From positions 186,001-250,000 of the forward strand of contig NZ_SJXM01000004.1 of the NCBI RefSeq assembly GCF_004336805.1: DNA of 64,000 bases. Direction: 5' to 3'. A program made the position numbers and the translations under genes. Position 1 is the stretch's first letter. Each line of letters opens with the position of its first letter. The stretch is from Aeromicrobium sp. IC_218. Its GTDB lineage: Bacteria; Actinomycetota; Actinomycetes; Propionibacteriales; Nocardioidaceae. Shown here one piece after another: positions 1 to 64,000 of the stretch. The notes under the pieces are model-generated. The model worked only from the letters and a program-made list of their open reading frames with translations, was not told where the DNA came from and searched no databases.

Positions 1-146
1 GCCTGGCCTCGATCCGGTTGTCCGAGATCCAGCGGGCCCGGGTGAAGCGGACGCTGAACCTGGTCGAGCTCGTGACCGTGGTGGTGCTGATCGTGGTGCT
101 GGCCGGCGCCATGGGGGTCTACGACGCACTCGGGGGGTTGTTCTGA
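1..146 (+). CDS. 3' end of a membrane protein, possibly EccD-like (partial)
   Basis: The reading frame is open from base 3 to the TGA at 144-146, giving the last 47 residues of a protein whose start lies outside the window. It has a basic, amphipathic lead (RLSEIQRARVKRTL) and then one strongly hydrophobic helix (LVELVTVVVLIVVLAGAM) followed by GVYDALGGLF. The pattern of a final helix followed by a short Y-D/A-aromatic tail resembles the C-terminus of EccD, the channel subunit of type VII secretion systems, and the next gene looks like the MinD-type ATPase often found beside EccD. That identity is inference from 47 residues only. The stop shares one base with the next ATG, so the two are translationally coupled. 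Confidence 0.45.
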   Translation, partial: LASIRLSEIQRARVKRTLNLVELVTVVVLIVVLAGAMGVYDALGGLF

Positions 147-1357
147 TGGCGGACGACGACGAGCAGACCGAGGCGGCCGAGCGCGCCGCCGGCCGGCGCC
201 GGCGGGCCGAGGGCTCGGCGAGCGACCTGGCCCGCATGGGCATCGACCCGCGCAGCCTGGGCCTCGGCCCGTCCGTCCCGACGGCTCCGCCCACCGCCAC
301 CCCCGCGGACGCCGGACGTCCCGAGGACGAGGCGGACGGTGGCTCGGTCGTCCCGCTGCGCCCGGAGTTCGCCCGTCGTCCCGCCTCCTTCGACGGTCCC
401 GGCGCCGTCGACGGGCCGGCGCGGCCCACGTTCGCGCGGGCGCCCGAGCCGGGTCCGGCCTCCGTCGCCCCGCCGTCAGCCCGGGTCGCCGGCGACGTCG
501 AGCGGCTCCTGGCCGGCGCGGCGGCCCGGCTGCCCGCTCCGCGGTCGTCGGCCCGCCTCGTGAAGGGCGTCGCGAGGGGACTGGCCACGCCCGACGCCGC
601 GGCCACCGTGCAGCAGGACCGTGAGCTCGTCGAGGCCGCACGCCGCCGGCAGACCGACCGCCGCGTCGTGGCCTTCGTCGCCGGCAAGGGCGGCGCGGGC
701 GCCACGACGGTCGCGCTCGGCGTCGGCGCGACGCTGGCCGCGCTGCGCGAGGACCGCAGCGTGGTGGTCGACGTCCAGCGTGGATCCGCCTCGCTCGGCC
801 GGCTGGCCGGTGTCGGCGACCCGCGCTCGGTCTCGTCCCTGCTGGGCACGGCCGAGGCGGTCGAGCCGCCGGTCACCGCGTCCGGGCTCGGCGTCGTCGA
901 CGGCGCCGGCTGGGACTCCGAGCTGCGCCGGGGCGACGTCGCCGGGGTGCTCGACCGGCTCGGTGCCGGCCACACCTTCCACCTGCTCGACGTCGGCGAC
1001 GAGGCCGGCGAGGGCGGTCACGCCGCGCTCGCCCGGGCCGACCAGGTCGTCGCGGTCACGGTGACCGGACGCGTCGGGCTCGCCGCGCTCGAGGTCGTCG
1101 TCGACCGGGCCCGCGCCGTGAACCCGGCCGCGGCCGACGCGCTCGTCCACGTCGTCGTCTGCACGACCGACGAGGCCTACGGACGGGTCCACCGCGAGCT
1201 CGCCGAGCACGGCAGCCCGGCCTCCCGCGTGGTGGTCGTGCCCCCGGACCCGTACCTGGCGTCGGGGGAGCCGTTCGACCCCGCCACGGTCACGTCGGCC
1301 ACCCGCGAGGCGATGCTGGCCGTCGCCGCCGCGGTGGCCCTGGGCGGACGGCGATGA
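146..1357 (+). CDS. MinD/ParA-like ATPase with long disordered N-terminus (EspI-like)
   Basis: A 403-residue protein. Residues 1 to about 165 are rich in Pro, Ala, Gly and charged residues and look disordered; residues 172-400 form a SIMIBI (MinD/ParA) domain. The P-loop reads AGKGGAGATT at 179-188: the signature lysine K181 is present, but the lysine that normally precedes the TT is alanine. The layout of a proline-rich N-terminus on a MinD domain is that of EspI of mycobacterial ESX loci, and the preceding partial gene could be EccD, so a role in regulating or powering a type VII secretion system is the best guess. A role in placing the Tad pilus encoded next door cannot be excluded. The start overlaps the upstream stop as TGATG. 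Confidence 0.65.
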   Translation: MADDDEQTEAAERAAGRRRRAEGSASDLARMGIDPRSLGLGPSVPTAPPTATPADAGRPEDEADGGSVVPLRPEFARRPASFDGPGAVDGPARPTFARAPEPGPASVAPPSARVAGDVERLLAGAAARLPAPRSSARLVKGVARGLATPDAAATVQQDRELVEAARRRQTDRRVVAFVAGKGGAGATTVALGVGATLAALREDRSVVVDVQRGSASLGRLAGVGDPRSVSSLLGTAEAVEPPVTASGLGVVDGAGWDSELRRGDVAGVLDRLGAGHTFHLLDVGDEAGEGGHAALARADQVVAVTVTGRVGLAALEVVVDRARAVNPAAADALVHVVVCTTDEAYGRVHRELAEHGSPASRVVVVPPDPYLASGEPFDPATVTSATREAMLAVAAAVALGGRR

Positions 1358-1659
1358 GCGACGAGCGCCCGGTCGCACCGCCGACGCCGCCCGCCCTCGC
1401 CGGCACGCCGAACGCCGAGCGGTACGTCCTGGAAGCGGACGCCATGCGCCGTCGCCAGCTGCGCTCGGCCCTGCTGCACGGCTCGCGCCGCACCTGGCGC
1501 GAGCACCCGCGCACCTGGCCGGCCGTGGTGATCGGCATCGTCGCGGCCGCCGTGGTCGTCGCCGCCCTCGCCGTCGCGCAGGCGCTCGACAAGACGGTCG
1601 AGAACCAGGAGAAGCAGCAGCGCTCGCAGGCCGTGGTCGAGCTCGTCCGGCCGGCCTGA
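1354..1659 (+). CDS. small single-pass membrane protein, function unknown
   Basis: A 101-residue protein that overlaps the preceding stop by four bases (ATGA), so it belongs to the same operon. A basic stretch (residues 32-52, RRRQLRSALLHGSRRTWREH) precedes one hydrophobic helix (about 55-78, AVVIGIVAAAVVVAALAVA), followed by a charged and Gln-rich tail (DKTVENQEKQQRSQ). By the positive-inside rule the N-terminus would be cytoplasmic. I do not recognise the family. Its position between the MinD-like gene and the Tad operon suggests an accessory part of whichever secretion system the upstream genes belong to. Confidence 0.6.
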   Translation: MSDERPVAPPTPPALAGTPNAERYVLEADAMRRRQLRSALLHGSRRTWREHPRTWPAVVIGIVAAAVVVAALAVAQALDKTVENQEKQQRSQAVVELVRPA

Positions 1660-1779
1660 GACTCGGCGCGCGGCCCCGGAGCCGCTTGTGTACGTTGTGC
1701 CCCGTGATCTCGCGGGGGCGGGTCGACACCCCTCCTCCGCTCGGTCCGCCGCACCCCGACGCGTCGAGAGGCCCCCTGC

Positions 1780-2439
1780 ATGGCTCCGTCGAGCACGACC
1801 CAGTCCGCACCGTCCCGTCTGCCCTCCACCCGTGAGCGGCGTCCGGCCCTGATCGCGCTGGCGATCGTGCTGATCGTCGGCGGCGCCCTCGCGTCCGGCT
1901 GGCTGGCCCTGCAGTCCGGCGACCGCGCCTACTTCCTGCAGGTGAAGGACGACGTCGCGCAGGGCGAGGAGGTCACCTCCGACAAGCTGCAGCGCGTGAG
2001 CCTGCCCGAGGGCTTCGAGGGTGGCGTCCCGGTCGGCGACGAGGACTCGGTCGTGGGCAGCCCCGCCACCACCCGGCTGCTGGCCGGCACGGTGCTGACG
2101 CCCGGCATGGTGTCCAAGGACGCCGGCATCGCCGAGGACTCGACGCAGGTCTCGGTGCCGGTCAACCCGGGAGCCCTGAACCTGCGGTCCGGCGACCAGG
2201 TCGCGCTCGACATCGGCGCCACCGACGGCAACCGCACCTCCGTGCTGGCCGAGGTCGTCTCCGAGCCCGAGACGTCCGGCGACGGCGGCTTCGGGTCGTC
2301 CAGCAGCACCCAGATGATCGTCGCGGTGCACCTGTCGTGCCTGTCCCAGGTGTCCCAGGGCGTCGAGGACTCCAGCATCGTCGTCGCCCGCGTCGGCGCG
2401 GTCGACGAGTCGCTCGTCCGCCGTACCTGCGGGGGCTGA
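1780..2439 (+). CDS. cpaB: SAF-domain pilus assembly protein, CpaB/RcpC-like
   Basis: A 219-residue protein with one N-terminal membrane helix (about residues 24-47) and an SAF domain (about 53-110, including VAQGEEVTSDKLQRVSLP and LAGTVLTPGMV), followed by a beta-rich stretch. This is the build of CpaB/RcpC proteins of Tad (Flp) pili, which act on the outer face of the membrane; the SAF fold is thought to bind cell-wall sugars. It is the first gene of the pilus operon: 120 bases without a gene precede it, and the next gene starts three bases after its stop. The ATG at 1780 is chosen for the GAGAGG sequence upstream and because the membrane helix follows at the usual distance. Confidence 0.8.
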   Translation: MAPSSTTQSAPSRLPSTRERRPALIALAIVLIVGGALASGWLALQSGDRAYFLQVKDDVAQGEEVTSDKLQRVSLPEGFEGGVPVGDEDSVVGSPATTRLLAGTVLTPGMVSKDAGIAEDSTQVSVPVNPGALNLRSGDQVALDIGATDGNRTSVLAEVVSEPETSGDGGFGSSSSTQMIVAVHLSCLSQVSQGVEDSSIVVARVGAVDESLVRRTCGG

Positions 2440-2442
2440 CCC

Positions 2443-3258
2443 GTGGCGCTCATCGCGGTCGCCTCGGCGAAGGGCTCGCCCGGCGTCACCACCGCCTCGC
2501 TGCTGATCGGCGCGCTGTGGCCGCGCCGGGTCCTCGTGGCCGAGTGCGACCCGTCCGGCGGCGACGTCGCCCTCCGGATGCCCGGGACGGACGGACGTCC
2601 GCTCGACCCGCAGCACGGGATGCTCAGCCTCGTGGCCGCCGGCCGCAAGTCGCTGCACCCCGGCCTGCTCCCGGCCCACACCCAGCCGATCGTCGGCGGT
2701 CTGGACGTGCTCAGCGGCCCGATGGTGCCCGAGCAGGCCGGCGCCCTCGCCCAGCAGTGGGAGCGCCTGGCCGACCTGTTCGCCCGCCTCCCCGGCACGG
2801 ACGTGGTCGCCGACCTCGGTCGCATCGGGGCGGTCACCCCGCAGAACGTCCTGCTCGCGTCCGCCTCGGCGATCGTGCTGGTCGTCGGCACCGTGCCCAG
2901 CGAGGTCGTGCACCTGCGCGAGCGCGTGCGGGCGGTCCACGAGGCGCACGGCGGCCCGATGGGTGCGCCCATCCACGTGGTGGTCGTCGCCCCGCCGAAG
3001 CGCTCGCGCACCGTGAAGGAGGTGCGCGAGGCGATCGAGCGCTCCGAGGTGCCCGTCGCCGGCGTGCACCACCTGGCCCACGACCCGTCCGGCGCCGCGT
3101 TCTTCCTCGGGCAGGTCAGCGGCAGCCCCGCGCGCACGGCCCTCGTCCGCTCGGCCCGCCCGGTCGTCGACGAGCTCGCCGCCGCCACCGCCGCCTTCCA
3201 CGTCAGCGCCGAGGAGCCCGCCGGCGACGAGCCGGCCACGGGAGAGGTGCCCGCATGA
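2443..3258 (+). CDS. TadZ/CpaE-like MinD-family ATPase
   Basis: A 271-residue protein that begins directly with the nucleotide-binding strand: ALIAVASAKGSPGVTTASLL. As in other actinobacterial TadZ/CpaE relatives the P-loop is KGSPGVTT, so the second lysine of the classical ParA box is missing. The switch-like segment VLVAECDPSGGDVALRM (about residues 30-46) is preserved. TadZ/CpaE proteins localise the Tad machine at the membrane. GTG 2443 is the start, three bases after the cpaB stop, and the gene ends in an ATGA overlap with cpaF. A proline- and glutamate-rich C-terminal tail (EEPAGDEPATGEVPA) ends the protein. Confidence 0.78.
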   Translation: MALIAVASAKGSPGVTTASLLIGALWPRRVLVAECDPSGGDVALRMPGTDGRPLDPQHGMLSLVAAGRKSLHPGLLPAHTQPIVGGLDVLSGPMVPEQAGALAQQWERLADLFARLPGTDVVADLGRIGAVTPQNVLLASASAIVLVVGTVPSEVVHLRERVRAVHEAHGGPMGAPIHVVVVAPPKRSRTVKEVREAIERSEVPVAGVHHLAHDPSGAAFFLGQVSGSPARTALVRSARPVVDELAAATAAFHVSAEEPAGDEPATGEVPA

Positions 3259-4562
3259 TCGACCACGACCTCGTCCGGCAGCTGCGCACGCAGGTCGCCG
3301 ACCGGCTCAACGAGCAGCGCCGCCGCGACCAGCTGGCCGGCGTGACGCCGATGAGCGCCGACGACGAGCGCGAGTACGCGCGCTCCCTGATCGTCCAGGT
3401 GCTCGAGGACCACGCCCGCTACGAGATCGCCGAGGGACGCACGCCGATCGCGCCCGAGGACGAGGTCGAGGTCGCCACGGCCATCCACTCGGCCCTGTTC
3501 GGCGTCGGACGCCTGCAGCCGCTGCTGGAGGACCCCGAGGTCGAGAACGTCGACATCAACGGCTGCGACCACGTCTTCGTCCAGTACGGCGACGGGCGCG
3601 AGGAGCGGCACCCGCCGGTCGCCGAGAGCGACGAGGAGCTGGTCGAGCTCATCCAGGTGCTGGCCGCCCACACCGGCCTGTCGAGCCGGCCGTTCGACTC
3701 GGCCAACCCGCAGCTCGACCTGCGCCTGCCCGACGGCTCGCGCCTCTCCGCGGTCATGAACGTCTGCGCCCGGCCCTCGGTCTCGATCCGCAAGGCGCGC
3801 CTCGGGCGCGTGTTCCTGGACGAGCTCATCGCGAACGGCACCGTCTCGCCCGACGTGGGCTCGTTCCTCAAGGCCGCCGTGGCGGCGCGCAAGAACATCA
3901 TGATCGCCGGCGCGACGAACGCCGGAAAGACCACGATGCTGCGCGCCCTGGCCAACGAGATCCCCGCCCAGGAGCGGATCATCACCGTCGAGCGCGCGCT
4001 CGAGCTGGGCCTGGGCGAGCACGCCGACCTGCACCCGAACGTCGTCTCGTTCGAGGAGCGGCTGCCCAACTCCGAGGGCCTCGGCGGCGTCTCGATGGCC
4101 GAGCTCGTCCGCCGCTCGCTGCGCATGAACCCCTCGCGGGTCATCGTCGGCGAGGTGCTCGGCGACGAGATCGTCACGATGCTCAACGCCATGAGCCAGG
4201 GCAACGACGGCTCGCTGTCGACCATCCACGCGAACTCCTCGCTCGAGGTGTTCAACCGCATCGGCACGTACGCGATCCAGAGCCGCGAGCGGCTGCCGCT
4301 CGAGGCCACCACGATGCTGATCTCCGGCGCCCTGGACTTCGTGGTCTTCCTACGCAAGCACAACGACCACGCCACCGGCGGGGGGCAGGCCCGCGTCGTG
4401 GAGAGCATCCGCGAGGTCGTCGGCCACGACCAGCAGGTGCTGTCCAGCGAGGTCTTCGCCCCGGACGCGGCCGGTCGCGCCCAGCCGCACGCCCCCATCG
4501 CCTGCATCGCCGATCTCCAGGAGCATGGCTACGAGCCGCTCGTGCACGGACGGTGGGCCTGA
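3255..4562 (+). CDS. cpaF: Tad pilus secretion ATPase CpaF/TadA
   Basis: A 435-residue type II/IV secretion ATPase that powers pilin polymerisation from the cytoplasmic face of the membrane. Walker A is GATNAGKTT at residues 219-227; the Walker B/Asp-box region is SRVIVGEVLGDE (about 293-304) and the His box is GSLSTIHANS (about 318-327). The usual GEVRGGE of this family is GEVLGDE here. Length is normal for CpaF. The ATG at 3255 overlaps the previous stop (ATGA); an in-frame opening runs further upstream but lies inside cpaB and the TadZ gene and has no reason to be coding. The stop shares a base with tadB. Confidence 0.93.
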   Translation: MIDHDLVRQLRTQVADRLNEQRRRDQLAGVTPMSADDEREYARSLIVQVLEDHARYEIAEGRTPIAPEDEVEVATAIHSALFGVGRLQPLLEDPEVENVDINGCDHVFVQYGDGREERHPPVAESDEELVELIQVLAAHTGLSSRPFDSANPQLDLRLPDGSRLSAVMNVCARPSVSIRKARLGRVFLDELIANGTVSPDVGSFLKAAVAARKNIMIAGATNAGKTTMLRALANEIPAQERIITVERALELGLGEHADLHPNVVSFEERLPNSEGLGGVSMAELVRRSLRMNPSRVIVGEVLGDEIVTMLNAMSQGNDGSLSTIHANSSLEVFNRIGTYAIQSRERLPLEATTMLISGALDFVVFLRKHNDHATGGGQARVVESIREVVGHDQQVLSSEVFAPDAAGRAQPHAPIACIADLQEHGYEPLVHGRWA

Positions 4563-5443
4563 TGTTCGAGGAGCTGCGCGTCCCGCTGTTCGTGACGGCC
4601 GGTGCCGTCACGGGGCTGGGCCTCGCGCTGCTCGTGCTCGCGGTCAGCGGGCTGCCCGTGCGGGAGCGGGCGTCCGCGACCCCCGGCCGCCGTCGCTCGG
4701 TCGCCGGCTCGCAGCGGCGCCTGAAGCAGCTCGCGGCCGGCGTCGGCGTCTTCGTCGTGGTGCTGGTCGTGACGCGCTGGCTCGTGCTGGCCGCCGCGCT
4801 CGGCGTCGTCGTCGCCTTCTGGGACCGTGCCTTCGGCGGCGCCCGCCAGGAGCGTGACGCGATCAACCGGGTCGAGGGCCTGGCCACCTGGATCGAGGCG
4901 CTGCGCGACACCATCGCCGGTGCCGTCGGCCTTGAGCAGGCCATCCCCGCCACCGCGGTCAACGCGGCTCCGTCGATCCGCCCGTCGCTGAACCTGCTCG
5001 TCGACCGGCTGCGCGTGCGCGAGCCGCTGCCGGACGCGCTCATGAAGTTCGCCCGCGACCTCGACGACCCGTCCGCCGACCTCGTCGTCGCCGCGCTCAT
5101 CCTCAACTCGCGCCTGCGCGGCCCCGGCCTGCGCGACGTGCTCAGCGCGCTGGCCAACTCCGCGCGTGACGAGCTCGACGTCCGCCGCCGGGTCGAGAGC
5201 AGCCGGCGGTCCACCCGCCGCAGCGTCCAGGTGGTCGTCGGCGTCATCGTCACGGTCGCCGCCGGGCTCGTGCTGTTTAACCCGGCCTACGTCTCGCCCT
5301 ACGGCACCTTCGAGGGCCAGCTGGTGCTCGCCGGCGTCCTCGCGCTGTTCGCCGGCAGCGTGTTCTGGATGCGCAAGCTGTCCGGCGTCGAGGAGCCCGA
5401 GCGCTTCCTCATCGGCTCGCTCGACACGAGGGGGACGGCATGA
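4562..5443 (+). CDS. tadB: pilus inner-membrane platform protein TadB
   Basis: A 293-residue type II secretion F-domain protein. There is a helix near the N-terminus, a hydrophobic pair around residues 60-90, the cytoplasmic F domain (about 100-225, with EALRDTIAGAVGLEQAIP) and two C-terminal helices (QVVVGVIVTVAAGLVLF and LVLAGVLALFAGSVFW). With TadC it forms the membrane platform on which CpaF acts. Two starts are possible in one frame, GTG 4553 and ATG 4562; I chose ATG 4562 because it forms a TGATG coupling with cpaF. The gene ends in an ATGA overlap with tadC. Confidence 0.88.
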   Translation: MFEELRVPLFVTAGAVTGLGLALLVLAVSGLPVRERASATPGRRRSVAGSQRRLKQLAAGVGVFVVVLVVTRWLVLAAALGVVVAFWDRAFGGARQERDAINRVEGLATWIEALRDTIAGAVGLEQAIPATAVNAAPSIRPSLNLLVDRLRVREPLPDALMKFARDLDDPSADLVVAALILNSRLRGPGLRDVLSALANSARDELDVRRRVESSRRSTRRSVQVVVGVIVTVAAGLVLFNPAYVSPYGTFEGQLVLAGVLALFAGSVFWMRKLSGVEEPERFLIGSLDTRGTA

Positions 5444-6336
5444 CCTGGTCCCTGCTCGCCGGAGCCGCCGTCGGTCTCGGCATCGTCCTGCTCGTGCACG
5501 CGCTGTCCGCGCCGGTGCCCGGCGTCTCGGCCACGCTGAGCCGCCTGGACGCCGGACGCCGCGGCCGCGCGCTCACGACCACGGCCGCCGACGAGGACGG
5601 CCAGGGCCGCGTCGAGCGCCTGCGCGGCACGATCGGCGAGCGCCTCGAGCAGGAGGCCACGTCCCGCGGCTGGCAGCTGCGCTCCACCCGCGCCGACCTC
5701 GCCGTCATGAACCGCTCGATGGCCGTCCACCTGGGAACGAAGGCGCTGCTCGCGCTGGGCGCGCTCGTCTGGTTCCCGGTCGTGTGGCTGCTGTTCGGCT
5801 TCGGCGTCGGACCCGTGCCGCTCGTCGTGACGCTCGCCGCCACGGCGCTGGCCTTCATGCTCCCCGACCTGCAGCTGCGGCGGGAGGCCGAGGTGCGCCG
5901 CCGCGACTTCCGCCACGTCGTCGGCTCGTTCCTCGACCTCGTCGCGATGAACCTGGCCGGCGGTCGCGGCCTGCCCGAGGCGCTCATGGCGGCCTCGTCC
6001 ATCGGCGACCACTGGGCCATGGTGCGGCTGCGCCAGGCCCTGTCCAACGCCCGCATCATGGGCTGGACGCCGTGGGAGGGCATCGCCCGCCTGGGCCGCG
6101 AGCTCGGCGTCGACGAGCTGCGCGACCTCGCCTCGGCGCTGGCCCTGGCCGGCGACGAGGGCGCCAAGATCCGCCTGTCGCTCATGGCGCGCAGCGAGAG
6201 CATGCGCCGCAAGGAGCTCGTCGACGTCGAGGGATCGGCCGGCGAGAGCTCGCAGTCGATGCTCATGGCCCAGCTGCTCATGTGCGTCACGTTCCTGGTC
6301 TTCCTCGCCTACCCGGCCATCAGCCAGCTGGGCTAG
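5440..6336 (+). CDS. tadC: pilus inner-membrane platform protein TadC
   Basis: A 298-residue protein with a first helix at residues 3-23, a pair of helices around 95-145, the F domain of type II secretion (about 160-270, with VGSFLDLVAMNLAGGRGLPE) and a last helix (MLMAQLLMCVTFLVFLAYPAI). It pairs with TadB as the second platform subunit of the Flp pilus. ATG 5440 overlaps the tadB stop by four bases. The 38 bases after its stop lead to the pilin ribosome-binding site, so pilin is probably read from the same message and possibly from an extra promoter as well. Confidence 0.87.
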   Translation: MTWSLLAGAAVGLGIVLLVHALSAPVPGVSATLSRLDAGRRGRALTTTAADEDGQGRVERLRGTIGERLEQEATSRGWQLRSTRADLAVMNRSMAVHLGTKALLALGALVWFPVVWLLFGFGVGPVPLVVTLAATALAFMLPDLQLRREAEVRRRDFRHVVGSFLDLVAMNLAGGRGLPEALMAASSIGDHWAMVRLRQALSNARIMGWTPWEGIARLGRELGVDELRDLASALALAGDEGAKIRLSLMARSESMRRKELVDVEGSAGESSQSMLMAQLLMCVTFLVFLAYPAISQLG

Positions 6337-6374
6337 CGTCCATCACGTCGTCCTACACCCCCGGAGGAATCGTC

Positions 6375-6593
6375 ATGAACAACCCCGTCGTCTTCTACGC
6401 GACCGCGATCATCACCCTGGTGCGCGGCCGCGCGGAGCAGGCCCGTCGCGAGGGCCGCAACGAGCTGGGCGCCTCGGCCATCGAGTGGGCGATCATCTCG
6501 GCCGTCGTCGTCGTGCTCGCCCTCGGCATCGCCGCGGTCATCCAGAACGTGGTCGAGTCCAACTCGGACAAGATCGAGCAGGGCGCGAACTAG
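6375..6593 (+). CDS. flp: Flp-type pilin
   Basis: A 72-residue protein with a strong ribosome-binding site (GGAGGA at 6362-6367). After a charged leader (RGRAEQARREGRNELG) comes the hydrophobic pilin helix ASAIEWAIISAVVVVLALGI, about residues 33-52. If a prepilin peptidase cuts after the glycine of NELG, the mature protein starts ASAIE and has glutamate at position 5, as type IV pilins do. The short C-terminus (ESNSDKIEQGAN) is typical of the tiny Flp pilins. It is the expected major subunit of the pilus built by the upstream genes. No prepilin peptidase is visible in this window. Confidence 0.88.
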   Translation: MNNPVVFYATAIITLVRGRAEQARREGRNELGASAIEWAIISAVVVVLALGIAAVIQNVVESNSDKIEQGAN

Positions 6594-6609
6594 CGCCCGC
6601 GGACGACCG

Positions 6610-7035
6610 ATGACCCTGGGGACGAGCCGGAGACGGCGCGACGACCGAGGCACCAGCGCGCTGGAGTTCTCGATCATCGCGCCGATCTTCCTGCTGCTCG
6701 TCTTCACGATCATCGAGGGCGGGCTCTACCTGCACGCCCGCAACACGGCGCAGTCCGCGGCCCGCGAGGGCGTCTCGTACCTGCGCCTGGCCGGCTCGAA
6801 CTCCGACCCGGTGTCGTTCACCGCGGCGGCCGAGCAGGTCACCGAGGGGTACGCGGCCAAGCTCGGCCGGCTCAAGAACGTCACCGCGGCCGGCACGATC
6901 GACACCTCCACCGGTCGCGTGACGATGCTGGTCGTCGGCGACGTGGTGCTGCCGGTGGGCGGCACGGTGCAGGTCGAGCAGACGTCCACGGCGACGCTCG
7001 AGCAGTTCCGCGGCGACCTGCGGGAGGGTCCGTGA
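6610..7035 (+). CDS. TadE-like minor pseudopilin
   Basis: A 141-residue TadE-family protein. A basic leader (SRRRRDDRGTSALEFS) is followed by one helix, about residues 22-40 (IIAPIFLLLVFTIIEGGLYL), and an extracytoplasmic domain with ARNTAQSAAREGVSYLR. The glutamate in TSALEF is at the pseudopilin processing position. TadE and TadF are minor pseudopilins needed for Flp pilus assembly. The gene lies 16 bases after the pilin stop and overlaps the next start by four bases. Confidence 0.85.
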   Translation: MTLGTSRRRRDDRGTSALEFSIIAPIFLLLVFTIIEGGLYLHARNTAQSAAREGVSYLRLAGSNSDPVSFTAAAEQVTEGYAAKLGRLKNVTAAGTIDTSTGRVTMLVVGDVVLPVGGTVQVEQTSTATLEQFRGDLREGP

Positions 7036-7475
7036 GGCGCGACGAGCGGGCGACCGCGAGCCTCGAGCTCGTCATCGTGGCTCCGTTCCTGCTGCTCCTG
7101 CTCATGCTGATCATCGCGTTCGGCCGGTTCGCCCAGACCGAGAACCTGGTCGACCAGGCCTCGCGTGACGCGGCCCGGGCGGCCACCGCGCAGAACGTCC
7201 GCGCCCAGGTGAAGCCGGTCGCCGACGACGTCGTCGCGCAGGTGATGGACGACGCCCCTGCCTCGTGCCGCGACACCGCCCAGGCCGACCCGCCGGCGCT
7301 GACCGCGGGCGCCTTCCAGCTGCCCGACCCGAACGCGCCCGTGCAGGTCGAGTCGGTCACCGTCACGGTCCGCTGCACGCTCGACCTCAGCGACCTGGCC
7401 GGGCTGCCGCTGCGCTCGGTGCAGCTCACCCGCACCTTCACCAGCCCGCTGGACCGCTACCGGGGGTACCAGTGA
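7032..7475 (+). CDS. second TadE/TadF-like minor pseudopilin
   Basis: A 147-residue protein starting at GTG 7032, which overlaps the previous stop (GTGA). It has the same plan as its neighbour: RRDERATASLELVIV, a hydrophobic helix (about residues 15-35), then DQASRDAARAATAQ and a domain with two cysteines (DAPASCRDT and VTVRCTLDL) that could form a disulfide outside the cell. This is a TadE-like domain and the gene probably fills the TadF place. It overlaps the following TadG-like start by four bases. Confidence 0.83.
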   Translation: MRRDERATASLELVIVAPFLLLLLMLIIAFGRFAQTENLVDQASRDAARAATAQNVRAQVKPVADDVVAQVMDDAPASCRDTAQADPPALTAGAFQLPDPNAPVQVESVTVTVRCTLDLSDLAGLPLRSVQLTRTFTSPLDRYRGYQ

Positions 7476-8209
7476 GGCGCCGGGACGAGCGCGGGTCGAT
7501 CACGCCGTTCGTCGTCATCGTCGCGCTCGCCATCATCCTGCTCGCCGGCCTGGTGATCGACGGTGGCCGTCAGCTCAACGCCAAGGGGCGCGCGGTCGCG
7601 TACGCCCAGGAGGCCGCTCGGGCCGGGGCCCAGGCGGTGAACGTGAGCGATCCGCGGCTGGACCTGAACCGGGCCCAGGCACTCGACACCGCCCAGGAGT
7701 ACTGCCGCCAGGCCATGGCCGCCGACGGCCAGCTCGTGCGCTGCGAGCCCAGCCTGCGCACCGTCAACGACGGCCAGCTCGGCTCGTTCCTCGCGGTCCA
7801 GGTCGACGCGCAGGTCGAGATCGACGCGATCCTGCTCGACATGGTCCGCAGCCCGACGATGACCGCGTCGGGCGCCGCGATGGCCCGCCCGGTCAGCGGC
7901 ATCAGCGAGGCCGACAGCGGCAAGGTGTCGACGCTCGCGCCGCCGTCGGTCGCTCCGCCCGAGGAGGGCACGGTGGGCACCGCGCCCCTGCCGACGAACG
8001 TCGAGGTCACGCCGTGCGAGCCGTCGCCGAGCCCGACGCCGACGCCCACCGAGACCCCGACCGACGACGGCGACGACGAGGACGACCCCAAGGACGACGA
8101 CGACCCGAAGGACGAGGACGAGCCGACGAAGACGCCGTCGCCCTCCCCGACGCCGTCCCCCACGCCCACCGTCGACTACTGCAAGACGCCGGGACCGGGC
8201 GATGAGTGA
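7472..8209 (+). CDS. TadG-like Flp pilus assembly protein with acidic Pro/Thr stalk
   Basis: A 245-residue protein from GTG 7472 (GTGA overlap). The N-terminus RRRDERGSITPFVVIVALAI and the LLAGLVIDGGRQLNAKGRAV segment are those of the putative TadE/TadG-like Flp assembly family; one helix spans about residues 11-30. From about residue 170 the sequence turns into a low-complexity stretch of Pro, Thr and Ser and then a run rich in Asp, Glu and Lys (DDGDDEDDPKDDDDPKDEDE), closed by a second Pro/Ser/Thr stretch. Cysteines at PCEPSPS and DYCKTPG bracket this stalk. Such a tail would suit a protein that crosses the thick cell wall. It ends the Tad operon. Confidence 0.8.
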   Translation: MRRRDERGSITPFVVIVALAIILLAGLVIDGGRQLNAKGRAVAYAQEAARAGAQAVNVSDPRLDLNRAQALDTAQEYCRQAMAADGQLVRCEPSLRTVNDGQLGSFLAVQVDAQVEIDAILLDMVRSPTMTASGAAMARPVSGISEADSGKVSTLAPPSVAPPEEGTVGTAPLPTNVEVTPCEPSPSPTPTPTETPTDDGDDEDDPKDDDDPKDEDEPTKTPSPSPTPSPTPTVDYCKTPGPGDE

Positions 8210-8302
8210 CGGAGCGCGGCCGTCCCGTGGACTGGGCGTTCACGCGCACCCGCCGGTAGGCTGGGCCGCGCTCGTGAGCCAGGAACGTCCGGGGGGACAC
8301 GC

Positions 8303-8878
8303 ATGAGACATCGCGCACCGCGGGTCGCTGCCGTCGTCGCGCTGGTCGTGCTGGCCGCCGGCTGCGGCGGTGACGACGAGCCGTCGGCCGACGCGGCCAC
8401 CCCGTCGCCGAGCGCCACGACCCCGACGTCCGCGCCGGTCGCGCAGCCCGACACCCTCGGCGTCGACGTGCGCGTCACGAACCTCGACGCGCACGCCGCC
8501 GACCCCGCCGTCGCCCGTTGGCGGCTGCTCAACGCCGCCATCGTGCGCACCACGAACGACCGCACCGTCGCGCCGGCCCTGCGCCAGGTCGCGACCGACG
8601 CCGTCGTCCGCGACTTCGCCAAGCGCCTCGCCCCCGGATGGAAGGACGGATGGACCGTGCCGAGCAGCGTGATCCTCCGCATCGAGGACTCCCGGCCCGA
8701 CCGCGTCGTCGGGTGCCTCTGGTCGCCCTCGCAGGCGTACCGCGGCAAGGACGGCAAGCCGGTCAGCACCCCCGACCAGTCCTGGCTGCGCATCGTCTCG
8801 ACCTACTCCGGCAGCGGCGACGCCCTGCGCTTCGGCTCGTTCGAGGTCGATGGCACGTGCGCGGGGGAGGCACCGTGA
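8303..8878 (+). CDS. predicted lipoprotein, function unknown
   Basis: A 191-residue protein with a lipoprotein signal: basic MRHRAPR, hydrophobic VAAVVALVVLAAG and the lipobox LAAGC, so Cys20 or the next residue would be the lipidated N-terminus. A Pro/Ser/Thr linker follows, and then a globular domain of about 145 residues with VARWRLLNAAIVRTTNDR and two more cysteines (RVVGCLWSPS and VDGTCAGEAP). I do not recognise the family. It is separated from the Tad operon by 93 bases and ends in a GTGA overlap with the next exported protein, so the pair is co-translated. Surface location beside pilus genes suggests an envelope role, which is inference. Confidence 0.7.
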   Translation: MRHRAPRVAAVVALVVLAAGCGGDDEPSADAATPSPSATTPTSAPVAQPDTLGVDVRVTNLDAHAADPAVARWRLLNAAIVRTTNDRTVAPALRQVATDAVVRDFAKRLAPGWKDGWTVPSSVILRIEDSRPDRVVGCLWSPSQAYRGKDGKPVSTPDQSWLRIVSTYSGSGDALRFGSFEVDGTCAGEAP

Positions 8879-9954
8879 GGCGCGCGATCGCCGCCGCGCT
8901 GGCCGGGGTCCTCGGCGCGTCCGTCCTGAGCCTGGTCGGCGCCGCGCCGGCCGCCGCCTGCACGCCCGCGCAGATGCCGTGCAACCCGGCCGGCTCGAGC
9001 GGCGGTGGCCCGTCCACGCCGGTCGACGGCAGCAGCGGCACCCGCTACGACAACTACACGTCCACCACGCAGAGCTGCTCGGTGTACGCCAGCGGCAACG
9101 GCATGGGCTCGTACTGCGTCTCGCTGGGCGGGGGCGACGCCCTGAAGACGCTGCGTGAGATGTACGGCGGCCAGGAGTTCCAGCAGTGCCGCTACAGCGA
9201 CCTGCCACCGGGCATCCAGGCCCCGTTCAACACGCGGCCGTCCGAGGGTCGCTACATGCTCGTGCGCTGCCTGCGCGGCGTCGACTTCGACACCTACAGC
9301 GGCGGTCGCAACCGCAGCCTCTCGCTCGAGATCCGCTTCGTGGAGTTCGGCGAGGACGTCCGCGACCAGGGTGGCGCCCTCAACGACTTCCTCTGGGGCC
9401 GCATCAGCCAGGACACCTTCCTGCCGGTGCCGTTCCTGCAGCCGAAGCCGAACCCGACGCCGATCGTGGGCGTGCCGACCTACCTGACGTTCCAGTGGCG
9501 CAACCCGGTGAACGAGCAGGTCGTCGCCCAGGGCCCGTTCGCGAACCGCGGCGAGGTCGGCGGCCCCTACATCGAGATCGAGACGCCGACCGGCCTGACG
9601 ATGGTCGCGCAGGCGACCGAGGTGCGGCTCGACCCGAACCAGGAGGGCATCGACGCCGTCACCTGCGCGCCGACCACGCCGTACGTCGTCGGTGCCGCCC
9701 CGAAGGATCAGCCCGCGGACGCCTGCAGCATCACGTTCCCGCGCTCGTCGGCGTCCGCCCGCAAGTTCGCCACCCGCGACATCCCGTCGAACCTGCCGGA
9801 CTCGTTCTACGCGGACGTGCAGGTCGACTGGCGGGTCCAGTACGGCGAGGGCGACCAGCTGCAGGACCTGGGCGACTTCACGATGCGACTCAAGCAGCCC
9901 ATCCCCGTGCAGGAGGTCCAGGCGCCGAACCAGCCTCCGGCCGTCATCTACTGA
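8875..9954 (+). CDS. exported protein of unknown function
   Basis: A 359-residue protein. GTG 8875 overlaps the lipoprotein stop. Residues 1-27 form a Sec signal peptide (VRRAIAAALAGVLGASVLSL, then APAAA before the mature CTPAQ). The mature part begins with a Cys-, Gly- and Ser-rich segment (CTPAQMPCNPAGSSGGG) and carries several paired cysteines (QSCSVYAS, SYCVSLG, QQCRYSD, VRCLRG, VTCAPT, DACSIT), consistent with disulfides outside the cell. There is no membrane anchor or sorting signal at the C-terminus. The family is not recognised. The order lipoprotein, exported protein, LysM-BTAD protein after a Tad operon suggests that all three serve the same surface structure. Confidence 0.72.
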   Translation: MRRAIAAALAGVLGASVLSLVGAAPAAACTPAQMPCNPAGSSGGGPSTPVDGSSGTRYDNYTSTTQSCSVYASGNGMGSYCVSLGGGDALKTLREMYGGQEFQQCRYSDLPPGIQAPFNTRPSEGRYMLVRCLRGVDFDTYSGGRNRSLSLEIRFVEFGEDVRDQGGALNDFLWGRISQDTFLPVPFLQPKPNPTPIVGVPTYLTFQWRNPVNEQVVAQGPFANRGEVGGPYIEIETPTGLTMVAQATEVRLDPNQEGIDAVTCAPTTPYVVGAAPKDQPADACSITFPRSSASARKFATRDIPSNLPDSFYADVQVDWRVQYGEGDQLQDLGDFTMRLKQPIPVQEVQAPNQPPAVIY

Positions 9955-10063
9955 CGTCCGGCGGGTGGGCGCCGCGCTCGCTCCACTAGGCGGGGGCGGG
10001 GCCCACCGACTACCTTGGGACGGTCCGCCAGGGCGGGCATGTCGTGACATTCCAGGGGGAACG

Positions 10064-12850
10064 ATGACGTCGACGCTCCAGCGTCCCGGTGGCGACCGGC
10101 TGCCGACGATCACCAAGGTGCCGAGCCGTGGCGCGCAGGTCGCGAAGGGCCTTGCCGCCCTCGTGGGCACCGCGCTCATCGTCGTGGGCGTCCCGCTCGC
10201 GCTGCTGGCCGCCTTCGGCACCCCGTGGCCGGACGAGGCCCCGTCGCTGCAGTGGCTCACCGAGCCCACCACCACCGAGGCGCTCATGGGCGTCCTCGCC
10301 GCGGTCGTCTGGCTGGCCTGGGCCCATTTCGTGGTCTGTCTGGTCGTGGAGGCCGTGGCCGAGCGCAAGCGTCGCGGTCTCGCGCCGCAGGTCCCCGGTG
10401 GCGGCATCGGCACGCAGACCCTGGCCCGCCGGCTCGTCGCGACCATCGTCCTCATCGCCGGCACCTCCGCGGCCGGCATGTCGACCGCGACCGCCGCCAC
10501 GTCCGGCGGCGCCGACCAGGACGTCCAGATCCGGCCCGCGACCACCCTCGTGCAGACCGCGACCCCCGACGCGGGCGACGAGTCGCGACCCGACGGCGAC
10601 ACGCTCGAGCGCGCCACGAAGGCGGACGTCCAGCAGGGCGTCACGACCTACTACGAGGTGAAGCCGCCGAACAACCGCAACTACGACACGCTCTGGGCCA
10701 TGGCCGAGCGCTACCTCGGCGACGGGTTCCGCTACAAGGAGATCTGGGAGCTCAACAAGAACGTCGAGCAGGCCGACGGCCGCGTGCTCAAGAGCGCCGA
10801 CCTCATCCACCCCGGCTGGGTCATGAAGATGCCCAACGACGCGAAGGGTCCCGGCCTCAAGGTCGTCGACCACGCGGCCGAGTCCGCGCCCGCTCCGGCT
10901 CCTGCTCCCGCACCGACCGACGTCCAGGCGGGTGCGGACGCCTCGGCCGACGTGGCCGCCGACGCCACCGGTGGAGCCTCGGGCGGTGCCGCCGCCGACC
11001 AGCAGGAGGGCCGCTGGGGCCCGGTGTACGGCGTCGCGGGCGGTCTCGCCCTGGCCGGTGCCGTCATCGGCCTGCGTCGCCGCCGCGCGTCCGCCCCGAC
11101 CGGTGAGCGCTGGGCCCGCCGCCAGGCGGCGCCGAACCCCGACCCGCAGGGCCCGGCGCCCGTGCCGCCCGGTCCCGGTGGCCGGCTGCGCCAGGAGGGT
11201 GACGTCGAGACCGCGACCTGGCTCGACCGCGTCCTGCGCTCGTGGAACGACGGCCACGGCGCCCTCGTGCCGGCTCGCGTCTCGGTGAGCGAGTCCGGTG
11301 CCGCGGTCGCCTTCGACCAGCCGCCCGCGCGTCCGGTCCCGGCCGGCTGGGCCGCCCGCGGCGAGACCGTCTGGGCCGTGGAGCGCGACGGCGCGCCCGC
11401 CGGCACCGGTCCGGCCCCCGTGCCGGGCCTCGTGGTGGTCGGTCGTCGCGAGGACGGCAGCCTGCTGCTCGTCGACCCCGAGGGCGTCGCCGGCGTGCTC
11501 GCCCTCGACGGCACCGACACCGTCGCCCGCGGCGTCGCGGTCAGCATGGCCGTCGACACCGCCACCCACCCGTGGGCCGACGACCGCGCCGTCACCCTCG
11601 TCGGGTTCGCCGACGACCTGTCGGCCGTCTCGCCGGCGCTGACCCACAGCGACGACCTGGGCCGCGTGCTCGAGTCGCTGCGCAACGTCGCCCGCTACCA
11701 GCGCGACGCGTGCCGCGCGGCCGACGTGGCGACCGCCCGCGAGGCTCGCGTGGCCGGGGGCTCGGCCCGCTGGACGTACCACCTGGTGGTCTGCTCGGGC
11801 GTCCCGAACGCCGACGAGCTGGCCACGCTGACCGCGCTGGCCGCCGACCCGCAGGTGGCGCTCGGCGTCGTCGTGCTCGGCAACGTCCCGGACGCCGCCA
11901 TGCGGCTCAGCGCCCGCCACGACGGCCGCATCGTCTCGCCGGTCCACGGCGTCGACGTCGCCGCCCAGGTGCTCGAGCCGGCCGTCGCCCGCGACCTGGC
12001 CGCGCTGTACCGCCCGGTGGCGAGCGGCGCCTCGGTCAACCTGGACGACCTGGTCGACGTGATCGTCGACGAGCAGGCGACCAGCGCCGCCGAGGACGCG
12101 ACGGTGCGACTCGACCTGCTCGGCCCGCTCCAGGTGACGGCGCCGGGCCCGGTCGACGAGGACCGTCGTCCGCTGCTCACCGAGCTGCTCACGCTGCTGG
12201 CGCTCAGCCCGCGCGGGGTCCACGTCAACCTCGTCTCGGCCGCGCTGTGGCCGCGCGGCGTCGACGACGCGGTGCGCGACGACACGCTCGCCCGTCTCGG
12301 CACCTGGCTCGGCTCCACCGCCGACGGCACGCCCGTGCTGCGCCAGGACGCCGGCATCTGCTCGCTGACCCCCGGCGCCGTCCGACTCGACTGGGACGCC
12401 TTCCGCGACGCGCTCAACCGGGCGGCCAACGACGGCGCCCAGCGCGAGGCGCACCTGCGCTCGGCGCTCTCGCTCGTCCGTGGCCTGCCGTTCGGGGACG
12501 TGCCGGCGTCGCGCTACACCTGGCTGGACTCCATGACCATCGAGGACGACGTCGCCATCGCCGTGACGCTCAGCGTCCACGCGTACGCCGAGGCCGCGGC
12601 CGCTCGGGGCGACGAGTCGACCGCGGTCGACGCGCTGCGCCACGGGCTCGAGCTCATGCCCGGCAGCGAGGAGCTGTGGCGGGCGCGGCTGCGCCTGGCC
12701 CACCACTTCGGCGACCGCGACGTGCTCGAGGCGGTGGCTCGCGAGATGTACGCCGCGCTGGACGAGCACGGCTCGGCGGCCGGCGCCTCCGGTCAGACCG
12801 ACGGCCTGGTGGACGAGCTGCTGCCCGGGTTCCGCTCCCGCGTCGCCTGA
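10064..12850 (+). CDS. membrane-anchored LysM and winged-helix/BTAD regulator
   Basis: A 928-residue multidomain protein. Hydrophobic segments lie at about 31-51, 72-94 and 121-141. A LysM-like domain follows at about 194-257 (YYEVKPPNNRNYDTLWAMAE ... IHPGWVMKMP), then a Pro/Ala linker and another membrane helix at about 319-336 (GPVYGVAGGLALAGAVIG) ending in RRRR. Everything after that should be cytoplasmic: an unassigned region, then a winged-helix-like domain (from about 680, VRLDLLGPLQV ... VSAALWPRGVDD) and a BTAD-type helical repeat domain (about 830-910, EDDVAIAVTLSVHAYAEAAA ... LELMPGSEELWRARLRLA). The layout suggests a cell-wall sensor tied to a DNA-binding or protein-binding output. 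The start is ATG 10064 behind GGGGGAACG. A 17-bp hairpin follows the gene. Confidence 0.82.
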   Translation: MTSTLQRPGGDRLPTITKVPSRGAQVAKGLAALVGTALIVVGVPLALLAAFGTPWPDEAPSLQWLTEPTTTEALMGVLAAVVWLAWAHFVVCLVVEAVAERKRRGLAPQVPGGGIGTQTLARRLVATIVLIAGTSAAGMSTATAATSGGADQDVQIRPATTLVQTATPDAGDESRPDGDTLERATKADVQQGVTTYYEVKPPNNRNYDTLWAMAERYLGDGFRYKEIWELNKNVEQADGRVLKSADLIHPGWVMKMPNDAKGPGLKVVDHAAESAPAPAPAPAPTDVQAGADASADVAADATGGASGGAAADQQEGRWGPVYGVAGGLALAGAVIGLRRRRASAPTGERWARRQAAPNPDPQGPAPVPPGPGGRLRQEGDVETATWLDRVLRSWNDGHGALVPARVSVSESGAAVAFDQPPARPVPAGWAARGETVWAVERDGAPAGTGPAPVPGLVVVGRREDGSLLLVDPEGVAGVLALDGTDTVARGVAVSMAVDTATHPWADDRAVTLVGFADDLSAVSPALTHSDDLGRVLESLRNVARYQRDACRAADVATAREARVAGGSARWTYHLVVCSGVPNADELATLTALAADPQVALGVVVLGNVPDAAMRLSARHDGRIVSPVHGVDVAAQVLEPAVARDLAALYRPVASGASVNLDDLVDVIVDEQATSAAEDATVRLDLLGPLQVTAPGPVDEDRRPLLTELLTLLALSPRGVHVNLVSAALWPRGVDDAVRDDTLARLGTWLGSTADGTPVLRQDAGICSLTPGAVRLDWDAFRDALNRAANDGAQREAHLRSALSLVRGLPFGDVPASRYTWLDSMTIEDDVAIAVTLSVHAYAEAAAARGDESTAVDALRHGLELMPGSEELWRARLRLAHHFGDRDVLEAVAREMYAALDEHGSAAGASGQTDGLVDELLPGFRSRVA

Positions 12851-12862
12851 CCGAGCGTCCGT

Positions 12863-12899
12863 CGAGCGCCCCGCGTCCCACCGGGACGCGGGGCGCTCG
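12863..12899. terminator. hairpin after the LysM-BTAD gene
   Basis: A perfect 17-bp stem (12863-12879 with 12883-12899) closed by a 3-base loop, starting 12 bases after the stop codon. There is no T-run, as is common for actinobacterial terminators. It ends the pilus-associated transcription unit. Confidence 0.75.
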
Positions 12900-12935
12900 C
12901 ACGTCCGGCCCCCTGCTCTGTCTCGACCGAGCGGG

Positions 12936-13054
12936 GCGGTGAGTGGTCCACCAGCCCGACGGCGCACGTGGTGGATGGCGCACCGCCCGGGCAGCCACCT
13001 CGGGGCGGTGAGTGGTCCACCACGACGCTGGTCGGGTGGTGGATGAGCCACCGC
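12936..13054. repeat. two tandem nested palindromes (GCGGTG...CACCGC)
   Basis: Two units, 12936-12986 and 13005-13054. Each begins GCGGTGAGTGGTCCACCA and ends with TGGTGGA, five bases, CACCGC, so that outer arms GCGGTG/CACCGC and inner arms TCCACCA/TGGTGGA pair around a loop of about 14-15 bases. The arms are conserved between units while the loops differ, which is what a structured repeat should show. The repeat lies between the convergent LysM-BTAD and etfD-like genes. Confidence 0.75.
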
Positions 13055-13085
13055 CTCGTTGCGCGCGACGGGGGGCCGGGGACGA

Positions 13086-13120
13086 CGAAGGGGCGGGACC
13101 GTGATGGTCCCGCCCCTTCG
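13086..13120. terminator. hairpin after the etfD-like gene
   Basis: A perfect 15-bp stem, 13086-13100 with 13106-13120, and a 5-base loop. It lies 11 bases beyond the stop of the minus-strand reductase gene and would terminate transcription coming from that gene; it may also stop readthrough from the plus strand. Confidence 0.75.
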
Positions 13121-13131
13121 TGGGTCGTGCG

Positions 13132-16095
13132 TCAGGCCTTGGCGTCCGGCTTCTCGTCGCCCTCGTCGTCGGCCGCCGCGTCGGTGGCCGTCTCGGAGAG
13201 GTCGGCACCGCTCGGGTTCGCCTCGCTCAGCGGGGCGACGTCCTCGGCGACGTCGGGGTGCGCCTCGGCCTCGACCGGGGTGACCTCCTCGGCGTCGAAC
13301 GACAGCTCGCCCTGCACCGGCTCCTCGGCCTTCGCCTCCGGCTCCGGCGTCGCTTCCACAGGCTCAGCGGCCGGTGTCGGCTCGGCCTCGGCGACCGGCT
13401 CGGCCTCAGCGACGGGCTCGTCGGTCTTCGCCTCGGTCTCGGTGAGAGGCTCGGCGGCCTCGTCGGCCGACTCGTCCACGGACGTCTCGGGCTCGGCGGC
13501 CTCCGGCGTCGCGTCCGGCTCGGTGCGCGCGGTCTCGGCCTCGTCGGCCTGCTCCACCTGCGCCTCCTTCGTCGGCTCGTCCGCGGCCTTCGCCTCGGCG
13601 TCCGCCGGCTCCCGGCCGCTCGCGCTGCCGGACTCGTCGACGTCGACGTTGTGCTCGGCCGCGACCTGCTGGGCCTCGGCGCCGGCGCCGCTCTCGTCGG
13701 TGGCCGGCTCGTCGAGCTCCTCGGCCACCTCCTCGGCGTCGTCGGCCTCGGTCACGCCACTTGTGGGCTCGCCACCCTCGGCCTGCTCCTTGGCCGCCTC
13801 GGCACCGACGCCGACGTCCTCGGGCTTCTCGACCGACTCCGCAGAGTCGTGGGCCTCCGGGCCGTCGGGCGCGGTCGACTCCGTGGCCGCGGCCGCGGTG
13901 GCCGCCTCGGCCTCGGCGACGACGGCCTCGTCGTCCTCGGCGCTCGGCTCGACCGGGGCGCGCTTGACCGACGCGAGCAGCATCTGCGCGACGTCGAGCA
14001 CCTCGACCTCCTCGCGGGCCTCGCCGGCCGCCTGCTTCGCGGTCAGGCCGTCACTGAGCATGACGCGGCAGAACGGGCAGCCCACCGCGATCTGGTCGGC
14101 GCCGGTGGCGACGGCCTCCTCGGTGCGGTTGACGTTGATGCGCGAGCCCAGCGTCTCCTCCATCCACATGCGCGCGCCGCCGGCGCCGCAGCAGAAGGAC
14201 TTCTCGGAGTTGCGCGGCATCTCGGCGTACGTGGCGCCGGGGATGATCTGCAGCAGCTCGCGCGGCGCCTCGTAGACCTGGTTGTGACGGCCCAGGAAGC
14301 ACGGGTCGTGGTAGGTGATCTTCTTGCCCGCGGCCTCGCCGGAGGTGGGCGCCACCGGGGTCAGCTTCTTCTCGCGCACCAGGCGGTTGAGCAGCTGCGT
14401 GTGGTGGACGACCTCGAGCTCGACGCCGAACTCCTGGTACTCGTTCTTCAGCGTGTTGAAGCAGTGGGCGCAGGTGGAGACGACCTTCTTGACCTTCGTC
14501 TCCTTGAACACCTCGGCGTTCTGCATGGCCAGCTGCATGAACAGCACCTCGTTGCCCGCACGACGGGCCGAGTCGCCCGAGCAGGTCTCACCGTCGCCCA
14601 GGACGGCGAACGTCACGCCGGCCATGTCGAGCAGCTCGGCGACGGCCTGCGTCGTCTTCTTGGCGCGGTCCTCGTAGGCGCCGGCGCAGCCGACCCAGAA
14701 CAGCCACTCGACCTCGTCGAGGTCCTCGACGTCCACGCCGACCTGCTTGACCTCGAAGTCGAGGTCCTTCGCCCACGCCATGCGGTCGCGCGGGTTCATG
14801 TTCCAGGGGTTCCCCTTGCGCTCGAGGCCCTTGAAGATGTTGTTGAGCTCGGCGGGGAAGTTGGACTCGACGAGCACCTGGTAGCGGCGCATGTCGTCGA
14901 TGTGGTCGACGTGCTCGATGTCGACGGGGCACTGCTGGACGCAGGCGCCGCAGTTGGTGCACGACCACAGCACGTCCGGGTCGATGACGCCGAAGAGCGA
15001 CTCGTCGCCGATCAGCGGACGCTCGAGTTCGGCCTTCTCGGCCTCGGTGAGGGTGTCGGCGTCCTTCTCCAGCAGCGGGATCTTGGTGTAGGCATGCTCG
15101 CGCAGGCCCATCATGAGCAGCTTGGGGCTCAGCGGCTTCTCGGTGTTCCAGGCCGGGCACTGGCTCTGGCAGCGACCGCACTCGGTGCAGGTCGTGAAGT
15201 CCAGGATGCCCTTCCAGCTGAAGTCCTCGACCTTGCCGACGCCGAGCTTGCCGAAGTCGTCCTCGTCGAGCTCCTCCATCGCCTCCATGTCGACGCGCTT
15301 GCCGTTCACGGTCATCGGCTTGAGGGCGCCGAGCGCGGTGGAGCCGTCGGACTCACGCTTGAACCAGATGTTGAACCAGGCCGTGAAGCGGTGCCAGGCC
15401 ACGCCCATCGTGATGTTCTTGGAGATCGTGCCGAGCCAGACCATCGCCATGAGGATCTTGGCCGTGGCCAGCGCGTAGATGATGTTCTCGGCCGTGTGGT
15501 CGGAGATGTCGCCGTACAGCGAGCCGATGAACCAGGTCATCGGGAAGTGCGCCTTGGTGCCGTCGTGCAGCTGGTACTCGGCGCCGCGGATGAACAGGCC
15601 GGCCAGGCCCTCGCCCAGGATGATCGCCTCGACGAAGTACGCCTGCCAGAACGTCGAGCCGAAGAAGCGGCTCTTGCGCTCCAGGCGGCGCGGGTGGTTC
15701 TTCTGCCGCACGAAGATCAGGTACAGGATGCCGATGACGGTCAGCCACGACAGCAGCTCGGTGGCCCACTCGAACGGGTACCACTCGCCGACGATCCACA
15801 GCGTGAAGTGCGGGTCGAAGATCTGGAAGTACGCCGTCGCGACCGCGGAGCTCAGGAAGATGAAGCCGGCGAAGACCAGCCAGTGCATGATGCCGATCCA
15901 CGTCCACTGGAGCATCCGGGTGTGACCCAGGGTCTCCTTGAACATGTTGGCCCAGCGGGCGGCCTTGTTGTCCGTCCGGTTCAGCGCGGGGCCACCGGCC
16001 CCGATCACCTGCCAGAAGCCGCGCAGCGCCTGCGCGAACAGCCCGAGCGCGATGGCGGTCGCGACGAGCGAGAGAGCGATGGCGGCGATGCGCAT
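13132..16095 (-). CDS. etfD: EtfD/Rv0338c-like membrane iron-sulfur oxidoreductase with long acidic tail
   Basis: A 987-residue protein. The N-terminal half has about six membrane helices. Two 4Fe-4S motifs follow: CTECGRCQSQCP (Cys 303, 306, 309, 313) and CTNCGACVQQCP (Cys 379, 382, 385, 389). Two CCG domains come next, with VGCAGAYEDR at 470 and CCGAGG at 635. This is the architecture of mycobacterial Rv0338c (EtfD), which passes electrons from the electron-transfer flavoprotein, and hence from acyl-CoA dehydrogenases, to the quinone pool. Residues from about 705 to 987 are an extra low-complexity tail rich in Glu, Ala, Pro and Asp without cysteine. Start ATG 16095 is preceded by GGAAGGGGA; a further 31 in-frame codons upstream are unlikely to be used. 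Confidence 0.85.
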   Translation of the reverse strand: MRIAAIALSLVATAIALGLFAQALRGFWQVIGAGGPALNRTDNKAARWANMFKETLGHTRMLQWTWIGIMHWLVFAGFIFLSSAVATAYFQIFDPHFTLWIVGEWYPFEWATELLSWLTVIGILYLIFVRQKNHPRRLERKSRFFGSTFWQAYFVEAIILGEGLAGLFIRGAEYQLHDGTKAHFPMTWFIGSLYGDISDHTAENIIYALATAKILMAMVWLGTISKNITMGVAWHRFTAWFNIWFKRESDGSTALGALKPMTVNGKRVDMEAMEELDEDDFGKLGVGKVEDFSWKGILDFTTCTECGRCQSQCPAWNTEKPLSPKLLMMGLREHAYTKIPLLEKDADTLTEAEKAELERPLIGDESLFGVIDPDVLWSCTNCGACVQQCPVDIEHVDHIDDMRRYQVLVESNFPAELNNIFKGLERKGNPWNMNPRDRMAWAKDLDFEVKQVGVDVEDLDEVEWLFWVGCAGAYEDRAKKTTQAVAELLDMAGVTFAVLGDGETCSGDSARRAGNEVLFMQLAMQNAEVFKETKVKKVVSTCAHCFNTLKNEYQEFGVELEVVHHTQLLNRLVREKKLTPVAPTSGEAAGKKITYHDPCFLGRHNQVYEAPRELLQIIPGATYAEMPRNSEKSFCCGAGGARMWMEETLGSRINVNRTEEAVATGADQIAVGCPFCRVMLSDGLTAKQAAGEAREEVEVLDVAQMLLASVKRAPVEPSAEDDEAVVAEAEAATAAAATESTAPDGPEAHDSAESVEKPEDVGVGAEAAKEQAEGGEPTSGVTEADDAEEVAEELDEPATDESGAGAEAQQVAAEHNVDVDESGSASGREPADAEAKAADEPTKEAQVEQADEAETARTEPDATPEAAEPETSVDESADEAAEPLTETEAKTDEPVAEAEPVAEAEPTPAAEPVEATPEPEAKAEEPVQGELSFDAEEVTPVEAEAHPDVAEDVAPLSEANPSGADLSETATDAAADDEGDEKPDAKA

Positions 16096-16195
16096 GGAGG
16101 TCCCCTTCCGGTGGGCCCGACGATCGATGAGCCGAGAGTAGTGCGCCGTGACGGGGCTCACCGGGTTAGGCAAGCCACAGTCGGGCACCGAGTTA

Positions 16196-16209
16196 TTACT
16201 CAGCGGTAA
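16196..16209. promoter_or_regulatory. palindrome upstream of the etfD-like gene
   Basis: TTACTCAGCGGTAA has complementary ends TTAC and GTAA and stands out in a GC-rich background. It lies about 100 bases upstream of the etfD-like start and between that gene and the NUDIX-like gene. It could be a repressor site or part of a promoter; the regulator is unknown. Confidence 0.35.
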
Positions 16210-16251
16210 CCATACGTCGCGGGTCAGCGCGACGCCAGAAGGGGGCCGGGG

Positions 16252-16797
16252 TCAGGCCGGGAGGGTGCCCAGGTGGGTGAGCACCTGGCGCAGCAGGTGG
16301 CCGCGGCCACCTTCCATGTCGTCGAGCACCTCGGGCATCGCCGCCTCCTCGGGCGTGAGCCAGGTGAGCTCGAGCGCGTCCTGGCGCGGGGCGCACTCGC
16401 CGGTGACCGGGACGACGTAGACGAGCGCGACCGCGTGCTGACGCTGGTCGTGCAGCGGGGCGATGCCCGGCAGCGGGAAGTACTCGGCGACGGTGACCGG
16501 GGTCGTGCTCAGCGGCAGCCGGGGGAACGCGGTCGGGCCGAGGTCCTTCTCCAGGTTGCGCAGCAGCGCGCCGCGCAGCGACTCGCCGTGCATGACGCGA
16601 CCCGAGACGAGCGTCCGCGTCATCGAGCCGGTGGACGACGCGCGCAGCAGCACGCCCACGTGCTCGACGCGGCCGAAGGAGTCCACGCGCACGGGCACGG
16701 CCTCGACGTAGAGGATCGGGACCCGGCCCCGGGTCTCCTCCAGGGCGAAGTCGGAGAGCCAGCCGGGGTTCGGGTCGGGCGTGCGCACGGACGACAT
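16252..16797 (-). CDS. NUDIX-like protein (DUF4916-type) with degenerate box
   Basis: A 181-residue protein. The central stretch GRVMHGESLRGALLRNLEKD aligns with the NUDIX box G-x5-E-x7-R-E-U-x-E-E-x-G-U, but the glutamate after the arginine is Asn and the EE pair is KD, so hydrolase activity is doubtful. It otherwise has the NUDIX-like fold pattern: VPILYVEAVPVRVD, VAEYFPLPG, HAVALVYVVPV and ELTWLTPEEA. This is how the actinobacterial DUF4916 family looks. The gene is on the minus strand, 156 bases before etfD, and divergent from the FAD oxidoreductase. Start ATG 16797. Confidence 0.7.
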   Translation of the reverse strand: MSSVRTPDPNPGWLSDFALEETRGRVPILYVEAVPVRVDSFGRVEHVGVLLRASSTGSMTRTLVSGRVMHGESLRGALLRNLEKDLGPTAFPRLPLSTTPVTVAEYFPLPGIAPLHDQRQHAVALVYVVPVTGECAPRQDALELTWLTPEEAAMPEVLDDMEGGRGHLLRQVLTHLGTLPA

Positions 16798-16899
16798 GGC
16801 CACATTCTGTCCGAGCGGGGCAACCGCGGCCCGCCGGGCTCCGGCGCGGCGCGTCGCCGGTGCCGCCGCGAGGCCCCCGCGACCGGGCACGATGGGCGC

Positions 16900-18309
16900 G
16901 TGAGCAGGACGTACGAGCGCGACACGAGCGCCGGACCGGTCAACGGCGGGGTCTCCTTCTGGTGGGAGCAGGCGGGCGTCCCGGCGCAGCGTCCCGGGCT
17001 CGACGGCGACCTCGCCTGCGACGTCGCCGTCGTCGGCGGCGGGCTCACCGGTCTGTGGGCCGCCTACGAGCTCAGCCGGCTCGACCCCTCGCTGGACGTC
17101 GTCGTGCTGGAGGCCGAGTTCTGCGGCTACGGGGCGTCCGGGCGCAACGGGGGCTGGCTGTCGGCCGAGCTCGCCGGCAGCCGCGAGACGTACGCCAGGG
17201 CCGGAGGTCGCGAGGGCGTGCTGGCGCTCGTCCACGCCATGGAGCGGGCGGTCGACGACGTCCTGGCCGTGTGCGCCGAGGAGGGCGTCGAGGCCGACCA
17301 GGTCAAGGACGGCGTCCTGTACGTCGCCCGCACCGCGGCCCAGGAGGAGCGCCTCCGCGCGTCGCTGGACGCCGACCGCGCGTGGGGCCTCGGCGAGGAC
17401 CACCGCCGCCTGCTCGACGCCGACGAGCTCGCCGCGCGCGTGCGCGTGGCCGGCGCCCGCGCCGCCGCGTTCAGCCCGCACTGCGCCCGGGTCCAGCCGG
17501 CGCGGCTCGTCGCCGGGCTGGCCGCCGCCGTCGAGCGCCGCGGGGTGCGCATCCTCGAAGGCACCCGCGTCACGGACGTGCGTCCTGGCGAGGCGGTGAC
17601 CGAGCGCGGCACCGTCCGGGCCCAGCACGTGCTGCGCTGCCTGGAGGGCTTCACCGCCGGGCTGCCCGGCCTGCGCCGCACCTGGCTGCCGATGAACTCG
17701 GCGATGGTCGCCACCGAGCCGCTTCCCGACGCCGTGTGGGACGAGATCGGCTGGCGCGGCGCCGAGCTGCTCGGCGACGAGGCACACGCCTACTGCTACG
17801 CCCAACGCACCGCCGACGGGCGCATCGCGCTCGGCGGTCGGGGCGTCCCGTACCGCTTCGGCTCGCGCACGGACGTCGACGGGCAGACCCAGGCCTGGAC
17901 CGTCGAGTCGCTGCGCCGCATCCTGCACGACCTGTTCCCGGCCACGCGCGACGTGCCACTCGCGCACGCCTGGTGCGGGGTGCTCGGCGTGCCGCGCGAC
18001 TGGAGCGCGTCCGTCGGGCTCGACCCGGTGACCGGCGTCGGCTGGGCCGGCGGCTACGTCGGCAGCGGACTCACCACCACGCACCTGGCCGGGCGCACGC
18101 TCGCCGACCTGGTGCTCGGCCGCGACACCGACCTGACCCGGCTGCCGTGGACGAACCACCGGGTGCGGCGCTGGGAGCCCGAGCCGCTGCGCTGGCTGGG
18201 CGTCAAGGCGATGTACGGGCTGTACCGCGAGGCCGACCGGCGTGAGGCGAAGGGACTCGGCCGCACGAGCGCGCTGGCCCGGCTCGGCGACCGCATCACC
18301 GGGCGCTGA
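16900..18309 (+). CDS. FAD-dependent DAO-family oxidoreductase
   Basis: A 469-residue flavoenzyme. The dinucleotide fold is CDVAVVGGGLTGLWAAYELS (about residues 44-63), followed by VVVLEAEFCGYGASGRNGGW; the GASGRNGG motif is typical of glycine/D-amino-acid oxidase relatives such as gamma-glutamylputrescine oxidase (PuuB). A C-terminal GYVGSGLTTTHLAGRTLADL closes the FAD site. Such enzymes oxidise the C-N bond of amines or amino acids. The substrate cannot be read from the sequence and no polyamine or amino-acid pathway genes flank it. GTG 16900 is the most likely start, placing a short N-terminal extension (SRTYERDTSAG) before the conserved region. Confidence 0.8.
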   Translation: MSRTYERDTSAGPVNGGVSFWWEQAGVPAQRPGLDGDLACDVAVVGGGLTGLWAAYELSRLDPSLDVVVLEAEFCGYGASGRNGGWLSAELAGSRETYARAGGREGVLALVHAMERAVDDVLAVCAEEGVEADQVKDGVLYVARTAAQEERLRASLDADRAWGLGEDHRRLLDADELAARVRVAGARAAAFSPHCARVQPARLVAGLAAAVERRGVRILEGTRVTDVRPGEAVTERGTVRAQHVLRCLEGFTAGLPGLRRTWLPMNSAMVATEPLPDAVWDEIGWRGAELLGDEAHAYCYAQRTADGRIALGGRGVPYRFGSRTDVDGQTQAWTVESLRRILHDLFPATRDVPLAHAWCGVLGVPRDWSASVGLDPVTGVGWAGGYVGSGLTTTHLAGRTLADLVLGRDTDLTRLPWTNHRVRRWEPEPLRWLGVKAMYGLYREADRREAKGLGRTSALARLGDRITGR

Positions 18310-18311
18310 CC

Positions 18312-19037
18312 TCAGACCAGCGAGCGGACGACCAGCACGACGGCCGAGACCGCGCTGACCGCCAGCACCAGGGTGCGGAACCGCGCGGCCGGCACCCGGT
18401 CGCGCGCCCACTCGCCGACGGCGACCCCGAGCAGCAGCACCGGCACCATGAGCGCCCCGAGCGCGAGCTGCTCGACCGGCAGCTGCCCGGCGACCGCGAG
18501 GGTGACCAGGCTCAGCCCGCTGCCGACCACGAAGTAGACCGCGAGCGTCGAGCGCACCTGGCGGGCCGGGCGATGCTGGTAGAGCAGCGCCATGGGCGGC
18601 CCGCCGATCGCGGACGTCGTCGCGGCGATGCCGCTGGTGAACCCGGCCACGCCCAGCGTCGTCCGAGTGACCGGGACCCGGATCGCCCACGCGGTCAGCA
18701 CGACGGCGAGCAGCACGGCCAGGCCGACGGCGACGCCAAGGTCGCGCGGGCTGACCGTGGCCACGACCCACGCCCCGACGACGGTGCCGACGACGCGTCC
18801 GGGCATGGCCCAGCCGAACCCGGCCCAGTCGACGTCGCGCCGCTCGCGGGCGAGCGTGAAGACCGGCAGCACCATGCCCAGCACGAGCAGCGAGCCCGGC
18901 ATGAGCTCGGGCGCGAGGAGCGTCACGACGGGTGCGGCCACGAGTCCCAGGCCGAGCCCGACGACGGACTGCACCACGGCGCCCAGGACGACCGAGACGG
19001 CGATCGCGGCGAGGATCCACACGGCGACGTCGGGCAC
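18312..19037 (-). CDS. TauE/SafE-family membrane permease
   Basis: A 241-residue protein with about seven or eight membrane helices and the family hallmarks: VVQSVVGLGLGLVAAPVV near the N-terminus and AGFTSGIAATTSAIGGPPMA in the middle, an internal repeat of the same G-x-G/GGPP pattern. TauE/SafE proteins export or import sulfite, sulfonates and small organic anions. Its stop lies two bases from that of the convergent FAD oxidoreductase, so there is no room for a terminator between them. It is divergent from the ankyrin gene. Confidence 0.85.
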   Translation of the reverse strand: MPDVAVWILAAIAVSVVLGAVVQSVVGLGLGLVAAPVVTLLAPELMPGSLLVLGMVLPVFTLARERRDVDWAGFGWAMPGRVVGTVVGAWVVATVSPRDLGVAVGLAVLLAVVLTAWAIRVPVTRTTLGVAGFTSGIAATTSAIGGPPMALLYQHRPARQVRSTLAVYFVVGSGLSLVTLAVAGQLPVEQLALGALMVPVLLLGVAVGEWARDRVPAARFRTLVLAVSAVSAVVLVVRSLV

Positions 19038-19093
19038 CGCGCCAGCGTCCCACGCGAGCGGCGGACATCCGGCGCCGACCGTAGGCTCGGGGC

Positions 19094-19471
19094 ATGACCG
19101 AGCCCGCTGATCCCCGCGCCGTCGAGCTGGCCTACCAGCTCATCGACCACGCCCGTGCCGGCGAGACCGACGCGGTCGCCGCGTTCCTGGACGCGGGTGC
19201 CCCGGTCGACCTCACCGACCCGCAGGGCAACACGCTGCTCATGCTCGCCGCGTACCACGGCCACGCCGAGACCGTCCGGCTGCTGGCCGAGCGCGGCTCC
19301 GACGTGAACCGGCTCAACGACCGCGGCCAGAGCCCCATCGCCGGGGCCGTGTTCAAGGGCGAGGACGAGGTCGTCGCGGTGCTCCGCGAGGCCGGCGCCG
19401 ACCTCGACGCGGGCACCCCGTCGGCCCGTGCCACCGCCGAGATGTTCGGCAAGGGCGACCTGCTGGCCTGA
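19094..19471 (+). CDS. ankyrin-repeat protein
   Basis: A 125-residue protein made of about three ankyrin repeats: GETDAVAAFLDAGAPVDLTD, QGNTLLMLAAYHGHAETVRL and RGQSPIAGAVFKGEDEVVAV, each with the helix-turn-helix pattern of the fold. No signal peptide or membrane helix is present, so it is cytoplasmic. Small bacterial ankyrin proteins bind partner proteins; in some bacteria they are linked to catalase, but no catalase is present here. The partner is unknown. It starts at ATG 19094, 56 bases from the divergent permease. Confidence 0.85.
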   Translation: MTEPADPRAVELAYQLIDHARAGETDAVAAFLDAGAPVDLTDPQGNTLLMLAAYHGHAETVRLLAERGSDVNRLNDRGQSPIAGAVFKGEDEVVAVLREAGADLDAGTPSARATAEMFGKGDLLA

Positions 19472-19498
19472 CCCGTCGCCGACGGGCTAGGGTCGAGC

Positions 19499-19590
19499 CA
19501 CACGACAGGGGAGCGCCTACGCAGAGGGCGCTGAGAGTGCGGAGAAGCCGCAGACCCTTGAACCTGCTCCGGTTAGTACCGGCGAAGGGA
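19499..19590 (+). promoter_or_regulatory. TPP (thiamin pyrophosphate) riboswitch
   Basis: The stretch between the ankyrin gene and ykoE holds the conserved THI-box elements in order: CTGAGAGTGC at 19531-19540, then CAGACCCTTGAACCTG at 19551-19566 and, after a small hairpin CCGGTTAGTACCGG, CGAAGGGAG just before the ribosome-binding region. Flanking GGGAGC and the terminal AGGGAG close the outer stem. It should switch off ykoEDC when thiamin pyrophosphate is plentiful. Confidence 0.93.
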
Positions 19591-19593
19591 GTC

Positions 19594-20217
19594 ATGATGA
19601 CGAGCTCTGCAGACACGTCCATCACGGGGTTCTTCGTGCGCTACCGCACGATCGACCTGGTCACCATCACCACCCTCGGCGTCGCCTTCGGCCTCGTCTA
19701 CTGGGCCTGGGGCAAGGCCTACGCGCCGCTCAGCGAGCCGCTGGTCCTTGCTTACCCCCCGCTCGCCGGCCTGTTCGGCGGGGTCTGGCTGATCGCCGGC
19801 GTCGTCGGTGGACTCATCGTCCGCAAGCCTGGCGCCGCGCTGGTCACCGAGCTGGTCGCGGCGGCGGTCTCGCTGCTCGTGGTCGGCGGGACGGAGTGGG
19901 GCGTCAGCACGCTGGCGTCCGGCTTCTTCCAGGGCCTCGGCGCCGAGCTGGTGCTCGCCCTGCTGCTCTACCGACGCTTCGGCGTGGTCGTCGCGGCCCT
20001 CGCCGGCGCGGTGGCCGGCGCCTTCGAGTCGCTCTACGAGTGGCAGTCGTACTACGACTACTGGGACCTGCCCTACAAGCTCGTCCACCTCGGCCTCTTC
20101 GCGCTCTCGGGCGCGGTCGTCGCCGGCGTCGGCGGCTGGCTGCTGGTGCAGGGCCTGGCTCGCGCCGGGGTGCTGGACGCGTTCGGTCCCGGCCGCGAGC
20201 AAGCGCGGGAGGTCTGA
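19594..20217 (+). CDS. ykoE: thiamin-precursor ECF transporter substrate-binding subunit YkoE
   Basis: A 207-residue membrane protein with about six helices, the S component of an ECF-type importer for thiamin or its hydroxymethylpyrimidine precursor. Recognisable YkoE features are YRTIDLVTITTLGVAFGLVY near the start and GVWLIAGVVGGLIVRKPG in the middle. It directly follows the TPP riboswitch, whose AGGGAG serves as the ribosome-binding site for ATG 19594; a second ATG follows at once at 19597. The ATPase gene starts one base after its stop. Confidence 0.92.
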   Translation: MMTSSADTSITGFFVRYRTIDLVTITTLGVAFGLVYWAWGKAYAPLSEPLVLAYPPLAGLFGGVWLIAGVVGGLIVRKPGAALVTELVAAAVSLLVVGGTEWGVSTLASGFFQGLGAELVLALLLYRRFGVVVAALAGAVAGAFESLYEWQSYYDYWDLPYKLVHLGLFALSGAVVAGVGGWLLVQGLARAGVLDAFGPGREQAREV

Positions 20218-20218
20218 C

Positions 20219-21607
20219 CTGCGCGGGCGCGTCCGGACCCGTGGCCTGACCTGGCGCCCGCTGGGGCGGCGACGCCCGACGATCGCCGGGCTCGACCTCG
20301 ACGTCGAGCCCGGCGAGCGCGTCCTGCTGGTCGGGGCGAGCGGGGCGGGCAAGTCGACGGTGCTGCACGCGCTCGTCGGCGCGCTCGGCTCGACCTACGC
20401 CGGCGACCTGTCCGGCGAGGTCGAGGTCGACGGCCGCGTGGGTCTGCTGGTGCAGAACCCCGAGGACGCGCTCGTCGCCGCCCACGTCGGGCGGGACGTG
20501 GCGTTCGGCCCGGAGAACCTCGGCCTCGGCCGCGACGAGACCTGGGCGCGGGTCGACGCGGCGCTGACCGCCGTCGGGCTGGACGTCGACCGTGAGCACC
20601 TGACCGTCGCCCTGTCCGGCGGGGAGAAGCAGCGCCTGGCGCTCGCCGGCCAGGTCGCGCTGCGCCCGGACGTCCTGCTGCTCGACGAGCCGACCTCGAT
20701 GCTGGACGACGCGAGCGCCGCCCGCGTGCGCGACGCCGTGCTGGCCGTCGCGCGGGACCGCACCCTGCTCGTCGTCGAGCACCGGCTCGAGCCGTGGCTG
20801 CCGCACGTGGACCGGGTCGTCGTGCTCGGGCCCGGCGCGGTCGTCGTCCAGGACACCGACGTCGCCGGCTTCCTGGCCGGTCCGCCGCCGGACGGGGTCT
20901 GGTTCCCCGGCCTGCCGGACCCCGAGCCGGTGCCCGTCCCGGCCCCGCTCGTGGAGCCCGCGTCGTCCGCCGTGCACGCTCTCGCCGGGGTGGACGTCGT
21001 GCTGCGGGCGCGGACGCTGCGTGGGTCCCAGCTGACCCAGGCCCTGTCGGGGGTGGACCTCGCCGTCCGCCCGGGCGAGGTGGCGGCGCTCGTCGGTCCC
21101 AGCGGCTCGGGCAAGTCGACCGCGCTCGGCGTGCTCGGCGGCCTGGTGCGTCCGACGTCCGGCACCGTGACGCCGGACCTGCGGCGTGCCCGCACCCGCG
21201 AGCTGGCCGCGCTCGTCGGCTGGGTGCCGCAGAACCCCGAGCACGGGTTCGTCACGACGCGGGTCGCCGACGAGGTCGGGCGGACGTCCGAGCGGGTGGG
21301 CCGGACGGTCGACGTCGACGCGGTGCTCGAGCTGCTCGGCCTGGCGCACCTGCGCGAGGCGAACCCGTACCGCCTGTCCGGCGGCGAGCAGCGCCGGCTC
21401 GCACTCGCCGCGGCGCTGGCGCACCGGCCCGGCACGGTGCTGCTCGACGAGCCGACCGTCGGGCAGGACCGCGGCACGTGGTCGGCCGTCGCCGGCTGGG
21501 TCCGCGCCGCCGCCGACGCGGGCGCGACCGTGGCGCTGTCCACCCACGACGACCTGGCGCCGCGCGACGTCGAGGTGCGGCTCGACGACGGACGGGTGGT
21601 CGCGTGA
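20219..21607 (+). CDS. ykoD: fused two-domain ECF transporter ATPase YkoD
   Basis: A protein of about 462 residues with two complete ABC ATPase domains in tandem. The first has Walker A GASGAGKST, signature LSGGEKQRLALA and Walker B VLLLDEPTS; the second has GPSGSGKST, LSGGEQRRLALA and TVLLDEPTV. It energises the YkoE/YkoC transporter. No ATG, GTG or TTG lies in frame close to the domain start. The best start is CTG 20219, six bases after a strong GGGAGG (20207-20212) and one base after the ykoE stop; the residues that follow (RGRVRTRGLTWRPLG) are the normal ABC N-terminus. The end overlaps ykoC by four bases. Confidence 0.88.
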   Translation: MRGRVRTRGLTWRPLGRRRPTIAGLDLDVEPGERVLLVGASGAGKSTVLHALVGALGSTYAGDLSGEVEVDGRVGLLVQNPEDALVAAHVGRDVAFGPENLGLGRDETWARVDAALTAVGLDVDREHLTVALSGGEKQRLALAGQVALRPDVLLLDEPTSMLDDASAARVRDAVLAVARDRTLLVVEHRLEPWLPHVDRVVVLGPGAVVVQDTDVAGFLAGPPPDGVWFPGLPDPEPVPVPAPLVEPASSAVHALAGVDVVLRARTLRGSQLTQALSGVDLAVRPGEVAALVGPSGSGKSTALGVLGGLVRPTSGTVTPDLRRARTRELAALVGWVPQNPEHGFVTTRVADEVGRTSERVGRTVDVDAVLELLGLAHLREANPYRLSGGEQRRLALAAALAHRPGTVLLDEPTVGQDRGTWSAVAGWVRAAADAGATVALSTHDDLAPRDVEVRLDDGRVVA

Positions 21608-22299
21608 CCGGCGCCGTCCTGCGGGTGAACCCGCTCGTGCTGCTCGCGGTGGGCCTCGGCTCGCTGCTGGGCTCGTTCGCCGTCCGCGACCTGACGACGG
21701 GCCTCGTCACGCTGGCCGCGTACGCCCTGGCCGTGGTGCTGACCGTGCCGAGCTGGCGCTACCCGCTGCTGTGCCTGCTCTTCTGCTCGATCGCGGCGGC
21801 GTCCGTGGTCTGGTCGACGTGGCGGCTCGGCGGCCACGACGAGGCGAAGGCGTTCACCGCCGGCCTGCGCATCCTCGTGCTCGCGTGGCCCGGCTCGGTC
21901 GCGGCCGGCTACGTCGACCCGGCCCGGCTCGGCGACCACCTGGCCCAGAGCCTGCACCTGCCCGGGCGGTTCGTCGCCGCGTTCTCGGCGGCGCTGCAGC
22001 GGTTCTGGTCGCTCGTGCGCGAGTGGCAGGAGCTCGAGCGCGTCCGCCGGGCCCGCGGGGTCGGGCCGAGCCGCAGCCCGCTGGCCACCCTGCGGTACGC
22101 GGCCGGCGCGGCGTTCGCGCTGCTCGTCCAGGCGATGCGGGGCGCCTCGCGCGCGTCCGTGGCGATGGACGCGCGCGGGTTCGCCGACGCCCACCACCGC
22201 ACCTGGGCCGAGCCGGCCACCTGGACCCGCGCCGACGTCGCCGGCCTCGCCGTCGCCACCGGTCTCGCCCTCGTCCCCCTCGTCCTGCACCTCACCTAG
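21604..22299 (+). CDS. ykoC: ECF transporter transmembrane subunit YkoC
   Basis: A 231-residue EcfT-family protein. It has four to five helices and a cytoplasmic coupling helix region with the Ala-Arg-Gly motifs expected for EcfT: VRRARGVG (about residues 147-154) and MDARGFAD. It joins the YkoD ATPases to the YkoE binding subunit. GTG 21604 overlaps the ykoD stop (GTGA). The TPP riboswitch controls the whole ykoEDC operon. Confidence 0.9.
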   Translation: MTGAVLRVNPLVLLAVGLGSLLGSFAVRDLTTGLVTLAAYALAVVLTVPSWRYPLLCLLFCSIAAASVVWSTWRLGGHDEAKAFTAGLRILVLAWPGSVAAGYVDPARLGDHLAQSLHLPGRFVAAFSAALQRFWSLVREWQELERVRRARGVGPSRSPLATLRYAAGAAFALLVQAMRGASRASVAMDARGFADAHHRTWAEPATWTRADVAGLAVATGLALVPLVLHLT

Positions 22300-22304
22300 C
22301 CACC

Positions 22305-22337
22305 GCTCCGCCGCGAAGTGTGTCGAGTCGGACGGGG
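22305..22337 (+). repeat. dispersed repeat, copy 1 (GCTCCGCCGCGAAGTGTGTCG)
   Basis: A 33-base stretch after the ykoC stop: 21 bases, GCTCCGCCGCGAAGTGTGTC and a G, three variable bases, then CGGACGGGG. The same sequence occurs in opposite orientation at 44909-44941 with only the three middle bases changed. Confidence 0.7.
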
Positions 22338-22451
22338 TCGGGCGCGTCCCGACGTCCGTTCCGTCACGAATCGCGCCGGAGGCGGGCTCGGGTGAGGGAC
22401 GACGCGGAGCACGCCTGGCGGGTGGCCCGTCCGGCGGAGTAGGGTCGCTGC

Positions 22452-22465
22452 TAAGCAAGCGCTTA
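22452..22465. promoter_or_regulatory. candidate TetR-type operator before the MaoC operon
   Basis: TAAGCAAGCGCTTA (22452-22465) is an imperfect palindrome lying 21 bases before the MaoC-like start. It resembles the AnCAAGnnCTTGnT site of KstR2-type TetR regulators of acyl-CoA metabolism. No such regulator is encoded beside it, so the assignment is tentative. Confidence 0.45.
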
Positions 22466-22486
22466 CCTCCGTCGGGAAGGACCCCC

Positions 22487-22945
22487 ATGACGCGCACGTT
22501 CGCGAACCTCGACGAGTTCCGTGCCCAGGTGGGCAACGAGCTCGGCACCAGCGACTGGATCACCGTCACCCAGGAGCAGATCGACACCTTCGCCGACGCC
22601 ACCGGCGACCACCAGTGGATCCACGTCGATCCCGAGAAGGCGGCGAAGGGCCCGTTCGGCACGACGATCGCCCACGGCTACCTGACGCTGTCGCTGCTGC
22701 CGGTCATGGTCGGTGCCATCTACGAGGTGCAGAACCTCGCGATGGGCGTGAACTACGGCGCCAACAAGATCCGCTTCCCCGAGCCCGTGCCGGTCGACTC
22801 GCGCATCCGCGCGACCGCCACCCTCACCGACGTCACCGACATCGCCATCGGCAGCCAGATCACGATGAAGGTCGTGGTCGAGCGCGAGGGCGCGGCCAAG
22901 CCGGCGTGCGTCGCCGAGGTCGTCTACGTCTACGCAGGAGCCTGA
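22487..22945 (+). CDS. MaoC-like (R)-enoyl-CoA hydratase
   Basis: A 152-residue single hot-dog protein of the MaoC/NodN type. The hydratase motif is DATGDHQWIHVDPEKA followed by GTTIAHGYLTLSL, with catalytic Asp41 and His46. These enzymes hydrate trans-2-enoyl-CoA to (R)-3-hydroxyacyl-CoA, or the reverse. The length and motif match mycobacterial HtdZ-like proteins. It is the first gene of a three-gene operon; the acyl-CoA dehydrogenase starts one base after its stop. Confidence 0.88.
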   Translation: MTRTFANLDEFRAQVGNELGTSDWITVTQEQIDTFADATGDHQWIHVDPEKAAKGPFGTTIAHGYLTLSLLPVMVGAIYEVQNLAMGVNYGANKIRFPEPVPVDSRIRATATLTDVTDIAIGSQITMKVVVEREGAAKPACVAEVVYVYAGA

Positions 22946-22946
22946 C

Positions 22947-24167
22947 ATGCACTTCGCCCACGACGAGAAGACCACCGAGCTGCTCGAGCGCGTCACCGCG
23001 TTCATCGACACCGAGGTCGTCCCCCGCGAGAAGGTCCTGCACGAGCAGGTCGCCGAGAACGTCCGCACCGACTCCTGGGCGCGCCCGGCCGTCGTCGGTG
23101 AGCTCCAGGCGCTGGCCAAGCAGCAGGGCCTGTGGAACTTCTTCCTGCCCGGCGACGAGGGCGCGGGCCTGACGAACCTGCAGTACGCCCCGCTCGCCGA
23201 GGCCACCGGACGCTCGATCCAGCTCGCACCGGCCGCGTTCAACTGCGCCGCGCCCGACACCGGCAACATGGAGGTGCTGACCCAGTTCGGCACCGAGGAG
23301 CAGAAGAAGCAGTGGCTCGAGCCGCTGCTCGCCGGCGAGATCCGCTCCGCCTTCGCCATGACCGAGCCGGATGTCGCGTCGTCGGACGCGACCAACATCG
23401 CCCTGCGCATCGAGCGTGACGGCGACGAGTACGTCATCAACGGCCGCAAGTGGTGGATCACCGGGGCGATGAACCCCGACTGCGCCATCTTCATCGTGAT
23501 GGGCAAGACCGACCCGGACGCCGAGCGGCACCGCCAGCAGTCGATGGTGCTCGTCCCGCGCGACACCCCGGGTCTCGAGGTCGTCCGCGGCATGCACGTC
23601 TTCGGCTACCAGGACCGCGACCACGGCGGCCACGCCGAGCTGCGGTTCACCGACGTCCGCGTGCCGGTCTCGAACGTGATCGGCGCCGAAGGTGCGGGGT
23701 TCGCCATCGCCCAGGCCCGCCTGGGGCCGGGCCGCATCCACCACTGCATGCGCTCGATCGGCCTGGCCGAGCGCGCGGTGGAGCTGATGTGCGAGCGCGC
23801 CTCGTCGCGCGTGGCGTTCGGCAAGCCGATCGCCGACCAGGGCGTCGTCCGCGACTGGATCGCCGAGTCGCGCGTGCGCCTGGAGCAGCTGCGCCTGCTC
23901 GTGCTCAAGACCGCGTGGCTCATGGACACGGTCGGCAACAAGGGCGCGCACACCGAGATCCAGTCGATCAAGATCGCGACGCCGCAGACGGTCGAGTGGA
24001 TCCTCGACAAGGCCATCCAGACCCACGGCGCCGGTGGCCTGAGCCAGGACTTCTGGCTGGCCGAGGCGTTCGCCGGCATCCGCACGCTGCGCTTCGCCGA
24101 CGGGCCGGACGAGGTGCACAAGAACTCGCTGGCCAAGGCCGAGCTGCGGCGTCATGCGCGTCGCTGA
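22947..24167 (+). CDS. acyl-CoA dehydrogenase (ACAD10/11-like)
   Basis: A 406-residue FAD-dependent acyl-CoA dehydrogenase. Features are FAFAMTEPDVASSDATN (flavin and substrate loop), KWWITGAMNPDC, the middle beta domain, and LGPGRIHHCMRSIGLAERA plus QTHGAGGLSQDFWLA in the C-terminal helical domain. The segment around GRIHHCMR is typical of the ACAD10/ACAD11 branch, which handles branched or long-chain substrates. Electrons would go to ETF and on to an EtfD-like reductase such as the one at 13132-16095. The gene overlaps the SDR gene by 14 bases. Confidence 0.9.
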   Translation: MHFAHDEKTTELLERVTAFIDTEVVPREKVLHEQVAENVRTDSWARPAVVGELQALAKQQGLWNFFLPGDEGAGLTNLQYAPLAEATGRSIQLAPAAFNCAAPDTGNMEVLTQFGTEEQKKQWLEPLLAGEIRSAFAMTEPDVASSDATNIALRIERDGDEYVINGRKWWITGAMNPDCAIFIVMGKTDPDAERHRQQSMVLVPRDTPGLEVVRGMHVFGYQDRDHGGHAELRFTDVRVPVSNVIGAEGAGFAIAQARLGPGRIHHCMRSIGLAERAVELMCERASSRVAFGKPIADQGVVRDWIAESRVRLEQLRLLVLKTAWLMDTVGNKGAHTEIQSIKIATPQTVEWILDKAIQTHGAGGLSQDFWLAEAFAGIRTLRFADGPDEVHKNSLAKAELRRHARR

Positions 24168-24966
24168 CGGCACGAGCGCCGTCGTCACCGGTGCGGCGGG
24201 CGGCATCGGGGCGGCGGTCGCGCAGCGGCTGCTCGAGCGTGGGGCCTCGGTCACGCTGAGCGACCTGGACGCCGAGCGGCTCGCGGCCACGGCGTCCGCG
24301 CTCGAGGCCGAGCACCCCGGACGCGTGGCGCACCGGGCCGGTGACGCGGCCGACGAGGCCTACCTGCGCGAGCTGTTCGCCACGGCCGAGGGGCTGGCCG
24401 GGCCGGTCGGCCTGTTCGTGGCGAATGCGGGCATCTTCCGCGGCTTCGGGCTCGAGGCGGACGACGCGGCGTGGGAGTCGTCGTGGGACGTCAACGTCAT
24501 GGCCCACGTGCGCGCCGCGCGGCTCCTCGTGCCGCAGTGGCTCGAGCGCGGCGAGGGCTGCTTCGCCGTCACCGCGTCCGCAGCCGGCCTGCTGACCCAG
24601 CTCGGGCTGCCGACGTACGCGGTCACCAAGCACGCCGCCGTCGGGTTCGCCGAGTGGCTGGCCGCGACCTACGGCGACCGGGGCGTGCAGGTGGCGGCGC
24701 TGTGCCCCATGGGCGTCCGCACCCCGCTCGTCGACCAGGCCGAGGCCACGCAGGACGAGCAGGCCCGCCTCGGCATGCGCTCGGTCACCGAGGCCGGCGC
24801 CGTGCTGGAGCCGCTCGAGGTGGCCGACTCGCTGCTCACGGCGATCGACGAGGGCCGCTTCCTGGCGCTGCCGCACGCCGAGGTCGGCACGATGCACGCG
24901 CGCAAGGCCGCCGACCCGGACCGCTGGATCGCCGGCATGCAGCGCCTGCGCCGCTCGCTCGACTGA
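24154..24966 (+). CDS. short-chain dehydrogenase/reductase
   Basis: A 270-residue classical SDR. The cofactor motif is TGAAGGIG (residues 12-19), the aspartate in LSDLDAERL suggests NAD rather than NADP, NAG is at 91-93, and the catalytic residues are Ser142, Tyr155 and Lys159 (YAVTK). As the last gene of the hydratase and acyl-CoA dehydrogenase operon it may oxidise a 3-hydroxyacyl-CoA. ATG 24154 lies 14 bases inside the preceding gene, which supports translational coupling. Confidence 0.87.
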   Translation: MRVADGTSAVVTGAAGGIGAAVAQRLLERGASVTLSDLDAERLAATASALEAEHPGRVAHRAGDAADEAYLRELFATAEGLAGPVGLFVANAGIFRGFGLEADDAAWESSWDVNVMAHVRAARLLVPQWLERGEGCFAVTASAAGLLTQLGLPTYAVTKHAAVGFAEWLAATYGDRGVQVAALCPMGVRTPLVDQAEATQDEQARLGMRSVTEAGAVLEPLEVADSLLTAIDEGRFLALPHAEVGTMHARKAADPDRWIAGMQRLRRSLD

Positions 24967-24988
24967 GCGGGGCGCAGGCGCCGTCAGG

Positions 24989-25678
24989 TCAGCGGGTGGC
25001 CTGGGCCAGGGCCGCGCTGAGCTCGTCGGCCGAGACCGGCTTGGCCGGCGCGGTGCCGCCGGGCTGCACCGTCGACGGGTCCGCGAAGTACGGGACGCCG
25101 TAGGCCGGGGTGTTCGGCTCGTAGCGCCAGCCCTCGGCCAGCGGCCCGGCGTCGAGCGCGTCGAAGCCCAGCTCGTCGAGCAGCTGGACGACCTCGCCCT
25201 TGGCCCGCTCGTCGTCGCCGGCGATGGCCAGCGCCGAGCGCTCGGCGTCGCCGGAGGGGCGGGCCAGCTCGGGGATGTGCGCGAAGGCGATGTTGTTGAA
25301 CGCCTTCACCACGTGCGAGTCGGGCAGGTGGCGCTGGAGCAGCTCGGCGGAGGTGGCCTCGCCGGAGTCGAGCTCGGCGATCTGGCCGTCGCGCTGCGGG
25401 TAGTAGTTGTTGGTGTCGATGACGGTCTTGCCGCGCAGCGGCTCGACCGGGACCGACTCGTAGGCGGCGAGCGGGATGGTCACGACGACGACGTCGCCGG
25501 CCTCGGCCGCCTCCTGGGGCGTCGCGGCCCGGGCGCGGTCGCCGAGCTCGGCGACCAGGTCGGCGAGGGTGTCGGGCCCGCGCCGGTTGCTCAGGACGAC
25601 GTCGTGCCCCGCCTTGACCGCGAGTCGCGCGATGGCGCTGCCGATGTTTCCGCTGCCGATGAGTCCGATGGTGGTCAT
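24989..25678 (-). CDS. NADP-binding F420-dependent-reductase-like protein
   Basis: A 229-residue protein with an N-terminal Rossmann fold: TTIGLIGSGNIGSAIARLAV (GSGNIGS) and VVLSNRRGPDTL, where the RR after Asn favours NADP. VVVTIPLAAYESVP and VIDTNNYYPQRDG match the family of coenzyme F420:NADP oxidoreductase (Fno) and its F420-independent NAD(P)-binding relatives. The middle helix region (HVVKAFNNIAF) is also shared. Which electron partner it uses cannot be decided. It is convergent with the SDR gene (22 bases) and follows the MFS gene on the same strand after 29 bases. Confidence 0.8.
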   Translation of the reverse strand: MTTIGLIGSGNIGSAIARLAVKAGHDVVLSNRRGPDTLADLVAELGDRARAATPQEAAEAGDVVVVTIPLAAYESVPVEPLRGKTVIDTNNYYPQRDGQIAELDSGEATSAELLQRHLPDSHVVKAFNNIAFAHIPELARPSGDAERSALAIAGDDERAKGEVVQLLDELGFDALDAGPLAEGWRYEPNTPAYGVPYFADPSTVQPGGTAPAKPVSADELSAALAQATR

Positions 25679-25707
25679 ACCAAGGGGCAAGGACGTCCGG
25701 CGCCCGC

Positions 25708-27012
25708 CTATTCCGTGACGGCGCCCACGGTGGCCGGCGTCCGCGTGCGGTGGCGGGTCGAGATCGAGGCGGTGATGACGGTGAACGCGAGCACCGCGAC
25801 GAGGCACACGACCAGCCAGGCACGCCATCCGCCGGTGGCGTCGACGACTCGCGGGGCGAACAGCACGGCGGCCAGGATGCACAGCCGGCTGACCATGTGC
25901 TGCAGGCCGAACGCGGTGCCCTGGGCGTCGGGGTGGATCTCCTCGACGTGCTCGGAGAAGCTCGCCTGCCAGGTGCCGAAGGTCGCCGCGACCGAGCCAC
26001 CCAGCGCGACGAACAGCGCGACCACGACCCAGACCGGCAGCTCGGCGCCGGCCGAGGTGACGGCGATGAGCACGGCCAGGCAGGCGCACGCGGCCACGCC
26101 GCCGGAGAGCAGGTACGGCTTGCGGGCCTGCGTGGTGTCGGACTTGCGCGCCCACACCAGGCTGCCGAGCAGGGCGGCCGCCCAGAACGACATGGTCACG
26201 ACGGACGCCTCGCGCACGCCCATGTCGAGCTGGTCGACGAGCATCTTCTGCGCGTAGGTGTTCATGGTCGCGAGCAGGACGAACATGAGCGACATCGCGG
26301 CCACGTGCGCGGCCACGACGCGGTGCTGGAGCAGCGCCCAGGCGCCGGGCCGGCGGGCGTCGGCGAACCGGTGCTCGACGTGCTCGTCGGAGTGGCGGGT
26401 GTGCTGGCGCACCTCGGGGGCGAGGTCCTGCAGGAAGACCATGACGAGCACCGACCCGGCGAAGGCGAAGCCAGCCATGATGTACAGCTGCGAGTGCCAG
26501 GTGCCGAAGAAGTCCAGGGTCGCGGCGGCGATGCCGGCGGCGACGAAGTTGGCGCCGAGCGAGCCCCACGACCAGAACGCGAACGCCTGGGCGCGGCCCA
26601 CGCGCGGGGTGAAGTCGCGGATGAGCGGCTGCGTGCCGGACATCGCGACGCCCTCGACGAACGCGAGCAGGATGCGAGCGGCGGTGAACTGGCCCGGCGT
26701 GTGCGACCAGGCCATGAACAGGCAGGACGCGGCGGACAGGAACATCCACGGGACGATCACCCGCACGCGTCCGACGCGGTCGACCAGCCGGCCGCCGAGG
26801 AAGCCCGCGAGCGCGCCGCAGAGCAGGGACGCGGCGGTGATCAGGCCGTACGTCTTGAGCGACATGCCGATGTCGTCGAGCAGCAGCGGCAGCACCGGGG
26901 CGAGCTGGCCCTCGTACGCGGAGATGAAGCACGCGATGACGACGACGGCCACGAGGACCCGGCGCCTGGACCCGGTCGGGTACTCCGTGAGCTCGCGGCG
27001 GTAACGCATCAT
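25708..27012 (-). CDS. MFS transporter of the putative alkyl-sulfate regulon
   Basis: A 434-residue major facilitator with 12 predicted helices in two halves. The loop 2-3 motif is GGRLVDRVGRVRVIVP, and the two halves are joined by a His-rich cytoplasmic stretch (RQHTRHSDEHVEHRF). The substrate is not known. It has a ribosome-binding site AAGGGAAG before ATG 27012; ATG 27009 follows in frame. A 21-bp operator at 27026-27046 lies directly upstream and matches sites before the alkyl sulfatase and the acyl-CoA synthetase, so it probably moves an ester, alcohol or acid of that pathway. Confidence 0.85.
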   Translation of the reverse strand: MMRYRRELTEYPTGSRRRVLVAVVVIACFISAYEGQLAPVLPLLLDDIGMSLKTYGLITAASLLCGALAGFLGGRLVDRVGRVRVIVPWMFLSAASCLFMAWSHTPGQFTAARILLAFVEGVAMSGTQPLIRDFTPRVGRAQAFAFWSWGSLGANFVAAGIAAATLDFFGTWHSQLYIMAGFAFAGSVLVMVFLQDLAPEVRQHTRHSDEHVEHRFADARRPGAWALLQHRVVAAHVAAMSLMFVLLATMNTYAQKMLVDQLDMGVREASVVTMSFWAAALLGSLVWARKSDTTQARKPYLLSGGVAACACLAVLIAVTSAGAELPVWVVVALFVALGGSVAATFGTWQASFSEHVEEIHPDAQGTAFGLQHMVSRLCILAAVLFAPRVVDATGGWRAWLVVCLVAVLAFTVITASISTRHRTRTPATVGAVTE

Positions 27013-27025
27013 GTCGCTTCCCTTC

Positions 27026-27046
27026 TTCTGGACACTCTGTCTAGAA
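27026..27046. promoter_or_regulatory. TetR-type operator, site A (MFS gene)
   Basis: TTCTGGACACTCTGTCTAGAA minus its last base is near-perfectly palindromic: TTCT-R-GACA-N3-TGTC-Y-AGAA over 21 bases. It lies 14 bases before the MFS start. The core CTGGACR-N3-TGTCYAG recurs at 27731-27747 and 34366-34382. Confidence 0.75.
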
Positions 27047-27105
27047 AGTGTCGGCGAGGGGACTGTACGTGATGTGATGCGGCGCACACAAGCGGTCGGA
27101 CGGAT

Positions 27106-27702
27106 CTACTCCGGGTCGAAGCCGCTGGCCCAGTACCGACCGCGGCGCGAGAGCTCCACGAGCGTCTCGATGACGTCGTCCAGCGCCGGTCGCGGAGCGG
27201 CGGACTCCAGCCACCACAGGAGGACGGACGTCTGCTCGCCGGCCCAGGCGCGGGCCACGACGCGCAGGTCGACCCGGGGGGTCACGCCCAGCGCGTCGGC
27301 ACGGGCCCGGAAGACCTCGAGCGCGCGGTCGCCCCAGGCGTCCGCGAGCAGCCGCAGGCCGCGCCCGTCGCCCTCTCCGCGCAGGATCATCCGGTACAGG
27401 TCGGCCTGCTCGGCCGCGTGCCGGAACAGCGTGTCGACGGGCTTGCCGGTGAAGCCCTTCTCGTTCACGTCGGTCACCGGGGCGAGGCGCGCGTCGAGGT
27501 CGTCGATGACGCTGCGCACGACGTGGTCGTACAGCTTCTCCTTGTCCGGGAAGTGCGTGTAGAACGTCGCGCGGCCGACCCCGGCCTCGGCGACGATGTC
27601 CTCGACGGTGAGGGCCGAGTAGCCCCGGGCCAGCGACAGGGACACCAGGGCGTCCCGCAGCAGGGCGCGCGTCCGGGTGCGGCGCTTGTCCTCGCGTTCC
27701 AT
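27106..27702 (-). CDS. TetR-family repressor beside the alkyl sulfatase
   Basis: A 198-residue TetR-family protein. The helix-turn-helix is in TVEDIVAEAGVGRATFYTHF (about residues 33-52); the rest is a helical ligand domain. It is divergent from the alkyl sulfatase gene, with 81 bases between the two starts, and a 17-bp palindrome sits in that gap (27731-27747). Two more copies of the palindrome are found before the MFS gene and before the acyl-CoA synthetase operon. The simplest reading is that this repressor controls itself and all three units and responds to an acyl-CoA, fatty alcohol or fatty acid. The ligand is inference. Confidence 0.87.
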   Translation of the reverse strand: MEREDKRRTRTRALLRDALVSLSLARGYSALTVEDIVAEAGVGRATFYTHFPDKEKLYDHVVRSVIDDLDARLAPVTDVNEKGFTGKPVDTLFRHAAEQADLYRMILRGEGDGRGLRLLADAWGDRALEVFRARADALGVTPRVDLRVVARAWAGEQTSVLLWWLESAAPRPALDDVIETLVELSRRGRYWASGFDPE

Positions 27703-27730
27703 GCCGCAGTTCTAGCAGAGCCCCTACTTG

Positions 27731-27747
27731 CTGGACGTGATGTCCAG
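27731..27747. promoter_or_regulatory. TetR-type operator, site C (tetR and alkyl sulfatase)
   Basis: CTGGACGTGATGTCCAG is a palindrome with 6-base arms and a 5-base centre. It lies 28 bases before the repressor start and 36 bases before the alkyl sulfatase start, where it could block both promoters. Confidence 0.78.
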
Positions 27748-27783
27748 TAATGTCGGTCCGGACGACCACGAGCGGGGGACCCG

Positions 27784-29559
27784 ATGGACGAGCAGACCCA
27801 CGACGCGGACCGCGGCTTCCTGGCCGCCCCGCTGGCCGACCAGGTGCTGGACGCGTCCGGCCGGGTGGTCCACGACGGCACGGCCTACGCGTTCCTGGAC
27901 GCCGACGCCCCGGACACCGTGCACCCCGACCTCTGGGAGCACAGCCGGCGCACTGCGCGGGCCGGCCTGTACGAGGTCTGCGAGGGCGTATATCAGGTGC
28001 GCGGCACGGACCTGGCCAACCTCACGGTCGTCGAGGGCCGCACCGGCGTGGTCGTGATCGACACCCTCACGTCCGCCGAGACCGCCGCCGCGGCGCTGGC
28101 GCTCTACCGCTCGGTGCGCGGCGACCGGCCGGTGCGCGGCGTCGTCATCACCCATCCGCACGCCGATCACTTCGGCGGCATCGACGGCGTGCTCGAGGGC
28201 GCCGGCGAGGTGCCGGTCGTCGTCCCCGAGGGCTTCGCCGAGCACGCGGTGAGCGAGAACCTGCTGGCCGGTCCGGCGATGTCGCGCCGGTCGGCGTACA
28301 TGTACGGCACCGCGCTGGAGCCCTCGCCCACCGGTCACGTGGGCTGTGGGCTCGGTCCGCGCCTGGCCCGCGGCAGCACCGGCCTGCCGCGGCCGACGCA
28401 CGAGGTGCGCCGCACCGGCGAGGTCGTCGAGATCGACGGCGTCGTCCTGGAGATGCAGATGACGCCCGGCACGGAGGCGCCGGCGGAGATGAACGTGCTG
28501 ATCCCCGAGCGCCGCGCGCTGTGCGTGGCCGAGAACGCCGTCCACTCGATGCACAACATCATCACGCTGCGCGGCGCCCAGGTGCGTGACGCCCGGGCGT
28601 GGGCGCGCTACCTCGACGAGACGATCGAGCTCTACGCCGACCGGGCCGACGTCGTCCTGGCCACCCACCACTGGCCCACATGGGGCGCGGACCGGGTGCG
28701 CTCCTTCCTGGAGGACCAGCGCGACGTCTACGCCTACCTTCACGACCAGACCGTGCGGCTCATGAACCGCGGCCTCACCCCGCGCGAGATCGCCGAGCAG
28801 CTGGAGCTGCCGCCCGCGCTGGCCGAATCACCGGCCGGGCACGGCTACTACGGCTCGCTCAGCCACAACGTGAAGGGCGTCTATCAGCGCTACCTGGGCT
28901 GGTACGACGCGAATCCCGCCCACCTGTGGCCGCTGCCGCCCGAGCAGGAGGCGCAGCACTGGATGCGCGTCGTCGGCGGCACCGGGCGCGCGCTCGCCGC
29001 CGCGCGCGAGATGGTGCTGGAGGGCGAGCTGCGCTTCGCCGCCACGCTGCTCGACCACGTCGTCTTCGCCGACCCGCAGGACCGGGTCGCGCGCGAGCTG
29101 CTGGCCGAGGTCTACCGCCGGCTCGCCGCCCAGGTCGAGAACGCGACGTGGCGCAACTGCTTCCTGACCGGCGCGCTGGAGCTCGTCGAGGGTCCGCCGC
29201 CGGCGTCCGCTCCCGGTGGCGGACTGCTCGGCGTGGTCGGCGTCGAGGACCTGCTGGACGTCCTCGCGGTGCGGGTCGACGGGCCGCGCGCCTGGGAGGC
29301 GGACACGTCCTTCGACTGGGACGTGCCGGGCTCCGGCACCTGGCGGCTGTGGCTGCGCCGGGGCGTGCTGCGCCACCGGCGCCTGGCCGACGGCGCCGAT
29401 CCCGGCGCGGCCGTCGTGCGTGCGGACGTCCGGGGTCTCGTGGGCCTGCTGCGCGGCGACGCGTCCGGTGCCCGGGTCAGCGGCGACGGCACCCGCGTGG
29501 GTCTCGTGCTGGGCGCCCTCGAGCCGGCGTCCGCGCCGTTCGCGGTCGTCGAGCCCTAG
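27784..29559 (+). CDS. SdsA-type alkyl sulfatase (metallo-beta-lactamase fold)
   Basis: A 591-residue alkyl sulfatase that hydrolyses linear alkyl sulfate esters to alcohol and sulfate. The metal site is HPHADH at residues 124-129; later ligand candidates are E231 in GTEAPAEMN, E250 in VAENAVH, and H295/H296 in ATHHWPTWG. The stretch ENAVHSMHNIITLRG followed by VRDARAWARYLDE is characteristic of SdsA1. The dimerisation domain (about 300-470, with HGYYGSLSHNVKGVYQRYLG) and a C-terminal SCP2-like domain (about 480-590) are both present. Unlike SdsA1 it lacks a signal peptide, so it should act in the cytoplasm and the substrate must be imported. Its stop is four bases from the convergent exported-protein gene. 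Confidence 0.92.
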   Translation: MDEQTHDADRGFLAAPLADQVLDASGRVVHDGTAYAFLDADAPDTVHPDLWEHSRRTARAGLYEVCEGVYQVRGTDLANLTVVEGRTGVVVIDTLTSAETAAAALALYRSVRGDRPVRGVVITHPHADHFGGIDGVLEGAGEVPVVVPEGFAEHAVSENLLAGPAMSRRSAYMYGTALEPSPTGHVGCGLGPRLARGSTGLPRPTHEVRRTGEVVEIDGVVLEMQMTPGTEAPAEMNVLIPERRALCVAENAVHSMHNIITLRGAQVRDARAWARYLDETIELYADRADVVLATHHWPTWGADRVRSFLEDQRDVYAYLHDQTVRLMNRGLTPREIAEQLELPPALAESPAGHGYYGSLSHNVKGVYQRYLGWYDANPAHLWPLPPEQEAQHWMRVVGGTGRALAAAREMVLEGELRFAATLLDHVVFADPQDRVARELLAEVYRRLAAQVENATWRNCFLTGALELVEGPPPASAPGGGLLGVVGVEDLLDVLAVRVDGPRAWEADTSFDWDVPGSGTWRLWLRRGVLRHRRLADGADPGAAVVRADVRGLVGLLRGDASGARVSGDGTRVGLVLGALEPASAPFAVVEP

Positions 29560-29563
29560 GGCC

Positions 29564-30157
29564 TCAGCCCGCGGCGAGCGCGCGGCTCTTCTGGGCGGTG
29601 CGGATCTTCTTCGCCGACAGCGCATCGCCGTAGATCAGGACCGAGGCGTCCTTCTCGACCACGCGGAAGGCCGTGGCCGCCATGCGCACCTTGGGCAGGT
29701 CGCCCAGGCACGAGCGCTTCACGGTGGCCGTCATCCAGCCGTTCCTGCCCTTGCGCCCCTTCAGGCTCGCTGAACACGCGTGCTCGTAGCCGGCGTCCAT
29801 GACGTCGGCGTCCGAGGAGTCGAGGAACCCGTGGAGCTCGTAGTCGGGCTCGTCGCTGCCAGGGGCGTAGAACTCGACGCTCAGGCCCGCGTCCGACTTC
29901 AGCCGGGAGAACTTCACGGTGACGCTGACGGTCCTGCGGCGGTGGTCGTACCGGACGCTCTTGGCGTCGATGCCCGACTTCTTGCTCTCGGTCCTGCCGA
30001 GCTGGCGCTCCTGGTAGCCCTCGTCCCACATGGTCGTCAGCACGACGTCGGCCCGCTTGTCCTTGATCGTGGCCCGCTCGGCGTGGGCGGCGGTGCCGGT
30101 GCCGAGGACGGCGACGGTCGCCAGGCCGGCGGCGAGGGCGAGGGAGGTGAGGCGCAC
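29564..30157 (-). CDS. exported protein, tandem paralogue 1
   Basis: A 197-residue protein with a Sec signal peptide (RLTSLALAAGLATVAVLG, cleavage after AHA near residue 26). The mature domain has ATIKDKRADVVLTT, SKKSGIDAKSVRYDHRRRTV and two cysteines, one in GYEHACSAS and one in KRSCLGDLP, that could pair. It ends with a basic tail (SAKKIRTAQKSRALAAG). The start is GTG 30157 with GAAGGA upstream. Its neighbour on the same strand is a clear paralogue. The family is not recognised; the beta-strand pattern suggests a small extracellular domain. Cells may secrete both proteins together. Confidence 0.72.
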   Translation of the reverse strand: MRLTSLALAAGLATVAVLGTGTAAHAERATIKDKRADVVLTTMWDEGYQERQLGRTESKKSGIDAKSVRYDHRRRTVSVTVKFSRLKSDAGLSVEFYAPGSDEPDYELHGFLDSSDADVMDAGYEHACSASLKGRKGRNGWMTATVKRSCLGDLPKVRMAATAFRVVEKDASVLIYGDALSAKKIRTAQKSRALAAG

Positions 30158-30188
30158 GGGGTTCCTTCGGTGGTGGGGAGAAGGGGAC

Positions 30189-30794
30189 TCAGCCCGCGGC
30201 GAGCAGGCGCGTCTTCTGCGGCGTGCGGATCTTCTTGACCGATAGGGCGTCCCGATAGGTGACGAGCGCGCCGTCCTGCTGGATCAGCCGCGAGGCACCG
30301 ACAGACATGCGGATCTCGGGCAGGTCGCCCAGGCACGACCGCTCGATCGTCAGGGTCATCCAGCCGTTCCTGCCCCGGCGGCTCGCGAAGTCGCCCGAGC
30401 AGGCGTCCTCGTAGTCCTCGGTGCCGTAGACGAAGGACTTGGACTCGCCCACCTCGCCGTAGGCCTGGAAGTCGGGCTCCTTGCTGCCCGGCGCGTAGAT
30501 TCCCACGTACATCCCCGAGCCGGACTTCAGCCGCGAGAACCGCACCGTGACGCTGATCGTCCGACGGTCGTGGTCGAAGCGCACGCTCTTCGCGTCGATC
30601 CCGGACTTCTTGCTCGACGTCGTGTTGAGCTGACGCTGCTCCACCATCTCGTACTCGTCCGCGGAGTACGTCGTGCGCACGACGTCCGCCCGCTTGTCCT
30701 TGATCGAGGCCCGCTCGGCGTGCGCGGCGGTGCCGGAGCCCAGCACGGTGACGGTCGCCAGGCCGGCGGCGAGGACGAGGGAGGTGAGGCGCAC
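30189..30794 (-). CDS. exported protein, tandem paralogue 2
   Basis: A 201-residue protein from GTG 30794 (GAAGGA upstream), the tandem duplicate of the gene 31 bases downstream. Signal peptides are almost the same (RLTSLVLAAGLATVTVLGSG), as are SIKDKRADVV, SKKSGIDAKSVRFDHDRRT, GRNGWMT, RSCLGDLP and the tail VKKIRTPQKTRLLAAG. The middle differs most, with APGSKEPDFQAYG against APGSDEPDYELHG. Cysteines in EDACSGD and RSCLGD are kept. No function is known for either. Confidence 0.72.
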   Translation of the reverse strand: MRLTSLVLAAGLATVTVLGSGTAAHAERASIKDKRADVVRTTYSADEYEMVEQRQLNTTSSKKSGIDAKSVRFDHDRRTISVTVRFSRLKSGSGMYVGIYAPGSKEPDFQAYGEVGESKSFVYGTEDYEDACSGDFASRRGRNGWMTLTIERSCLGDLPEIRMSVGASRLIQQDGALVTYRDALSVKKIRTPQKTRLLAAG

Positions 30795-30958
30795 GGCGTT
30801 CCTTCGGGAGTGCGGACGAGGGCCGGGCGTCGTGCCCGTCCTCCCGGATCGTAGGTCCGCGACGCGCTCCCGCGGAGCCATTCGCCCGGATCGGTGGGGG
30901 CGTCTGGGATCCTGGGTCGCCGTCCACCGGACGGGGTGAGGTGCCGACGAGGAGCGGG

Positions 30959-31543
30959 ATGATGGACGGAGAGCGCCTGATCGCGCGGAGCCGGTTGCGT
31001 TCGGCGTGGCCGATCCTGCTGGTGACCGCCTCGGCCGGCGCCGTCATCGGAGCGGTCCTGGGGTTGGCCGTCGCCCTGACAGACCCCGAGCTCGCGACGA
31101 CCGAGTCGAAGGTCGACGCCGTGCTGATCAGCCTCACCATGTTCGGCCTGGTGTGCCTCCCGGCGGCGTTGGTCCCTCTGGCCATGTGGTCCGTGTCGGC
31201 CGCGCGCGTCAGCTACTGGGTGGCGGGCACTCGCGTCGTCGCGCGCCGCGGTCGACGGATCGTCGCGGAGCTCGATGCCCGTGACGTCGCGTCGGTCCGG
31301 GTCATCGGGTACTCCAGCGTGTGGCCGATGATCTTCGGGCTGGGCACGATCTGGTCGTTCCAGACCGACCTTCCCCGCATCGGGTACGAGACGAGGGCTC
31401 CGGTGCGCGGCCGGACCTTACACACCTTGCCGAGGATCCTGCTCGTGGGCCGAGACGTGCCCGAACGCATCCGGGACGAGCTCTTCGCCGCCCTGCGGCT
31501 GGCCTCCGTGCGCGAGTCCGTCCTCGACCCGTCTACCCAGTAG
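30959..31543 (+). CDS. two-helix membrane protein with a PH-like domain
   Basis: A protein of 194 residues; ATG 30959 and ATG 30962 are adjacent, with GAGGAG at 30949-30954. Two membrane helices (about residues 18-41 and 56-80) precede a cytoplasmic stretch VSYWVAGTRVVARRGRRIVA followed by ELDARDVASVRV, which has the strand-turn-strand look of bacterial PH (DUF304-like) domains. A C-terminal helix (PERIRDELFAALRLASV) follows. Function unknown. It is divergent from the tandem exported proteins and convergent with the acyl-CoA dehydrogenase. Confidence 0.6.
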   Translation: MMDGERLIARSRLRSAWPILLVTASAGAVIGAVLGLAVALTDPELATTESKVDAVLISLTMFGLVCLPAALVPLAMWSVSAARVSYWVAGTRVVARRGRRIVAELDARDVASVRVIGYSSVWPMIFGLGTIWSFQTDLPRIGYETRAPVRGRTLHTLPRILLVGRDVPERIRDELFAALRLASVRESVLDPSTQ

Positions 31544-31548
31544 GACGC

Positions 31549-31586
31549 ACGAGGGCCCGGGACGCCGACGCGTCCCGGGCCCTCGT
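31549..31586. terminator. bidirectional hairpin between convergent genes
   Basis: A stem of 16 bp (31549-31564 with 31571-31586) with a 6-base loop, sitting six bases after the plus-strand stop and eight bases before the minus-strand stop. It should end transcription from both sides. Confidence 0.8.
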
Positions 31587-31593
31587 CGCGCGG

Positions 31594-32766
31594 TCAGGCC
31601 AGGAGCGCCTTGGCGATGCCGTTGCGCTGGATCTCCGAGGAGCCGGTGAGCACGCGGAACATGCGCAGCTTCTTGAACGCCGACTCGATCTCCGAGCCCT
31701 GCACCATCCCCGCCTTGCCGTGCAGCTGCATGGCGTCGTCGGCGATGCGGAAGGCGTTCTCGGCCACGAACAGCTTGCACATGAACGCCTCGGTGGCCGG
31801 ACGCCGTCCGGCGTCCAGCGCCGCCAGGGCGTCGTACGTCATGGACCGCGCCGCGTAGTAGGCCGTCGCCATGTCGGCGATGCGGTGCTGCACGGACTGC
31901 AGGTCGGCCAGGCGGCCGCCGAAGACCTGACGGTCCTTCGCGAACTCGATCGTCAGCTCCAGGACCCGCCGGGCCTGGCCCAGCACCGTCGGGCAGTGCA
32001 GCAGCCGGTTGACCACGACGCGTCCGACGCCGATGCGCAGGCCGTCGCCGACCTCCCCGAGCAGCTGGTCGGGCCCGACGTAGCAGTCCTCGAGCACGAT
32101 GTCGGCCTCGATGTGCTCGCCCGAGAGGGGCACATCACCGGCCTCGACCCGGCAGCCGGGGCTGTCGAGGTCGACCAGGAACGCGGAGTAGCGCTCGTCC
32201 TCCCCGGCCATGCGGGCCACGAGCACCGAGAAGTCCGCGAACGGGCCGGCCGAGCTGAACACCTTGCGGCCGGTGATCCGCCAGCCGTCGCCGTCGGGCG
32301 TCGCGGTCGTCGACATCGCGCGGACGTCCGAGCCGGCGTCGGTCTCGGTGAGCGAGAAGCAGCACGCGCGCTCGCCCCGCACGACCGGCAGCAGGTAGCG
32401 CTCGACCTGCTGGGGGGTCGCGACCTCGAAGATCGAGCCGGCCCGCAGCGGACCGCCCATGTCGCCGAGCACCGAGTGGTACAGCACGCGCCCGGACGCG
32501 CCGACCTCCTCCTTGAGCACGGCCAGCTCGGTGAACGACAGGCCGCGGCCGCCGAGCTCGGGCGGCAGGTGGACGCCGTAGAACCCCAGCTCCCGGCTCC
32601 GCCTCCACACCGGCTCCAGCACGGAGCGGTCGTAGACGGACGCGGGGCCGAGGTCGTGGGCGCGCTCGTAGTCGGCGAGCTCGCCGTCGAGGTAGGCGCG
32701 CAGGTCGGCCACGAGCGGGCCGAGCGTGGGGGAGTCGTCGTAGGACGGACGCAGGTCGAAGGTCAT
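31594..32766 (-). CDS. acyl-CoA dehydrogenase in an operon with acyl-CoA synthetase
   Basis: A 390-residue FAD-dependent acyl-CoA dehydrogenase. Conserved segments are CCFSLTETDAGSDVRAMST (flavin loop), WRITGRKVFSSAG, FAKDRQVFGGRLADLQSVQH, QLHGKAGMVQGSEIE and the C-terminal LTGSSEIQRNGIAKALL. It introduces a trans-2 double bond into acyl-CoA and feeds ETF. It lies eight bases downstream of the acyl-CoA synthetase stop, so the two form one unit under the operator at 34364-34384. Activation and first oxidation of a fatty acid would thus be co-regulated with the alkyl sulfatase. Confidence 0.9.
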   Translation of the reverse strand: MTFDLRPSYDDSPTLGPLVADLRAYLDGELADYERAHDLGPASVYDRSVLEPVWRRSRELGFYGVHLPPELGGRGLSFTELAVLKEEVGASGRVLYHSVLGDMGGPLRAGSIFEVATPQQVERYLLPVVRGERACCFSLTETDAGSDVRAMSTTATPDGDGWRITGRKVFSSAGPFADFSVLVARMAGEDERYSAFLVDLDSPGCRVEAGDVPLSGEHIEADIVLEDCYVGPDQLLGEVGDGLRIGVGRVVVNRLLHCPTVLGQARRVLELTIEFAKDRQVFGGRLADLQSVQHRIADMATAYYAARSMTYDALAALDAGRRPATEAFMCKLFVAENAFRIADDAMQLHGKAGMVQGSEIESAFKKLRMFRVLTGSSEIQRNGIAKALLA

Positions 32767-32774
32767 GGGGCTCC

Positions 32775-34346
32775 TCAGTTCACGGCCCGGTCGGCGCCGG
32801 TCCAGTAGCGGGCGCGGACGGCGCGGCGGTCGATCTTGCCGTTGCGGTTGGCCGGTAGGGCGTCGACGACGTCCACCGACCGGGGCTTCTTCAGGCGGTC
32901 GAGCCGGTCGGCGCAGAAGGCGATCAGCGCGTCGGCGTCGACGGTGGCGCCGGGCCGCGGCACGACGACGGCCTTGACCGCCTCGCCCCACGTCTCGTCG
33001 GGCACGCCCACGACGCAGGCCTCGGCGACGTCGGGGTGCTCGTAGACGGCGGCCTCCACCTCGCTGCAGTAGATGTTGAAGCCGCCGGAGATGATCATGT
33101 CCTTCAGGCGGTCGACGATGAAGACGTAGCCGTCCTCGCGCATCCAGGCCACGTCGCCGGTCAGCACCCACCCGTCGCGGAACGTCTCCGCGCTCAGTCC
33201 GGGCTCGTGCCAGTAGGACGTCACGCAGTCGTCGCCGCGCACCACCAGCTCGCCCGTCGTGCCGGCCGGGACGGGGCGCAGGGCGTCGTCCACGACCATG
33301 ACCTCGGTGTCGTACAGCGCGCGTCCGCACGACAGCAGCAGGTCGGGGTCGGACTCGATGCCGCGCACGACGTCCTCGGCGGTCAGCACGAGCACGCCGC
33401 TGGTCGTCTCGGCCTGCCCGTAGCCCTGGGCGACGATCGGCCCGAAGAAGTCGACGGCGTCGCGCAGGCGCTGCGGCGACACCGGTGCCCCGCCGATCGT
33501 GACGCTGCGCAGCGACGACAGGTCGAACGCGTCGCGGCCGGGCAGGCCGAGCAGCAGGTTGAGCATCGTCGGCACCATGAACGTCGTGGTCACGCGCTCG
33601 CGCTCGACCAGCGCCAGGAACTCCGCCGGGGTGAACGCCGGCATGACGACGATCTTCGCGCCGCGGCTCAGGGCGGCGAGCAGCACCATGCCCGAGGCGT
33701 GGGTGATGGGGCCGGCGACCAGGTAGGTGTCGCGCCAGGTCAGCGCGCCGCCGGGCTCCATGAGCCGCTTGCGCACGTTGGCCAGCCGGTTGCCGGTGGT
33801 CTGCACCGCGGCCTTGAGCCGTCCGGTGGATCCGGACGTGAAGTTCAGGACGCAGGGGTCGTCGAGGGCGAGGTCGGGTCCGTCGAAGCGGGCGTCGCCG
33901 CCGGCGACCAGGGCCTCGTACGACACCGACTCGGCGGTGTCGGCCGGTCCCTCGGCGTCCAGGACGACGACGGTCGCGTCGCGTCCGGAGCGCTTGACCG
34001 CGTCCACCGCGAGCGACGCGTGGCTCGGGTCGGCCACGACGACGCGGACGTCCGCGTCCTCGACCACGTGAGCGGCCTCCTCCAGCCCCAGGCGGAAGTT
34101 GATCGGGACGCGCAGGAAGCCGCCCTTGACGAGGGCGACCTCGACCTCGACGAGCTCCGCGCGGTTGGCCGCGTACGTCGCCACGGCGGCCCCGACGGGC
34201 AGGCCGAGAGCGGTGAGCGCGGAGGCCAGTCTGCTGGACCGTTCGTCCAGCTGGGCGTAGGTGAGGCGCTGGTCGCCGCACACGAGCGCCTCCTGCTGCG
34301 ACCAGTGGGTCGCGGCACGGGAGACGAGTCGACCGAGGTTCGGCAT
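32775..34346 (-). CDS. AMP-forming acyl-CoA synthetase
   Basis: A 523-residue ANL-superfamily ligase. Motifs are the P-loop FTSGSTGRLKA (a slightly unusual version of TSGTTG-x-PKG), GYGQAETT, GDVAWMREDGY, the hinge RLKDMIISGGFNIY and the catalytic lysine in NRNGKIDR. It activates a carboxylic acid to its CoA thioester; chain length cannot be read. Start ATG 34346 follows GGAAGGACACCC; an opening further upstream in frame overlaps the operator and is unlikely to be translated. The operator 34364-34384 lies 17 bases before the start, and the acyl-CoA dehydrogenase is next. Confidence 0.9.
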   Translation of the reverse strand: MPNLGRLVSRAATHWSQQEALVCGDQRLTYAQLDERSSRLASALTALGLPVGAAVATYAANRAELVEVEVALVKGGFLRVPINFRLGLEEAAHVVEDADVRVVVADPSHASLAVDAVKRSGRDATVVVLDAEGPADTAESVSYEALVAGGDARFDGPDLALDDPCVLNFTSGSTGRLKAAVQTTGNRLANVRKRLMEPGGALTWRDTYLVAGPITHASGMVLLAALSRGAKIVVMPAFTPAEFLALVERERVTTTFMVPTMLNLLLGLPGRDAFDLSSLRSVTIGGAPVSPQRLRDAVDFFGPIVAQGYGQAETTSGVLVLTAEDVVRGIESDPDLLLSCGRALYDTEVMVVDDALRPVPAGTTGELVVRGDDCVTSYWHEPGLSAETFRDGWVLTGDVAWMREDGYVFIVDRLKDMIISGGFNIYCSEVEAAVYEHPDVAEACVVGVPDETWGEAVKAVVVPRPGATVDADALIAFCADRLDRLKKPRSVDVVDALPANRNGKIDRRAVRARYWTGADRAVN

Positions 34347-34363
34347 GGGTGTCCTTCCGACGT

Positions 34364-34384
34364 TTCTGGACACAGTGTCTATCA
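34364..34384. promoter_or_regulatory. TetR-type operator, site B (acyl-CoA synthetase operon)
   Basis: TTCTGGACACAGTGTCTATC plus one base matches site A base for base over TTCTGGACAC and again over TGTCTA, with a different centre. It lies 17 bases before the synthetase start and 48 bases before the divergent DUF202 start. Confidence 0.78.
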
Positions 34385-34432
34385 TTGTGGTGTCGAGCAC
34401 CAGGGCCCGGCGCGACGAGCGGGAGGACGACG

Positions 34433-34804
34433 ATGGCGCGATCGGCGCACGAGCGTCGGCCCCGACGCGTGTACGGCGAGGGCGACGAGCCGGACCCGCG
34501 CTTCACGCTCGCCAACGAGCGGACGTACCTGGCCTGGGTGCGCACGGCGCTCGCCCTGACCGCGGCCGGGGTCGCCCTGGACGCGGTCGCGCTCGACCTC
34601 GACGCGCGGCTGCAGGTGGTGGTGAGCCTCGTCCTGGTCGTGCTCGGCGCGTCCGTCCCGCTGCAGGCGTGGCGCGGCTGGGCCCGGACCGAGCGCGCCC
34701 TCCGCCGCCGGGAGCCGCTCCCGGCACCGGGCTGGGCTCCCGTGCTCGCCGTCGGCGTCACGGTGGCGGGCGTGGTGCTGGCCGTGGGGATCGTCCTGGC
34801 ATGA
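34433..34804 (+). CDS. DUF202 (YidH-like) membrane protein
   Basis: A 123-residue protein with three membrane helices and the family signature FTLANERTYLAWVRTALALT near residues 24-43. YidH-like proteins are small inner-membrane proteins of unknown role. It has a clear ribosome-binding site (GGGAGGA) before ATG 34433 and overlaps the next, related gene by four bases. It is divergent from the acyl-CoA synthetase and shares its promoter region, so it might also respond to the operator at 34364-34384. Confidence 0.8.
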   Translation: MARSAHERRPRRVYGEGDEPDPRFTLANERTYLAWVRTALALTAAGVALDAVALDLDARLQVVVSLVLVVLGASVPLQAWRGWARTERALRRREPLPAPGWAPVLAVGVTVAGVVLAVGIVLA

Positions 34805-35139
34805 GCCTGTTCGACCCGGGCCTGCAGCCGGAGCGGACGACGCTCGCGTGGCGCCGCACCGCGCTGTCGATGGCGGCCGCCGCCGCGGTGCTGGCGCGAG
34901 TGGCGCAGGCGCGCGGCGACCACGTCGCGGCGGCGGCGTCCGCGGTGGGCGGGGCGGTCGCGGCGGCCTGCTGGCTGCTGGCCGGGCGTCGGTACGCGAG
35001 GGTCACCGCGTCGCTGCGCAAGCGCGGCGACCTGACCGGCGCCCCGCTCGGTCCGGCCGCGGCGGCCCTGTGCGCGGCCAGCCTGTGCCTGTCGCTGGCG
35101 GCGGCGCGGCTGGTCCTGGCTGGCGGCGGTGCGTCCTGA
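34801..35139 (+). CDS. second DUF202 membrane protein
   Basis: A 112-residue protein with three helices; the signature is LQPERTTLAWRRTALSM near the N-terminus, the shorter YidG-like form of DUF202. The ATGA overlap with the preceding DUF202 gene suggests the two make a complex, as adjacent yidH and yidG genes do in other bacteria. Function unknown. Confidence 0.78.
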   Translation: MSLFDPGLQPERTTLAWRRTALSMAAAAAVLARVAQARGDHVAAAASAVGGAVAAACWLLAGRRYARVTASLRKRGDLTGAPLGPAAAALCAASLCLSLAAARLVLAGGGAS

Positions 35140-35171
35140 CCGGTTCTCGGCGGCGAAGTAGGCTCGGCGTC

Positions 35172-35939
35172 GTGATCGAGCTCCTCACCCCCGCCCAGGT
35201 CGACCAGATGCGTCCGGCCGGCCGGTTCGTCGCCAGCGTCCTCACCCGTCTCACCGAGATGGCCGACGTCGGGGTCGACCTGCTCGAGCTCGACGCCGAG
35301 GCGCACCGGATGATCCGCGAGGCCGGGGCCGAGTCCTGCTACATCGACTACCACCCGTCCTTCGGCGCGATGCCGTTCGGCAAGGTGCTGTGCACGTCGG
35401 TCAACGACGCCGTCCTCCACGGCCTGCCGCACCCCTACAAGCTCCAGGACGGCGACCTGGTCAGCTTCGACTTCGCCGCCTCCGTCGACGGCTGGGTCTC
35501 CGACTCCGCCGTCAGCGTCGTCGTCGGCACGGCGCGCGACGAGGACCTGGCGATCATCGACACCACGCAGCGGGCGCTGGCCGCCGCCATCGACGTGGCG
35601 CAGCCGGGCAACAAGCTCGGCGACATCTCCGCGGCGATCGGCGACGTCTGCCGGGCCGACGGCTACTCGGTCAACACCCAGTTCGGCGGCCACGGCGTCG
35701 GCCGGACGATGCACGGTGACCCGCACGTCCCCAACGACGGCCGCGCCGGGCGGGGCATGAAGCTGCGCCCGGGCCTGGTCATCGCCATCGAGCCGTGGCT
35801 CATGGCCGGCACCGACGAGATCGTCATGGACCCCGACGGCTGGACGATCCGCAGCGACGACGGCTCGCGCGGCGCCCACAGCGAGCACACGATCGCCATC
35901 ACCGAGGACGGTCCGCTCGTCCTCACCGCCCGCGACTGA
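35172..35939 (+). CDS. map: type I methionine aminopeptidase
   Basis: A 255-residue enzyme that removes the initiator methionine from new proteins. It has the pita-bread fold residues: CYIDYHPSFGAMPFG, TSVNDAVLHGLPH (substrate His), DLVSFDFAASVDGWVSDSAV (the two metal aspartates), FGGHGVGRTMHGDPHV (metal and catalytic His), LVIAIEPWL (Glu) and HSEHTIAIT (Glu). There is no N-terminal zinc-finger or SH3-binding extension. GTG 35172 is the start. Actinobacteria often have several map genes, and this one stands alone. Confidence 0.92.
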   Translation: MIELLTPAQVDQMRPAGRFVASVLTRLTEMADVGVDLLELDAEAHRMIREAGAESCYIDYHPSFGAMPFGKVLCTSVNDAVLHGLPHPYKLQDGDLVSFDFAASVDGWVSDSAVSVVVGTARDEDLAIIDTTQRALAAAIDVAQPGNKLGDISAAIGDVCRADGYSVNTQFGGHGVGRTMHGDPHVPNDGRAGRGMKLRPGLVIAIEPWLMAGTDEIVMDPDGWTIRSDDGSRGAHSEHTIAITEDGPLVLTARD

Positions 35940-35969
35940 CGCGCCCACGCCCACCCCGCCCCGCCCGCT

Positions 35970-36010
35970 CCTCGAGCGTGTCGAGAGGACTCCCTTCGAC
36001 AGGCTCAGGG
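35970..36010. repeat. imperfect inverted repeat of the CTGAGCCTGTCGAAG family
   Basis: CTCGAGCGTGTCGAG pairs with CTTCGACAGGCTCAG with three mismatches around a short loop, in the gap between map and dinB. The right arm is the same sequence as at 47001-47015. Confidence 0.6.
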
Positions 36011-36072
36011 ATCGTGGGGGCCGCCTCGATCGGCGTGAGGACGCTGTCACCGGCGGGTGGGACGATCGAGGG

Positions 36073-37272
36073 GTGGAGCCCTCGATCCTCCACGCCGACC
36101 TCGACTCGTTCTACGCGTCCGTGGAGCAGCGTGACGACCCGGCCCTGCGCGGACGCCCGGTCCTCGTGGGCGGCGGCGTCGTGCTCGCGGCGAGCTACGA
36201 GGCCAAGGCCCACGGCATCTCCACGCCGATGAACGTCCGGCACGCGCTGCACCGCTGCCCCGACGCGATCGTCGTCCCGCCCCGCTTCGAGGCGTACGTC
36301 GAGGCCAGCCGCCGGGTCTTCGAGGTCTTCCACGACACCACGCCCGTCGTCGAGGGCATCAGCATCGACGAGGCGTTCCTGGACGTGTCGGGGCTGCGTC
36401 GCCTGCGCGGACCCGCCGTCCACGTCGCCGCCGAGCTGCGCCGTCACGTGCGCGAGCGGGTCGGCCTGCCGATCACCGTCGGCGTCGCCCGCACCAAGTT
36501 CCTGGCCAAGGTGGCCAGCGGCGCGGGCAAGCCCGACGGCCTGCTGGTGGTCGAGCCCGACGACGAGCAGCGCTTCCTGCACAGCCTGCCGGTGCAGAAG
36601 CTGTGGGGCGTCGGCCCGGTCACCGGCGAGGCGCTCAACGCCCGCGGGCTGCGCACGGTCGGCCAGGTCGCGGCGATCGACGAGCCCGACCTCGTCGCGA
36701 TGATCGGCAAGGCCGCCGGCCGGCACCTGCACGCGCTGGCCAACCTGCGCGACCCGCGCCCGGTGGTCACCGGTCAGCGGCGCGGGTCCATGGGCGCGCA
36801 GCACGCCCTCGGCCGCGGACCCCACGGCTGGGACGTCGTCGACGGCACCCTGCTGGCCCTCGTCGACCGGGTGACCGGACGCATGCGGGCCGCGGGGCGA
36901 ACAGGTGCCACCGTGACGGTGCGGGTGCGGCTGGACGACTTCCGCCGGCTCAGCCGGGCCCGCACCCTGCCGACGCCGACCGACCGCACCGAGACGGTGC
37001 TGACCACCGCGCGCGAGCTGCTCGGCGACCTGCGTCCGCTGCTCGAGCGCGAGGGGGTCACGCTCGTCGGCGTCTCGGTCGGCAACCTCGACGACCACGG
37101 CGCGCAGCTGGAGCTGCCGCTCGGCGACGACAGCAACCCGCGGGCGGCGGCCGGCGCGGCGCTCGACGACGTGCTCGACGCCGTGCGCGGCAAGTTCGGG
37201 CGGGCGGCGGTGGAGCGGGCGGTGCAGCTGGGCCGGCACGCGCCGAGCGAGGCGCCGCACCTCCCCGACTGA
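36073..37272 (+). CDS. dinB: DNA polymerase IV
   Basis: A 399-residue Y-family translesion polymerase. Motifs are ILHADLDSFYASVEQRDDP (first metal aspartate and steric-gate region), VVLAASYEAKAHGI, VEGISIDEAFLDVSGL (second catalytic DE pair) and VGVARTKFLAKVASGAGKP, followed by the thumb and little-finger domains. The C-terminus lacks an obvious clamp-binding QL-x-LF motif; the final LGRHAPSEAPHLPD is a poor match. Start GTG 36073 lies just before the conserved core. Confidence 0.93.
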   Translation: MEPSILHADLDSFYASVEQRDDPALRGRPVLVGGGVVLAASYEAKAHGISTPMNVRHALHRCPDAIVVPPRFEAYVEASRRVFEVFHDTTPVVEGISIDEAFLDVSGLRRLRGPAVHVAAELRRHVRERVGLPITVGVARTKFLAKVASGAGKPDGLLVVEPDDEQRFLHSLPVQKLWGVGPVTGEALNARGLRTVGQVAAIDEPDLVAMIGKAAGRHLHALANLRDPRPVVTGQRRGSMGAQHALGRGPHGWDVVDGTLLALVDRVTGRMRAAGRTGATVTVRVRLDDFRRLSRARTLPTPTDRTETVLTTARELLGDLRPLLEREGVTLVGVSVGNLDDHGAQLELPLGDDSNPRAAAGAALDDVLDAVRGKFGRAAVERAVQLGRHAPSEAPHLPD

Positions 37273-37340
37273 GGGCGAGCCCACCATCGGGTGGGTGCCG
37301 GTCGGTGCTCTGGAGGGATCGACCGGCGGCGGGCTCGCCC
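37273..37340. other. branched dyad, possible three-way-junction RNA or terminator
   Basis: Directly after the dinB stop, GGGCGAG (37273-37279) pairs with CTCGCCC (37334-37340) and encloses two hairpins: CCCACC-ATCG-GGTGGG (37280-37295) and CCGGTCG/CGACCGG (37298-37304 with 37320-37326). The outer stem can grow to 10 bp by giving up part of the first hairpin. It lies between the convergent dinB and amidase genes. Confidence 0.5.
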
Positions 37341-37444
37341 CCAGCAGGAGGGGGAGATCTCGACCGTAGGCCCGTTCCCCGGCGATCGGACAGGGCTCGG
37401 GCGCAGAACCGCCCCGGATTGGGACGTTCGTCCGAAACCGGGCG

Positions 37445-38869
37445 TCAGCAGCCCGGCGGCACCCGGTCGTGCCAGGGAGCCGCGGCCTCGACCTGGGCGC
37501 TCAGCGCGAGCAGCAGCGCGTCCTGCCCCGGGTGGGCGGCGAGCATGACGCCGACCGGCAGGGTCGGGCGCTCGTCGGTCGCGTCGGTCCAGCCCAGCGG
37601 CAGGCTCACGGCCGGCTGGCCGCTCATGTTCATGAGTGCGGTGTACGGGGTGAACAGCAGCTCGCGGCGGTGGTCCTCGGCGCCGTCGCCGGACTCGGTG
37701 AACCACGCGTGCGGCTGCGGCGGCAGGGCGAGGGTCGGGGTCAGGAAGGCGTCGAAGCCCTGCAGCCCGGTGACGACGCGCCGGGTGGTGGACTCCAGGT
37801 GCTGCATCGCGCGCACGAGGTCGGTGCCGGACGACCGGGCGCCGCGCTCGCGCCAGTAGCGGGTGGTGCCGCGCAGCAGCGGGTCGGCCTCGACCGGGAT
37901 CGGCGCGGCGGCCACGCCGGTCGACCAGACGACGTTGAACTGCGGCTCGAGGTCCTGCGGCCACGGGTTCGGCAGGTCGACGACCTCGTGGCCGAGCGAC
38001 TCCAGCAGCCGGGACGCGTGCTCCCACGCCGCCACCGACTCGGCCGACGCCTCGACGCCGTCCAGGTACGGCTCGCTCCAGCGGGCGATCCGCAGCCGCT
38101 CGGGGTCGCGCCCGACCGCGGACGCGTACGGCTGCGCGGGCGCCGGGAGCGGGCGCGGGTCGCCGGGCATGGGCCGCGCGAGGACGTCCAGCAGGGCGGC
38201 GGCGTCGGCGACGGTGCGGGCGATCGGGCCGTCCACCGCCAGGCCGTTCCAGTCGCTGCCGGCCGGACCGGCGCTGACCCGGCCGCGGCTGGGCTTGAAC
38301 CCGACCACGCCGCAGCACGAGGACGGGATGCGGATCGAGCCGCCGCCGTCGCTGCCCGGCGCCAGCGGGAGCAGCCGCGCGGCGACCGCCGCGGCCGCGC
38401 CGCCGCTGGAGCCGCCGGCGTTGCGGGTGACGTCCCACGGCGTCGCGGCCGGGCCGACCACGTCGTTGTCGGTGTAGGAGGACAGGCCGACCTCGGGGGT
38501 GTTGGTCTTGCCCAGGCTGACGAATCCGGCCGCCTCGACGAGCTCGACCACGTAGGCGTCGACGTCCGGCACATGGTCGGCCATGAGCCGCGAGCCGAGC
38601 GTCGTGCGGACGCCCTTGGTCGAGGTCAGGTCCTTGAACGCGGTCGGGACCCCGCAGAACGGGGGAGCGTCACCGGTGGCCAGCCGGGCGTCGGCAGCGG
38701 CCGCACGCTCCAGCGCCCGCTCGGGGGTGACGGTGACGAACGCGCCGAGCCGCGGCCCGTGGACGTCGACCCGCTCCAGGTGGTGGCCGACGAGCTCGAC
38801 CGACGACACCTCCCGCGCACGCAGGGCCGCGGCCATCTGGATCGCGCTCAGCTCGTGCAGCTCGGTCAT
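37445..38869 (-). CDS. amidase-signature family hydrolase
   Basis: A 474-residue amidase-signature enzyme. The Ser-cisSer-Lys triad is Lys79 (TAFKD), Ser154 (AGGSSGG) and Ser178 (GSDGGGSIR). Conserved context is FCGVPTAFKDL and GVVGFKPSRGRV. Such enzymes hydrolyse amides; a GatA role is unlikely because gatB and gatC are absent and residues after the core differ. The substrate is unknown. ATG 38869 is the start, 22 bases from the divergent 2H phosphoesterase. Confidence 0.88.
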   Translation of the reverse strand: MTELHELSAIQMAAALRAREVSSVELVGHHLERVDVHGPRLGAFVTVTPERALERAAAADARLATGDAPPFCGVPTAFKDLTSTKGVRTTLGSRLMADHVPDVDAYVVELVEAAGFVSLGKTNTPEVGLSSYTDNDVVGPAATPWDVTRNAGGSSGGAAAAVAARLLPLAPGSDGGGSIRIPSSCCGVVGFKPSRGRVSAGPAGSDWNGLAVDGPIARTVADAAALLDVLARPMPGDPRPLPAPAQPYASAVGRDPERLRIARWSEPYLDGVEASAESVAAWEHASRLLESLGHEVVDLPNPWPQDLEPQFNVVWSTGVAAAPIPVEADPLLRGTTRYWRERGARSSGTDLVRAMQHLESTTRRVVTGLQGFDAFLTPTLALPPQPHAWFTESGDGAEDHRRELLFTPYTALMNMSGQPAVSLPLGWTDATDERPTLPVGVMLAAHPGQDALLLALSAQVEAAAPWHDRVPPGC

Positions 38870-38891
38870 GCCGCGAGCGTACGGTGACCTC

Positions 38892-39419
38892 GTGGTCCAG
38901 TCCGTGGAGCTGTTGCTCGACGCGGCCCTCGAGGACGAGGTGCGCCGCGAGTGGACGCTGCTCGCCGACGCGGCCCTGCCCAGCCAGGCGCGGCACCGCG
39001 GCGCGTCCAACCGGCCGCACGCCACGCTCGCGGTCGCCGACGCGCTGACGCCCGAGGCCGAGCAGGGCCTGCTCGACCTCGCGCCGCCCGCGGGGCTCGA
39101 GGTGCGGCTCGGCGGCTGGCTGCTGTTCGGCCGGCGCACCTTCGTGCTGTGCCGCACCGTCGTGCCGAGCGCCGGGCTGCTCGCGCTGCAGCACGAGGTG
39201 GCCGACCTGGTCGCGTCCGGGGAGCACGTGCGCGACAACGGGCTGCCCGACCGCTGGACCCCGCACGTCACGCTCGCCCGTCACCTCACCGGCGCACAGG
39301 TCGACGCGGCCCTGGCCTCGCTGGCCGAGCGACCGCGCGACCTGGCCGGCAAGGCGTCCGGCCTGCGCCGCTGGGACGGCGACGAGCGCCGTGAGTGGCC
39401 GGTGGCGACCGGCTCCTAG
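38892..39419 (+). CDS. 2'-5' RNA ligase-like 2H phosphoesterase
   Basis: A 175-residue protein with the two H-x-T motifs of the 2H family: PHATLA (His43, Thr45) and PHVTLAR (His125, Thr127). These proteins act on 2',5' or cyclic nucleotide phosphodiester bonds; for most actinobacterial members the substrate is unknown. GTG 38892 is the start. The next gene, trhO, starts nine bases after its stop, which suggests a shared message and possibly a link to tRNA metabolism. Confidence 0.85.
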   Translation: MVQSVELLLDAALEDEVRREWTLLADAALPSQARHRGASNRPHATLAVADALTPEAEQGLLDLAPPAGLEVRLGGWLLFGRRTFVLCRTVVPSAGLLALQHEVADLVASGEHVRDNGLPDRWTPHVTLARHLTGAQVDAALASLAERPRDLAGKASGLRRWDGDERREWPVATGS

Positions 39420-39428
39420 ACTTCCCGC

Positions 39429-40316
39429 GTGGCCACGCCGAAGGTGATCCTGTACTACGCGTTCCGGCCGCTGGCCGACCCCGAGGCGGTCCGGCTCTGG
39501 CAGCAGACGCTGTGCGAGTCGCTCGGGCTCAAGGGCCGCGTCATCGTCTCCCCGCACGGCATCAACGGCACCCTCGGCGGCGACGTGGACGTGCTCAAGC
39601 GCTACGTCCACGGCACGCGGGCGTACCTCCCGTTCCGCGACCTGGACGTGAAGTGGAGCGACGGCAGCCCGCTGCTGCCCGACGGCACCACCTCGGACTT
39701 CCCGCGGCTGCGCGTCCGCGCCCGCGACGAGGTGGTGACGTTCGGCGTCCCGGACGAGCTGGAGGTCGACGAGCACGGCGTCGTCGGCGGCGGCACGCCG
39801 CTCAGCCCGGCCGCGCTGCACGAGCTGGTCGAGCGCGAGGACGTCGTGTTCTTCGACGGGCGCAACGCCGTGGAGTCCGAGCTGGGCCGGTTCAAGGGCG
39901 CGGTGCGTCCGCCGGTGTCGACCACCCGCGAGTTCGTCGAGCTGCTCGACAGCGGGGCGTACGACCACCTCAAGGACAAGCCGGTCGTCACCTACTGCAC
40001 CGGCGGGATCCGCTGCGAGGTGCTGACGCCGCTCATGCGCCACCGCGGGTTCGAGCACGTCTACCAGCTCGACGGCGGCATCGTCCGGTACGGCGAGACG
40101 TACGGCGACGACGGGCTGTGGGAGGGGTCGCTGTACGTCTTCGACGGGCGTGACCAGACCGACTTCAGCGACCACACGGCCGTCGTCGGCCGCTGCGACC
40201 GCTGCGACGCTCCGTCGCGCGCCGTGCGCGACTGCGACCTCGGCTCGTGCGTGGCCCAGTTCGTCCGCTGCGACGACTGCGCGGAGACGGTCCGGCGGTG
40301 CGCCACCCACGGGTGA
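39429..40316 (+). CDS. trhO: tRNA uridine(34) hydroxylase TrhO (rhodanese family)
   Basis: A 295-residue protein with an N-terminal ferredoxin-like domain (KVILYYAFRPL, SPHGINGTLGG), a rhodanese domain with active-site loop YCTGGIRCE (catalytic Cys190), and a C-terminal cysteine-rich segment (CDRCDAPSRAVRDCD and FVRCDDCAETVRRC) that looks like a zinc ribbon. TrhO hydroxylates U34 of tRNAs on the way to methoxy- or carboxymethoxyuridine. Length and motifs are those of the full family. GTG 39429 is the start. Confidence 0.9.
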   Translation: MATPKVILYYAFRPLADPEAVRLWQQTLCESLGLKGRVIVSPHGINGTLGGDVDVLKRYVHGTRAYLPFRDLDVKWSDGSPLLPDGTTSDFPRLRVRARDEVVTFGVPDELEVDEHGVVGGGTPLSPAALHELVEREDVVFFDGRNAVESELGRFKGAVRPPVSTTREFVELLDSGAYDHLKDKPVVTYCTGGIRCEVLTPLMRHRGFEHVYQLDGGIVRYGETYGDDGLWEGSLYVFDGRDQTDFSDHTAVVGRCDRCDAPSRAVRDCDLGSCVAQFVRCDDCAETVRRCATHG

Positions 40317-40360
40317 CGACGCTCACATTGTGCGCGCGGTGACCCCCGCCTAACCTCGAA

Positions 40361-40375
40361 ACGAAACTGTTTCGT
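40361..40375. promoter_or_regulatory. palindromic operator before the TetR-MMPL operon
   Basis: ACGAAACTGTTTCGT is a perfect 15-base palindrome with a single central base. It lies 13 bases before the TetR start and is the likely autoregulatory site. Confidence 0.75.
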
Positions 40376-40388
40376 ACCGAGGAGAGCC

Positions 40389-40952
40389 ATGGCCCTGTCG
40401 CAGGAGCGGCGCGAGGAGATCTTCTCCGGCGCGCTCGCGCTCGTGGCCGAGCACGGATTCGACAAGGTGACGATGGACCAGGTCGCCGACGCGACCCGCT
40501 CCAGCAAGGCCACGCTCTACCGCCAGTGGGGCAGCAAGACCGCTCTCGTGGTGGACGCCCTGAGCTGCTTCGCCACCTTCGAGGAGCCGCTGCCCGACAC
40601 CGGCACCCTGCGCGGAGACCTGCTCGAGATGTTCGAGCCGCGCGAGCCGAAGGTGACGGACGAGGCCGAGCTGATCGGCGCGCTGCTCACCGCGACCCGC
40701 ACGGACCCCGAGCTGGCCGAGGCGATCCGGCGCCAGGCGGTCGAGCCGGCCACCGACCGCGTGCGTGCCCTGGTCGACCGGGCCGTCGAGCGCGGCGAGG
40801 TCGCGGCCGACGCCCCGGCGCTGCGGCACCTGGCCGTCCTGCTCGTCGCCCCCTTCGTGCTGCACGACGCGGTGATGGCCGGCGAGCTCACCGACGAGTA
40901 CGTCCACGACTACGTCGAGTCGGTGCTGCTGCCGGCCCTCGGCGTCCACTGA
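40389..40952 (+). CDS. TetR-family repressor of the adjacent MMPL exporter
   Basis: A 187-residue TetR protein with helix-turn-helix TMDQVADATRSSKATLYRQW (about residues 27-46) and a C-terminal ligand domain of the TetR_C type. A perfect palindrome lies directly upstream, and the MMPL exporter starts 29 bases downstream. This is a classic efflux pair, in which ligand binding lifts repression of the pump. Confidence 0.88.
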   Translation: MALSQERREEIFSGALALVAEHGFDKVTMDQVADATRSSKATLYRQWGSKTALVVDALSCFATFEEPLPDTGTLRGDLLEMFEPREPKVTDEAELIGALLTATRTDPELAEAIRRQAVEPATDRVRALVDRAVERGEVAADAPALRHLAVLLVAPFVLHDAVMAGELTDEYVHDYVESVLLPALGVH

Positions 40953-40981
40953 ACCCCCGCACATCCCCTAGGAGACGCTCC

Positions 40982-43300
40982 ATGGCCTGGTACCTCTACC
41001 GACTCGGACGGTGGTCCTTCCGGCACCGCAAGACCGTGGTCGCCGCGTGGCTCGCGCTGCTCGTGCTGACCGGCGCCGGCGCCGCGACGCTGTCGGGCAA
41101 GACGTCCGACGAGTTCTCGCTGCCCGGCCTGGAGTCGACCGAGGCCTTCGAGCTGATCACCGACCGCACGCCGGACGCCGCGCCCGACGGCGCGACCGCG
41201 CGCATCGCGTTCCAGGCACCGGAGGGCCAGACCCTCACCGAGGGCCAGAACAAGCAGCTCGTCACCGACACGCTGGCCGCCGCGAAGACCGACAGCGTGG
41301 TGGCCACCTCCGACCCGTTCACCACGGGCACGGTCTCGGAGGACGGCACGGTCGCCTACGCGACGGTCACCTATGACAAGCCGTCGATCGAGCTCAAGGC
41401 CGCCGACCGTGACGCCCTCGAGGACGCCCCGCAGGCCGCCGAGGACGCGGGCCTGACCGTCCACATCGGCGGCGACGCGCTCCAGGAGATCCCGCACACC
41501 GGCGCCACCGAGGCCATGGGTGTCGTCATCGCGCTCGTCGTCCTGGTCATCACGTTCGGCTCGCTGCTCGTCGCGGGCATGCCGCTGCTCACCGCGCTCA
41601 TCGGCGTCGGCATCGGCATCGCCGGCATCACCACGCTGACCGGCTTCGTCGACCTCGGCTCGACCACCCCGATCCTGGCCACGATGCTCGGCCTGGCCGT
41701 CGGCATCGACTATGCGCTGTTCATCGTGTCGCGCTACCGCCACGAGATCCACGTCGGCCGCGACCCGGAGGAGGCGGCCGCCCGCTCGGTCGGCACCGCC
41801 GGCTCGGCGGTCATCTTCGCCGGCCTCACCGTCGTCATCGCTCTGGCCGGCCTGTCGGTCGTCAACATCTCCTTCCTGACCGAGATGGGCCTGGCCGCCG
41901 CGGCCACCGTCGCCGTCGCCGTGCTCATCGCGCTGACCTTGCTGCCGGCCATCTTCGGCTTCGCCAAGCGTCGCGTGCTGGGCGGCAAGATCCCGTTCCT
42001 CAAGGCGCCGGACCCCGAGGACCCGTCCGTCGGCCGCACCAACGGACGCCGCTGGGTCGACATGGTCACCAAGCACAAGGTGCCGGTCTTCGTCGTCGGC
42101 GTCGCGCTGGCCGCGATCGCCTCGGTGCCGGTCGCGTCCATGCAGCTGGCCCTGCCCGACGACGGCACCGCCGCCGAGGGCTCGGGCCCGCGCGAGGCGT
42201 ACGACCTCATCGCCGAGAACTTCGGCGCCGGCGTCAACGGCCCGCTGCTGGTCATCGTCGACACGAAGGGTGCCGACGACCCGCAGGCCGCGGTCGACGC
42301 GACCGTCGAGGCCGTGTCCGGCGTGGAGAAGGACGTCTCCGCGGTCGTCCCGCCGGTCGCCGACCCGCAGGACCAGGCCGCCGCCGACGCGTTCGCCCAG
42401 CAGCTCGACGCCACGCAGTACGCGACCGTCACGGTCATCCCCGAGAGCGGTCCGTCCGACGCCGACACCCAGGACCTCGTGCACGACCTGCGCGACGCGG
42501 TCTCGGGCGTCGAGTCCGACACCGGCGCCACGGTCTACGTCTCGGGCCAGACGGCCATCGGCGTCGACGTGGCCGAGGAGCTGGCCAACGCCTTCCCCAA
42601 GTACCTGCTGGTCGTCGTCGGCCTGGCGTTCGTCCTGCTGGCGCTGGTGTTCCGCTCGATCCTGGTGCCGCTCAAGGCCGTCGTGGGCTTCCTGCTGACC
42701 GTCGGCGTCGCGCTCGGCGCGACCGTCGCGGTGTTCCAGTGGGGCTGGTTCGCCGAGCTGGTGGGCGTCGACAAGGCCGGGCCGATCCTGTTCATGCTGC
42801 CGCTGCTGATGACCGGCATCCTGTTCGGCCTGGCGATGGACTACGAGGTCTTCCTCGTCTCGCGGATGCGCGAGGAGTACACGCACGGTCGCGACGCGGT
42901 GGGCTCGGTCGTCCACGGCTTCCAGCACGGCGCCCGCGTCGTGACGGCCGCGGCGGCGATCATGATCGGCGTCTTCGGGTCGTTCGCGCTGGGTGACGAC
43001 GTGATCATCAAGACGATCGGCTTCTCGCTCGCCGTGGGCATCCTGGCCGACGCGTTCCTGGTGCGGATGACGCTCGTCCCGGCGTTCATGGCCCTGCTCG
43101 GCGACCGCATGTGGTGGCTGCCGCGCTGGCTGGACAAGGCCATGCCGAACCTGGACGTCGAGGGCGAGTCGCTCGAGCGGCACACCGGCGTCCGCACCGG
43201 CGACCACGGTGGCGAGGTCGCCTCGGCCAAGCACGCCGGCGAGGGCGAGGCCACCCCGATCGGGGCCGGCGGCAAGCACGCCGACCCCGACGCCGGCTGA
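40982..43300 (+). CDS. MMPL/RND-family membrane exporter
   Basis: A 772-residue RND-type protein with about 12 helices, made of two repeats. Each has one helix, an extracytoplasmic domain and five further helices. Typical segments are MLGLAVGIDYALFIVSRYRH (first repeat) and GILFGLAMDYEVFLVSRMRE (second repeat), with the paired Asp-Tyr of the proton relay in both. MMPL proteins export lipids, siderophores or drugs using the proton gradient. The C-terminus carries a hydrophilic tail rich in His, Gly and Asp. ATG 40982 has AGGAG upstream, 29 bases after the TetR stop. The substrate is unknown. Confidence 0.9.
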   Translation: MAWYLYRLGRWSFRHRKTVVAAWLALLVLTGAGAATLSGKTSDEFSLPGLESTEAFELITDRTPDAAPDGATARIAFQAPEGQTLTEGQNKQLVTDTLAAAKTDSVVATSDPFTTGTVSEDGTVAYATVTYDKPSIELKAADRDALEDAPQAAEDAGLTVHIGGDALQEIPHTGATEAMGVVIALVVLVITFGSLLVAGMPLLTALIGVGIGIAGITTLTGFVDLGSTTPILATMLGLAVGIDYALFIVSRYRHEIHVGRDPEEAAARSVGTAGSAVIFAGLTVVIALAGLSVVNISFLTEMGLAAAATVAVAVLIALTLLPAIFGFAKRRVLGGKIPFLKAPDPEDPSVGRTNGRRWVDMVTKHKVPVFVVGVALAAIASVPVASMQLALPDDGTAAEGSGPREAYDLIAENFGAGVNGPLLVIVDTKGADDPQAAVDATVEAVSGVEKDVSAVVPPVADPQDQAAADAFAQQLDATQYATVTVIPESGPSDADTQDLVHDLRDAVSGVESDTGATVYVSGQTAIGVDVAEELANAFPKYLLVVVGLAFVLLALVFRSILVPLKAVVGFLLTVGVALGATVAVFQWGWFAELVGVDKAGPILFMLPLLMTGILFGLAMDYEVFLVSRMREEYTHGRDAVGSVVHGFQHGARVVTAAAAIMIGVFGSFALGDDVIIKTIGFSLAVGILADAFLVRMTLVPAFMALLGDRMWWLPRWLDKAMPNLDVEGESLERHTGVRTGDHGGEVASAKHAGEGEATPIGAGGKHADPDAG

Positions 43301-43316
43301 CCCGTCCGACGTCCGT

Positions 43317-43356
43317 CACGACGCCCGCACCTCGAGGTGGAGGTGCGCGCGTCGTG
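43317..43356. terminator. hairpin after the MMPL gene
   Basis: CACGACGC and CGCACCTC (43317-43333, with one unpaired base between them) pair with GAGGTGCG and GCGTCGTG (ending at 43356) around a 6-base loop. It separates the exporter from the following MFS gene. Confidence 0.7.
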
Positions 43357-43377
43357 CTGGGGGCATAGAACCGAGCC

Positions 43378-44841
43378 ATGACCTCGCAGGCCGACAACCG
43401 CAAGAGCGCCGAGCTCGGGCGCATCACGACCGACGTCCCCGCCCGCATGGACCGGCTCCCGTGGGCACGCTGGCACTGGCTGATCATCATCGGCCTGGGG
43501 ACGGTGTGGATCCTCGACGGGCTCGAGGTGACCATCGTCGGCAACCTGTCGAGCGTGCTGAAGTCCGACGACGGGCTCGGGCTGTCCAGCGCCGACATCG
43601 GCCTGGCCGGCGCGGTCTACGTGACCGGCTCGTGCCTGGGCGCGCTGTTCTTCGGCCAGCTCACCGACCGGTTCGGCCGCAAGAAGCTGTTCATCGTGAC
43701 GCTGGTGGTCTACCTGGTCGGCACGGTGCTCACCGCCTTCTCGATGAACCTGGCCTGGTACCTGGCCTGCCGGTTCCTCACCGGCGCGGGCATCGGCGGC
43801 GAGTACGCAGCGATCAACTCGGCCATCGACGAGCTGATCCCGGCCCGCTACCGCGGTCGCATCGACATCACGATCAACGGCTCGTACTGGCTCGGGGCCG
43901 CCGGCGGCGCGCTGCTGACCATCCCGCTGACCGACCCGAACGTCATCGACGCCGGGCTCGGCTGGCGCCTCACGTTCGCGCTCGGCGCCTTCCTCGGCCT
44001 GGCCGTGCTGTGGGTGCGCCGCAACGTGCCCGAGAGCCCGCGCTGGCTGTTCATCCACGGCCGCGAGGACGAGGCCGAGCGCATCGTGCGCGACATCGAG
44101 GACACGATCGAGCGCGAGGACCACCTGACGCTCGACCCGGTCGACGAGACCCTCACGATCCGCCAGCGCCGCACCATCAGCGTCGCCGAGATCGCACGCA
44201 CCGTCTTCACGCTCTACCCGAAGCGCACCGTGCTGTGCCTGTCGCTGTTCGCCGGACAGGCGTTCCTCTACAACGCGTTCTTCTTCACCTATGCCGACAC
44301 CCTCTCGACGTTCCTGGACGTGAAGCAGACCGGCTACTACGTGGCCGCGTTCGCGCTCAGCAACTTCGTCGGCGCGCTGGCGCTCGGCCCGCTGTTCGAC
44401 AAGGTCGGGCGCATCCCGATGATCTCGGGCACCTACATCGCGTCCGGCCTGCTGCTCGCGGTGGCCGGATTCGTGCTCGGCGACCTCACCGCGGTGACGC
44501 TGACGATCTTCGGCATGGTCATCTTCTTCATCGCCTCGGCGGGCGCGAGCTCGGCGTACCTGACCGCCAGCGAGGTCTTCCCGATGGAGACGCGCGCCCT
44601 GTGCATCGCGTTCTTCTACGCCGTCGGCACGGCGCTCGGCGGCATCGCCGGCCCGCTGCTGTTCGGCCGGCTCATCGACGCGGCCAGCGAGAGCGGCGAC
44701 ATCACCGGCATCGCGCCGGGCTACTTCATCGGTGCGGCCCTCATGGTCGCGGCCGGCGTCGTGGCGATCTTCCTGGGCGTCCGCGCCGAGGGGCAGTCGC
44801 TGGAGAACATCGCCAAGCCGCTGACCGCCGAGGACGCCTGA
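43378..44841 (+). CDS. MFS transporter, sugar/metabolite:H+ symporter type
   Basis: A 487-residue major facilitator with 12 helices. It has the loop 2-3 signature GQLTDRFGRKKLFIV, the N-half signature CRFLTGAGIGGEYAAINSAI and PESPRWLF at the middle loop, all marks of the sugar porter and aromatic-acid symporter branch. A long charged central loop (GREDEAERIVRDIEDTIERE) is predicted to be coiled. No catabolic genes adjoin it, so the substrate is open. It stands as a single gene, with its own gap upstream. Confidence 0.87.
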   Translation: MTSQADNRKSAELGRITTDVPARMDRLPWARWHWLIIIGLGTVWILDGLEVTIVGNLSSVLKSDDGLGLSSADIGLAGAVYVTGSCLGALFFGQLTDRFGRKKLFIVTLVVYLVGTVLTAFSMNLAWYLACRFLTGAGIGGEYAAINSAIDELIPARYRGRIDITINGSYWLGAAGGALLTIPLTDPNVIDAGLGWRLTFALGAFLGLAVLWVRRNVPESPRWLFIHGREDEAERIVRDIEDTIEREDHLTLDPVDETLTIRQRRTISVAEIARTVFTLYPKRTVLCLSLFAGQAFLYNAFFFTYADTLSTFLDVKQTGYYVAAFALSNFVGALALGPLFDKVGRIPMISGTYIASGLLLAVAGFVLGDLTAVTLTIFGMVIFFIASAGASSAYLTASEVFPMETRALCIAFFYAVGTALGGIAGPLLFGRLIDAASESGDITGIAPGYFIGAALMVAAGVVAIFLGVRAEGQSLENIAKPLTAEDA

Positions 44842-44908
44842 CCGCGTCCCTCACCCGAGCCCCGCGCTGCCGCGACGTGTGACGCCCTCGACGTCGGTGG
44901 GCGCGCGC

Positions 44909-44941
44909 CCCCGTCCGAAGCGACACACTTCGCGGCGGAGC
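44909..44941 (-). repeat. dispersed repeat, copy 2 (GCTCCGCCGCGAAGTGTGTCG)
   Basis: The reverse complement of the repeat at 22305-22337, identical except for three middle bases (CTT in place of AGT). In this copy CGAAG and CTTCG can form a small hairpin. It lies after the MFS gene. Confidence 0.7.
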
Positions 44942-44955
44942 CGGGCCGGGGTGAC

Positions 44956-45459
44956 CTAGGAGTCGTGGCCGCCCTGGAGCCAGGCGCGCTGCATGGCGAC
45001 GTTGAGGGCGGCGACGACGGACGCGACCTGCTCGGCCACGAAGCCGTTGAGCCGGTCGCGCAGCGAATCGACCGGCTGCGGGTGGACGTCGCGCACGTCG
45101 ATCGGCAGCGAGCGGTCGGTGCCCTCGCGCAGGAGCAGCAGGTCGCTCACGTCCGCGCCGCCGAGCGCCGGCCACACCGTCACCCAGACCTCGGCGTGGG
45201 CGGGCCGGGACGAGCGGGAGCGCGCGAGCACGTGGGTGGTGATGGCGCCCGCGGCCGGACGCCGGTAGCCGGGCGGCGGCGAGAGCCGGGGCGCACGGTC
45301 GGTCGCGACCTCGATGTCGAACTCGTGGGCCAGCCGGCGGCCGATCTGCGCGACGGCGGTGTCGGTCACGAGGGCCTGCAGGCGCTCGGCCGCGGCGTCG
45401 AGCTGCTCGTAGGTCAGCCCACCGCGTCCGGCCAGCAGTGCGTCGAAGCCGTCGGTCAC
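44956..45459 (-). CDS. hypothetical protein divergent from the ArsR operon
   Basis: A protein of about 167 residues with no signal peptide or membrane helix. It starts TDGFDALLAGRGGLTYEQLD, continues with a helix (AAAERLQALVTDTAVAQIGRR) and a mixed region SLPIDVRDVHPQPVDSLRDR, and ends with a helix (FVAEQVASVVAALNVAMQRA). I do not recognise it. GTG 45459 is chosen as start because a longer frame would run through the operator at 45488-45503. Its promoter must overlap the ArsR operator region, so it may be co-regulated. Confidence 0.5.
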   Translation of the reverse strand: MTDGFDALLAGRGGLTYEQLDAAAERLQALVTDTAVAQIGRRLAHEFDIEVATDRAPRLSPPPGYRRPAAGAITTHVLARSRSSRPAHAEVWVTVWPALGGADVSDLLLLREGTDRSLPIDVRDVHPQPVDSLRDRLNGFVAEQVASVVAALNVAMQRAWLQGGHDS

Positions 45460-45487
45460 GTGGTCAGTAGGCCATGCCGGACGTTCT

Positions 45488-45503
45488 TCAACCAACTGGT
45501 TGA
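45488..45503. promoter_or_regulatory. ArsR-type operator, distal copy
   Basis: TCAACCAACTGGTTGA is a palindrome with 7-base arms. It is repeated at 45534-45549 and lies 54 bases before the ArsR start and 29 bases before the divergent start. Confidence 0.72.
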
Positions 45504-45533
45504 CGACCGGGGATGACGGGCGTACGGTCGTTG

Positions 45534-45549
45534 TCAACCAATCAGTTGA
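45534..45549. promoter_or_regulatory. ArsR-type operator, proximal copy
   Basis: TCAACCAATCAGTTGA is the second copy, 46 bases after the first and eight bases before the ArsR start, where bound protein would cover the ribosome-binding region. Confidence 0.72.
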
Positions 45550-45557
45550 GGAACGAC

Positions 45558-45920
45558 ATGACGGACCAGCTCTCCCAGGTGTTCGCGGCCCTCGCGGACC
45601 CCACCCGCCGCGACATGGTCGCCCGGCTCGCCGACGGCGACGCCACGGTCGGCCGGCTCGCGGAGCCGTACGACGTCAGCGTCCAGGCGGTCTCCAAGCA
45701 CCTCAAGGTGCTGGAGGACGCGGGCCTGGTGTCGCGCGGCCGGAAGGCGCAGACCCGTCCGGTCCACCTCGAGGCGGAGGTGCTCGACCTCATGACCGCA
45801 TGGATCGAGCGGTACCGGCGCCGGGCCGAGGAGCGCTTCGCGCGCCTCGACGCGGTGCTCGCCGAGATGGACGCCCCCGAGCAGCAGGAGACCCCGCAGA
45901 AGAAGAAGGACGCATCATGA
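45558..45920 (+). CDS. ArsR-family regulator
   Basis: A 120-residue winged-helix protein: VFAALADPTRRDMVARLADG and YDVSVQAVSKHLKVLEDAGL are the ArsR recognition region. There is no cysteine, so it is not a metal sensor of the classical kind. It belongs to the subgroup that sits before SRPBCC (AHSA1) genes, as it does here, and probably represses its own operon through the doubled palindrome upstream. Start ATG 45558 is chosen over an upstream GTG because GAGGA precedes it and the operator stays outside the coding region. The C-terminus is a charged helix ending in KKKDAS. Confidence 0.87.
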   Translation: MTDQLSQVFAALADPTRRDMVARLADGDATVGRLAEPYDVSVQAVSKHLKVLEDAGLVSRGRKAQTRPVHLEAEVLDLMTAWIERYRRRAEERFARLDAVLAEMDAPEQQETPQKKKDAS

Positions 45921-46405
45921 CCACCACCCGCACCCAGGCGACGATCGAGGCCGACCCGACGCTGCCGATCATCCGCATCACGCGCGACTTCGACGCCACG
46001 CCGGCCCAGCTGGTCCGCGCGCACACCGATCCCGAGCTGTACGCCCGCTGGGTCGGGCCGCACGGCATCGAGACCCGCATCGACCACTGGGACGCCCGCA
46101 CCGGCGGCAGCTGGCGCTTCGTCAACGTCCACGACGGTCAGGAGTTCGGCTTCCACGGCTGCTTCCACGAGGTCCGCGAGGACCGGCTCGTGCAGACGTT
46201 CACCTTCGAGGGCATGCCCGACGAGGTGTCGCTGGAGACGATGACGTTCGAGGACCTCGGCGACGGGCGCACTCGCCTGCGCACCCAGTCGCTCTGCGAC
46301 AGCATGGAGGGCCGCGACGCCTGGCTGCGCAGCGGCATGGAGGGCGGCGTCAACGACGGCTACGCCAAGCTGGACGACCTCCTGGCCGCCGGGCAGGTGT
46401 CGTGA
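45917..46405 (+). CDS. SRPBCC (AHSA1-like) ligand-binding protein
   Basis: A 162-residue START-like protein: IIRITRDFDATPAQLVRAHT, LYARWVGPHGIETRIDHWD and GGSWRFVNVHDGQEFGFHG are the AHSA1 pattern. These proteins bind hydrophobic ligands in a large cavity, often as partners of an ArsR regulator. ATGA overlap with arsR and GTGA overlap with the next gene make a tight operon. Confidence 0.85.
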   Translation: MTTTRTQATIEADPTLPIIRITRDFDATPAQLVRAHTDPELYARWVGPHGIETRIDHWDARTGGSWRFVNVHDGQEFGFHGCFHEVREDRLVQTFTFEGMPDEVSLETMTFEDLGDGRTRLRTQSLCDSMEGRDAWLRSGMEGGVNDGYAKLDDLLAAGQVS

Positions 46406-46965
46406 CGACGCCGGCGACCTGGCACCGGCGGGTCGCGGACTCGTTCGGCGACCGCGTGCGGGGCGTCCGCGACTGGGACGTCCCGGCCCCGGTCGACGGC
46501 TGGGTGGCGCGCGACGTCGTCGACCACCTGGTCACGTGGCTGCCCGGCTTCCTGTCCGCCGGCGGGGTCGAGCTCGAGCCCGTCCCGCCGGTGGCGGACG
46601 ACCCGGTCGCCGCGTGGGCCGCGCACGAGCAGCACGTCCAGGCGCTGCTGGAGTCGCCGCGCGCGGAGCAGGACTTCACCCACCCGCACGCCGGCACGCG
46701 ACCGCTCGGCCGGGTCGTCGAGGACTTCTACGTCGCCGACGTCTTCATGCACACCTGGGACCTCGCCCGTGCGACCGGCCAGGCCGACCTGCTCGACCCC
46801 GGCTACTGCGCGGCGCTCCTGCGCGGCATGCAGCCGATCGAGGACGTGCTGCGCTCGTCGGGGCAGTACGGCCCGGCCGTGCCGGTGCCCGAGGACGCGC
46901 CGGTCCAGGACCGGCTGCTCGGGTTCATCGGCCGCGACCCCGCCTGGCGTCGCCCCGCCCGATGA
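46402..46965 (+). CDS. TIGR03086-like (mycothiol-dependent DinB-fold) protein
   Basis: A 187-residue protein of the DinB/maleylpyruvate-isomerase type. The likely metal ligands are His in VVDHLVTWLPG (about residue 42) and HTWDLARATG (about residue 116), with a hydrophobic core between them. In actinobacteria this fold binds a metal and often uses mycothiol as cofactor. The ArsR, SRPBCC, DinB-fold order is common in the phylum, but its pathway is not known. GTG 46402 overlaps the previous stop. Confidence 0.75.
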   Translation: MTTPATWHRRVADSFGDRVRGVRDWDVPAPVDGWVARDVVDHLVTWLPGFLSAGGVELEPVPPVADDPVAAWAAHEQHVQALLESPRAEQDFTHPHAGTRPLGRVVEDFYVADVFMHTWDLARATGQADLLDPGYCAALLRGMQPIEDVLRSSGQYGPAVPVPEDAPVQDRLLGFIGRDPAWRRPAR

Positions 46966-46981
46966 GCCGTCATCCCGCTCC

Positions 46982-47056
46982 CTGAGCCTGTCGAAGGCGG
47001 CTTCGACAGGCTCAGCCAGCGGGGACGGCTTCGACAGGCTCAGCCAGCGGGGACGG
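46982..47056. repeat. CTGAGCCTGTCGAAG hairpin and a 28-base direct repeat
   Basis: CTGAGCCTGTCGAAG (46982-46996) and CTTCGACAGGCTCAG (47001-47015) form a perfect 15-bp stem with loop GCGG. From 47001 the 28-base unit beginning CTTCGACAGGCTCAGCCAGC occurs twice in tandem (47001-47028 and 47029-47056). It lies between convergent genes and can serve as terminator for both. Confidence 0.8.
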
Positions 47057-47070
47057 GCTCGGTGTCGGGT

Positions 47071-47871
47071 TCAGCCGGCGGCGCCGGGACGGACCGTGAG
47101 CGCCTGGGTCGACGTGCCGAGCGGGCCGGCCTCGTCGTGCAGGACGCTCGTGGTCGCGCCGAGCCCGCCGGCACCGAACGACACCCGGGTGTCCAGGCCC
47201 AGCCAGGCACCGGTGGGCGGCCGCAGCAGGTGCGCGGTGAGGTCGACGTTGGGGAACGCGACCTCGCGTGGGTCCTGGCGCACGGTCATGCCGTTGGCGA
47301 TGTCGAGCAGCCCGGCGAGCCGGGCGGTGTCGCTCGCCGGCTCGCCGGCCAGCAGCGGCACGTCCGTGCGCACCCAGACCTGGGCGCGTCCGGGCTCGTG
47401 CTGGCGGCGGCGCACCTGCGCCGACGCGATGAAACCGCCCGGCCACACGGCCGACGCGTCCCATGGCTCGAGCGCCTCGGGCGGGTCGATCGGCTCGAGC
47501 GCCGTGCCCGCGACGGCCTGGCTGTCGGTCGGCTGCAGCAGCCAGGCCCGCAGCCGGACGGCGTCGCGGCCCTGCTGGGCGAGGGTCGCCTCGACCAGCT
47601 CGATCGTCCGACCGGGCCGGACGACCTCCACGCGAGCGTCCATCTCGGCGATCGGCATCGTGCCGAGGATGTCGAACGACAGCCGCGCGACGACGAGCCC
47701 GTCGTCGCGACGGCGGTCGCGGTCCTGCTCGACCAGGTGGGTCAGCAGGCCCAGCGCCGGGGCGACGTGCTGCTCGCTCGTGCTCCAGGCGCCGCCGGTG
47801 TGCTCGGTGGCGCGGAACGTCCGCTCGTCCAGGCGCTCGAAGTACGCCCCGGAGCGCGTGGTCAGCTCCAC
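47071..47871 (-). CDS. acyl-CoA thioesterase-like double hot-dog protein
   Basis: A 266-residue protein of the TesB-like thioesterase family common in actinobacteria. N-terminal half: GAYFERLDERTFRATEHTGG, then HVAPALGLLTHLVEQ and VVARLSFDILGTMPI. C-terminal half: WVRTDVPLLAGEPASDTARL and NVDLTAHLLRPPTGAWLGLD. Such proteins hydrolyse acyl-CoA to free acid; the exact substrate is unknown. GTG 47871 lies 10 bases inside the lipoprotein gene upstream, so the two are coupled. Confidence 0.8.
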   Translation of the reverse strand: MELTTRSGAYFERLDERTFRATEHTGGAWSTSEQHVAPALGLLTHLVEQDRDRRRDDGLVVARLSFDILGTMPIAEMDARVEVVRPGRTIELVEATLAQQGRDAVRLRAWLLQPTDSQAVAGTALEPIDPPEALEPWDASAVWPGGFIASAQVRRRQHEPGRAQVWVRTDVPLLAGEPASDTARLAGLLDIANGMTVRQDPREVAFPNVDLTAHLLRPPTGAWLGLDTRVSFGAGGLGATTSVLHDEAGPLGTSTQALTVRPGAAG

Positions 47872-48470
47872 GTCCAGGTGGTCATGACGCTCTCGGCGAG
47901 CTCGGCCTGGGCGTCCGGCGTGGTCGACGCCGGGAACGAGAAGGTGACGACCCAGCCCTTGTCGTCCTTGGCCAGGAAGTACTGGCGCGTGCGGTAGGTG
48001 ACGGCGTTCTGCGAGGCCTCGGCCGAGATGACGCCGGCCTCCTCGCCCGCGACGGTGAAGCGGTCCTGCTCCTGCACGTCCTTGAAGCCCATCGTCTCCA
48101 GCTGCTTGACGGTGGCCGGGACGACCTCGTCGACCGAGCGGCTCTGGAACGCCGGCTCGGGCAGGACGTTGACGTTGGTGGTGAAGCCGTCCTGCGCCTC
48201 GGTGGCGGCGTAGGCGATCTCCGGGTCGTAGCCGGGGATCTGGTCGGTCACGTCGCGCCAGCCCTCGGGCGCGGTGAACGAGAACGCGTCGGTCTCGGCC
48301 TTCTCACCGGTCGCCGGGTCGACGGCCGGTGCGGACGGCGACGCCGACGACGAGCTCTCCGATCCCTTCCCGGACCCCTCGTCGCCGCCGTCGTCGGAGC
48401 TGCAGGCGCCCAGGACGGCGAGGGCGGCGATCGAGACGAGGGCGGTGCGGGTACGGGTCAGGGGAGTCAT
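47862..48470 (-). CDS. predicted lipoprotein (LpqN-like)
   Basis: A 202-residue protein with a lipoprotein signal [19 protein letters not shown] and lipobox LGACSS, so Cys21 or so is lipidated. After a Ser/Gly-rich linker the domain begins with [18 protein letters not shown] and ends ESVMTTWTW, with strands in between; this is the pattern of LpqN/LpqT-type proteins. Its role is unknown. Coupling with the thioesterase gene (10-base overlap) suggests a lipid-related job at the envelope, which is inference. Confidence 0.72.
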
Positions 48471-48546
48471 GCCAGCACCGTATTGGTCCGCGCACGGGCC
48501 CGCCCGACGAGGTGCGGAACCCGGGAATGATCCGGACGTGGAGCAA

Positions 48547-48567
48547 GTTGATACATTCAGACTCAAG
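48547..48567. promoter_or_regulatory. HAIR-like HspR operator upstream of dnaK
   Basis: GTTGATA-N7-ACTCAAG at 48547-48567 matches the HAIR consensus CTTGAGT-N7-ACTCAAG: the right arm is perfect and the left arm keeps TTGA. It lies 67 bases before dnaK, and the HspR gene is the last of the operon, so this gives a feedback loop. Confidence 0.7.
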
Positions 48568-48634
48568 TCAGTTGACGAGCATCTCGGCAACGACACACAG
48601 ACCTAGCACCACCCGATCCGCAGGAGGAAACACC

Positions 48635-50478
<1,844 letters not shown>

Positions 50479-50482
<4 letters not shown>

Positions 50483-51078
50483 CGGACCCGGCCGACCAGG
50501 TCCCGATGGGGGAGGAGCCCGCGGTGGACGCCGCCGCGGACTCCGCCCCCCAGGGGACGGACGAGAACCCGGCTGGTGAGCAGGTCGACGAGACCGCCGA
50601 CCTGCGCCGCCAGCTCGACGAGCGCACGGCCGACCTGCAGCGCCTGCAGGCCGAGTACGTGAACTACAAGCGCCGCGTCGACCGCGACCGCGAGCTCGTG
50701 CGGGCCCAGGGCGCCGAGAAGGTGCTCGGCTCGCTGCTCACGGTCATGGACGACATCGGCCGGGCCGGCGAGCACGGCGAGCTGACCGGCGGCTTCAAGG
50801 CCGTCGCCGACTCGCTGCAGCAGGCGCTCAAGGCTCACGGCCTGGAGTCGTTCGGGCAGGAGGGCGACGTGTTCGACCCGAACCTGCACGAGGCGGTCTT
50901 CCACGCCGGCGAGTCGGCCGAGGTCAGCACCACCACGGTGCACTCGGTCATGCGCACGGGCTACAAGGTCGGCGAGCGCGTGCTGCGCCCGGCGACCGTG
51001 GGAGTGGTCGAGCCCGCCGCCGGTGGGAACGAGAACGAGGAGAGCGCGGCGCCCGCGGACGCCGCCGACGAGAGCTGA
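50479..51078 (+). CDS. grpE: nucleotide exchange factor GrpE
   Basis: A 199-residue GrpE. The long helix [20 protein letters not shown] is followed by [20 protein letters not shown], then the beta domain [17 protein letters not shown] and [23 protein letters not shown] 50479 overlaps the dnaK stop (GTGA); the first 30 residues are acidic and disordered. It releases ADP from DnaK. Confidence 0.95.
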
Positions 51079-51092
51079 GGAGGTGACGCGCG

Positions 51093-52214
51093 ATGAGCTC
51101 GTCTGACCACGGATCCAAGGACTTCTACCAGATCCTCGGGGTGTCCAAGGACGCGACGCAGGCCGACGTGAAGAAGGCCTACCGCCAGCTCGCGCGCGAG
51201 AACCACCCCGACTCGCACCCCGGCGACAAGGCCGCCGAGGAGCGCTTCAAGGACGTCTCGGAGGCCTACTCGGTCCTCTCGAACCCCGAGAAGCGCAAGC
51301 AGTACGACGAGCAGCGGACGCTGTTCAGCCAGTTCGGCGGCGGAGGGGCCGGGTTCCCGGGCGGCGCGGGGGTCGACTTCGACCTCGGCGACATCCTGGG
51401 CGGCTTCTTCGGCGGCGGACGCGGCCCGCGGGGTGCCCGCACCCGGGCACCCCGCGCCCGCCGCGGCGACGACGTCGAGACCGAGGCGACCCTGACGTTC
51501 GAGCAGGCCGCCGAGGGCGCGACGCTGCCGCTGCGCACCGCCAGCGAGGAGCCGTGCGGCACGTGCCACGGCACGGGCGCGCGTCCGGGCACCGTCCCGA
51601 AGGTGTGCCCGCGCTGCGAGGGCAGCGGCGTGCAGACCGGGGCGTCCGGCGGCGTGTTCGCCATGACCGAGACCTGCACCCAGTGCCACGGTCGCGGCCT
51701 GGTGGTGGAGCACGCATGCGACACCTGCCGGGGCTCGGGCCGGGCGCCGTCGGCGCGCACCATCACGGTGCGCGTGCCCGCGGGCGTCAAGGACGGCCAG
51801 CGCATCCGGCTCAAGGGCAAGGGTGGCAAGGGCGAGAACGGCGGCCCGGACGGCGACCTGTTCCTGGTCGTCCACGTGACCCCGCACCCGGTGTTCGGGC
51901 GCAAGGGCGACCACCTCACCGTGACCGTCCCGGTCGCGTACGACGAGGCCGTGCTCGGGGCGCAGATCAGCGCGCCGACGCTCGACGGCGCGCGCGTGAC
52001 GCTCAAGGTGCCGGCCGGCACCCCGTCCGGTCGCACGTTCCGCGTGCGCGGCAAGGGCGTCGCCACCAGCAAGGCGACCGGCGACCTGCTGGTCACCGTG
52101 CAGGTGCACGTGCCGGACGAGCTGACCGACGAGGAGCGCGCCGCCGTCGAGGCGCTGCGCGCGGCGCGGGGAGGACGTAGCCCGCGCGACGACGAGTTCG
52201 AGAAGGTGTCGTGA
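51093..52214 (+). CDS. dnaJ: co-chaperone DnaJ (Hsp40)
   Basis: A 373-residue type I Hsp40. J domain with the HPD triad in ENHPDSHPG, a G/F-rich linker ([13 protein letters not shown]), and a zinc domain with four CxxCxGxG repeats: [24 protein letters not shown] and CDTCRGSG. It delivers clients to DnaK. A GAGGAGGT ribosome-binding site overlaps the grpE stop. The position after grpE and before hspR identifies it as the DnaJ1 type of actinobacteria. Confidence 0.96.
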
Positions 52215-52591
52215 TGGACGCGTTCGTCCCGCCGGGACCGGAAGCGAAGGTCTTCGTGATCAGCGTGGCCGCCGAGCTGTCGGGGCTGCACCCGCAGACC
52301 CTGCGCACGTACGACCGGCTCGGCCTGGTCGAGCCGGCCCGCACGGGCGGCGGCGGCCGGCGCTACTCGCTGCTCGACATCGAGCTGCTCCGCGAGGTCG
52401 CCAGCCTGACGTCGGAGGGCGTCGGGCTCGAGGGCGTCAAGCGGGTCATCGAGCTGCGCAAGCAGGTGCAGTCCCTGGCCGAGCGGGTCGCCGAGCTCGA
52501 GGCGCAGGTCGCGGCGTCCGGCCAGGTGCGCAACCTGCCGGTGCCGTTCCCCGGCACCCACGTCACCGTCTGGCGCCGCACCGGCCGCTGA
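52214..52591 (+). CDS. hspR: heat-shock repressor HspR (MerR family)
   Basis: A 125-residue MerR-type regulator: ISVAAELSGLHPQTLRTYDR is the helix-turn-helix and LGLVEPARTGGGGRRYSLLD the wing. A coiled helix (KRVIELRKQVQSLAERVAEL) forms the dimer. It represses its own operon from HAIR sites such as 48547-48567, with DnaK as corepressor in the known systems. ATG 52214 overlaps the dnaJ stop by one base; GTG 52211 in the same frame is also possible. Confidence 0.93.
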   Translation: MDAFVPPGPEAKVFVISVAAELSGLHPQTLRTYDRLGLVEPARTGGGGRRYSLLDIELLREVASLTSEGVGLEGVKRVIELRKQVQSLAERVAELEAQVAASGQVRNLPVPFPGTHVTVWRRTGR

Positions 52592-52613
52592 GCCGGCCCT
52601 CGCCGGCCCGTCG

Positions 52614-52694
52614 GCGGTGAGCAGGGAACCTCACCGCATCGGCGGCGGTGAGCAGGCAACCGAGTGGGACGGCCTTTCGGTTGCCTCCTCACCG
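52614..52694. repeat. two GCGGTGAG dyads after hspR
   Basis: Hairpin 52614-52637 has GCGGTGA paired with TCACCGC. Unit 52646-52694 has CGGTGAG, two bases, GGCAACC, a 17-base loop, GGTTGCC, two bases and CTCACCG. The nested layout is the same as in the tandem units at 12936-13054, with other inner arms. Confidence 0.65.
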
Positions 52695-52710
52695 TTCCCG
52701 CTCCACGTAG

Positions 52711-52750
52711 ATGACACGAACCGCGTCCCTCGGGGCGCGGTTCGTGTCAT
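52711..52750. terminator. hairpin between the dnaK operon and the next gene
   Basis: A perfect 15-bp stem, 52711-52725 with 52736-52750, and a 10-base loop. It ends nine bases before the next ATG, so it may also shape that gene's leader. Confidence 0.75.
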
Positions 52751-52759
52751 CGTGCGTCC

Positions 52760-53149
52760 ATGACGACGTCCGCCCGCCGCACGGTCGCGCTCGTCCTGGC
52801 GGTCCTGGCGCTGTTCGCGTCGATCCCGGAGATCTACCTGCTGCCGGACGTCCCCGGCGCGGGATGGCGCGAGGGCGCCCTCGTCGCCGTGAAGTGGGTC
52901 AGCGCCGGGCTCGCGGTCGCTGCCCTGGCCGTCGGCCGGACGGCCCGGACGATGCTGGCGCTGGGTGCAGCCGGGTCGGGCTTCGCCGGCTTCTGCTGGC
53001 TCGACCCGGAGGGCTGGTTCTTCGCCGGGGCGTACGCCACCGCGGTGACGATGGTCGTGCTGCTCGTCGCGGTGCTCTGGATCGCGACGGTCCGTGCCGT
53101 CCCGCCCGAGGACCAGATGCTCGACCTGCGCGGCCCCTTCCTGCGCTGA
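52760..53149 (+). CDS. small four-helix membrane protein, unknown
   Basis: A 129-residue protein with four predicted helices: RTVALVLAVLALFASIPEIY, a middle pair (VAVKWVSAGLAVAALAVG and MLALGAAGSGFAGFCWL) and AYATAVTMVVLLVAVLWIAT. No domain is recognised. It starts only nine bases after a strong hairpin, with no clear ribosome-binding site apart from that hairpin's 3' arm. Convergent with the coiled-coil gene (four bases between the stops). Confidence 0.6.
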   Translation: MTTSARRTVALVLAVLALFASIPEIYLLPDVPGAGWREGALVAVKWVSAGLAVAALAVGRTARTMLALGAAGSGFAGFCWLDPEGWFFAGAYATAVTMVVLLVAVLWIATVRAVPPEDQMLDLRGPFLR

Positions 53150-53153
53150 GCCC

Positions 53154-53591
53154 TCAGGCGCGGCGGAAGAGGTAGATGCCGACGGTCTTGCCGGTCACGG
53201 CGATGCGCTGGCCGGTGGTGACGAACTTGTCGGTGGACTCCTGGCCGGTCTGCACGAACACGTAGCCGACGTGCTCCAGGCGCCAGCCGACCTGCTCGAT
53301 CGCGCCGAGGACGCCGAGGTGCGCGTCGGTGCGCCGCTCGTTCGCGCGAGCCTCGCCGAACGTCGCGACGCCCTGCGTCTGGCCGACGTCGAGCTGGATC
53401 TCGAAGAACGCGTGTCCGGCCGCGTGCGCCGACTCGGCCCGGCCCAGCGGGCTCGCCGCGTGCTCGCGGGCTGCCTTCTCCTGAGCGGCCTGCGCCTGCT
53501 GCGCGGCCCGCGCCTGCTGCTGGGCGGCCTCGACGCGCTCGCGCTCGGCGCGCTCGGCGGCGCGCTCCTCCTCGGACTTGAACAGACCCAT
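53154..53591 (-). CDS. hypothetical protein with Ala/Gln coiled coil
   Basis: A 145-residue protein. Residues 1-50 are a charged and Ala/Gln-rich helix (EEERAAERAERERVEAAQQQ and on), likely a coiled coil. The C-terminal domain (HAFFEIQLDVGQTQGVATFG ... LGAIEQVGWRLEHVGYVFVQ) looks like a small alpha/beta domain of the GWxLxxV type. No function known. ATG 53591 is chosen; GTG 53600 is also in frame. It stands alone before the LysR gene. Confidence 0.55.
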   Translation of the reverse strand: MGLFKSEEERAAERAERERVEAAQQQARAAQQAQAAQEKAAREHAASPLGRAESAHAAGHAFFEIQLDVGQTQGVATFGEARANERRTDAHLGVLGAIEQVGWRLEHVGYVFVQTGQESTDKFVTTGQRIAVTGKTVGIYLFRRA

Positions 53592-53641
53592 GGCCCGCAC
53601 CCTAGGGGCCGCCGACCCCGCCGCGGGCCGGAACCGACCAG

Positions 53642-54538
53642 TCAGCGCGAGTGGGCGACGGCGCGCTCCAGCGCGTCACGGCACGCCCGCAGGCCCGGGC
53701 TCGCCGCCGACCCGCGCCGCGCGGCCGTGAACACCGTCCGCTGCGGGTCACCCGGCAAGGGGTGCAGCGCGACCGGCGGCTCGTGCCGCAGCCACAGCAG
53801 GTCGGGCAGCAGCGCCACCGCGTTGCCGTTCTCGACCAGGCGGACGTGCGCCTGCAGGTCGGCGGTCTCGTAGCGGACGTCCGGCTCGAAGCCCGCGACC
53901 CGGCAGGCCTGCTCGGCGTGGTGGCGGGACGCGACGCCGCGGGGCTCCATCACCCACGGGACGTCCGCGGCGTCCTCGATGCGACGCAGCCCGGCCCACG
54001 GCCCCACCCTCGGCACGGCCAGGCGGATGGCGTCGCGGGTGAGCTCGACCCGGTCCAGCTCGGGGTGGTGGGGCGCGGCGTGCCCGGGGTACTGCTCGGC
54101 GATGACCAGGTCGAAGTCGCGCGCCCACGTGTCGTGGAGGGCCGACTCCGGCTCGCGCTGGGTCATCGAGACCCGTAGTCGCGGGTGGTCCTGGGCCAGC
54201 GCGTCGAGCGCCTCGGGCATGAACGCCAGCGCGGCGGACTGGAACACCGCGATGCGCACCGACCCGGCCGCCTCCTCCAGCGACGCGGCGAGGTCGGACT
54301 CGGCCAGCTCCAGGCGTTCCAGCACGGCGGCCGCGTGCTCGACCAGGATCTCGGCCTGCGGCGTCAGCCGGACGCGGCGCCCGGCCTTGATCAGCAGCGG
54401 CACGCCGACCTCGCGCTCGAGCAGCGACAGCTGCTGCGAGACCGAGGACGGGCTCTGGTGCAGCGCGGCGGCGACGTCGCCGAGGGTCCCGCGCAGGGCG
54501 AGCTCGCGCAGCAGGCGCAGGCGGCGGACGTCAAGCAC
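53642..54538 (-). CDS. LysR-family regulator divergent from putA
   Basis: A 298-residue LysR regulator. The winged helix is at residues 1-62 (RLLRELALRGTLGDVAAALH and SPSSVSQQLSLLEREVGVPL), followed by the periplasmic-binding-like effector domain (VRIAVFQSAALAFMPEALDA ... PWVMEPRGVASRHHAEQACR). GTG 54538 follows GAAGGA. Its start is 105 bases from that of putA, and that gap holds an AT-rich stretch (GTCAGAAAAGATCGCTTTAC), so it likely controls putA in response to proline or a related amino acid. Confidence 0.88.
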   Translation of the reverse strand: MLDVRRLRLLRELALRGTLGDVAAALHQSPSSVSQQLSLLEREVGVPLLIKAGRRVRLTPQAEILVEHAAAVLERLELAESDLAASLEEAAGSVRIAVFQSAALAFMPEALDALAQDHPRLRVSMTQREPESALHDTWARDFDLVIAEQYPGHAAPHHPELDRVELTRDAIRLAVPRVGPWAGLRRIEDAADVPWVMEPRGVASRHHAEQACRVAGFEPDVRYETADLQAHVRLVENGNAVALLPDLLWLRHEPPVALHPLPGDPQRTVFTAARRGSAASPGLRACRDALERAVAHSR

Positions 54539-54643
54539 GGGGATCCTTCGAGTTCGCTTCACGGTATCGGTCAGAAAAGATCGCTTTACCTTAACGGAGC
54601 GTGCGTCCGAGACTGGTCCGGCCATCCCCACGAAGGAGCACCG

Positions 54644-57600
54644 ATGACCGCCCTGGACGCCATCACCCCCGCGCGCCCGCCCCTGGCCGACGAGACCGTC
54701 GCGCTCGTCGAGCGGTGGCTCGCCGAGGCCGCCGACATCGCGCCCGACAAGGCGGCGCTCCGGCTCGCCGGCCTGCTCAAGGACCCGAGCGGCCTGCCCT
54801 TCACGGTCGGCTTCGTCGACGGCGTCGTGCGCCCCGACGACGTCCGCGTCGCGGCGCACCGCCTGCGCGAGCTGGCCCGCGACGTCCCGGCGTTCCTGCC
54901 CTGGCACCTGCGGGCGGCCGTGCGCCTCGGCGCCGCCACCAGCGCCGTCGCCCCGTGGCTGGTCGTGCCGATGGCCCGGCGCGCGCTGCGTCAGATGGTC
55001 GCCCACCTCGTCGTGGACGCCCGCCCGCGTCCGCTCGGACGCGCCATCGCGCGCATCCGCGGGCGGGGAGCGCGGCTCAACGTCAACCTGCTCGGCGAGG
55101 CCGTGCTCGGCCAGCACGAGGCCGACCGCCGGCTCGAGGGCACCCGCCAGCTGCTCGAGCGCGACGACGTCGACTACGTCTCGATCAAGGTCTCGTCCAC
55201 CGTCGCGCCGCACCCGGCCTGGGCGTTCGACGAGGCCGTCGCCCACGTCGTCGACCGCCTGCGCCCGCTGTTCGAGCTCGCCGCCGCCGCACCCGTGCCG
55301 AAGTTCATCAACCTCGACATGGAGGAGTACCACGACCTCGACCTCACGATGGCGGTCTTCACCACGCTGCTGGACGAGCCGGCGCTGCGCGGGCTCGAGG
55401 CCGGCATCGTGCTGCAGACCTACCTGCCGGACGCGCTCGGCGCGATGATCCGCCTGCAGGACTGGGCGGCCGAGCGTCGCGCGGCCGGCGGCGCCGCGGT
55501 CAAGGTGCGCGTCGTCAAGGGCGCCAACCTGCCGATGGAGCACGTCGGCGCGCAGGTCCACGGCTGGCCGCTGGCCACCTGGGACACCAAGCTCGACTCG
55601 GACGTCAACTACAAGCGCGTCCTGTCGTGGGCGATGCGTCCCGAGCGCATCGCCAACGTCCGGCTCGGCGTGGCCGGCCACAACCTGTTCGACGTCGCCC
55701 ACGCCTGGCTGCTGGCCGGTGAGAGGGGCGTCCGCGACGGCGTCGAGATCGAGATGCTGCTCGGCATGGCCCAGGGCCAGGCCGAGGTCGTCCGCCGCGA
55801 GGTCGGCGGGCTGCTGCTCTACACGCCGGTCGTGAAGCCGGCCGAGTTCGACGTGGCCATCGCCTACCTCGTGCGCCGGCTGGAGGAGGGCGCGAGCGCG
55901 GACAACTTCATGTCGGCCGTGTTCGACCTGCACGACGACCCGCGCCTGTTCGCCCGTGAGCGCGACCGCTTCCTGGCCTCGCTGGCCCGCGTGGACGAGG
56001 TCGTCCCCCTGCCGCGCCGCACCCAGGACCGCCGCGAGCCGGCCGCCGAGGTGCCGGCCGCGTTCGACAACACTCCCGACTCCGACCCGTCGCTGCCGGG
56101 CAACCGCGTCTGGGCGCGCGAGCTGCTGGCCCGCGTGCCCGGCTCGACGCTCGGCGTCGACCTGGTCGAGAAGCACACGGTCCGCGACGCGGCCGCGCTC
56201 GAGGACGTCCTGGCGTCGGCCCACGCGGCCGGCGTCGCCTGGGGCGCCCGCTCCGGCGCCGAGCGGGCCGACGTCCTGCTGGCCGCCGCGCGCGTCCTGG
56301 AGGACCGCCGGGGCGAGCTCATCGAGGTCATGGCCTCCGAGGCCGGCAAGACGCTCGAGCAGGCCGACCCCGAGGTCTCCGAGGCGATCGACTTCGTCCG
56401 GTACTACAGCGAGCGGGCCCGCGAGCTCGACGAGGTGGACGGCGCCGAGCACGTGCCGGTGCCGCTCACCGTCGTCACGCCGCCGTGGAACTTCCCCGTC
56501 GCCATCCCGTGCGGCTCGATGGTCGCCGCCCTCGCGGCCGGCTCGGCCGTCGTCGCCAAGCCGGCACCGCAGTCCGCGCGCTGCGGCTCGGTCGTCGTCC
56601 AGGCGCTGTGGGACGCCGGCGTCCCCACGGACCTGCTGCAGCTCGCGCACGTCGAGGAGGGTGAGCTCGGCCAGGCGCTCGTCGCCGACCGCCGGGTCGA
56701 CCGGGTCATCCTCACCGGCGCGTACGCCACCGCCGAGCTGTTCCGTTCGTTCCGCCCCGACCTGCCGCTGCTGGCCGAGACGAGCGGCAAGAACGCCATC
56801 GTCGTGACCCCGAGCGCCGACCTCGACCTCGCGGTCAAGGACGTCGTGGCGTCCGCCTTCGGGCACGCCGGCCAGAAGTGCTCGGCCGCCTCGCTGGTCA
56901 TCCTGGTCGGCGGCGTCGCCCGCTCGCGCCGGTTCCGCGCCCAGCTGCTGGACGCGGTCAGCTCGCTCAAGGTCGGGCTGCCGAGCGACCCCACGGCGAC
57001 CGTCGGCCCGCTCATCGAGCCGGCGTCGGGCAAGCTGCTCGAGGCGCTGACCACCCTGCGCGACGGCGAGAGCTGGCTGGTCGAGCCGCGCCGCCTGGAC
57101 GAGGACGGCTGGCTCTGGACGCCCGGCGTGCTGGAGGGCGTGCAGCCCGGCTCGACCACGCACCGCGTCGAGTTCTTCGGCCCGGTGCTCGGCATCATGA
57201 CCGCCGAGACGCTCGACGAGGCGCTGGCGATCCAGAACGGCGTCGACTACGGCCTCACCGCGGGCCTGCACTCGCTCGACCCGGCCGAGATCGGCCGGTG
57301 GCTCGACGGCGTCCAGGCCGGCAACCTCTACGTCAACCGCGGCATCACCGGCGCGATCGTGCGCCGCCAGCCCTTCGGCGGCTGGAAGAAGTCGGCCGTC
57401 GGCGCGGGCACGAAGGCCGGCGGGCCGCACTACCTCGTGGGCCTGTCGGACTGGCGTCCGCGTCCGTCCACGGCCACCGCCGCGCCGAAGGGCGACGCCG
57501 CCCGGCTGACCGACGTGGCCGTCGCCGCGGGCCTCCCGGCCGACGACGTCGCGCGCCTGCAGCGCTCGTTCGCGAGCGACGCGGCCGCCTGGGACTCGCT

Positions 57601-58075
57601 CCTCGGGGTGCCGGTCGACCCGAGCGGCCTGGCCGTCGAGCGCAACGTGCTGCGGCACGTGCCCGTGCCGGTCACGGTCCGCGCCGGGCTCGGCGCTCCG
57701 GTGGTCGAGGTCCTGCGGGTCCTCGGCGCCGGTCTGGTCGCCGGGTCGGCGGTGGACGTCTCCGTGGCCGAGCGGCTGCCCGAGCCGGTCGTCGAGCTGC
57801 TCGCCGGCCGGGGCGTCCGGGTCGCGGTCGAGCCGCTCGACGCCTGGCAGCAGCGCCTGGCCCAGTGGGACGGCGCGTCCCGGATCCGGGTGCTCGGCGA
57901 CGAGCGCGGCGTGGTCGAGGCGGCCACCGGCGGACGTCCGGACCTGGCCGTCTACGCCGGCCCGGTCACCGAGGCCGGACGCGTGGAGCTGCTGCCGTTC
58001 GTGCACGAGCAGGCGATCAGCATCACCGCGCACCGCTTCGGCACGCCCGACCACCTCACCGACGCGCTGCTCTGA
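54644..58075 (+). CDS. putA: bifunctional proline dehydrogenase / glutamate-semialdehyde dehydrogenase PutA
   Basis: A 1143-residue fusion enzyme that oxidises proline to glutamate in two steps. The proline dehydrogenase barrel (about 70-460) includes YVSIKVSSTVAPHPAW, FINLDMEEYHDLDLTM, LQTYLPDA and KGANLPME. The aldehyde dehydrogenase domain (about 490-960) has TPPWNFPVAIP, catalytic Glu712 (LAETSGKNA) and catalytic Cys746 (GHAGQKCSA), followed by FFGPVLGIM and RQPFGGWKKSAVGAGTKAGG. There is no N-terminal ribbon-helix-helix domain, so it is not its own repressor; the divergent LysR gene probably takes that role. The last 160 residues are a less conserved C-terminal domain seen in long PutA proteins. 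AAGGAG precedes ATG 54644. Confidence 0.94.
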   Translation: MTALDAITPARPPLADETVALVERWLAEAADIAPDKAALRLAGLLKDPSGLPFTVGFVDGVVRPDDVRVAAHRLRELARDVPAFLPWHLRAAVRLGAATSAVAPWLVVPMARRALRQMVAHLVVDARPRPLGRAIARIRGRGARLNVNLLGEAVLGQHEADRRLEGTRQLLERDDVDYVSIKVSSTVAPHPAWAFDEAVAHVVDRLRPLFELAAAAPVPKFINLDMEEYHDLDLTMAVFTTLLDEPALRGLEAGIVLQTYLPDALGAMIRLQDWAAERRAAGGAAVKVRVVKGANLPMEHVGAQVHGWPLATWDTKLDSDVNYKRVLSWAMRPERIANVRLGVAGHNLFDVAHAWLLAGERGVRDGVEIEMLLGMAQGQAEVVRREVGGLLLYTPVVKPAEFDVAIAYLVRRLEEGASADNFMSAVFDLHDDPRLFARERDRFLASLARVDEVVPLPRRTQDRREPAAEVPAAFDNTPDSDPSLPGNRVWARELLARVPGSTLGVDLVEKHTVRDAAALEDVLASAHAAGVAWGARSGAERADVLLAAARVLEDRRGELIEVMASEAGKTLEQADPEVSEAIDFVRYYSERARELDEVDGAEHVPVPLTVVTPPWNFPVAIPCGSMVAALAAGSAVVAKPAPQSARCGSVVVQALWDAGVPTDLLQLAHVEEGELGQALVADRRVDRVILTGAYATAELFRSFRPDLPLLAETSGKNAIVVTPSADLDLAVKDVVASAFGHAGQKCSAASLVILVGGVARSRRFRAQLLDAVSSLKVGLPSDPTATVGPLIEPASGKLLEALTTLRDGESWLVEPRRLDEDGWLWTPGVLEGVQPGSTTHRVEFFGPVLGIMTAETLDEALAIQNGVDYGLTAGLHSLDPAEIGRWLDGVQAGNLYVNRGITGAIVRRQPFGGWKKSAVGAGTKAGGPHYLVGLSDWRPRPSTATAAPKGDAARLTDVAVAAGLPADDVARLQRSFASDAAAWDSLLGVPVDPSGLAVERNVLRHVPVPVTVRAGLGAPVVEVLRVLGAGLVAGSAVDVSVAERLPEPVVELLAGRGVRVAVEPLDAWQQRLAQWDGASRIRVLGDERGVVEAATGGRPDLAVYAGPVTEAGRVELLPFVHEQAISITAHRFGTPDHLTDALL

Positions 58076-58190
58076 CGCCGTCCCACCCGTGGCCGGAACC
58101 GGACGCCACGGGTGAGACGGCCGTCCGGGCCGTGGGACGCGGCGGTAGGTTGTGGTCACCGACACGACCCCAGCCGGTGAGGACGTCCCT

Positions 58191-61100
58191 GTGTTCCAGA
58201 AGATCCTGGTGGCCAACCGCGGCGAGATCGCCATCCGTGCGTTCCGCGCCGCCCACGAGCTCGGCGCCCGCACGGTCGCCGTCTTCCCGTACGAGGACCG
58301 CGGCTCGGAGCACCGCGTCCGCGCCGACGAGGCGTACGAGATCGGCGAGCGGGGCCACCCCGTGCGCGCCTACCTCGACCCGCAGGCGATCGTCGCCGCC
58401 GCCCAGCGGGCCGGCGCCGACGCCGTCTACCCGGGCTACGGCTTCCTGTCGGAGAACCCCGAGCTGGCCGAGGCGTGCGCCGCGGCCGGCATCACGTTCA
58501 TCGGTCCGCCCGCCGACGTCCTGCGCCTGACCGGCAATAAGGCCCGCGCCATCGCCGCGGCCAAGGCGGCCGGCGTCCCGGTGCTCGCGTCCGTCCCGCC
58601 GTCCGCGGACGTCGACGAGCTCCTGGCCGCGGCCGACCAGCTGACGTTCCCGCTGTTCGTCAAGGCGGTCGCCGGTGGTGGCGGTCGTGGCATGCGACGC
58701 GTCGACGACCCGGCGAAGCTGCGCGAGTCGATCGAGGCCGCGATGCGCGAGGCCGACGGCGCCTTCGGCGACCCGACCTGCTTCATCGAGGAGGCCGTAG
58801 TCGGCGCCCGCCACATCGAGGTGCAGGTGCTGGCCGACACCCAGGGCCACGTCGTGCACCTGCGTGAGCGCGACTGCTCGGTGCAGCGCCGCCACCAGAA
58901 GGTCGTCGAGATCGCCCCGGCGCCGTTCCTGGACGTCGAGACCCGCGAGGCCATGTGCGCCGACGCGGTCCGCTTCGCCCGCGAGATCGGCTACTCCTGC
59001 GCCGGCACCGTCGAGTTCCTGCTCGGCGCGGACGGCCGCTACGTCTTCATCGAGATGAACCCGCGCATCCAGGTCGAGCACACGGTGACCGAGGAGGTCA
59101 CCAACGTCGACCTCGTCCAGGCCCAGATCATGGTCGCCTCGGGCATGGCGCTGTCGGACTTCGGCCTGGACGACCAGAGCCGCATCCGCGTCCGCGGCTA
59201 CGCGCTGCAGTGCCGCATCACCACCGAGGACCCGGCCAACGGCTTCCGTCCCGACACCGGCACGATCACCACCTACCGCTCGCCGGGCGGCCCGGGCGTG
59301 CGCCTGGACGGCGGCACGGTCTACACCGGCGCGTCGGTCAGCCCCCACTTCGACTCCATGCTCAGCAAGATGACCTGCCGCAACCGCGACTTCGGGTCGA
59401 CGGTGCTGCGCGTGCGCCGCGCCCTGCGCGAGTTCACCGTCGGCGGCGTCTCGACCAACATCGGCTTCCTGCAGAGCCTGCTGGCCCACCCCGACTTCAC
59501 CGCGGGCGCCATCACGACGTCGTTCATCGAGGACCACCCCGAGCTGCTCGAGACCCGCGGCGACCTCGACCCGGCCGAGAAGCTGCTCGCCTACCTGGCC
59601 GACGTGACGGTCAACCGTCCGCACGGCGAGGCGCCGGTGCAGCTCGACCCGGCAACCAAGCTGCCCGACCTGTCGGTCTGGGGACGCTCGCTGGACGAGG
59701 AGCCGCCCGCGGGCACCCGCCAGCAGCTGCGCGAGCTCGGACCCGAGCGCTTCGCCGCCGCCTGGCGCGCCAGCGAGACGGTGGGCGTCACCGACACGAC
59801 CTTCCGCGACGCCCACCAGTCGCTGCTCGCGACCCGTGTCCGCACCCGCGACCTGGTGCGCGTGGCCCCGCACGTCGCCCGCCTGACGCCGCAGCTGTTC
59901 AGCGTCGAGGCCTGGGGCGGCGCGACGTACGACGTCGCGCTCCGCTTCCTCAAGGAGGACCCGTGGGAGCGCCTGGCGCGCCTGCGCGAGGCGATGCCGA
60001 ACGTCGCCATCCAGATGCTGCTGCGCGGCCGCAACACCGTCGGCTACACGCCCTACCCGACCGAGGTGACCACCGCTTTCGTCCAGGAGGCGGCCGACAC
60101 CGGCATCGACGTCTTCCGCGTCTTCGACGCGCTCAACGACGTCAGCCAGATGCGTCCGGCGATCGAGGCCGTCCGTGAGACCGGGACGACCGTCGCCGAG
60201 GTCGCGCTCTGCTACACCGGCGACCTGTCCGACCCGGGCGAGAAGCTGTACACGCTCGACTACTACCTGCGCCTGGCTGAGCAGATCGTCGACGCCGGCG
60301 CGCACGTCCTGGCGATCAAGGACATGGCCGGCCTGCTGCGCGCCCCCGCGGCCCGCACGCTGGTCACCGCCCTGCGCGAGCGCTTCGACCTGCCGCTGCA
60401 CCTGCACACCCACGACACCCCGGGCGGCCAGCTCGCCACGATCGTCGCGGCGATCGACGCCGGCGTCGACATGGTGGACGCCGCGTCGGCCTCGCTGGCC
60501 GGCACCACGAGCCAGCCGCCGCTGTCGGCCCTCGTCGCGGCCACCGACCACTCGGCCCGCTCGACCGGCCTCGACATCGATGCGGTCAACGCGCTCGAGC
60601 CCTACTGGGAGGCCGTCCGCCGCCTGTACGCGCCGTTCGAGTCGGGCCTGCCCGCGCCGACCGGCCGCGTCTACCGCCACGAGATCCCCGGCGGCCAGCT
60701 GTCGAACCTGCGCCAGCAGGCCATCGCGCTGGGCCTGGGCGAGAAGTTCGAGCAGATCGAGGACATGTACGCCGCGGCGAACGACATCCTCGGGAACGTC
60801 GTCAAGGTGACCCCGTCCAGCAAGGTGGTCGGCGACCTCGCCCTGCACCTCGTCGCCGTCGGCGCCGACCCGAAGGCGTTCGCGGACGACCCCGCGTCGT
60901 TCGACATCCCCGACTCGGTCATCGGCTTCCTGTCCGGCGAGCTCGGCGACCCGCCCGGCGGCTGGCCCGAGCCGTTCCGCACCAAGGCGCTGCAGGGCCG
61001 CACCGCCGCCCCGCGCGTCGAGGAGGTGGCCGAGGACGACCTGCGCGCCCTCGCCGAGCCCGGTGACACGCGCCGCCGCACGCTCAACCGCCTGCTCTTC

Positions 61101-61595
61101 CCCGGCCCGACGTCGGACTTCGAGCACGCGGTGGCCGAGCACGGCGACCTGTCGCTGCTGCCCACCGACGCGTTCTGGTACGGACTGCGGTCCGGCCACG
61201 AGGTCGAGGTCGAGATCGACGAGGGCCGCCTGCACCTGTTCGACGTCGAGGCCGTCGGCCCCGCGGACGAGAAGGGCATGCGCACCGTCCTGGGCACCGT
61301 CAACGGACAGCTGCGCCCGACCCAGGTGCGCGACCGCTCGGTCGAGTCCCAGGTCGCGGCGTCCGAGAAGGCCGACCCGCAGGACCCGAGCCACGTCGCG
61401 GTCCCGTTCGCCGGCGCCGTCCACGCGCTGGTGGCCGAGGGCGACACCGTCGAGGCGGGGCAGACCGTGGCCACGATCGAGGCCATGAAGATGGAGGCCG
61501 GCATCACCGCTCCGCGGGCCGGACGCGTGGCACGGCTGACCGTCCGCGACACCCGTCAGGCCGAGGGCGGCGACCTGCTGCTCGTCCTGGAGTGA
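58191..61595 (+). CDS. pyc: pyruvate carboxylase
   Basis: A 1134-residue single-chain enzyme making oxaloacetate from pyruvate and bicarbonate. It has the biotin carboxylase domain (FQKILVANRGEIAIRAFRA, ATP-grasp loop GGGGRGM at about 161-167, IEMNPRIQVEHTVTEEV), the carboxyltransferase domain (TDTTFRDAHQSLLATRVRT, IKDMAGLLR, HTHDTPGGQ) and the biotin carrier domain with EAMKMEA (Lys1100). The length fits the actinobacterial enzyme. Start GTG 58191 lies directly before the conserved core; a GTG at 58152 in the same frame would add 13 residues. A hairpin follows the gene. Confidence 0.96.
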   Translation: MFQKILVANRGEIAIRAFRAAHELGARTVAVFPYEDRGSEHRVRADEAYEIGERGHPVRAYLDPQAIVAAAQRAGADAVYPGYGFLSENPELAEACAAAGITFIGPPADVLRLTGNKARAIAAAKAAGVPVLASVPPSADVDELLAAADQLTFPLFVKAVAGGGGRGMRRVDDPAKLRESIEAAMREADGAFGDPTCFIEEAVVGARHIEVQVLADTQGHVVHLRERDCSVQRRHQKVVEIAPAPFLDVETREAMCADAVRFAREIGYSCAGTVEFLLGADGRYVFIEMNPRIQVEHTVTEEVTNVDLVQAQIMVASGMALSDFGLDDQSRIRVRGYALQCRITTEDPANGFRPDTGTITTYRSPGGPGVRLDGGTVYTGASVSPHFDSMLSKMTCRNRDFGSTVLRVRRALREFTVGGVSTNIGFLQSLLAHPDFTAGAITTSFIEDHPELLETRGDLDPAEKLLAYLADVTVNRPHGEAPVQLDPATKLPDLSVWGRSLDEEPPAGTRQQLRELGPERFAAAWRASETVGVTDTTFRDAHQSLLATRVRTRDLVRVAPHVARLTPQLFSVEAWGGATYDVALRFLKEDPWERLARLREAMPNVAIQMLLRGRNTVGYTPYPTEVTTAFVQEAADTGIDVFRVFDALNDVSQMRPAIEAVRETGTTVAEVALCYTGDLSDPGEKLYTLDYYLRLAEQIVDAGAHVLAIKDMAGLLRAPAARTLVTALRERFDLPLHLHTHDTPGGQLATIVAAIDAGVDMVDAASASLAGTTSQPPLSALVAATDHSARSTGLDIDAVNALEPYWEAVRRLYAPFESGLPAPTGRVYRHEIPGGQLSNLRQQAIALGLGEKFEQIEDMYAAANDILGNVVKVTPSSKVVGDLALHLVAVGADPKAFADDPASFDIPDSVIGFLSGELGDPPGGWPEPFRTKALQGRTAAPRVEEVAEDDLRALAEPGDTRRRTLNRLLFPGPTSDFEHAVAEHGDLSLLPTDAFWYGLRSGHEVEVEIDEGRLHLFDVEAVGPADEKGMRTVLGTVNGQLRPTQVRDRSVESQVAASEKADPQDPSHVAVPFAGAVHALVAEGDTVEAGQTVATIEAMKMEAGITAPRAGRVARLTVRDTRQAEGGDLLLVLE

Positions 61596-61604
61596 GCGAC
61601 CCGT

Positions 61605-61637
61605 CCGTCCGGGCCATGCCGGGCATGGCCCGGACGG
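61605..61637. terminator. hairpin after pyc
   Basis: CCGTCCGGGCCATGC pairs with GCATGGCCCGGACGG in a near-perfect palindrome that starts 10 bases after the pyc stop. A short T-run (ATTTCC) follows. Confidence 0.8.
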
Positions 61638-61729
61638 GCCATTTCCGGATGACGGACTCGCTTGGCCGGGCGACGCGCCGATGGCCGGTACTACCGTGAT
61701 GGTTCGTCACGGATGACGGGGGCCAGGCA

Positions 61730-63181
61730 ATGACGCGGAGCACGGAGGCGGCGATCCAACGGTCGCGCGTCGAGCAGCTGCTGGCGGTGACCCGCGAGAT
61801 CGTCGCGGGCTCCGAGCTGCCGGTGGTCCTCGCGTCGATCGCCCGGGCCATCCGCACGGTGGTCGAGTTCGATGCCGTGGCCATCGCCCTGACCGACGCC
61901 GCCGGCGACCTCGAGGTCGTGGTCGTGGAGGGTCCCGACGAGCTGCGCCAGCACATGCTGGGCCGGGTCGGCCCGCGGGCGGAGTACGACGCCCTCATGG
62001 ACTCGTGCGAGCCGCGCGGACGCCTGCTGTTCCTGGTGGGCGGCGACGACCCCGAGGTCGGCCTGCCGACGTGGCGCTCCGGCGACGACGACTGGTACGC
62101 CCGCCGCGCCGACGACCCGCACGCGTGGGGCGTCGACGACGGCCTCTACGCCCCGCTGCGCGACCGGGACGGTGCGCTCATCGGCCTGGTCAGCGTCGAC
62201 CTGCCGGTCTCCGGCCGGGCTCCGGACGACGAGCAGTGCGCCATGCTCGAGCTGCTGGCCCGTCAGGCCGAGCAGAGCATCGAGGCGCACCGGCGGCTGG
62301 CCAAGACCGAGCACAACGAGCGCATCTTCCGCCGTGCATTCGACTCCTCGCCGGCCCCGGAGGCCGTCGTCGACCCGGCCCAGCGCCTCACCTACGTCAA
62401 CCGTCGCTTCGTCCGCGAGCTCGGCCAGGTGCCCGACGTCGCCGCCCTGGCCTCGCTGCTCACCCCGGCCGAGGGGGAGCGGTGCGTCTCGGAGGTCGTG
62501 GGCGAGCTGCTCGCCGAGGGGGCCGAGCGCACCAGCGGACGCCTCGTGGCGTCCCGCGAGCGCGCCGACGGCACGCGGGTCTGGTACCAGGTGCGCGTCC
62601 ACGCCGTGCTCGATCCGCTCGGCCGCAGCTACCGGGCCATCTGCTCCTTCGCCGACATCACCGCCGAGCGCGAGACGCAGGCGTGGCACGAGCGGGCCGC
62701 CGCGCACGACCCGCTGACCGGCCTGCTCAACCGGCGGGGCGGCGCCCACGCCGTGGCCGAGCTGCTCGCGCGCGCCGACGCCGGCGTGCTCGGGGTGCTG
62801 GCCTGCGACCTGGACGGCTTCAAGGCGCTCAACGACGAGTACGGCCACGGGTTCGGCGACGACGTGCTGGTCGCCCTCGCCCCGCGGCTGCGCGGGGTCG
62901 CCGGCGACGACGCGGTCGTCATGCGCCAGGGTGGCGACGAGTTCGCCGTGCTGGCGGTGCTGCCCGACGACGACGGGGTCGCCGCGCTGGCCGACCGGAT
63001 GGTCGCGGCGTTCCTGGACCCCGTGCGGGTCGGGACGGTCGCGGCCGACCTCGGCGTCAGCGTCGGGGCGGCGTCGGCCCCGGTGCACGCGCGGCCGACG
63101 GTGAGCGAGCTGCTCGACACGGCCGACGCGGCGCTGCTGCGGGCCAAGCGGGCGGGCAAGGCCCGCTTCGAGCTCGCCTGA
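61730..63181 (+). CDS. GAF-PAS-GGDEF diguanylate cyclase
   Basis: A 483-residue soluble signalling protein. GAF domain at about 15-185 (EIVAGSELPVVLASIARAIR ... LYAPLRDRDGALIGLVSVDL), PAS domain at about 195-310 (FRRAFDSSPAPEAVVDPAQR ... WYQVRVHAVLDPLGR) and GGDEF domain at about 320-480. The active-site loop GGDEF is intact at 401-405, and the LTGLLNRRG and ACDLDGFKALNDEYGHGFGD motifs are present, so it should make cyclic di-GMP. There is no R-x-x-D inhibitory site five residues before GGDEF. No membrane segment. The signal bound by GAF or PAS is unknown; Tad pili in the same window are a possible output. Confidence 0.9.
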   Translation: MTRSTEAAIQRSRVEQLLAVTREIVAGSELPVVLASIARAIRTVVEFDAVAIALTDAAGDLEVVVVEGPDELRQHMLGRVGPRAEYDALMDSCEPRGRLLFLVGGDDPEVGLPTWRSGDDDWYARRADDPHAWGVDDGLYAPLRDRDGALIGLVSVDLPVSGRAPDDEQCAMLELLARQAEQSIEAHRRLAKTEHNERIFRRAFDSSPAPEAVVDPAQRLTYVNRRFVRELGQVPDVAALASLLTPAEGERCVSEVVGELLAEGAERTSGRLVASRERADGTRVWYQVRVHAVLDPLGRSYRAICSFADITAERETQAWHERAAAHDPLTGLLNRRGGAHAVAELLARADAGVLGVLACDLDGFKALNDEYGHGFGDDVLVALAPRLRGVAGDDAVVMRQGGDEFAVLAVLPDDDGVAALADRMVAAFLDPVRVGTVAADLGVSVGAASAPVHARPTVSELLDTADAALLRAKRAGKARFELA

Positions 63182-63204
63182 CCCGGGGCCTCGACGGGCT
63201 CGGG

Positions 63205-63244
63205 CCTCGACAGGCTCGGCCAGCGGTGGCCGAGCCGGTCGAGG
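63205..63244. terminator. bidirectional hairpin of the CTGAGCCTGTCGAAG type
   Basis: CCTCGACAGGCTCGGCCA (63205-63222) pairs with TGGCCGAGCCGGTCGAGG (63227-63244) with one mismatch and loop GCGG. It lies between convergent genes and has the same arm sequence and loop as the hairpin at 46982-47015. Confidence 0.8.
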
Positions 63245-63251
63245 GGACCTC

Positions 63252-64000
<749 letters not shown>

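Follow-up and report, generated by a model that had tools for sequence, protein, structure and literature searches.

A predicted TetR-controlled regulon of exchangeable hydrolases, an acyl-CoA synthetase and a non-canonical acyl-CoA dehydrogenase-fold protein in Aeromicrobium sp. IC_218

A TetR-family regulator encoded in Aeromicrobium sp. IC_218 is probably the one repressor of a dispersed regulon with four operator sites, in which exchangeable deconjugating hydrolases would be followed by an acyl-CoA synthetase (ACS) and a non-canonical acyl-CoA dehydrogenase-fold protein (ACAD). Three of the sites lie in the window, that is, the whole stretch of 64,000 nucleotides that was analysed, and the fourth lies on another contig. 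The features are as follows, in window positions except for site D.

24989-25645, minus strand: F420-dependent NADP oxidoreductase-like gene (PF03807), 62 bp after the MFS gene
25708-27009, minus strand: MFS transporter (PF07690, 154.5 bits)
27022-27050: operator A, 5' of the MFS gene, 17-mer at 27028-27044 (CTGGACACTCTGTCTAG); exact motif, matrix score 25.0
27106-27702, minus strand: TetR-family regulator with a TetR_N helix-turn-helix (PF00440, 51.9 bits, cutoff 24)
27725-27753: operator B, between tetR and sdsA, 17-mer at 27731-27747 (CTGGACGTGATGTCCAG); exact motif, matrix score 19.1
27784-29559, plus strand: type III (metallo-beta-lactamase fold) alkylsulfatase homologue of the SdsA/Pisa1 type, 591 aa (PF00753, PF14863, PF14864)
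31594-32766, minus strand: acyl-CoA dehydrogenase-fold protein, ACAD (Pfam, PDB alignments, 80-row alignment, model pLDDT 90.6)
32775-34346, minus strand: AMP-binding acyl-CoA synthetase, ACS (PF00501, 276.1 bits; PF13193)
34360-34388: operator C, between ACS (minus) and the DUF202 pair (plus), 17-mer at 34366-34382 (CTGGACACAGTGTCTAT); one mismatch, matrix score 38.2
34433-34804, plus strand: DUF202 membrane protein 1 (PF02656, 56.8 bits), divergent from ACS over operator C
34801-35139, plus strand: DUF202 membrane protein 2 (PF02656, 52.1 bits)
G000:C21:53045-53061, other contig: site D, before a NylB-type serine hydrolase gene; exact motif

The initial annotation had described three palindromes of the form CTGGACR-N3-TGTCYAG. 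The observation of shared palindromes was confirmed, and all three are real, A and B being exact and C one mismatch away from that motif; however, TTCTGGACAC and TGTCTA, given as common to A and B, are in fact common to A and C. A genome-wide scan, which the same annotation had proposed, found the motif to be rare: over 3,314,464 b, exact matches amount to four rows at three sites, namely A, B and one further place, D, while 0.086 rows are expected by chance from first-order Markov statistics of the window. Allowing one mismatch raises the count to 13 rows, versus 3 in the reversed control, and a looser core, TGGACA-N3-TGTCYA, has its only exact matches at A, C and D (0.144 rows expected). Furthermore, a weight matrix built from other genomes ranked C, A and B as the top three places in the window, with the next place at 14.6, operator B having the lowest matrix score of the four sites. 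With three mismatches allowed, the window holds 27 matches where 17.2 are expected, a number reached in 2 of 100 shuffles; this is a mild excess and weak when taken alone. A chance origin of the palindromes was rejected on the genome-wide counts and the reversed and random-segment controls. In A. massiliense, a 29-mer identical to operator A is present and site D is kept with a matrix score of 31.9; the core of operator B is also kept, but it reaches only 10.9 on the 29-bp matrix.

Seven places in the Aeromicrobium sp. IC_218 genome carry TGGACNNNNNGTCYA (12 rows, where chance would give 8.7), and four of these are A to D. The others were rejected as further members of the regulon, since C20:220235 lies within the ACS gene, C2:88990 lies within an open frame as judged by eye, and C20:9167 has a matrix score below 10. 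Eight of the 10 other one-mismatch places of the looser core score below 8, with C17:90336 at 17.0, nearly equal to the score of B, and C5:62511 at 9.3. No matrix site of at least 10 was found within the 13-kb stretch around the SdsA paralogue of the same genome.

For the comparison with relatives, the best 80 of 427 tetR matches were kept as loci, which span at least 16 actinobacterial genera and some of which are cut by contig ends. The gaps between tetR and ACS at 75 loci in other genomes served to build the matrix, with the window sequence excluded and with L078 and L104 (same genomes as L050 and L051) and L102 (close to L098) left out; the 80-row ACAD alignment retains all three, and the 80-locus gene counts retain L102 beside L098. 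L088 and L109 are two loci of one strain. A core score of at least 10 was reached in 61 of the 75 gaps, compared with at most 7 of 75 in 200 random-segment sets. Outside the seed, the seed-only picks have G, T and T at -5 to -3 in 68, 56 and 69 of the 75 gaps and A at +17 in 71, whereas the best control flank position reached at most 45. The predicted operator is an extended palindrome with a consensus of about GTTACTGRACA-N3-TGTCYGNAA. Over the loci (best 80 of 427), 150 sites score at least 18, versus 0 in their reversed sequence. A site precedes ACS in 74 of the 74 loci that contain this gene, and in 73 of these ACS is divergent from tetR (best 80 of 427); the first figure is not independent, because the matrix was seeded with the core of the finding and the training set overlaps. 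In the same best 80 of 427, serine hydrolase genes on the strand opposite to ACAD have a site 5' in 25 of 26 such loci, the hydrolase is without a site in 12 of 37 loci, 11 of these being on the ACAD strand, and the window-type MFS gene is without one in 2 of 7.

The gene families assigned by the initial annotation were correct according to the Pfam and structure matches, and its grouping of MFS, SdsA and ACS-ACAD into one regulon with TetR and a common operator held up. In the relatives, tetR is divergent from the ACS-ACAD operon, often followed by SdsA, which supports the regulon independently. Moreover, the unlinked genes co-occur: among 149 family genomes, ACAD was found in three, each of which also has a tetR relative, and two of these three have the serine hydrolase as well, while one (G035, 33% identity) of the four genomes with a tetR match is without an ACAD match. 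That annotation had missed the fourth site at the NylB-type hydrolase and the two DUF202 genes over operator C. The conserved core is TetR/ACS/ACAD, since ACS and ACAD are present in 74 of the 80 loci, whereas SdsA is present in only 19 and was not found in 61 (best 80 of 427); SdsA was thus rejected as the core of the system. In 12 of the 19 loci that have it, SdsA follows ACAD on the same strand at a distance of no more than 300 bp, and an operator of its own was found in none of these 19 (best 80 of 427). Of the 80 loci (best 80 of 427), 37 also hold a relative of the serine hydrolase. SdsA is one of several exchangeable front ends, the others being the serine hydrolase, M20 amidohydrolases and, in Nocardia, formylglycine sulfatases.

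The SdsA homologue contains the dimerisation domain PF14863 (185.4 bits) and the C-terminal alkyl-sulfatase domain PF14864 (58.1 bits), and its HxHxDH motif (THPHADHFGG at residue 123) is conserved in a 24-row alignment. It is a putative alkyl sulfate hydrolase and is similar over the full length, at about 450 to 490 bits, to Pisa1 (4av7, 2yhe) and SdsA1 (2cfu); the scores were 490 bits to 7tl5 and 4av7 (sec-alkylsulfatase) and 453 to 2cfu. No signal peptide was seen by eye at its N-terminus. In the SdsA/SdsB pair of Pseudomonas, where a type III alkylsulfatase with this fold is likewise regulated, the regulator is of the LysR type, whereas that in the window is of the TetR type.

We then considered ACAD, to which the initial annotation had assigned the first oxidation. 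The fold indeed stands, as N-, middle and C-domains were recognised by Pfam, in the model (pLDDT 90.6) and in Foldseek and VIA matches, with VIA-align Z of 39.0 to 42.3 to acyl-CoA dehydrogenases among the 50 matches listed. However, in the alignment to SCAD (1jqi/2vig), the protein has Thr and Asn where the known enzymes carry the catalytic Glu, and Thr378 and Asn257 are each present in 80 of 80 rows (best 80 of 427; residue numbers follow P0006, whose first residue lies four codons upstream of the likely ATG). With Glu absent at both known catalytic-base positions, it is doubtful that the protein carries out an ordinary first oxidation. Asn257 is at what we take to be the position of the helix-G Glu of isovaleryl-CoA dehydrogenase, which carries Glu on helix G, whereas the window ACAD has Asn there and Thr in loop J-K. 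Isovaleryl-CoA dehydrogenase is an example of the acyl-CoA dehydrogenases whose catalytic base has moved (PMC5798300, PMC11659651). Residue 106 of the non-canonical ACAD is invariantly acidic, either Asp or Glu. In cyclohex-1-ene-1-carboxyl-CoA dehydrogenase, the base is Asp91.

The initial annotation had proposed that alkyl sulfates such as SDS are imported, cleaved to the alcohol, oxidised to the acid in a step supplied from elsewhere, and passed through ACS and ACAD into β-oxidation, with the set under one repressor. As a whole, this interpretation is partly supported, and we consider the route itself rather unlikely. It agrees with the membership of SdsA in the type III alkylsulfatases and has a parallel in the slf module of the Psychrobacter plasmid pP62BP1, which combines a type III alkylsulfatase, a fatty-acid-CoA ligase and a local regulator of the AraC type with GMC alcohol and aldehyde dehydrogenases, and is proposed to convert alkyl sulfates such as SDS into acyl-CoA as an operon (PMC3346939). 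The present regulon likewise joins a sulfatase with a CoA ligase; unlike the slf module, it has a TetR-type and not an AraC-type regulator, adds the ACAD-fold enzyme, MFS importer, NylB-type hydrolase and DUF202 genes, and is spread over four promoters. In one relative, Glutamicibacter L060, the operon includes a zinc alcohol dehydrogenase. In L060, the genes after SdsA on its strand encode a second ACAD, which does carry the canonical Glu, as well as a thiolase, an SDR, a MaoC protein and this zinc alcohol dehydrogenase, a set which suits a released alcohol and favours the route, and which overturned the supposed absence of alcohol oxidation genes from the tetR loci. Entry into β-oxidation is thus supported by the operon of one relative, but the window ACAD is without Glu at both known base positions, as are all 80 rows. 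In addition, SdsA is present in only 19 of the best 80 loci, and relatives of the L060 alcohol dehydrogenase (E 1e-15) were found in only two further loci of the best 80 of 427, at 27-28% identity. Alcohol and aldehyde dehydrogenases do not appear among the named-family genes at the operators; an SDR in the window or an aldo/keto reductase facing site D may fill such a role. The MaoC-like, ACAD and SDR genes at 22463-24966, beside MFS, are also compatible with the route, though they were rejected as regulon members because no operator of at least 8 lies 5' of them in the window; with the thresholds used, A. massiliense was the only relative in which their ACAD and SDR turned up next to tetR.

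In the preferred four-site regulon, the TetR repressor would bind the extended palindrome at its own promoter and at the dispersed catabolic promoters. Site A would control the MFS importer, perhaps with the downstream oxidoreductase, site B tetR itself and the type III sulfatase, site C ACS-ACAD and, on the opposite side, the DUF202 pair, and site D the NylB-type serine hydrolase on the other contig. A substrate-derived ligand, probably the acid or its CoA ester, would release the repressor. The compounds would presumably be imported via MFS and freed by the sulfatase or the serine hydrolase, or in relatives also by an M20 amidohydrolase or a formylglycine sulfatase; ACS would join the acid to CoA, and the non-canonical ACAD-fold flavoenzyme may act on the CoA ester before β-oxidation-type steps.

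As for the substrates, we lean towards compounds with their own carboxylate, for example sulfated hydroxy acids, or esters or amides of an acid, with which the alcohol-to-acid step would no longer be needed. Acid substrates are favoured by the MatC/CitMHS carrier and the CoA-transferase that occur under the operator in some relatives, and by the amidohydrolase and serine hydrolase front ends; outside L060, the gene content is also compatible with acids that arrive in conjugated form. The gene set after SdsA in L060 and the aldo/keto reductase at site D speak against such substrates. Conjugates of steroids, bile acids and plant hormones were considered, the data speaking neither for nor against them. 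Tentatively, the system may represent a widespread and undescribed regulon of actinobacteria that handles conjugated carboxylic acids: deconjugating enzymes of unrelated kinds (type III sulfatase, formylglycine sulfatase with FGE, NylB-type hydrolase and M20 amidohydrolase) would be exchanged before a fixed ACS and a Glu-less ACAD-fold flavoenzyme, which perhaps uses Asp/Glu106 for a reaction other than ordinary α,β-dehydrogenation, and a second, canonical ACAD would have joined the operon where the ordinary step was needed, as in Glutamicibacter. No published description of the regulon was found among the matches listed from titles and abstract starts of openly licensed PMC papers.

A role in sulfur scavenging, in which starving cells would free sulfate from a wide range of esters and the carbon moiety would be incidental, is very improbable. 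Two unrelated sulfatase classes do stand under the operator, formylglycine sulfatases with FGE in Nocardia and the type III enzyme in other genera, and sulfatase expression is tied to sulfate limitation in a review (PMC3920027). However, most of the best 80 of 427 loci consist of ACS-ACAD without SdsA, which fits carbon use. TetR regulators, moreover, usually answer small organic ligands. It is most unlikely that a different regulator binds the palindromes, or that they are chance repeats, with TetR acting only on itself, in view of the site positions at ACS described above (training set overlapping), the reversed and random-segment controls, the rarity of the motif in its own genome and the co-occurrence of the unlinked genes across family genomes.

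The analysis provides a predicted operator and regulator for a catabolic system in at least 16 actinobacterial genera (best 80 of 427), links two unrelated sulfatase classes, DUF202 proteins and a NylB-type hydrolase through a single pathway, and draws attention to a subgroup of acyl-CoA dehydrogenases set apart by the missing catalytic Glu.

Finally, several genes at or near the sites were characterised further. The nearest solved chain to ACS is FadD8 (8ivi, 304 bits). The F420-dependent NADP oxidoreductase-like gene, which perhaps shares the MFS transcript, was found at the threshold used in one of 89 loci only, that of A. massiliense. DUF202 genes were clustered in 7 of 80 loci (best 80 of 427) with a crude gene caller that misses genes, as ACAD was clustered in 58 of the 74 loci having it by tblastn; the cluster names MMPL and those of some MFS and CoA-transferase members were assigned by eye. 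The serine hydrolase at site D (PF00144, 82.3 bits) has a Ser-x-x-Lys motif conserved in a 39-row alignment and resembles the 6-aminohexanoate-dimer hydrolases (202 bits to 4gb7, about 136 to NylB entries), but differs from them in its regulon context. In Nocardioides, a carboxyltransferase gene lies directly after SdsA in three loci.

We examined the proposed operators A (5' of the MFS gene), B (tetR/sdsA) and C (between the acyl-CoA synthetase (ACS) gene and the DUF202 pair). All three palindromes were found to be real, with A and B matching the motif CTGGACR-N3-TGTCYAG exactly and C carrying one mismatch; the strings that the initial annotation had assigned jointly to A and B are actually common to A and C. 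With up to three mismatches, the window alone (G+C 73.5%) contained 27 matches versus 17.2 expected, a mild excess. The proposed scan of the whole genome (3,314,464 bases) returned the exact motif in four rows at three sites (A, B and a new one, D), against 0.086 rows expected under a first-order model. Site D lies on contig C21 in front of a serine hydrolase gene (PF00144); among solved structures, the enzyme is closest to 6-aminohexanoate-dimer hydrolases. An aldo/keto reductase gene divergent from this hydrolase (stored stretch L022, 6986-7990), with a 97% identical copy in the matching stretch of Aeromicrobium massiliense, may also be under operator D.

The tetR gene, 98% identical to that of A. 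massiliense, is rare among close relatives, with matches at E 1e-15 in 4 of the 149 genomes from its family and 12 of the 393 from its class (own genome included in each). A profile search of genome contigs with a seven-row alignment confirmed 427 loci, of which the best 80 were retained, with up to 10 kb stored per side of tetR (some stretches shortened by contig ends); the layout tally took in nine extra loci from other searches. Among the best 80 of 427, ACS and the acyl-CoA dehydrogenase-fold protein (ACAD) were present in 74; 37 had the serine hydrolase, 19 the alkylsulfatase homologue SdsA and 7 the window-type MFS, and tetR and ACS were divergent in 73. Within the same set, SdsA shared the strand of ACAD in 17 of its 19 loci, and in 12 the two were at most 300 bp apart. 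In A. massiliense, as in the window, ACS stands apart from tetR. The regulon is thus dispersed over several promoters in Aeromicrobium, with a predicted operator at every dispersed unit, and compact elsewhere.

We then built a 29-bp operator matrix from the tetR-ACS gaps of 78 loci, minus three duplicates, by taking the best core match per gap and refining; the seed was the core of the original finding, and window and A. massiliense sequences were excluded. Picks made with the seed only already had conserved bases beyond it, namely G, T and T at -5 to -3 (68/75, 56/75 and 69/75) and A at +17 (71/75 gaps), while any flank position reached at most 45/75 in 200 sets of random segments from the same loci. 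Furthermore, a core score of 10 was reached by 61/75 real gaps versus at most 7/75 random segments (200 sets). The top three places in the window were C (38.2), A (25.0) and B (19.1), followed by one at 14.6; a palindrome within the ACS coding sequence (34234-34250, CTGGACCGTTCGTCCAG), also present in A. massiliense, scored below 8. When the relatives were scanned, as the initial annotation had also proposed, the 80 loci (best of 427), 1,551,745 bases in total, contained 150 sites scoring at least 18, versus none in the reversed sequence. Beyond the training gaps, 25 of the 37 loci with the serine hydrolase had a site in front of that gene, as did 5 of the 7 with the window-type MFS (best 80 of 427); in 11 of the 12 siteless serine hydrolase loci the gene was on the ACAD strand, L126 being the exception. 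Further MFS genes, M20 amidohydrolases, a CoA-transferase and MatC/CitMHS-type carriers were also preceded by sites, as were DUF202, FGE and sulfatase genes in Nocardia (some names assigned by eye).

The comparison with relatives supports well the proposal of a shared TetR regulon with predicted operators. SdsA had its own operator in none of 19 loci (best 80 of 427), as its position within the operon would lead one to expect; these siteless loci include A. massiliense because its operator B reaches only 10.9. The DUF202 pair has operator C in common with ACS and counterparts in Rhodococcus and Nocardia loci, and is thus probably regulated as well. Across the 149 family genomes, ACAD (E 1e-90) occurred in three, each with a tetR match (the own genome and two others, at 98% and 41%). 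The serine hydrolase (E 1e-60) was detected in two genomes, both tetR-positive even though the hydrolase gene is unlinked; in G035, the genome with the fourth tetR match (33% identical), no ACAD match was found at E 1e-90. SdsA relatives (E 1e-80) occurred in 15, of which 13 had no tetR match, and eight of these stretches (L142-L149, each about 4.8 kb) contained no operator site scoring at least 10. A second SdsA-type gene of the own genome (G000:C25:25533-27320, L152) is 49% identical to the window SdsA, and the 13 kb around it likewise held no site of at least 10.

ACS-ACAD was absent at the thresholds used from six of the 80 loci (best 80 of 427), five of them from Nocardia, two from one strain. 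The sixth, L134 from Amycolatopsis acidicola, holds a short frame adjoining tetR (9462-9881) in which an ACS piece is fused to an ACAD remnant, a decaying copy of the system. Of the five Nocardia loci, four had FGE, a PF00884 sulfatase or both confirmed by Pfam.

FGE and sulfatase genes in Nocardia loci without ACS-ACAD
L088 and L108: FGE and PF00884 sulfatase (Pfam)
L081: PF00884 sulfatase (Pfam)
L123: FGE (Pfam)
L109: sulfatase-like frame (by eye only)

L088 and L123 have the operator 5' of FGE. In L108 and L109 it coincides with the beginning of DUF202, lying just inside the crude gene-call start in L109. Since two unrelated sulfatase classes accompany one regulator family, a sulfate ester is suggested to be a frequent form of the substrate. 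In L108 (11198-14499) and L109 (11544 onward), the DUF202 gene is directly followed by genes for FGE and for a sulfatase of the formylglycine type (both assigned by eye in L109), a hint that DUF202 proteins work in sulfate-ester catabolism. In Streptomyces griseoviridis, a TauE/SafE sulfite exporter-family gene (PF01925; L078 4360-5235) is convergent with sdsA.

ACAD had been proposed to catalyze the first oxidation. Its predicted model has an ordinary fold (pLDDT 90.6). The catalytic Glu of short-chain acyl-CoA dehydrogenases aligns with Thr (RVLTGSSEIQR versus EIYEGTSEIQR). ACAD has Asn where the short-chain enzyme has Gly; we take this to be the position on helix G at which isovaleryl-CoA dehydrogenase carries its Glu. 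Thr378, Asn257 and NRLLHCP were invariant in an 80-row ACAD alignment, and residue 106 was Asp in 72 rows and Glu in 8. Isovaleryl-CoA dehydrogenase is described as the one enzyme of this kind without the Glu (PMC5798300), with long-chain and benzylmalonyl-CoA dehydrogenases as further exceptions (PMC11659651). A first oxidation of the ordinary type by the regulon's ACAD is therefore doubtful.

For the 12 loci in which SdsA closely follows ACAD, we also inspected the genes further downstream. In L060 (Glutamicibacter creatinolyticus), the same strand continues past SdsA with an ACAD whose Glu is canonical (TYEGTDHMQ), followed by thiolase, SDR, MaoC and zinc alcohol dehydrogenase genes; weak relatives of the alcohol dehydrogenase (E 1e-15) occurred in two more of the 80 loci (best 80 of 427). 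These genes favour the proposed entry into β-oxidation, and the canonical ACAD in the same operon suggests that the Glu-less one does something other than the canonical step.

The regulon's gene content fits a route of uptake, then deconjugation, then CoA activation, and the nearest published design is the slf operon of Psychrobacter (PMC3346939). If the sulfated compound bore its own carboxylate, desulfation would give a hydroxy acid, a direct ACS substrate, and the alcohol-to-acid step noted as missing in the initial annotation would not be needed. A plain alkyl sulfate would require alcohol oxidation from elsewhere, a supply that L060 shows to be possible. We lean toward the substrate already bearing a carboxylate.

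Both A. massiliense and the window (22463-22936) encode relatives of the L060 MaoC protein (about 52%); in the window the gene adjoins ACAD and SDR genes at 22947-24966. These consecutive genes (22463-24966), which have no operator, could be a source of later steps; the ACAD ends in a DGPDEVH segment and is presumably ACAD10/11-like. A carboxyltransferase gene (PF01039) comes directly behind sdsA in three loci from Nocardioides (L056 3814-5310, L057 3761-5410 and L059 3802-5421), which hints at branched or propionyl-CoA-forming substrates. Beside the window sdsA, two adjoining, clearly similar genes (29564-30157 and 30189-30881) encode small secreted-looking proteins (ERAxIKDKRADVV) and form a tandem duplication.
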